A stretch of 21,985 bases of DNA from a virus: the IMG/VR virus record IMGVR_UViG_3300046000_001992, positions 1 to 21,985 of that record; one strand, written 5' to 3'. This document shows, piece by piece, positions 1 through 21,985 of the stretch. A program made the translations under genes and the position numbers. Position 1 is the stretch's first letter; the number at the start of each line of letters is the position of its first letter. The notes beneath the pieces were generated by a model, which was given only the letters and a program-made list of their open reading frames with translations, did no database searches and was not told the origin of the DNA.

Positions 1-720
1 CCTCAAGGTGTTCAAGGTGATGTTGGGGCTCAAGGCTCTACTGGTTCTATAGGTCCTCAAGGATTTCAAGGTGTTGTTGGTGCTCAAGGTGTACAAGGCA
101 CTACAGGAGCTCCTGGTGCTCAGGGAGTTCAAGGTACTGTCGGTGCTCAAGGTTCAACCGGACCAACAGGTTCTCCTGGTGCTCAAGGTGTTCAAGGTTC
201 TACCGGACCAACAGGTTCTCCTGGTGCTCAAGGTCCTACAGGTAATACAGGACCTCCAGGTGCTCAAGGTCCTACAGGTAATACAGGACCTCCTGGTGCT
301 CAAGGTTCAACCGGACCAACAGGTTCTCCTGGTGCTCAAGGTGTCCAAGGTTCTACTGGACCTTCCGGACCTACTGGACCCGGTGGTGCTGTTAAAATGT
401 GGGTATATTTTCACGGAGGAGCAGATGGTGGATTTGCAGCCGGAACTATTATTAATTCTTTTAATGTTTCAAGTATAACGGTTAATGCAACTGGAGATTT
501 TACAATTAATTTTACTACGGCACAACCAAACGCAAATTATGCAGTAAATGGAACTGCTCAATGGAATTCGGATGGGGCTGCATCAACTGGCGCTGGTTTT
601 AATATAGCAAGAAGAACATCAGCCCAAACAACAACTTCTGTTAGAATTTATACATTTATTACTTATGCAAGTTCAACTGCGGATTTTCAATTTGTAAGTG
701 CATCAATATTAGGTAATTAA
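1..720 (+). CDS. Collagen-like tail fibre, 3' part (5' end outside window)
   Basis: The reading frame is open from base 1, so the N-terminus is missing. Roughly the first 130 codons are uninterrupted Gly-X-Y triplets, early ones of GVQ/GAQ type and later ones proline-rich (GPT, GSP, GPP, GNT). A non-collagen C-terminal domain of about 108 residues starts near base 394 with KMW. This tip shares the pattern NVSS(I/V)T-N-TG-FT-N and NYAV-G with the separate protein at 1149-1544, so both probably carry the same beta-rich receptor-binding or trimerisation fold. Collagen triplets are a common stalk in marine phage fibres. A fibre or adhesin role follows from architecture and position; the receptor cannot be read. 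Two small genes follow immediately. The alternative ATG at 397 would give only the tip and is unlikely, because the collagen frame continues into it without a break. Confidence 0.85.
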
Positions 721-739
721 TTAATTAAAGGATTTTAAA

Positions 740-1147
740 ATGCAAGTTATTATTTTTACAAATGAAAATGGTGGAGTATCTATAACTGTGCCTTCCGGTG
801 AATTATCTATTGAAGCAGTACAAGCAAAAGATACTCCTAGTGGTTCAATTATTGTAGACCGAAATACATTACCAAATGATGATTATGACTTTTTTAACGC
901 TTGGGAATTAAACGATTCTACTGTATCAGTTAACCTTTCTAAAGCTAAAGAAATTACTAAGAAAAGATTGAGAGCAGAAAGAGAACCATTACTAAAGGCT
1001 CAAGATGTTTTATTTCAAAAGGCATTAGAAACTTCTGCTGATACAACTGCAATCGTGGCTGAAAAACAAAGACTAAGAGATATTACGAACCAAGTTGATT
1101 CAGCAACAACTACCACACAACTTCGTGCAATGAAGGTAGGAGTTTAG
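740..1147 (+). CDS. Small tail-fibre assembly-like protein
   Basis: This 135-residue protein starts 19 bases after the fibre stop, with an AAAGGA ribosome site. The N-terminal half is beta-like and acidic. The C-terminal half is helical and charged: residues around 74-135 follow the pattern RLRAERxPLLxAQDxxFxxALE, then an EKQRLRDITNQ segment and a short alanine/threonine tail. That helical pattern is common in small proteins encoded just after phage tail fibres, often annotated as tail fibre assembly or chaperone proteins. The role here is inferred from this pattern and from position. Its stop is separated from the next ATG by a single base, so the two genes are probably translationally coupled. 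Confidence 0.6.
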   Translation: MQVIIFTNENGGVSITVPSGELSIEAVQAKDTPSGSIIVDRNTLPNDDYDFFNAWELNDSTVSVNLSKAKEITKKRLRAEREPLLKAQDVLFQKALETSADTTAIVAEKQRLRDITNQVDSATTTTQLRAMKVGV

Positions 1148-1148
1148 T

Positions 1149-1544
1149 ATGGCAGTTTCTATTCATGGAACGGATGGTTTAACGTTCAATGATTCTACCA
1201 CTATGACTAGTGGTTCTAGTGTTGCTAAGGCTTGGGCAAGCTTTAATTCTGATGGCGCTACTATTGCAGTTAGAGCATCTTACAATGTAAGTTCAGTTAC
1301 ATATAATTCAACTGGATACTTTACAGTTAATTTAGCTACTGCTTTAGCTAATGTAAATTATGCAGTAGTTGGAGCTGTTTCAGTTGATTCAGGAACAAAC
1401 CAATATACTACATTTCAACCATTTACAAACAATACTACTGGTACGATAGTTACCCCCACTACTTCATCTTTTGTTGTAAGCACGGGTCAATTAGCTATTG
1501 CGGCAAGAAACCCATATTATGTAATGCTTTCAGTATTTAATTAA
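1149..1544 (+). CDS. Small adhesin-like structural protein, collagen-free
   Basis: This 131-residue protein has a GGAG ribosome site inside the end of the preceding gene. The N-terminus contains DGLTFNDSTTM, a motif type often seen in phage fibre proteins. Residues from about 27 on (KAWASFNSDG, NVSSVTYNSTGYFTVN, NYAVVG) match the C-terminal tip of the collagen fibre that ends at base 720. It therefore looks like the tip domain of a fibre encoded on its own, either as a separate short adhesin or as a partner at the fibre end. It is Thr/Ser/Asn/Val-rich with almost no charged residues, as expected for a beta-prism or jelly-roll structural protein. No enzymatic motif was seen. Confidence 0.6.
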   Translation: MAVSIHGTDGLTFNDSTTMTSGSSVAKAWASFNSDGATIAVRASYNVSSVTYNSTGYFTVNLATALANVNYAVVGAVSVDSGTNQYTTFQPFTNNTTGTIVTPTTSSFVVSTGQLAIAARNPYYVMLSVFN

Positions 1545-1584
1545 TCTTATAGTTTAAATTTTATAAAACCAGAATAATAAAAAA

Positions 1585-4011
1585 ATGACAATACCACAAA
1601 GTCAATTAGCCAGTTTAGTAATTCAAGGTGCCCAAGGTAGACAGGGTTCCGTTGGCGCACAAGGCGTCCAAGGAGCTACTGGTGCTCAAGGTACCATTGG
1701 TGCTCAGGGGGTTCAAGGTACTATTGGCGCTCAAGGTGCTCAAGGTGCTGTTGGTTCTCAAGGAGTACAAGGTGCTACAGGTGCTCAAGGTGTTCAAGGA
1801 GCTACTGGACCACAAGGTGTCCAAGGTGTTCAAGGTGCTACAGGTGCTCAAGGTGATGTTGGTGCTCAAGGTGTCCAAGGTGCTACTGGACCACAAGGTG
1901 TTCAGGGTGCTGTTGGTGCTCAAGGCGTCCAAGGTTCTATCGGTGCTCAAGGTGTTCAAGGAGCTACCGGACCACAAGGTGTTCAAGGTGCAACGCCGGC
2001 TGTTGGTGGTTCTAACACACAGATTCAATTTAATAATGGTGGTGCATTAGGTGGTTCTGCTAATTTAGTATTTGATGGAACTAATGTCGGTATAGGTACT
2101 AGTAGTCCTTTAGTAAATCTTGATGTTGTTAATTCAAGTGCAAGTGGTACAGGTGCTGTTACAACAGTTAGATTAAATCATGCAGGGACAAGTGTAGGAG
2201 ATGGTCCAAGACTTTTGTTTACATCAGGTACATCTACAACTGGTGGCTGTGCTATTGCAGGATATGGTACTGCTTTAAATGCGGCAGATATGCTTTTTTA
2301 TGCTGGTGGAAATACAGAACGGATGCGTATTACAAATGCTGGTAATGTAGGTATAGGTACTAGTAGTCCTAATGCAAAACTACAAGTAACCACTAGTAGT
2401 TTCCCTGTATTAAAAGTTGCAGATGAATTAGGTGGTGGCGCAATTGCTTTAGGTGATGCTGCAATCTCAAGCAACTATGTAGGAATATGGAGAGGTGCAG
2501 TAAATTCTATAAGTGGTGGTGGATTCCTTAATGTTCAAGGTAACGGCATTGCATTTATGTCTACCGATAATGTGTTTGGTTCAGCGACTAGAACAATGAC
2601 ATTGGATAATGGTGGCAAATTATTAGTGGGTACTACAAATAGTCAAGATGCTTTTGTTAACGGTTCTACGCAAGCAGTTTTTAGAGCTATTTTTTCAAAA
2701 GATAATTCCAGCACTGCTTTTGATTCTGTTATTAGCCAACTTGCAATTGATAATATAAACACCACAACAAACAATTATTCTCAACTCGCATTTACTACAT
2801 CCGATGGTGCAAATAGAGTAGTTACTGCTGGAATTTATGCACAAATTACGGCTCGTTCTTCGGCTAATTGGACAACTTCAAATCTACAGTTTTATACAGG
2901 TACTGTTGGCGGTCCTCCAACAGAAAAGATGCGTATAGACTCTAGTGGTAATTTATTAGTGGGTTCTACAAGTGTCCCTACAGGAGTTAGTCAAAGAGTA
3001 TTACAAGTTACTAATGGCACAAACGGTATTGTTATATTAGGTTCAGGTGCTACACTAAGTCCAAACCCAAGAATATTTGGTGGTGATACTTATGACCTTG
3101 GATTAGCTGCTGGTGTTACGACTGGCAAAATGGTGTTTTACACCAATGATGCAGAACGCATGCGCATTACTGCCACTGGTTCAGTTTTAATAGCCAACGG
3201 TGCTGTTGGAGATGCATATGGAAAATTAGCCGTTTTTGGAGTAACAACTAGTACTGTTGGTCCTACTAGTGCTGTTTTTTCAGATAATATAACTTGTACG
3301 ATATACATAACACACGCAAGTTCAGTAGTCACACTTCGTTCTGATGGCGTATTAGCATTTGGGTCAGGTTCTTCAGGCACAGAACGTATGCGGTTAGACA
3401 CTAGTGGTAATTTATTAATAGGTGGTACAGCACAAACTGCTGTGGGTGAAAAATTTCTTGTTCAAAATTCTGCCACCTCAAGTAGTTCAGTATCAATGGG
3501 TATTTATTCTGGCACTAGTGGAACTAAAGATTTAAACTTTTACAGCGATGGCAATTCTCAGTTTTTTACAGCGGCAAGAATTCGTGTAGCTGGCGGTGTT
3601 ACATACACCGATGAAGGGTATATGGCGTTTTGGACTACATCTAATAATGGTTCTAATGTCTTAACAACTTCTGAAAAAATGCGTATTTCTGCTGAGGGTA
3701 GTGTTTCAATTACTCAAGCACCTGGAAAATATACAATTGATGTAACCGGTGGCGCCACTAGTATTGGAAACGGTGGAGTAGTTGATTTTCCAAGTGCATC
3801 TGGAATGCTTATTGTGAATAATTGGACAGACGGACAAGTTACCATATACCTTTGTGGAGGAGGTTCTACAGGAGTTGTTGCAAATGTAGCAGGAACTCAA
3901 GTTGGTTCATTTGCTTACAATGCCGGTATTGCTGGTTATAGATGGACTAACAATTATGGTTCGACTGCCACATTTGGATTTTTCTTTGTTCGTACCAGAA
4001 ATACTGCTTAA
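1585..4011 (+). CDS. Long collagen-like tail fibre with NVGIGTSSP-type repeats
   Basis: This is an 808-residue fibre. Residues 1-14 form a short head, [11 protein letters not shown]. Residues about 15-137 are Gly-X-Y triplets dominated by GAQ, GVQ, GAT and GPQ, with proline in the X position only. A linker resembling [17 protein letters not shown] follows. About seven degenerate repeats come next, each with an MRI (or MTL) segment, then [13 protein letters not shown] or LLVGTT, separated by variable beta domains. The C-terminus (about residues 700-808) is a beta-rich tip ending in [10 protein letters not shown]. There is no S74 chaperone, unlike its paralogue at 4297. No clear Shine-Dalgarno sequence precedes the ATG; the leader is A-rich. 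A receptor-binding or long-fibre role is inferred from architecture. Confidence 0.85.
1978..2109 (+). repeat. Segment duplicated in the 4297 fibre gene (copy 1)
   Basis: This 132-base stretch, from the end of the collagen stalk through the first NVGIGTSSP motif, aligns without gaps to 4522-4653 with nine mismatches by eye. Several mismatches are synonymous. The flanking variable domains of the two fibres are much less alike, so the segment is either strongly conserved or maintained by gene conversion. Confidence 0.8.
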
Positions 4012-4019
4012 GGAATAAA

Positions 4020-4292
4020 ATGGAATATACAGTAAACAAAATTCAAGACCAATCATTAGGTTTTAATATTACAATGCAACACAACGGAAAAGAAATTAAT
4101 TTTAATGTTGTGTGTGGAAGTAATGAATCTGAAATTCCAGATTTGGTTGCATACCATATTTCTTTTTTAGAAGCTCCTACACCTGTCTATCAGAATCAAC
4201 CTCAAGCCCCTAATTTACAAACAGTAGTAGAACAACAACAAGCATTAATAGAATCATTAACCTCACGACTAACCGTATTAGAAAATAAATAG
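4020..4292 (+). CDS. Small hypothetical protein between fibre genes, C-terminal coiled coil
   Basis: This 90-residue protein starts eight bases after the previous stop behind a weak AAGGA site. The N-terminal part (residues 1-50) looks like a small beta domain. A proline/glutamine-rich linker (about 53-66) follows, then a short predicted coiled coil (about 66-90, [15 protein letters not shown]...LENK). I do not recognise the family. Its position between two paralogous fibre genes suggests a fibre-associated or assembly factor, but nothing in the sequence proves this. The next gene begins four bases after its stop. Confidence 0.65.
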
Positions 4293-4296
4293 AATA

Positions 4297-6624
4297 ATGC
4301 CATTCATACAACAAAGTCAATTAGCCGGTCTAATAATTCAAGGTGCTCAAGGGCAACAAGGTTCCGTTGGCGCACAAGGTGTTCAAGGTGCTACTGGACC
4401 ACAAGGCGTTCAAGGTGCCGTTGGTGCTCAAGGTGTTCAAGGAGCTACTGGACCACAAGGTGTCCAAGGTGCTCAAGGTTCTACTGGTGCTCAAGGTGTC
4501 CAAGGTGCCACAGGTCCTCAAGGTGTTCAAGGTGCAACTCCGGCTATTGGTGGTTCTAACACACAAATTCAGTTTAATAATAGTGGTGCATTAGGTGGTT
4601 CTGCTAATTTAATTTTTGATGGAACTAATGTCGGTATAGGTACTGCTAGTCCTGCTGATGGATTAAATATTGGCACAGGTAAAAAATTTAGAGCAACGCA
4701 TAGTGCAAATGTTTACCAACAAATATTTTCTTCAGCATCGGGAAATTTCTTAAATGCCTATGGTGATAATTTTGAATTAAACGCAGATAGTGGAGCAATA
4801 TATTTAACAGTAACTGCCGCACAACCAATGGTTTTTCAAACCACTAACACAGAACGGATGCGTATTTCTGCTGCTGGCTTGGTGGGTATAGGTACTATTA
4901 GTCCTGATGCACAATTAGATGTAACTCGTTCAGGCAATGGACAAATTGCTGTTTTGCAAACAAGTGCAAGTCGTGGTTTTAGTTTTGATTCTCAATCTGA
5001 TACAGCATTACAAATTGCGTCAATTCAAGGCTCAACAAACATGGATTTGTGGGCTAATACTTTAAGTTTTAGTGCAGGGGGCTCAGAGCGGATGCGTATT
5101 ACCTCTGCTGGTCTAGTCGGTATAGGTACTAGTAGTCCTGATACAACAACATTATTAACAGTTGCAGGTGCAGTAACAATAACAGGTGCTAATAGTGGTC
5201 ATGGTGCATCAAGATTAAAACTTGGACAAGATACATCTGCTATTTCTCAAATACGATTCTATGGTGCAGATGCCTCTACAGCAGGTATATTACAGTTTAC
5301 TGGTTCTAGTTCAGATGGTGCTGTAGGTGGTGAACGGATGCGAATAGATAATGCAGGTAATGTGGGTATTGGTTTATCGACAATTTCTGCTTGGGCAAAA
5401 CTTGAAGTTTTAGGAACAGCAGGAGCGCAAACAGGTGCAGCACAACAATTATCTATTATTGGTAGAACAACCACAGCAGGACAGGGTGCAGGTATTAGAC
5501 TTTCAGCCGCAAGTGGTTCAAATGAAGCAGTAGGTATTATTGGTGTAGTTAATAATGCAAGTGGTACATCAGGTTCAATGACCTTCCATGTTTACAATGG
5601 TGGCGGAGATATTCCTGAGCATATGCGTATTACAAATACTGGTAATGTAGGCATAGGTACCAATAGCCCTATTAGACCTTTGCAAATTGGTTCTTATGGC
5701 GTCACAAACGGTGAAATTACACTTGCTTCTACTACAACAGGTTATGGAAGTATTTTGTTTGGTGATGGCGCAACTGGCTCAGATTTTTATCGTGGGTATA
5801 TACAATACCAACACTCAGGTGATTACATGATAATTGCTACAGCAACAGCAGAACGGATGCGTATAGACTCTAGTGGTAATGTAGGTATAGGTACTAGTAG
5901 TCCTGATAACAATAGTGGATATAAGGCTCTAACAATTTCAGGTACTGATGGTGGCGGACAAATATATTGGAAATCTACTACTTATTCAGTAACAGCATAT
6001 GCTGGTGCAGACAGTAATGGTGGATATATTGCTACACTTACAAATCATGCATTAATACTTAGAACAAACAACACAGAACGGATGCGTATTACAGGTACTG
6101 GTGAATTAATAGTTGGCGCATCTTCAACTGTTGGTACTGGTGGTAAAATGCAAGTATATAGTACGTCCGATACTCTGTATGTTCAGTCAAACGTAAACGA
6201 TGCGTGGTCCGCTATAGTTACAAACGTCCAATATACGGCTACTAATTTAGTTGCATTTCAATATGGTAATACAACAAACGTAGGTTCAATTGCGACAAAC
6301 GGTACAGGTGTTACTTATGGTACAGCATCTGACTATCGTCTAAAAGAAAACATTGTACCAATGACAGGTGCGTTGGCTACAGTAGCACAACTTAAACCTG
6401 TGACTTACAAGTGGAAATCAGATGGTTCTGATGGTCAAGGATTTATTGCCCACGAACTACAAACCGTTGTACCTGCCGCAGTTCACGGTGTAAAAGATGG
6501 CTTAAAAGAAAATGGTAAGCCTAATTACCAAAATGTAGATACATCATATCTAGTAGCAACATTAGTAGCAGCAATACAAGAATTAAAATCCGAATTTGAC
6601 GCATATAAATCAACACATCCTTAA
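4297..6624 (+). CDS. Long collagen-like tail fibre with C-terminal S74 intramolecular chaperone
   Basis: This 775-residue protein is a paralogue of the fibre at 1585. The head is similar ([11 protein letters not shown]) and the collagen stalk is shorter (residues about 16-81; [12 protein letters not shown] triplets). It has the same NTQIQFNN linker and about seven repeats of the form ERMRI[11 protein letters not shown] alternating with variable domains. The C-terminus is a peptidase S74 / endosialidase-type intramolecular chaperone: SDYRLKEN with Ser678 and the downstream Lys, then [13 protein letters not shown] and a terminal helix, [12 protein letters not shown]. In this family the chaperone trimerises the fibre and then cuts itself off N-terminal to the Ser. 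That would release about 98 residues and leave a mature fibre of about 677. No strong Shine-Dalgarno sequence is visible. Confidence 0.9.
4522..4653 (+). repeat. Segment duplicated in the 1585 fibre gene (copy 2)
   Basis: This is the partner of the 1978-2109 copy, ungapped over 132 bases and about 93% identical by manual comparison. Homologous recombination between the copies would fuse the 1585 head and stalk to the 4297 repeats and S74 tail, and would delete the small gene at 4020. Confidence 0.8.
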
Positions 6625-6636
6625 AGGAGAATCAAA

Positions 6637-6936
6637 ATGGCAATCGTATACACATGGAACGTATCACAAACAGAATATCTGACCTCAGATAAATTTATCA
6701 CGACAGCTCATTGGCAATGTGGTGCAGTAGACGGAGAGTATCAATCTTCTGTTTACTCAACTTGTGGCTGGCAAGCTGGAACACCTACTATAGCCTATGC
6801 AGATGTAACAATGGCTGAAGTCTTGGATTGGATTTGGGCATCAGGTGTAGACAAAGATGCAACAGAGGCATCACTAGCAGAACAGATTGCACTACAGAAA
6901 AATCCCACAAGTGCTTCTGGAGTGCCTTGGAACTAA
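6637..6936 (+). CDS. Small hypothetical protein ending in VPWN (paralogue of 14940-15323)
   Basis: This 99-residue protein has a strong AAAGGAG ribosome site. It begins with a short beta segment (YTWNVSQTEY). Residues 22-45 are Trp/Cys-containing and beta-like. A helical segment has the pattern VTMAEVLDWIWA (about 58-69), and the protein ends ASGVPWN. The 127-residue protein at 14940 has the same layout, with LTEDDVITWISD and a final PGLPWAP segment. Proteins of this shape are common in T4-like marine phages near structural genes, but I cannot assign a function. The next late promoter overlaps its 3' edge, so it probably belongs to the upstream fibre transcription unit. Confidence 0.7.
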   Translation: MAIVYTWNVSQTEYLTSDKFITTAHWQCGAVDGEYQSSVYSTCGWQAGTPTIAYADVTMAEVLDWIWASGVDKDATEASLAEQIALQKNPTSASGVPWN

Positions 6937-6944
6937 TATAAATA
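6937..6944 (+). promoter_or_regulatory. T4-type late promoter (TATAAATA)
   Basis: This is an exact match to the T4 late promoter core read by the gp55-type sigma factor. It lies directly after the stop of the 6637 gene and 64 bases before the ATG of the 57-residue gene at 7009. The expected start of transcription is about six bases downstream of the core, near 6950. It is the only copy in the window with T in the first position. Confidence 0.6.
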
Positions 6945-7008
6945 GATTGTGAAGTTGAAATTTATTGTTGTTTTTAAATTGAAGTATATTATTCTATAAG
7001 GAAAAATC

Positions 7009-7182
7009 ATGGAAATAAAATTATCTTTAACTCTCGAAGAACTCAATGCTGTTATGCAGGCACTTGGTAATATGCCATATGCTCAGATTGCAACATTAGT
7101 AGAAAAAGTTCGTACACAAGCTGTACCACAAGTACAAGCACAAGAACCGGCCTCTAATGAAGGTGGTGAAGTAAAAAAGTAA
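7009..7182 (+). CDS. Small hypothetical protein, 57 aa (paralogue of 15360-15566)
   Basis: The ATG is preceded by a TAAGGAAAAATC ribosome site; the stop is TAA at 7180. The protein runs MEIKLSLTLEELNAV, then a central LGNMPYAQIATLVEKV segment, and ends in a Q/E/K-rich tail. Ungapped alignment of its first 43 or so residues after Met-Glu with residues 13-55 of the 68-residue protein at 15360 gives 13 identities, including paired L, N, M, L, P, TL, Q and PQ positions. The two are therefore paralogues. A small helical protein is likely. No function is assigned. It lies between a VPW-type small gene and a collagen fibre gene. Confidence 0.65.
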   Translation: MEIKLSLTLEELNAVMQALGNMPYAQIATLVEKVRTQAVPQVQAQEPASNEGGEVKK

Positions 7183-7252
7183 GTCTGCTTATGCAAGGTT
7201 TACTCAAAAAAATCCTGTAGCACTAAATTAAATAACAAAAGGATAGTACGCT

Positions 7253-8542
7253 TTGGCAACCAATAATACCTTTAGTACAAAAAATGGTTTAACGGTAGGT
7301 GATACTACTATTGTTGCCGCCAATGGTGTTTGGGTTGGTGCAGCCACAAATCTTATAGGTCCACAGGGTGTACAGGGTGCTCAAGGTGTTCAAGGTACTG
7401 TTGGTGCTCAAGGTGCACAAGGTACTATCGGTGCTCAAGGTGCACAAGGTACTACAGGTGCTACAGGCGCTCAAGGTTCAGCCGGTGCTCAAGGTGTTGC
7501 TGGTGCTCAGGGTGCCGTAGGTGCTCAAGGTGTACAAGGTGTTGTTGGTGCTCAGGGGGTTCAAGGTGCTGTCGGTGCTCAAGGTACTCAAGGTTCTACT
7601 GGACCTACTGGTGCTCCAGGTGCTCAAGGTGTCCAAGGCACATTAGGTCCTCAAGGTGTTACAGGAAATACAGGTCCAACAGGAGCTCCTGGTGCTCAAG
7701 GTACTCAAGGTGTTCAAGGTACGACTGGACCTACAGGACCAGGTGGACCAACAGGACCTCCTGGCGCTCAAGGTCCTACGGGACCTACAGGTGCTCCAGG
7801 TGCTCAAGGTGTTCAAGGTTCAGGTGGTCCTACAGGACCCACAGGTCCTACAGGTCCTCCAGGTGCTCAAGGTCCAACAGGTCCAGGTGGACCTACTGGA
7901 CCAGGTGGACCAACAGGACCTCCAGGTGCTCAAGGCGTTCAAGGTTCGACCGGTCCAACGGGACCAGGTGGTCCTACAGGACCCACAGGTCCTCCAGGTG
8001 CTCAAGGTCCAACAGGTCCAGGTGGACCTACTGGACCAGGTGGACCAACAGGACCTCCAGGTGCTCAAGGTGCTCAAGGAATTCCCGGACCAGTAAATGT
8101 AGGTAATGTTGTTCAAGTTGTTCATGCACAGACTAACAATACCACCGGATTTACAATGACAAGTAACATTACACCCGTTACATGGACTGGCGCACCTACG
8201 GCAACAATTACTTTGACAAATAGTGCAAATAAAGTAGTAATTCTTGCAAGAATAGGTATGCAATATGATGCTGCAGACCAATGTGTAAACTTTATGTTCC
8301 GGTTTGTCGGTGGTACTCTTATTGCTGATTTATCTGGTAGTTCTTACTATGGTTCGACTTTTCACGGTACAAGTGCAGCTGGTGGTTTATGGAAAGATGT
8401 ATCAATTACTTGGACAGACTCACCAGGAACCACAGGTCCTGTTACATATACTTGGTATACAAGAAGTGAATCTGGAGGACTAATATATCCAGACCATGGA
8501 AATTGCACCAATTCTATCATACTTATGGAGGTTAAGGTATAA
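7253..8542 (+). CDS. Proline-rich collagen-like tail fibre
   Basis: This 429-residue fibre uses a TTG start. The choice rests on its exact alignment with the ATG start of the paralogue at 13272 (M-ATNNTF), and on AAAAGGA nine bases upstream. Residues 1-35 are a conserved attachment head shared with that paralogue ([23 protein letters not shown]). Residues 36-281 are unbroken Gly-X-Y, changing from GAQ/GVQ to GPT, GPP, GAP and GPG. I count five GPP and three GAP triplets, that is, prolines in the Y position. The stalk has no Lys, Arg, Asp or Glu. The C-terminal tip (about 282-429) is a beta-rich domain with no S74 chaperone. The next gene is chaperone-like and the oxygenase/glycosyltransferase cassette follows it. 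Confidence 0.88.
7850..7935 (+). repeat. 86-bp perfect direct repeat within collagen stalk (copy 1)
   Basis: This segment is identical to 7985-8070, offset by exactly 135 bases (45 codons, 15 triplets), so recombination between the copies stays in frame and changes stalk length. Confidence 0.85.
7985..8070 (+). repeat. 86-bp perfect direct repeat within collagen stalk (copy 2)
   Basis: This is the second copy of the 7850-7935 segment. Identity at the nucleotide level, not only the protein level, points to a recent duplication rather than selection on Gly-X-Y alone. Confidence 0.85.
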
Positions 8543-8544
8543 AA

Positions 8545-8862
8545 ATGATTTCAGATAATTTTTTTGAATCAATCTACAAACTTTACCCCAATGTAGTCAG
8601 TACATTAGGTGATAAGGCTTATGACGCAAATGGTGATGAAGTAATTTATGATTTACAAGCTGTTACAGAAGAAGCACAAAAAGAAACTTGTAAAAAAAAG
8701 GCCAAACAATTATTAGTCCTTAGTGATTGGTCAGCTTTGCCTGATGTTGGTTTAATAAATTCTGCTGAGTTTGTTACTTATCGTGGTATTTTACGAGGGT
8801 ATGTAATTCAACCCGTAGTATCTCCTAATTTCCCTATAGAACCAACACCTATTTGGGTATAA
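8545..8862 (+). CDS. Tail fibre assembly chaperone-like protein
   Basis: This 105-residue protein starts two bases after the stop of the 7253 fibre. The C-terminal half has the pattern AKQLLVLSDWSALPDVGL...EFVTYRGILR (about residues 53-89). This matches the core of phage tail assembly chaperones, which pair an R/K-x-LL-x-(S/T)DW segment with a YR-x-LR segment. Such proteins usually sit directly downstream of the fibre they help fold. The N-terminal half (DKAYDANGDEVIYD) is consistent with family members that begin with a variable domain. The fibre at 7253 has no S74 domain, so an external chaperone would make sense. The function is inferred from motif and position. Confidence 0.65.
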   Translation: MISDNFFESIYKLYPNVVSTLGDKAYDANGDEVIYDLQAVTEEAQKETCKKKAKQLLVLSDWSALPDVGLINSAEFVTYRGILRGYVIQPVVSPNFPIEPTPIWV

Positions 8863-8889
8863 ATCATTCAAGATGTTCAAAAACACAAG

Positions 8890-8897
8890 ACTAAATA
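8890..8897 (+). promoter_or_regulatory. Degenerate late-promoter-like site (ACTAAATA)
   Basis: This site matches TATAAATA at six of eight positions, in the intergenic gap 38 bases before the first oxygenase gene. ACACA and TGTGT arms (8883-8887 and 8900-8904) flank it. It could start the enzyme cassette transcript, but the match is imperfect. Confidence 0.25.
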
Positions 8898-8934
8898 AGT
8901 GTGTAAGTTAAATTAATTATAAAGGTGAAATATT

Positions 8935-9507
8935 ATGACTGGTGAATGGTGTTACTTTAATCATTATTTTGATAAAACGGCGTGTGAAAAAATCATTGCT
9001 GATGCGGCAGATATCCCAACACAAGATGGTATTCTAGGTATAGGTGACGGCCAAACCGTAGATTACTCTTTGCGTAGAAGTAAAATCAGATTTGTTAATT
9101 CAGACAATACCAAATTTACTTGGGTGTTTGATGCTCTATGGAAAACAGCCTTAGATGCCAACAGAGATTTTTTCAATGTTCATATTACAAGGTTACCATT
9201 TATTCAAATTGCTGAATATGATTATCTTGATAAAGGTGAATACAAAGAACACCATGATGTCTTTTGGTTAAACAACGATCCAATATATCATCGCAAACTT
9301 TCTTGTATTATACAACTATCCGATCCTGAAGATTATCAAGGTGGTGATTTTGAAATTACAGAAGGTTGTCCGGCATTAGATAGAGAAACTAAAAATCAAG
9401 GCTCTATCATTTACTTTCCTTCAATGTTCAGACACAAAGCAAATCCAGTCCTCAGAGGTACTAGATATAGTGTAGCAGCTTGGTTTGAAGGACCTAAATG
9501 GAGATAG
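8935..9507 (+). CDS. 2-oxoglutarate/Fe(II)-dependent oxygenase, prolyl-hydroxylase-like
   Basis: This 190-residue protein is about the size of a single jelly-roll oxygenase domain. The iron ligands are visible: His106-x-Asp108 in EHHDVF, and distal His167 in FPSMFRHKA. The 2OG-binding Arg is probably Arg177 in GTRYSVAAWFEGP, a typical end for this fold. The GGDFEI strand lies between them. These enzymes use O2 and 2-oxoglutarate to hydroxylate peptides or small molecules. The arrangement resembles prolyl-4-hydroxylase/PKHD-type proteins. It follows the proline-rich collagen fibre and its putative chaperone, and leads directly into a second oxygenase (stop and next ATG one base apart). Stalk prolines are a plausible substrate, which is inference. 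The ribosome site is AAAGGTGA. Confidence 0.85.
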   Translation: MTGEWCYFNHYFDKTACEKIIADAADIPTQDGILGIGDGQTVDYSLRRSKIRFVNSDNTKFTWVFDALWKTALDANRDFFNVHITRLPFIQIAEYDYLDKGEYKEHHDVFWLNNDPIYHRKLSCIIQLSDPEDYQGGDFEITEGCPALDRETKNQGSIIYFPSMFRHKANPVLRGTRYSVAAWFEGPKWR

Positions 9508-9508
9508 A

Positions 9509-10228
9509 ATGAATGATATTGTTATGGAAGTTGAACCTTTTGAATATTTTATAATAGATAATTTTTTACCAGTAGATAAAGCCAAAAAACTCTCAGCCGA
9601 ATTTCCAGATTTTCATTCACCAGTTTGGTATGATTATGATAATCCATTGGAATTAAAAAAGACAATTAACAATTGGTTTTATTTTCCACCTGAAACATAC
9701 CAGTTATTTACAGAGTTAAATGGTAATAACTTCACTGGTAAATTAAAAGATATTTTGAAATTGAATAATCTATATTCAGATATGGGTTTACATGGAGGCG
9801 GCTGGCACATTCATGGTCATGGTGGAAAATTAAATGTACATCTTGACTACTCTCTGCATCCAAAGTTAAACCTAGAGCGCAGGTTAAATCTCATTCTATA
9901 CCTAACACCAGATTGGGATCCTAAATGGGGTGGCAATTTAGAATTCTGGTCGCATGATGAAAAAACAAATAAACCAAAAGAAAAAGTTAAGACAATAGAT
10001 TGTATTTTTAATCGAGCCGTTATCTTTAATACCACACAAAATTCTTGGCATGGATTTTATGACCCTATTAATTGTCCAAAAGATGTGTATAGAAAAAGTG
10101 TTGCCACTTATTACTTGACAGATTCTACACCAAATACACCACCAAGAAAAAGAGCCTTGTATAGTCCTGCAAAAAACCAAGAGAATGATAAAGATATATT
10201 AGAATTAATTGAAAAGAGAGTAAGATAA
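9509..10228 (+). CDS. Second 2-oxoglutarate/Fe(II)-dependent oxygenase
   Basis: I chose the ATG at 9509 (239 residues), one base after the previous stop with GGAG upstream. An in-frame TTG at 9485 would add eight residues inside the previous gene and is less likely. Iron ligands: His111-x-Asp113 in NVHLDYS, and distal His181 in QNSWHGF. Arg195 in YRKSVATYYLT is the likely 2OG anchor. The LILYLTPDWDPKWGGNLEFW segment is the usual central jelly-roll region. The sequence differs strongly from the oxygenase at 8935, so this is not a recent tandem copy and the two may act on different sites. The gene overlaps the next by one base (TAATG). Confidence 0.85.
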   Translation: MNDIVMEVEPFEYFIIDNFLPVDKAKKLSAEFPDFHSPVWYDYDNPLELKKTINNWFYFPPETYQLFTELNGNNFTGKLKDILKLNNLYSDMGLHGGGWHIHGHGGKLNVHLDYSLHPKLNLERRLNLILYLTPDWDPKWGGNLEFWSHDEKTNKPKEKVKTIDCIFNRAVIFNTTQNSWHGFYDPINCPKDVYRKSVATYYLTDSTPNTPPRKRALYSPAKNQENDKDILELIEKRVR

Positions 10229-11952
10229 TGGCTGAAAAAAAATGTAAAATTGTAATGACCACGATGTTTCAAAATGAATCTAAAACTATTAGACGAATGT
10301 TGGAATCTTGTTACAAATATATTGACTTTTGGGTAATACAAAACAACGGTTCAACAGATGGTACAGAAAAAATTGTTGAAGAATTTTTTGCAGAACATCA
10401 AATACCAGGATTTCTTTACAACGTAGATGAAGGCTGGGTAGGCTTTGGTTGGAATCGTGACCATCTGACACAAACTTGCCAAAGTCTTGAACATGGTTGT
10501 GATTGGATTTTAAAGATGGACTGTGATGAGATTCTGCAAGTAGATGATGACTTTGATTGGTCAATACTAGATGATACCACAGTACATTCTTGGGAAGTTC
10601 CTTGTGTTCAAGGCACATCAACTTACACTCGGTGTTGGATGTGGAATGCTAAAATGTTTTGGCGTTTTAACCACGACCCATGCCATGAAACTGTTTATTG
10701 TGCCGATGAATCTATTGGTGATAGATTTCAAAGAGTGTTATTACCAAAATCATTTAGACAAACAGGATTTAATGAAGGTCAAAGCTGGGGCGTACCAACT
10801 AAATTTATGAGTCATGCTCTCATCTTAGAAGAAAAGATGATAGCTGAAGATAGTTTCAAAACAAATCTATATCATTTTTGGTACATTGGTAAAAGTTATT
10901 TTGATGCTTGGGAATCAAATGCTTTTCCTTTAGGTGAAAGCCAAAAGAAAGAATATGGCCGCAGGTGTATCTATTATTTTGGTGAATATTTAAATTTTAT
11001 GCACCAGTTTAATAAAACACAATCAGCACAATTCATCGATGAAGTTTCTTATATGTCTATGTTGATGATTGCACAGATTTATGGTTACTTTGATGATAAA
11101 GAAAATCAAATAAGTTATTTAAAATCGGCAGGTTCATTTGCACCAGGTAGAAATGACCATCTATTGGCTTTGGTATACAAATATCAACAGTTAAAAGATT
11201 GGAAAAATATGTACAAATACACAAGTATTATGATGCAGCCTGAAAGAACAAATGCTTATCCAACATATACAAACTTTGTAGATTCTTCCATATACCATGA
11301 TGGTGGTACGTTGGTTCAAAGTTTACACAGCATTGCTTCACATGAAAAAGAAAAAGAAGAATCAGAACAAACAGAACACCCACCATTTTATATCAATAAA
11401 TCTTATGGTAAAAAATTGTTTGTTGTAGATAACTTTTATAATGATCCAGATACAATAAGAGACTTTGCATTAACACAAGTTGAATATAAAGAAGATTTAA
11501 GATGGTATAAAGGACTTAGGTCTGTAAGACCATATCGACCAAAAGGACTTAAAGAAGCCTTTGAGTTCATTATGGGTGAACGTATCGTAGACTTTGAACA
11601 AGGTTATAATGGTGTATTTCAAATCTGTATAGCCGAAGATCCACAAGTTTATCATTATGATATGCAAAAATGGGCTGCCATGATATACATGACACCAGAT
11701 GCACCGCTAGAAAGTGGTACAAGATTACATCGGTCTAAAATTAATGGTGCCAGAAGAGCAACAGATGTTGATGCTGATACGGCTTTTTCTGGTGGATTTT
11801 ATGATTCTACTAAATTTGATATTGCCGATTCAGCTGGTAACCTGTATAATAGACTAGTCATTATGGATGCTAGATGTATACATTCAGCAGGACCCTATTT
11901 TGGCCAAAACAAACAAGACGGCAGACTAACACATTTATTTTTCTTTGATTAA
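10228..11952 (+). CDS. Fusion: GT2-type glycosyltransferase + C-terminal 2OG-oxygenase-like domain
   Basis: This 574-residue protein has two enzyme parts. Residues 1-250 form a GT-A fold glycosyltransferase: KIVMTTMFQNES, QNNGSTDGT (38-46) and a DxD metal/nucleotide-sugar motif in KMDCDE (Asp98, Asp100). Residues about 270-345 are helical, TPR-like in appearance. After a charged linker (372-384, KEKEESEQ), residues about 385-574 form a jelly-roll oxygenase-like domain. It starts LFVVDNFYNDPDTIRDFA and contains YHYD (His476, Asp478), a distal His552 in CIHSAGPYF, and Arg566. The layout resembles DUF6445-type 2OG proteins. The order transferase then oxygenase parallels animal and mimivirus collagen lysyl hydroxylase/glucosyltransferases, but the domains do not look like direct homologues. 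Activity and substrate are inferred. Confidence 0.8.
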   Translation: MAEKKCKIVMTTMFQNESKTIRRMLESCYKYIDFWVIQNNGSTDGTEKIVEEFFAEHQIPGFLYNVDEGWVGFGWNRDHLTQTCQSLEHGCDWILKMDCDEILQVDDDFDWSILDDTTVHSWEVPCVQGTSTYTRCWMWNAKMFWRFNHDPCHETVYCADESIGDRFQRVLLPKSFRQTGFNEGQSWGVPTKFMSHALILEEKMIAEDSFKTNLYHFWYIGKSYFDAWESNAFPLGESQKKEYGRRCIYYFGEYLNFMHQFNKTQSAQFIDEVSYMSMLMIAQIYGYFDDKENQISYLKSAGSFAPGRNDHLLALVYKYQQLKDWKNMYKYTSIMMQPERTNAYPTYTNFVDSSIYHDGGTLVQSLHSIASHEKEKEESEQTEHPPFYINKSYGKKLFVVDNFYNDPDTIRDFALTQVEYKEDLRWYKGLRSVRPYRPKGLKEAFEFIMGERIVDFEQGYNGVFQICIAEDPQVYHYDMQKWAAMIYMTPDAPLESGTRLHRSKINGARRATDVDADTAFSGGFYDSTKFDIADSAGNLYNRLVIMDARCIHSAGPYFGQNKQDGRLTHLFFFD

Positions 11953-11955
11953 ATT

Positions 11956-13224
11956 ATGAAACAATACAAATTTAGCTTTATTACACCTGAACATAGTCCA
12001 GAAAACATACCATATTTACTTGAATTATATGATTCGATTATCAAACAAACATATAAAAAATGGGAATGGGTTATACTAACAAACAACAAATGTACACCAG
12101 AACATTTACCTGAAAAAATAAGAAATGATAGTAGGGTAAAAGTATTTCATTGGCACGGAGAGACGGCCAGTATTGGTAAATTAAAATTAGATGCCTTTTA
12201 TCTAGGTACAGGTGATATATTAGTTGAAGCCGACCATGATGATATGTTTACACCAGATTGTTTAGAAGAATTAAACAAAGCATATCAAGATGAATCGGTT
12301 GGATTTGTTTATTCTGATAATGCAGCTTATAAAATGGATGGTGAGTTTATACCTTTTATGCCAGAGAATGGTTGGACATACAGAACACATAAATGGAAAG
12401 ACAAAGAATTAATTGCCATGAATAGTTTTGAACCTAGTAGTCACAGTCTAAGTTATATTTGGTATGCACCAGACCATGTGAGAACATGGAGAGCATCTGT
12501 ATATAAAGAAATTGGTGGTCATAATCCAGAACTAGAGATTTGTGATGACCATGAATTGTGTATTCGTACCTATCTGAAAACAAAGATGGTTCATATACCT
12601 AAAGTATTATACATTTATAGATATACTGGTTTCAATACATCAGTAAATAGTAGAAACGCTGATATACAGATTAAGACAGTTGAATTGTTTAATCAATATA
12701 CAAGACAGTTGGCGGAAAGAGATGCAGAACTTAATGGTCTATTGAAAGTAGATATTGGTGGTGGGTTAAATCCATATCCAGGTTATTTTACAGTTGATTT
12801 AAGAGACACAGCCAACCTTCAAGCTGACTTAAATAATGGTATTCCTTTACCTGATAACTCTGTTGGTGTTCTAAATGCCAGTCATATCATTGAACATCTG
12901 CATGATAAAACAAAAATCATGGCAGAAATACATAGGGTTTTGGCACATGGAGGCTGGGCATTTATAGATGTACCTAGTACCGATGGTCGTGGTGCCTTTC
13001 AGGATCCAACCCATGTAAGTTATTGGAATGAAAATAGTTTTTTATATTATACAGATTCTTATTTGGCCAACTTTATAGATAATACATCAATTAGATTTCA
13101 AGAATACCGTAAAGAAACTTATTATCCTAACGATTGGTTAAAAAGTTTGAATGTTTTAGTTACAACGGCTTGGTTAGTGGCTATCAAAGATGGACCTAGA
13201 TTACCAGGACTATTAAAAATTTAA
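11956..13224 (+). CDS. Fusion: GT2-type glycosyltransferase + SAM-dependent methyltransferase
   Basis: This 422-residue protein has two domains. Residues 1-250 are a GT2 domain: FSFITPEHSPENIPYLLE, SIIKQTYKKWEWVI, a metal motif in VEADHDD (Asp93, Asp95, Asp96), and ICDDHELC (Asp197-Asp198) in the region of the catalytic base. Residues about 265-400 resemble a class I methyltransferase: VDIGGG (265-270), FTVDLRD, PLPDNSVGVLNASHIIEHL, and HRVLAHGGWAFIDVP. Such a pair could add a sugar and then methylate it, or cap it. The gene starts three bases after the previous stop with no clear Shine-Dalgarno sequence, implying coupled translation with the upstream fusion protein. It ends the enzyme cassette; a late promoter and a collagen fibre gene follow. 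The acceptor is unknown. Confidence 0.8.
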   Translation: MKQYKFSFITPEHSPENIPYLLELYDSIIKQTYKKWEWVILTNNKCTPEHLPEKIRNDSRVKVFHWHGETASIGKLKLDAFYLGTGDILVEADHDDMFTPDCLEELNKAYQDESVGFVYSDNAAYKMDGEFIPFMPENGWTYRTHKWKDKELIAMNSFEPSSHSLSYIWYAPDHVRTWRASVYKEIGGHNPELEICDDHELCIRTYLKTKMVHIPKVLYIYRYTGFNTSVNSRNADIQIKTVELFNQYTRQLAERDAELNGLLKVDIGGGLNPYPGYFTVDLRDTANLQADLNNGIPLPDNSVGVLNASHIIEHLHDKTKIMAEIHRVLAHGGWAFIDVPSTDGRGAFQDPTHVSYWNENSFLYYTDSYLANFIDNTSIRFQEYRKETYYPNDWLKSLNVLVTTAWLVAIKDGPRLPGLLKI

Positions 13225-13231
13225 AATTAAT

Positions 13232-13267
13232 TTTTCTTGTTACATAAATATACTAATAATAAGGAAA
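13232..13267 (+). promoter_or_regulatory. Late promoter in the loop of an SD-sequestering hairpin, upstream of 13272 fibre
   Basis: The left arm 13232-13242 (TTTTCTTGTTA) can pair with the right arm 13257-13267 (TAATAAGGAAA) over 11 contiguous pairs, two of them G-U. The 14-nt loop opens with the late promoter core CATAAATA (13243-13250). The right arm contains the AAGGA ribosome site of the ATG at 13272. RNA started at this promoter (expected near 13256) would lack the left arm and keep the site open. Read-through RNA would fold and hide it. Confidence 0.6.
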
Positions 13268-13271
13268 TTTT

Positions 13272-14888
13272 ATGGCAACCAATAATACTTTTAACACCAA
13301 AAACGGATTAACGATAGGTGATAACACCGTTATTGCGGCTAATGGTGTTTGGGTTGGTGCTGCCACAAATCTTATTGGTCCTCAAGGACTACAAGGTGTT
13401 CAAGGTGCACAGGGGGTACAAGGTACTGTTGGTGCTCAGGGTGCTCAAGGTGTCCAAGGTACTGTAGGCGCTCAAGGTATAATAGGTGCTCAAGGTTCTG
13501 CTGGCGCTCAAGGTGTTGCTGGTGCTCAAGGATTTACTGGAGCTCAAGGCGTTCAAGGTGCCATTGGTGCTCAAGGTGTTCAAGGCGTTACCGGACTAAC
13601 AGGTGCTCCTGGCGCTCAAGGTGTTCAAGGTTCAACCGGACCAACAGGTCCCGTAGGACCTAATGGACCTCAAGGATTTGCTGGCGCTCAGGGTACCGTT
13701 GGTGCTCAAGGTTCAACAGGACCTGGAGGTCCTACAGGAGCTCCAGGTGCTCAAGGTGTTCAAGGCTCGACAGGACCCACAGGTGCTCCTGGTGCTCAAG
13801 GTAATATAGGTAATACAGGTCCACCTGGACCAGGTGGTCCAACAGGTGCTCCTGGTGCTCAAGGCGTACAAGGTTCTACAGGACCCACAGGTCCCACAGG
13901 TCCAGGTGGACCAGCAGGTCCTCCAGGTGCTCAAGGCGTACAAGGTTCTACAGGACCCACAGGTCCCACAGGTCCAGGTGGACCAGCAGGTCCTCCAGGT
14001 GCTCAAGGTGTTCAAGGTCCTACAGGTCCTACAGGTCCTACAGGTTCAACAGGACCTACAGGTGCGCAAGGAGCGTCCGGTGCAACAATTCTAGGTTCAA
14101 GTAATACATGGACTGCTGCAAATTATTTTCAATCTAATCTTGGAGCAACTTCTGGAAGTTTGAACAGTCCACCTTTACAAGTATATGCATCTGGTGGCAA
14201 CTCAGCGTTTATGGCGTTTCATCGTGGTGGCGCTTATGCAGTAAATATGGGACTAGATTCAGATAACGTACTGCGTATGGGTGGATGGTCAGCGCCAGCT
14301 AATCTCTGGCAGTTAGATATGTCTGGTAATAATTATTTGTTAGCTTCTTCTAGAGCACCAATATTCTATGATTCAAATGATACTACTTATTATCTAGACC
14401 CTAATAGTGGTTATAGTCAGATGGCTGGCACATTAGCACTTGGTGGAAATTTTTCTGGTGTTGGATCTGGCGCAACTGTTAGAATTCATTTAGCTGGTGG
14501 AGGCGCTGGCGATAGTAACTCTGGTGTTGCTGCTGCATGGAACGTTCACTCAGACTATCGATTAAAAGAAAATGTTCTTCCTGTTACTGATGGTCTTGAA
14601 AAGATTATGAGAATTCAAATTAAATCTTTTACATGGAAAAACAATATACCTAATGTTGTGGCTTCAACAATTAGGCAAGACGGTGTTATTGCACACGAAC
14701 TACAAGAAATATTACCTTATGCTGTGATTGGTGAAAAAGATGCTGTTGATTCTCAAGGTAATATTCAATCACAATCAGTAGATTATGCCAAATTAGTTTC
14801 ACCATTAATTCAAGCTGTACAAGATTTAAAACGAACAATTGATTCACAACAAACACAAATAGAAGCATTGAAAGCACTTTTAAAGTAA
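13272..14888 (+). CDS. Proline-rich collagen-like tail fibre with C-terminal S74 chaperone
   Basis: This is a 538-residue fibre. Residues 1-35 match the head of the 7253 fibre almost residue for residue ([23 protein letters not shown]), so both probably attach to the same site. Residues 36 to about 270 are Gly-X-Y, with GPT, GPA, GPP (three) and GAP (four) triplets and no Lys. A middle domain follows, with [22 protein letters not shown] and [16 protein letters not shown], motifs typical of phage fibre shafts. The C-terminus is an S74 chaperone: Ser427 in [27 protein letters not shown], and a terminal coiled coil, [16 protein letters not shown]. Self-cleavage before Ser427 would release about 112 residues. 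The gene follows the oxygenase/glycosyltransferase cassette and has a late promoter of its own. Confidence 0.9.
13863..14006 (+). repeat. Perfect tandem duplication, 2 x 72 bp, in collagen stalk
   Basis: The units 13863-13934 and 13935-14006 are identical base for base (72 bp, 24 codons, eight Gly-X-Y triplets). The lack of any synonymous difference indicates a very recent in-frame expansion, or a repeat that is readily copied. Confidence 0.9.
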
Positions 14889-14939
14889 CATATACAGTAT
14901 AGTAGTATTTTTTAATCGTCAAAATTTTAGGAGAAAATA

Positions 14940-15323
14940 ATGACAACATTGACGTATGAATACAAAATAACCTCACTCAAGGTAAGAACCGAAGGTGAAT
15001 ATTCCAATACTGTAGTTCAGACCTATTGGACATTAACAGGCACGGACGAAGCAAACAATTCTGGTACATTTAGTGGTGCTACACCATTTACATATGATCC
15101 AGAAGATAGCTCAGGTCCTTTTGTACCTTTTAATGAACTAACTGAAGATGATGTTATCACTTGGATTAGTGATGTAGTAGCCAATAATGCTGGATATAAA
15201 ACACACATCGATGGTGTAATCACTAAACAGATTACTGATAAGCTCAGTCCAATCTCAGAACCTGGATTACCATGGGCACCAGCAAATACAGCACCAATAA
15301 CTCCTCCAGGAACATCAGCATAA
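14940..15323 (+). CDS. Small hypothetical protein with PGLPWAP segment (paralogue of 6637-6936)
   Basis: This 127-residue protein has a strong AGGAGAAA ribosome site. The N-terminal half is beta-rich (TYEYKITSL, YSNTVVQTYWTLTGTDE). Residues about 72-86 (LTEDDVITWISDVVA) are helical and Trp-containing, and the PGLPWAP segment lies near the C-terminus. It shares this plan with the 99-residue protein at 6637. Related small proteins are common beside structural genes of T4-like marine phages. No function can be read. The 51 bases upstream show no late promoter motif, so it is probably co-transcribed with the 13272 fibre. Its stop codon overlaps the next late promoter. Confidence 0.7.
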   Translation: MTTLTYEYKITSLKVRTEGEYSNTVVQTYWTLTGTDEANNSGTFSGATPFTYDPEDSSGPFVPFNELTEDDVITWISDVVANNAGYKTHIDGVITKQITDKLSPISEPGLPWAPANTAPITPPGTSA

Positions 15324-15326
15324 ATA
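15319..15326 (+). promoter_or_regulatory. Late promoter (CATAAATA)
   Basis: The core overlaps the TAA stop of the 14940 gene and lies 34 bases before the ATG at 15360. Transcription would start near 15332. A weak 6-bp pairing exists between ACTCCT at 15300-15305 and the AGGAGT ribosome site at 15348-15353, but the left arm is coding and the loop is long, so I do not count it as the same switch seen at 13232 and 15580. Confidence 0.55.
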
Positions 15327-15359
15327 GATAAACAATTAATTTAATATAGGAGTAGTGAA

Positions 15360-15566
15360 ATGAGTAATCAACCACAACAGCAACAAGAACAACAATTTGA
15401 TTTAAGATTGGCAGTAAGTCAAATCAATATTATAATGGGAGGACTTGATGAGTTACCACACAAATTTAGTCGAACATTAATTGATGAGATTCAGAAGCAA
15501 CTGCAACCTCAAATTCAATCACAAGGGGCTCCAGAGGGTCCACTAAGTTCTAAAGTAATTCAGTAA
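15360..15566 (+). CDS. Small hypothetical protein, 68 aa (paralogue of 7009-7182)
   Basis: The protein starts with a Q-rich stretch (residues 4-12), then FDLRLAVSQINIIMGGLDELPHK, a helical TLIDEIQKQLQPQIQSQ segment and a short tail. Residues 13-55 align without gaps to the 57-residue protein at 7009 (13 of 43 identical). In both places the gene is paired with a VPW/LPW-type small gene and a proline-rich collagen fibre with the MATNNTF head. It sits directly upstream of gp13, where T4 has wac (fibritin), but it shows no fibritin features. The ribosome site is TAGGAGTAG. Function unknown. Confidence 0.7.
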   Translation: MSNQPQQQQEQQFDLRLAVSQINIIMGGLDELPHKFSRTLIDEIQKQLQPQIQSQGAPEGPLSSKVIQ

Positions 15567-15579
15567 TACATAAGCCTCG

Positions 15580-15617
15580 TTTCTCCTATTAGATAAATAC
15601 ATTAATAATAGGAGAAA
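15580..15617 (+). promoter_or_regulatory. Late promoter in the loop of a perfect 12-bp SD-sequestering hairpin, upstream of gp13
   Basis: The arms 15580-15591 (TTTCTCCTATTA) and 15606-15617 (TAATAGGAGAAA) are perfect reverse complements. The 14-nt loop starts with the late promoter core GATAAATA (15592-15599). The right arm is the AGGAGAA ribosome site for the ATG at 15621. A start of transcription about six bases after the core falls at 15605, exactly before the right arm, so the late transcript would lack the pairing strand. T4 genes e, soc and 49 are known to combine a sequestered site in long RNAs with a late promoter inside the hairpin. Confidence 0.75.
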
Positions 15618-15620
15618 TTG

Positions 15621-16394
15621 ATGGCAACAATCACAACTAGAGCTAACTTCAAACAATATTGCCTCAGAAGATTAGGTTTTCCAGTCATTGAAATTAACGT
15701 GGATGATGACCAAGTGGAAGACCGGATTGATGATGCGTTACAATATTGGCAAGATTATCACTTTGATGGCCTACAAAAAATATATTACGTCAAAGCTATA
15801 CAGCAAACGGATATAAACAATAAGTATATTGATTTAAGTAATGTCTTAGATGCTTCAAACAATACCATGGAGATTGTTGGAGTAACCCGTATATTCCCAA
15901 TTACCGATTCTCAAGCCGGTGTTAATATGTTTGACTTGAGATATCAATTACGACTTAATGAGTTGTACGACTTCACCTCCGCATCATACATCAACTATAC
16001 ATTAACACAACAACACTTACGCTCTCTTGAACTGATGTTCACTGGAGAAGTTCCTATTCGATTCCAAAGACATATGCAAAAACTGTTTATTGATTGGTCA
16101 TGGGGGTCTAAACAAGCCGAACTTGGTGATATCGTAGTTGCCGAATGTTATGCCTCGATTAATCCAGATGTTTATGGTAGAGTATGGAATGACCGGTGGA
16201 TGAAAGAATATGCCACGGCATTAATCAAAAGGATGTGGGGAAACAACCTCAAGAAATTTGCTGGCTTACAATTACCAGGCAGTGTAACATTAAATGGTGA
16301 TAGAATATTCCAAGAAGCCATAGATGAGATTGCCAAGCTAGAACAACAAATGCAAATCGAATACGGAGCACCTTTAGAATTCATGATGAACTAA
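15621..16394 (+). CDS. 13: Neck protein gp13
   Basis: The 257-residue reading uses the ATG at 15621, five bases after AGGAGAA; a TTG directly before it is too close to the ribosome site. The N-terminus has the features of T4-like gp13: FKQYCLRRLGFPVIEINVDDDQVEDRIDDALQYW, then YHFDG and a YYVKAI segment. In T4, gp13 and gp14 complete the filled head and form the neck to which the tail joins. The protein is somewhat shorter than T4 gp13 (309 residues), as in many marine relatives. It starts the block gp13-gp14-gp15-gp16-gp17-gp18, which supports the call. Its leader carries the hairpin/late promoter element. Confidence 0.88.
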   Translation: MATITTRANFKQYCLRRLGFPVIEINVDDDQVEDRIDDALQYWQDYHFDGLQKIYYVKAIQQTDINNKYIDLSNVLDASNNTMEIVGVTRIFPITDSQAGVNMFDLRYQLRLNELYDFTSASYINYTLTQQHLRSLELMFTGEVPIRFQRHMQKLFIDWSWGSKQAELGDIVVAECYASINPDVYGRVWNDRWMKEYATALIKRMWGNNLKKFAGLQLPGSVTLNGDRIFQEAIDEIAKLEQQMQIEYGAPLEFMMN

Positions 16395-16395
16395 T

Positions 16396-17277
16396 ATGGC
16401 AACTTCAGTATACTTTAATAACTACAACTCTCACGGTGAACAACACCTCATAGAAGATTTAATTGTTGAATCAATTAAAATCATGGGGTTTGATTCATTC
16501 TATTTACCTATTGAGAATCCACAAGACAGAGACATCCTATACGGAGAAGATCCAGTTAAGAAGTTTAGAGCTTCTTATCCATTAGAAATGTATCTATCTG
16601 ATGCCTCTGGTTATGAAGGCCAACAGGATTTCTTTTCTAAGTTTGGCTTAGAAATTCGTGATGTTGTTAAAGTAATATTGTCGAAAAGGTCATTTGACCA
16701 AAGAATGCCACTTGCAACATTATCAAGACCAAGAGAGGGTGATTTAGTTTATGTTCCTTTTCTAAATGGTACTGGTGAATTATATGAGATTACATTTGTA
16801 GAACAAGCAAAAGACTTTCATCAATTAGGAAGAAGAGCACCTTATTTCTATGAGTTAAGCCTTGAGAAATTCAAGTATTCACAAGAAATTATCAACACAG
16901 GTACGGCAGATATTGATAAAGTTGTTACTGATTCTTCATATACATTACATTTAAATACTGGAACTGGTACAGGTACATACACAATACAAGAAATTGTTTT
17001 TCAATCTTTAGATAGTACATATGCCAATGCAAATACAATTGCTTATGTACAATCTTGGATACCAAGTTCAAATACATTATCAGTTACAAATATTGCTGGT
17101 GAGTTTATCGATGGAAGAAGATTAATTGGTAAAACAAGTAATGCTCAATACATATTAACATCTTTTGATCCATTAGATACTCCAGCACATATAGAATCAT
17201 ATGATAATTTTTATCTAGCCAACACAGCGAATTCTATTATAGACTTCTCTGAAACTAATCCGTTTGGATCAATCTAA
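16396..17277 (+). CDS. 14: Neck protein gp14
   Basis: This 293-residue protein begins one base after the gp13 stop. The N-terminus (YFNNYNSHGEQHLIEDLIVESIKIMG, then FYLPIENPQDRDILYGED) and the central QQDFFSKFGLEIRDVVKVILS, PREGDLVYVPF and LGRRAPYFYELSLEKFKYSQE segments fit T4-type gp14, which works with gp13 at the head-tail neck. It is longer than T4 gp14 (256 residues). The extra part, about residues 198-258, is a beta module (EIVFQS...VTNIAGEFIDGRRLIGKTSNAQYIL) that recurs in gp15. The stop overlaps the gp15 start by one base (TAATG). Confidence is high from order and motifs. Confidence 0.88.
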   Translation: MATSVYFNNYNSHGEQHLIEDLIVESIKIMGFDSFYLPIENPQDRDILYGEDPVKKFRASYPLEMYLSDASGYEGQQDFFSKFGLEIRDVVKVILSKRSFDQRMPLATLSRPREGDLVYVPFLNGTGELYEITFVEQAKDFHQLGRRAPYFYELSLEKFKYSQEIINTGTADIDKVVTDSSYTLHLNTGTGTGTYTIQEIVFQSLDSTYANANTIAYVQSWIPSSNTLSVTNIAGEFIDGRRLIGKTSNAQYILTSFDPLDTPAHIESYDNFYLANTANSIIDFSETNPFGSI

Positions 17278-18374
17278 TGGCAAATGTAACCTACAATCGT
17301 GTTATTCGTAAACTTGTAATAGGTTTTGGTAATCTATTTGATGAGATTACATTAGTTCGATATAATCCAAATAATACAGAAGCCGAAAGGTTTATTGTTC
17401 CTATTGCCTATTCAGCAAAAGAACTATACGTTCAAAGATTATTATTTGACCCTGATTTGGATAAAAAAGTTGGATTGACACTACCTAGAATGTCTTTTGA
17501 AATGACAGGTATGATTTATGATGTAAGCAGAAAACAAAATACAAATACCAAAAATTTTACTAATACAGCTTCTGGTGTGTTAGCACAATATAATCCTGTA
17601 CCTTACAATTTTGATTTCTCATTATACTTATATGTAAGAAACACAGAAGATGGTACACAGTTACTAGAACACATTATACCATTTTTTACTCCCGATTATA
17701 CAATTAAATTAAATTTAATACCAGATTTAGGTGTTGTAAAAGAAGTACCTGTTATATTAAATAGTGTATCATCAGAAATTGATTATGAAGGTGATAGAAA
17801 TAATCCAACAAGAATGATTATATGGACTTTAAACTTTACAGTTAAAGGCTTTATATTTGGTTCTTATACTACACCAAAACTTATTCGTACTTCTATTACA
17901 AACATATTAAATGATATATCAGAATCAGATGTAGTATTATTTAATTTAGCCAACACAGGATTAGGATTATATCAGGCTGGTGAGATTGTTTATCAAGGTT
18001 ATACACCACAAATTTCAACAGCAACGGCTAAAGTTGTAAGATTTAATTCAAGTAATAATATATTACACTTGACAAACATTAATGGTAACTTTGTTTCTTC
18101 ATCACCTATTATTGGTGCAACTACAAATTCAAATTATATATTCAATTCTTATACTGTACAACCGAAAAATCTAGCTCAGATTGTTACTACGCCTACTCCA
18201 ACAGATGCCAGTGCGAATGATAAATATAATTATACAACCACGGTTACAGAAACACCTAATATTGATACGAATGTAGTATCTGGTGTACCTTTCAATACTG
18301 ATTTAATGTTAAACATATATGGTATTGATGACCTTAATACTCAACAAGCAAATACAATAGATTTAGGATCTTAG
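17277..18374 (+). CDS. 15: Tail completion / sheath stabiliser protein gp15
   Basis: This 365-residue protein has an N-terminal part matching the gp15 family: FGNLFDEITLVRYN, VPIAYSAKELYVQRLL, LTLPRMSFEMTGMIYD, VPYNFDFSLYLYVRN and EHIIPFFTPDYTIKLN. In T4, gp15 caps the tail tube and sheath and joins the tail to the neck. T4 gp15 is 272 residues; this one has a C-terminal extension beginning near residue 205. The extension includes a beta module (about 235-293: GEIVYQGYTPQ, LHLTNINGNFV, IIGATTNSNYIF) also present in gp14, followed by a Thr-rich tail. A GATAAATA at 18219-18226 lies inside the coding sequence and is noted among the rejected items. Confidence 0.88.
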   Translation: MANVTYNRVIRKLVIGFGNLFDEITLVRYNPNNTEAERFIVPIAYSAKELYVQRLLFDPDLDKKVGLTLPRMSFEMTGMIYDVSRKQNTNTKNFTNTASGVLAQYNPVPYNFDFSLYLYVRNTEDGTQLLEHIIPFFTPDYTIKLNLIPDLGVVKEVPVILNSVSSEIDYEGDRNNPTRMIIWTLNFTVKGFIFGSYTTPKLIRTSITNILNDISESDVVLFNLANTGLGLYQAGEIVYQGYTPQISTATAKVVRFNSSNNILHLTNINGNFVSSSPIIGATTNSNYIFNSYTVQPKNLAQIVTTPTPTDASANDKYNYTTTVTETPNIDTNVVSGVPFNTDLMLNIYGIDDLNTQQANTIDLGS

Positions 18375-18375
18375 A

Positions 18376-18990
18376 ATGTCTAGAATAATTCAATTTAAAA
18401 GATTTGGTGCAGCTGCCATCGCCAATACAATTGGTGCAAATGGTGAGATAATTTTTGATATGACAAACAGAGTTATAACTGTTCATGATGGCGTGACTTC
18501 TGGAGGGTTTGCAGTACAGACAGATAACACAGCCAGAAATTTAGCAAATGCATCTTTTCTCCAAGCCAACACAGCGAATGTGACGGCCGAGTCTGCATTT
18601 GCCAGAGCCAATTTAGCAAATATATTAGCTCAAGCTGCATTTACTCAAGCCAATACAGCAGCCCAAACAGTTCCACAAAATGCTCAGACAACAAATTATA
18701 CACTTCAATTGTCTGATGCTGGTAAACATATTTACTACACACAATCATCAAACGTAATATTGTATATTCCCACAACCTCTAATGTGGCATTTTCTAATGG
18801 TACAACCATTATGGTTGTTTCTAGAACATCTTCAAGTGCTAATGTAACTGTATCACCAAACACCGGCGTATCAATGTTTCTTGCTGGCAATACAACTAGT
18901 GCTTCAAGAAATGTTACTACACATGGTGTTGTTACACTAATTAATGTTGCAGCCAATACATGGTTCATTAGTGGATCTGGAGTAGTATAA
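18376..18990 (+). CDS. Structural protein, tail-fibre/adhesin-like, inserted between gp15 and gp16
   Basis: This 204-residue protein starts one base after the gp15 stop with a weak GGA site. Residues 10-50 (GANGEIIFDMTNRVITVHDG) resemble the small N-terminal domain found at the base of many phage fibres and tropism determinants. Residues 58-97 carry three 14-residue repeats of the form (A/S)F-x-(Q/R)AN-x-AN-xx-A, probably a helical or coiled stalk. Residues about 98-204 form a beta-rich domain (YTLQLSDAGKHIYYTQ, VTLINVAANTWFISGSG), as in fibre tips. T4 has no gene here; its fibritin (wac) lies upstream of gp13. A whisker or decoration role is possible but not shown. Confidence 0.65.
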   Translation: MSRIIQFKRFGAAAIANTIGANGEIIFDMTNRVITVHDGVTSGGFAVQTDNTARNLANASFLQANTANVTAESAFARANLANILAQAAFTQANTAAQTVPQNAQTTNYTLQLSDAGKHIYYTQSSNVILYIPTTSNVAFSNGTTIMVVSRTSSSANVTVSPNTGVSMFLAGNTTSASRNVTTHGVVTLINVAANTWFISGSGVV

Positions 18991-19009
18991 ATTTTAATAT
19001 GGAAATACT

Positions 19010-19426
19010 ATGAATAACCTTGATAAAAATTTAAGTGATGTATTTGATGTGACGCCTATTGGTGAACCAGAACCACCAAAAAAACAAACTTTAACTACAA
19101 GTTATAAACAACCTGATATAGATTCTGATTTAACAGATGCCTATCAGCAATCAAAAGAAAATCTTCAAGGTATCATAGACCAAGGCCAAGAAGCTATGTA
19201 TGAAATACTGGAGATTGCCAAAGCAGGCCAGCACCCAAGAGCATTTGAGGTATATGCCACATTATTAAAGAACATGACCGAAGCCAACGATAGACTTCTC
19301 AAGATACAAAAAGAAATGAGAGACATTTCTGGTATCAAAAAAGAAGCTACCACAACCAATATTGATAAAGCTATCTTTGTAGGTTCAACATCTGAATTGA
19401 GTAAGTTACTAAAAAGTAAAGACTAA
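19010..19426 (+). CDS. 16: Small terminase subunit gp16
   Basis: This 138-residue protein lies immediately before the large terminase. The N-terminus is acidic and flexible with a proline-rich patch (EPEPPKK, residues 19-25). The central part is helical: DLTDAYQQSKENLQGIIDQGQEAMYEIL, KAGQHPRAFEVYATLLKNMTEANDRLLKIQKEM. The latter pair of helices fits the oligomerisation coiled coil of T4-type gp16. This subunit forms a ring that recognises DNA and regulates the ATPase and nuclease of gp17 during packaging. Its size is close to T4 gp16 (164 residues). The stop overlaps the gp17 ATG (TAATG), as expected for subunits made together. Confidence 0.85.
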   Translation: MNNLDKNLSDVFDVTPIGEPEPPKKQTLTTSYKQPDIDSDLTDAYQQSKENLQGIIDQGQEAMYEILEIAKAGQHPRAFEVYATLLKNMTEANDRLLKIQKEMRDISGIKKEATTTNIDKAIFVGSTSELSKLLKSKD

Positions 19427-21105
19427 TGGCAACAAAACAAAAAGAGTCGTACCGTGATAATCCCCTACTCAAAAGGGTAGGGATTAAAGTAAGCTTCTCC
19501 GAAGAACAGGTAGAAGAATATATCAAGTGTCGAAAAGACCCACTATACTTTGCCAAATACATTAAGATTATTACACTTGATGAGGGTGTAACTGAATTCA
19601 AAATGTATGACTTTCAGGAAGAGATGATTAAGACGTTCCATGAGAATCGTTTTACTATCATGAAATGTCCTCGACAGGTCGGTAAAACCACCACAACAGT
19701 CGCCTATCTTCTCTGGACGATACTATTTCAAGACTCACAATCTGTAGCTGTTCTTGCTAACCGAGGTGAGACCGCTCGTGGTATTCTAGGTAAGTTACAG
19801 TTGGCTTATGAGAATCTGCCTATGTGGTTACAACAAGGTGTCGTTGAATGGAACAAAGGCCGTGTAGAATTAGAGAATGGTTCGGTCATCGTGGCATCTT
19901 CTACATCAAGTTCAGCGGCTCGTTCTGGTTCGTTTAACATTGTATTCTTAGATGAGTTTGCTTTCGTACCATCCAATATTGCCACAGAATTCTTTACCTC
20001 AGTCTATCCAGTTATTACTGCTGGTACCAAAACAAAGATTATTATTGTTTCTACACCTAACGGCATGAATCTATTTTATAAGATTTGGACTGATGCAGTC
20101 AATAAGAACAATAATTATACACCATTTGAAGTTCATTGGTCGATGGTGCCAGGCCGGGATGAAAATTGGAAAGAAGAAACAATCAAGAATACTTCTGAAA
20201 GGCAATTTAGGCAGGAATTTGAAACAGAGTTTTTAGGTTCTTCTAACACACTTATCTCTGGTCAAAAGTTACAACAGTTGGCATTTAAACCACCTATTGC
20301 CAACCATGACAAGATGAATATCTATAAACATCCGTTTAAAGGTGATGATGAAACGACCAAAGACCATCTGTATGGTATTTGGGTAGATGTATCTGAAGGT
20401 AAAAACTTAGACTGTTCTACATTCTCGGTGATTGATATATCAACTACACCTTACGAACAAGTGGCAACCTATAGAAGTTCTTCAATCTCACCTATACTTT
20501 TCCCAACGGTCATTTATAATGCAGCCAAGTATTACAACGATGCTTACATTTTGGTTGAGATAAATAACACACCACAGGTTGCTGACATTATACACCAAGA
20601 CCTTGAATATGAAAATCTATTTAAGGTGTTTACAGGTAATAAACAACCACAACAGTTATCGGCTGGGTTTGCCAGAGGAGTACAACTAGGTTTAAAAATG
20701 TCAGTTCAAGTCAAAAGAATGGGTTGTTCCAATCTAAAGACTTTAATTGAAGGTAATAAGTTAATCATCAACGATTTTGATACTGTATCAGAATTAACTA
20801 CCTTTGTTGCCAATAAGACATCCTTTTCGGCAGAATCGGAAGCAAATGATGATATGGTCATGGGTTTAGTAATGTTTGCGTGGGCAACCACCCAAAAGTA
20901 TTTTAAAGAAATTGTAAATCATGATATAAGAAAACAAATTCAGTTGGAAGATATGAATCAATTGGACCAAGAAGTATTACCAGCCCTAATTATTGAAGAT
21001 GGTCTGGATCATCCTTTTGAAGTTTTCGATGGTGACGTATGGGAAGCCGCCGATGGCGGTGAAATTTATTCAAAGTTTATCCGAGATAGGGTTAGGAATC
21101 TATAA
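19426..21105 (+). CDS. 17: Large terminase subunit gp17 (packaging ATPase/nuclease)
   Basis: This 559-residue DNA packaging motor protein is slightly shorter than T4 gp17 (610). ATPase domain: Walker A CPRQVGKTT (residues 81-89), an ANRGETARGILGKL segment, Walker B VFLDEFAF with Asp176/Glu177, and the coupling motif STPNG (209-213). The RNase H-like nuclease domain shows its acidic triad: Asp321 in IWVDVSEG, Glu378 in ILVEINN, and Asp475/Asp476 in EANDDMVMG. A FRQEFETEF linker separates the domains. In T4-like phages gp17 pumps headful DNA into the prohead and cuts it. All key residues are present, so the gene looks functional. Its codon use is slightly less A+T-extreme than the fibre genes. 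Confidence 0.95.
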   Translation: MATKQKESYRDNPLLKRVGIKVSFSEEQVEEYIKCRKDPLYFAKYIKIITLDEGVTEFKMYDFQEEMIKTFHENRFTIMKCPRQVGKTTTTVAYLLWTILFQDSQSVAVLANRGETARGILGKLQLAYENLPMWLQQGVVEWNKGRVELENGSVIVASSTSSSAARSGSFNIVFLDEFAFVPSNIATEFFTSVYPVITAGTKTKIIIVSTPNGMNLFYKIWTDAVNKNNNYTPFEVHWSMVPGRDENWKEETIKNTSERQFRQEFETEFLGSSNTLISGQKLQQLAFKPPIANHDKMNIYKHPFKGDDETTKDHLYGIWVDVSEGKNLDCSTFSVIDISTTPYEQVATYRSSSISPILFPTVIYNAAKYYNDAYILVEINNTPQVADIIHQDLEYENLFKVFTGNKQPQQLSAGFARGVQLGLKMSVQVKRMGCSNLKTLIEGNKLIINDFDTVSELTTFVANKTSFSAESEANDDMVMGLVMFAWATTQKYFKEIVNHDIRKQIQLEDMNQLDQEVLPALIIEDGLDHPFEVFDGDVWEAADGGEIYSKFIRDRVRNL

Positions 21106-21116
21106 AGATAGCGTTT

Positions 21117-21124
21117 GATAAATA
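21117..21124 (+). promoter_or_regulatory. Late promoter (GATAAATA) upstream of gp18
   Basis: The core lies 12 bases after the gp17 stop and 51 bases before the gp18 ATG, giving an expected leader of about 45 nt. A strong TTAAGGAGAA ribosome site precedes the ATG. No inverted repeat surrounds this promoter, unlike those at 13243 and 15592. Confidence 0.6.
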
Positions 21125-21175
21125 TAATCATGGTATTATAACTGCCAATAACATAATAATTTAAGGAGAACACAA

Positions 21176-21985
21176 ATGGCATTTCAAATCTCTCCAGGTG
21201 TAGCTGTTTCCGAAGTCGATTTTACGACAGTAGTTCCTTCGGTACAAACTACAGCCGGTGCAATCGTAGGTACTTTTCTCTGGGGACCTGCAGAAATAAT
21301 TAAACAGACTTCAAGTGAAACAGAATTGGTTTCTATATATGGTAAACCATCAACAAACACAGCGATACAAAATACATTCTTAACCGCATCTTCTTTTTTA
21401 GCATACGGAAATAATTTAAAAGTTGTTCGTGCTATATCTGCTACAACTAATAATGCCACATCTAATGCTAGTTCAAATGTTCAAGTTACAAACGAAGATT
21501 CTTTTGAATATTCATATTTAAATAATAGAGTAAATGCTAATGTGGCTGGAGCTTTTATTGCTAGATATCCAGGAACTTTAGGCAATTCATTAACTGTTTC
21601 AGTTTGTGATGCTGGAGCAAACGCAACAGGATTTTCAACATGGACTGTTAATGGTGCTGGTGTTTCATCACTTTTTCCTAGTGTTCCAGGAACTTCAGTT
21701 CAAGCTGCAGCCGCTGGTGCTTCGAATGATGAAATTCACGTTGTTGTTGTTGATTCTGGTGGAGCAATTACAGGCACAAAAAATACTGTATTAGAAATAT
21801 TTCCATATCTTTCAAAAGCTACTGATGCTACCGACTCATTAGGAAATTCAAACTATTACAAAAATTATATTTTTAGAAATTCAAAATATATTTACGCAAT
21901 AGATCCTCCTTTATATAATACAATAGGTGCAAATGGTACTACTCCAGCAAACACATGGGGATATGCATTAGCTAATACAAGTAAC
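21176..21985 (+). CDS. 18: Tail sheath protein gp18, N-terminal part (3' end outside window)
   Basis: The frame is open for 270 codons to the window edge. The start MAFQISPGVAVSEVDFTT, then AGAIVGTFLWGPAEIIKQ, YGKP, and a LAYGNNLKVVRAI segment follow the N-terminal pattern of T4 gp18 (SPGIELKE, G-F-WGP, YGNDLRVVRA). Gp18 forms the contractile sheath around the tail tube. The second part, with ARYPGTLGNSLTVSV, matches the conserved sheath motif PG-LGN-L. The rest of the protein lies beyond the window. Position directly after gp17 is as in T4. A late promoter of its own and a strong ribosome site fit the high copy number of sheath protein. Confidence 0.93.
   Translation, partial: MAFQISPGVAVSEVDFTTVVPSVQTTAGAIVGTFLWGPAEIIKQTSSETELVSIYGKPSTNTAIQNTFLTASSFLAYGNNLKVVRAISATTNNATSNASSNVQVTNEDSFEYSYLNNRVNANVAGAFIARYPGTLGNSLTVSVCDAGANATGFSTWTVNGAGVSSLFPSVPGTSVQAAAAGASNDEIHVVVVDSGGAITGTKNTVLEIFPYLSKATDATDSLGNSNYYKNYIFRNSKYIYAIDPPLYNTIGANGTTPANTWGYALANTSN

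Follow-up and report, generated by a model that had tools for sequence, protein, structure and literature searches.

What do four enzyme genes act on when they sit among the collagen-like tail fibre genes of a T4-like phage? The locus that raises this question is a 21,985-base virus record (hereafter the window, i.e., the whole stretch of DNA analysed), whose terminase shares 54% identity with those of cyanophages. Upstream of the neck-type protein, terminase, and sheath genes at 15618–21985 lies a block of five fibre genes with collagen stalks, one of them truncated. The four genes, termed the cassette, are encoded on the same strand between the fibres starting at 7253 and 13272, with intergenic gaps of no more than 3 bases or a 1-base overlap. 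The relevant features are listed here, X and Y being the variable positions of the Gly-X-Y stalk triplets:

1–720, + strand: truncated collagen fibre; 43 triplets, Y-position proline 14%
1585–4011, + strand: contrast fibre with a QSQLA anchor; Y-position proline 0/41, X-position proline 7%
4297–6624, + strand: contrast fibre with a QSQLA anchor; Y-position proline 0/22, X-position proline 14%
7253–8542, + strand: collagen fibre with a TTG start; stalk at about 7358–8095, 82 triplets, Y-position proline 11%, X-position proline 39%
8545–8862, + strand: putative tail-fibre assembly chaperone (phrog_4912, 1.6e-4), between the 7253 fibre and the cassette
8935–9507, + strand: OX1, 190-aa PHD/P4H-type 2OG-Fe(II) oxygenase, proposed collagen prolyl hydroxylase (Pfam 2OG-FeII_Oxy_3, PF13640, 5e-14)
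9509–10228, + strand: OX2, OGFOD1/P4H-like 2OG-Fe(II) oxygenase (Pfam 2OG-FeII_Oxy_3, PF13640, 1e-16)
10228–11952, + strand: GTA/OX3, GT2 domain, TPR-like helical middle, and C-terminal DUF6445/phrog_1644 oxygenase-like domain
11956–13224, + strand: GTB/MT, GT2 domain and SAM methyltransferase domain
13272–14888, + strand: collagen fibre with a C-terminal S74 chaperone; stalk at about 13377–14087, 79 triplets, Y-position proline 9%, X-position proline 32%

The fibres combine Gly-X-Y stalks with matches to PF01391 and tail-fibre PHROGs (Pfam matches of the 13272 fibre: PF01391, 3e-33; PF13884, 1e-12), and were thus classed as collagen-like phage tail fibres. The initial annotation had placed the cassette between the two fibres richest in Y-position proline: it is indeed flanked by the 7253 and 13272 fibres, but the highest value belongs to the truncated fibre at 1–720. 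The accompanying statement that the 1585 and 4297 fibres have proline in X position only was borne out. These two fibres carry the QSQLA anchor, a different one from the N-terminal TKNGL...GVWVG anchor (...TKNGLTVG...GVWVG in the 7253 fibre) that is shared by the 7253 and 13272 fibres and recurs in OX1-adjacent fibres of relatives. At 740–1147 and 8545–8862, in each case directly behind a fibre bearing Y-position proline, are two short genes whose products match PHROGs of tail-fibre assembly chaperones, and two DUF7936 proteins (6637–6936 and 14940–15323) each follow a collagen fibre gene. Late-promoter-like ATAAATA motifs occur at 6938, before the 7253 region, and at 13244, before the 13272 fibre, with none inside the cassette; since the motif count across the window is at chance level, we only infer, from the sequence, that the cassette is co-transcribed with the 7253 fibre.

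The predicted content of the cassette, i.e., three 2OG-Fe(II) oxygenase domains, two GT2 domains, and one methyltransferase domain, held in Pfam searches, and the HxD...H...R motif is intact in all three oxygenases. Each has the Fe(II) triad and the distal 2OG-binding arginine of the 2OG-Fe(II) superfamily, invariant in the respective alignment (H106/D108/H167/R177 in OX1, across 39 homologues; H110/D112/H180/R194 in OX2; H476/D478/H552/R566 in OX3). OX2 starts with the ATG at 9509, the point at which its homologues also begin, and phmmer linked it to OGFOD1 (3e-9) and the PHD-like 6t8m (0.004). The protein at 10228–11952 matches PF00535 (1e-6), PF20043 (DUF6445, over cut-off), and phrog_1644 (5e-24), its glycosyltransferase part has a fold near the peptide glycosyltransferases SunS/ThuS, and D98/D100 are invariant in the GTA alignment; in other phages (L120/L121), the glycosyltransferase and OX3 are separate genes that are fused in the window. 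GTB/MT matches PF00535 (2e-11) and PF08241 (Methyltransf_11; 1.5e-8, 35.6 bits), and a VDIGGG SAM-loop motif places its second domain among SAM methyltransferases. With PF00535 matches and visible DxD-type motifs, both proteins qualify as GT2 glycosyltransferases. A match of the ORF4 model to LH3 (TM about 0.2, mediocre pLDDT of 75) was set aside as evidence.

For OX1, structural comparisons pointed to peptidyl-prolyl hydroxylases. An AlphaFold (AF2) model (pLDDT 92) had as its top fold match the EF-Tu prolyl hydroxylase PPHD of P. putida (4iw3, Z 20.7), ahead of an algal P4H with (Ser-Pro)5 (3gze, Z 19.4), Trichoplax PHD and human PHD2 (Z about 18–19), and the collagen prolyl hydroxylase vCPH of PBCV-1 (5c5t, Z 17.9); 6f0w was also among the leading matches, and PiuC-type PKHD enzymes ranked lower (Z 16–17). 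OX1 therefore has the fold of the PHD/PPHD/P4H enzymes, a shared fold that by itself demonstrates neither function nor substrate, and at the sequence level its nearest relative is PKHD-type PiuC, not a collagen enzyme. Whereas a lysine binds the C5 carboxylate of 2OG in the alpha subunit of animal collagen P4H, OX1 has the invariant Arg177, presumed to bind 2OG as an arginine does in PHD2. PPHD and PHD2, although among the best fold matches, act on EF-Tu and HIF and not on collagen. The PBCV-1 enzyme is likewise a virus-encoded prolyl hydroxylase of similar size, but it is 16% identical to OX1 and comes from a chlorovirus of eukaryotes, for which we know of no fibre operon. Judged by its fold and by the fibres beside it, OX1 is likely a phage collagen prolyl hydroxylase. 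Two further OX1-like open frames (L371:7328–8020 and L372:10234–10941), in which HxD aligns to GxS, are possibly inactive copies, and both contigs also hold an intact OX1.

We then asked how this arrangement is distributed among relatives by searching viral contigs with each of the four cassette proteins, with a neck protein as background, and with OX1 across its whole family; a composition-blind search additionally picked out stretches of 30 GG-N7 units in a row. The usual order, COL-COL-COL-OX1-OX2-GTA/OX3-GTB/MT, is kept on the same strand in dozens of environmental phage contigs, down to ~55% identity. In most relatives every fibre lies upstream of the cassette, and a fibre on both sides is peculiar to the close kin of the window. 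Among contigs with OX1 of at least 45% identity and at least 3 kb of upstream sequence, 37 of 43 had collagen no more than 6 kb from the gene (leaving 6 without), compared to 7 of 37 when the neck gene was the reference (p 1e-9). In the cultured phages S-PRM1 and S-CAM9, too, an OX1 relative (44–45% identical) follows a fibre gene that bears collagen. A dedication to collagen is not supported for the remainder of the cassette: collagen is mostly absent near OX2 (present in 4 of 30 contigs) and the GT/OX3/MT genes also occur away from fibres (see below).

The fibres next to OX1 bear proline when both triplet positions are considered. Total stalk proline reached at least 13%, a threshold set post hoc after the data had been seen, in 35/35 OX1 clusters of at least 45% identity and 18/18 of 33–45% identity, i.e., in all 53 clusters of at least 33% identity with adjacent collagen, versus 45/88 low-GC viral collagens without OX1, with the caveat that clusters are related; collapsing OX1 clusters at 60% identity left 9/9 and 11/11. 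For stalks of 30 uninterrupted triplets, proline in OX1 contigs never fell below 15% (median 41%), compared to a median of 13% in controls, and a same-ascertainment rank test gave p 2e-12 with kinship not removed. Controls were limited to GC < 0.55 because Y-position proline follows GC content in a random collagen sample: in the composition-blind viral stalks (L246–L365) it rises with GC (Spearman 0.35), and about half of the low-GC stalks in this set have little or no proline. OX1 paralogues below 33% identity displayed no link to proline (5/7). In one contig without OX1 (L117), OX2 follows the fibre after 55 bases, and none of the 44 stalk triplets contains proline. Conversely, L055–L062 hold the rest of the cassette and collagen with 20–45% X-position proline with no OX1 in the stretch, hence stalk proline does not need OX1. 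When the presence of OX1 is mapped onto a GT-MT gene tree, its state switches only ~3 times, once on a well-supported branch, and with so few independent transitions the OX1–proline correlations are not phylogenetically secure.

A similar neighbourhood was found in cellular genomes. In the sphingomonad chromosomes L438, L445, and L450, an OX1 homologue (32–33% identity) is followed 0.4–0.6 kb downstream by a lipoprotein with GPS/GPT repeats, and in L446 the distance is 3.9 kb; no such lipoprotein accompanies the homologue in L436, L447, and L448. On sequence grounds, these same-strand Sphingobium/Novosphingobium pairs (L438:8001–9400, L445:8001–9240, L450:8001–9340, and L446:8001–12900) are possible cellular collagen-hydroxylase pairs.

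The reading that we favour, and hold to be on balance just probable, is that the PHD-type OX1 hydroxylates stalk prolines of the adjacent fibres, while the methyltransferase and both GT2 domains assemble an O-methylated glycan on one of the virion proteins and OX2 and OX3 serve as accessory hydroxylases. The predicted substrates would be the tail fibres that this gene cluster encodes, and prolines in both X and Y position are possible targets because OX1 also occurs beside stalks that lack Y-position proline. Hydroxylation would make the triple helix more stable or better hydrated, or provide an attachment point for a sugar. The glycan would most likely be short and plausibly carried by the same fibres, an assignment of the GT and MT genes that is uncertain. 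A full maturation line, in which OX1 (with OX2/OX3) makes stalk hydroxyproline, the glycosyltransferases add a sugar to this residue, and the methyltransferase caps the sugar, is possible, if unlikely.

The hydroxylase reading of the cassette survives in part, through the fold of OX1 and its tie to proline-bearing collagen fibres, but its original form, in which OX1 acts on Y-position proline only and the glycosyltransferases modify threonine in the GPT triplets of the two flanking stalks (7253 and 13272), now appears very improbable. A strict Y-position marker did fit the first sample, where such proline occurred in OX1-bearing contigs and was almost absent from OX1-less cassettes. It remains present at 2% or more in 28/35 OX1 clusters versus 16/45 proline-bearing controls (clusters being related), and is missing from the two QSQLA-anchor fibres of the window. 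In the wider sample, however, complete cassettes stand beside type-I fibres without any Y-position proline, in 972 triplets for L366–L369 and 239 for L373. A degenerate OX1 active site was rejected as the cause, the catalytic residues of these cassettes being intact. Y-position proline is also absent despite OX1 in L385, L206, L392, and L394/395, its state changes 5 times on the OX1 tree, and the OX1 transitions on the GT-MT tree are too few for an independent-pairs test of OX1 against Y-position proline to be informative; in viral collagen, moreover, it generally tracks GC content. Y-position threonine, considered as a marker for the glycosyltransferases, was rejected in turn, since its median is lower where they are present (0.19) than where they are not (0.51), which leaves GPT glycosylation unsupported.

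The rather unlikely but more serious alternative is that the cassette enzymes modify glycans and small molecules of host or phage, such as surface polysaccharide or lipid-linked sugars, and that their genes just happen to sit in a variable fibre region where host-interaction genes gather. GTB resembles TarS/GalT1-type transferases, OX2 mostly lacks collagen neighbours, and S-CRM01 encodes a single protein 55% identical to GTB/MT near the photosynthesis genes psbA and hli, away from fibres. Similarly, in L121:5927–11245 and L120:4119–9453, a GT/OX3/MT core occurs away from fibres and without collagen, accompanied by another GT-like gene, an additional copy of OX3, and a gene resembling UDP-galactopyranose mutase; judging from gene content, this glycan module may draw on galactofuranose. 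That the core occurs away from collagen indicates that the module is portable; in the lineage of the window it is joined to the fibre block. Left unexplained by action on glycans and small molecules are the prolyl-hydroxylase fold of OX1, its placement next to proline-bearing collagen in almost every contig, and a gene order directly behind the fibres that is kept across divergent contigs. OX1 could also hydroxylate a non-collagen part of the fibre (anchor or tip) or a chaperone, stalk proline being a by-product of fibre ancestry; we consider this improbable, since the Sphingobium homologues lie beside a different collagen-like protein without the N-terminal anchor common to OX1-adjacent fibres, although that shared anchor and the few independent transitions behind the stalk association are in its favour.

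Hydroxylation of stalk prolines would have partial parallels in known systems. Giant viruses add hydroxyl groups and sugars to collagens of their own, and L230, L593, and R699 of mimivirus are collagen-modifying enzymes (PMC9546862). Mimivirus thus encodes collagen together with its hydroxylase and glycosyltransferases, L230 joining both activities, but the modification is lysyl hydroxylation followed by Hyl-glucosylation, whereas none of the window stalks has a Y-position lysine. These stalks therefore offer no Gly-X-Lys acceptors of the LH3/L230 type, lysyl hydroxylation was rejected, and phmmer detected no LH-type relatives of the window genes. In B. anthracis, a prokaryotic P4H is active on both the X and the Y position of collagen-like peptides, and BclA is a glycosylated collagen-like protein (PMC8968730), but this system is cellular, with no fibre-linked phage gene set. 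Mycobacteriophage virion proteins also carry glycans (Freeman 2023, as cited in PMC12619734), in that citation on capsid and tail tube, with collagen and hydroxylases not part of the account given there.

A Baltic Sea survey (2022) noted viral prolyl 4-hydroxylase genes and tail-fibre collagen and called their use ‘cryptic’ (PMC9301287), and a 2012 analysis stated that bacteria and viruses lack prolyl hydroxylases for Y-position proline of collagen (PMC3368898). In the open-access literature, we found no report, experimental or other, of a phage collagen prolyl hydroxylase. To our knowledge, no bacteriophage is known to glycosylate its virion collagen through hydroxyproline. Marine T4-like phages carry many 2OG oxygenase genes, usually read as host-metabolism genes. 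This is how the 24 oxygenase genes of S-SCSM1 were interpreted (PMC9602691). If OX1 hydroxylates phage collagen, one group of these enzymes would instead serve virion maturation, an idea that the OX1 relatives in cultured S-PRM1 and S-CAM9 make testable. The benefit to the phage, which we purely infer, could be a changed stability or a disguise of the virion. Like animals, phages may hydroxylate the collagen that they make, and OX1 would then offer a compact prokaryotic route to hydroxylated collagen.
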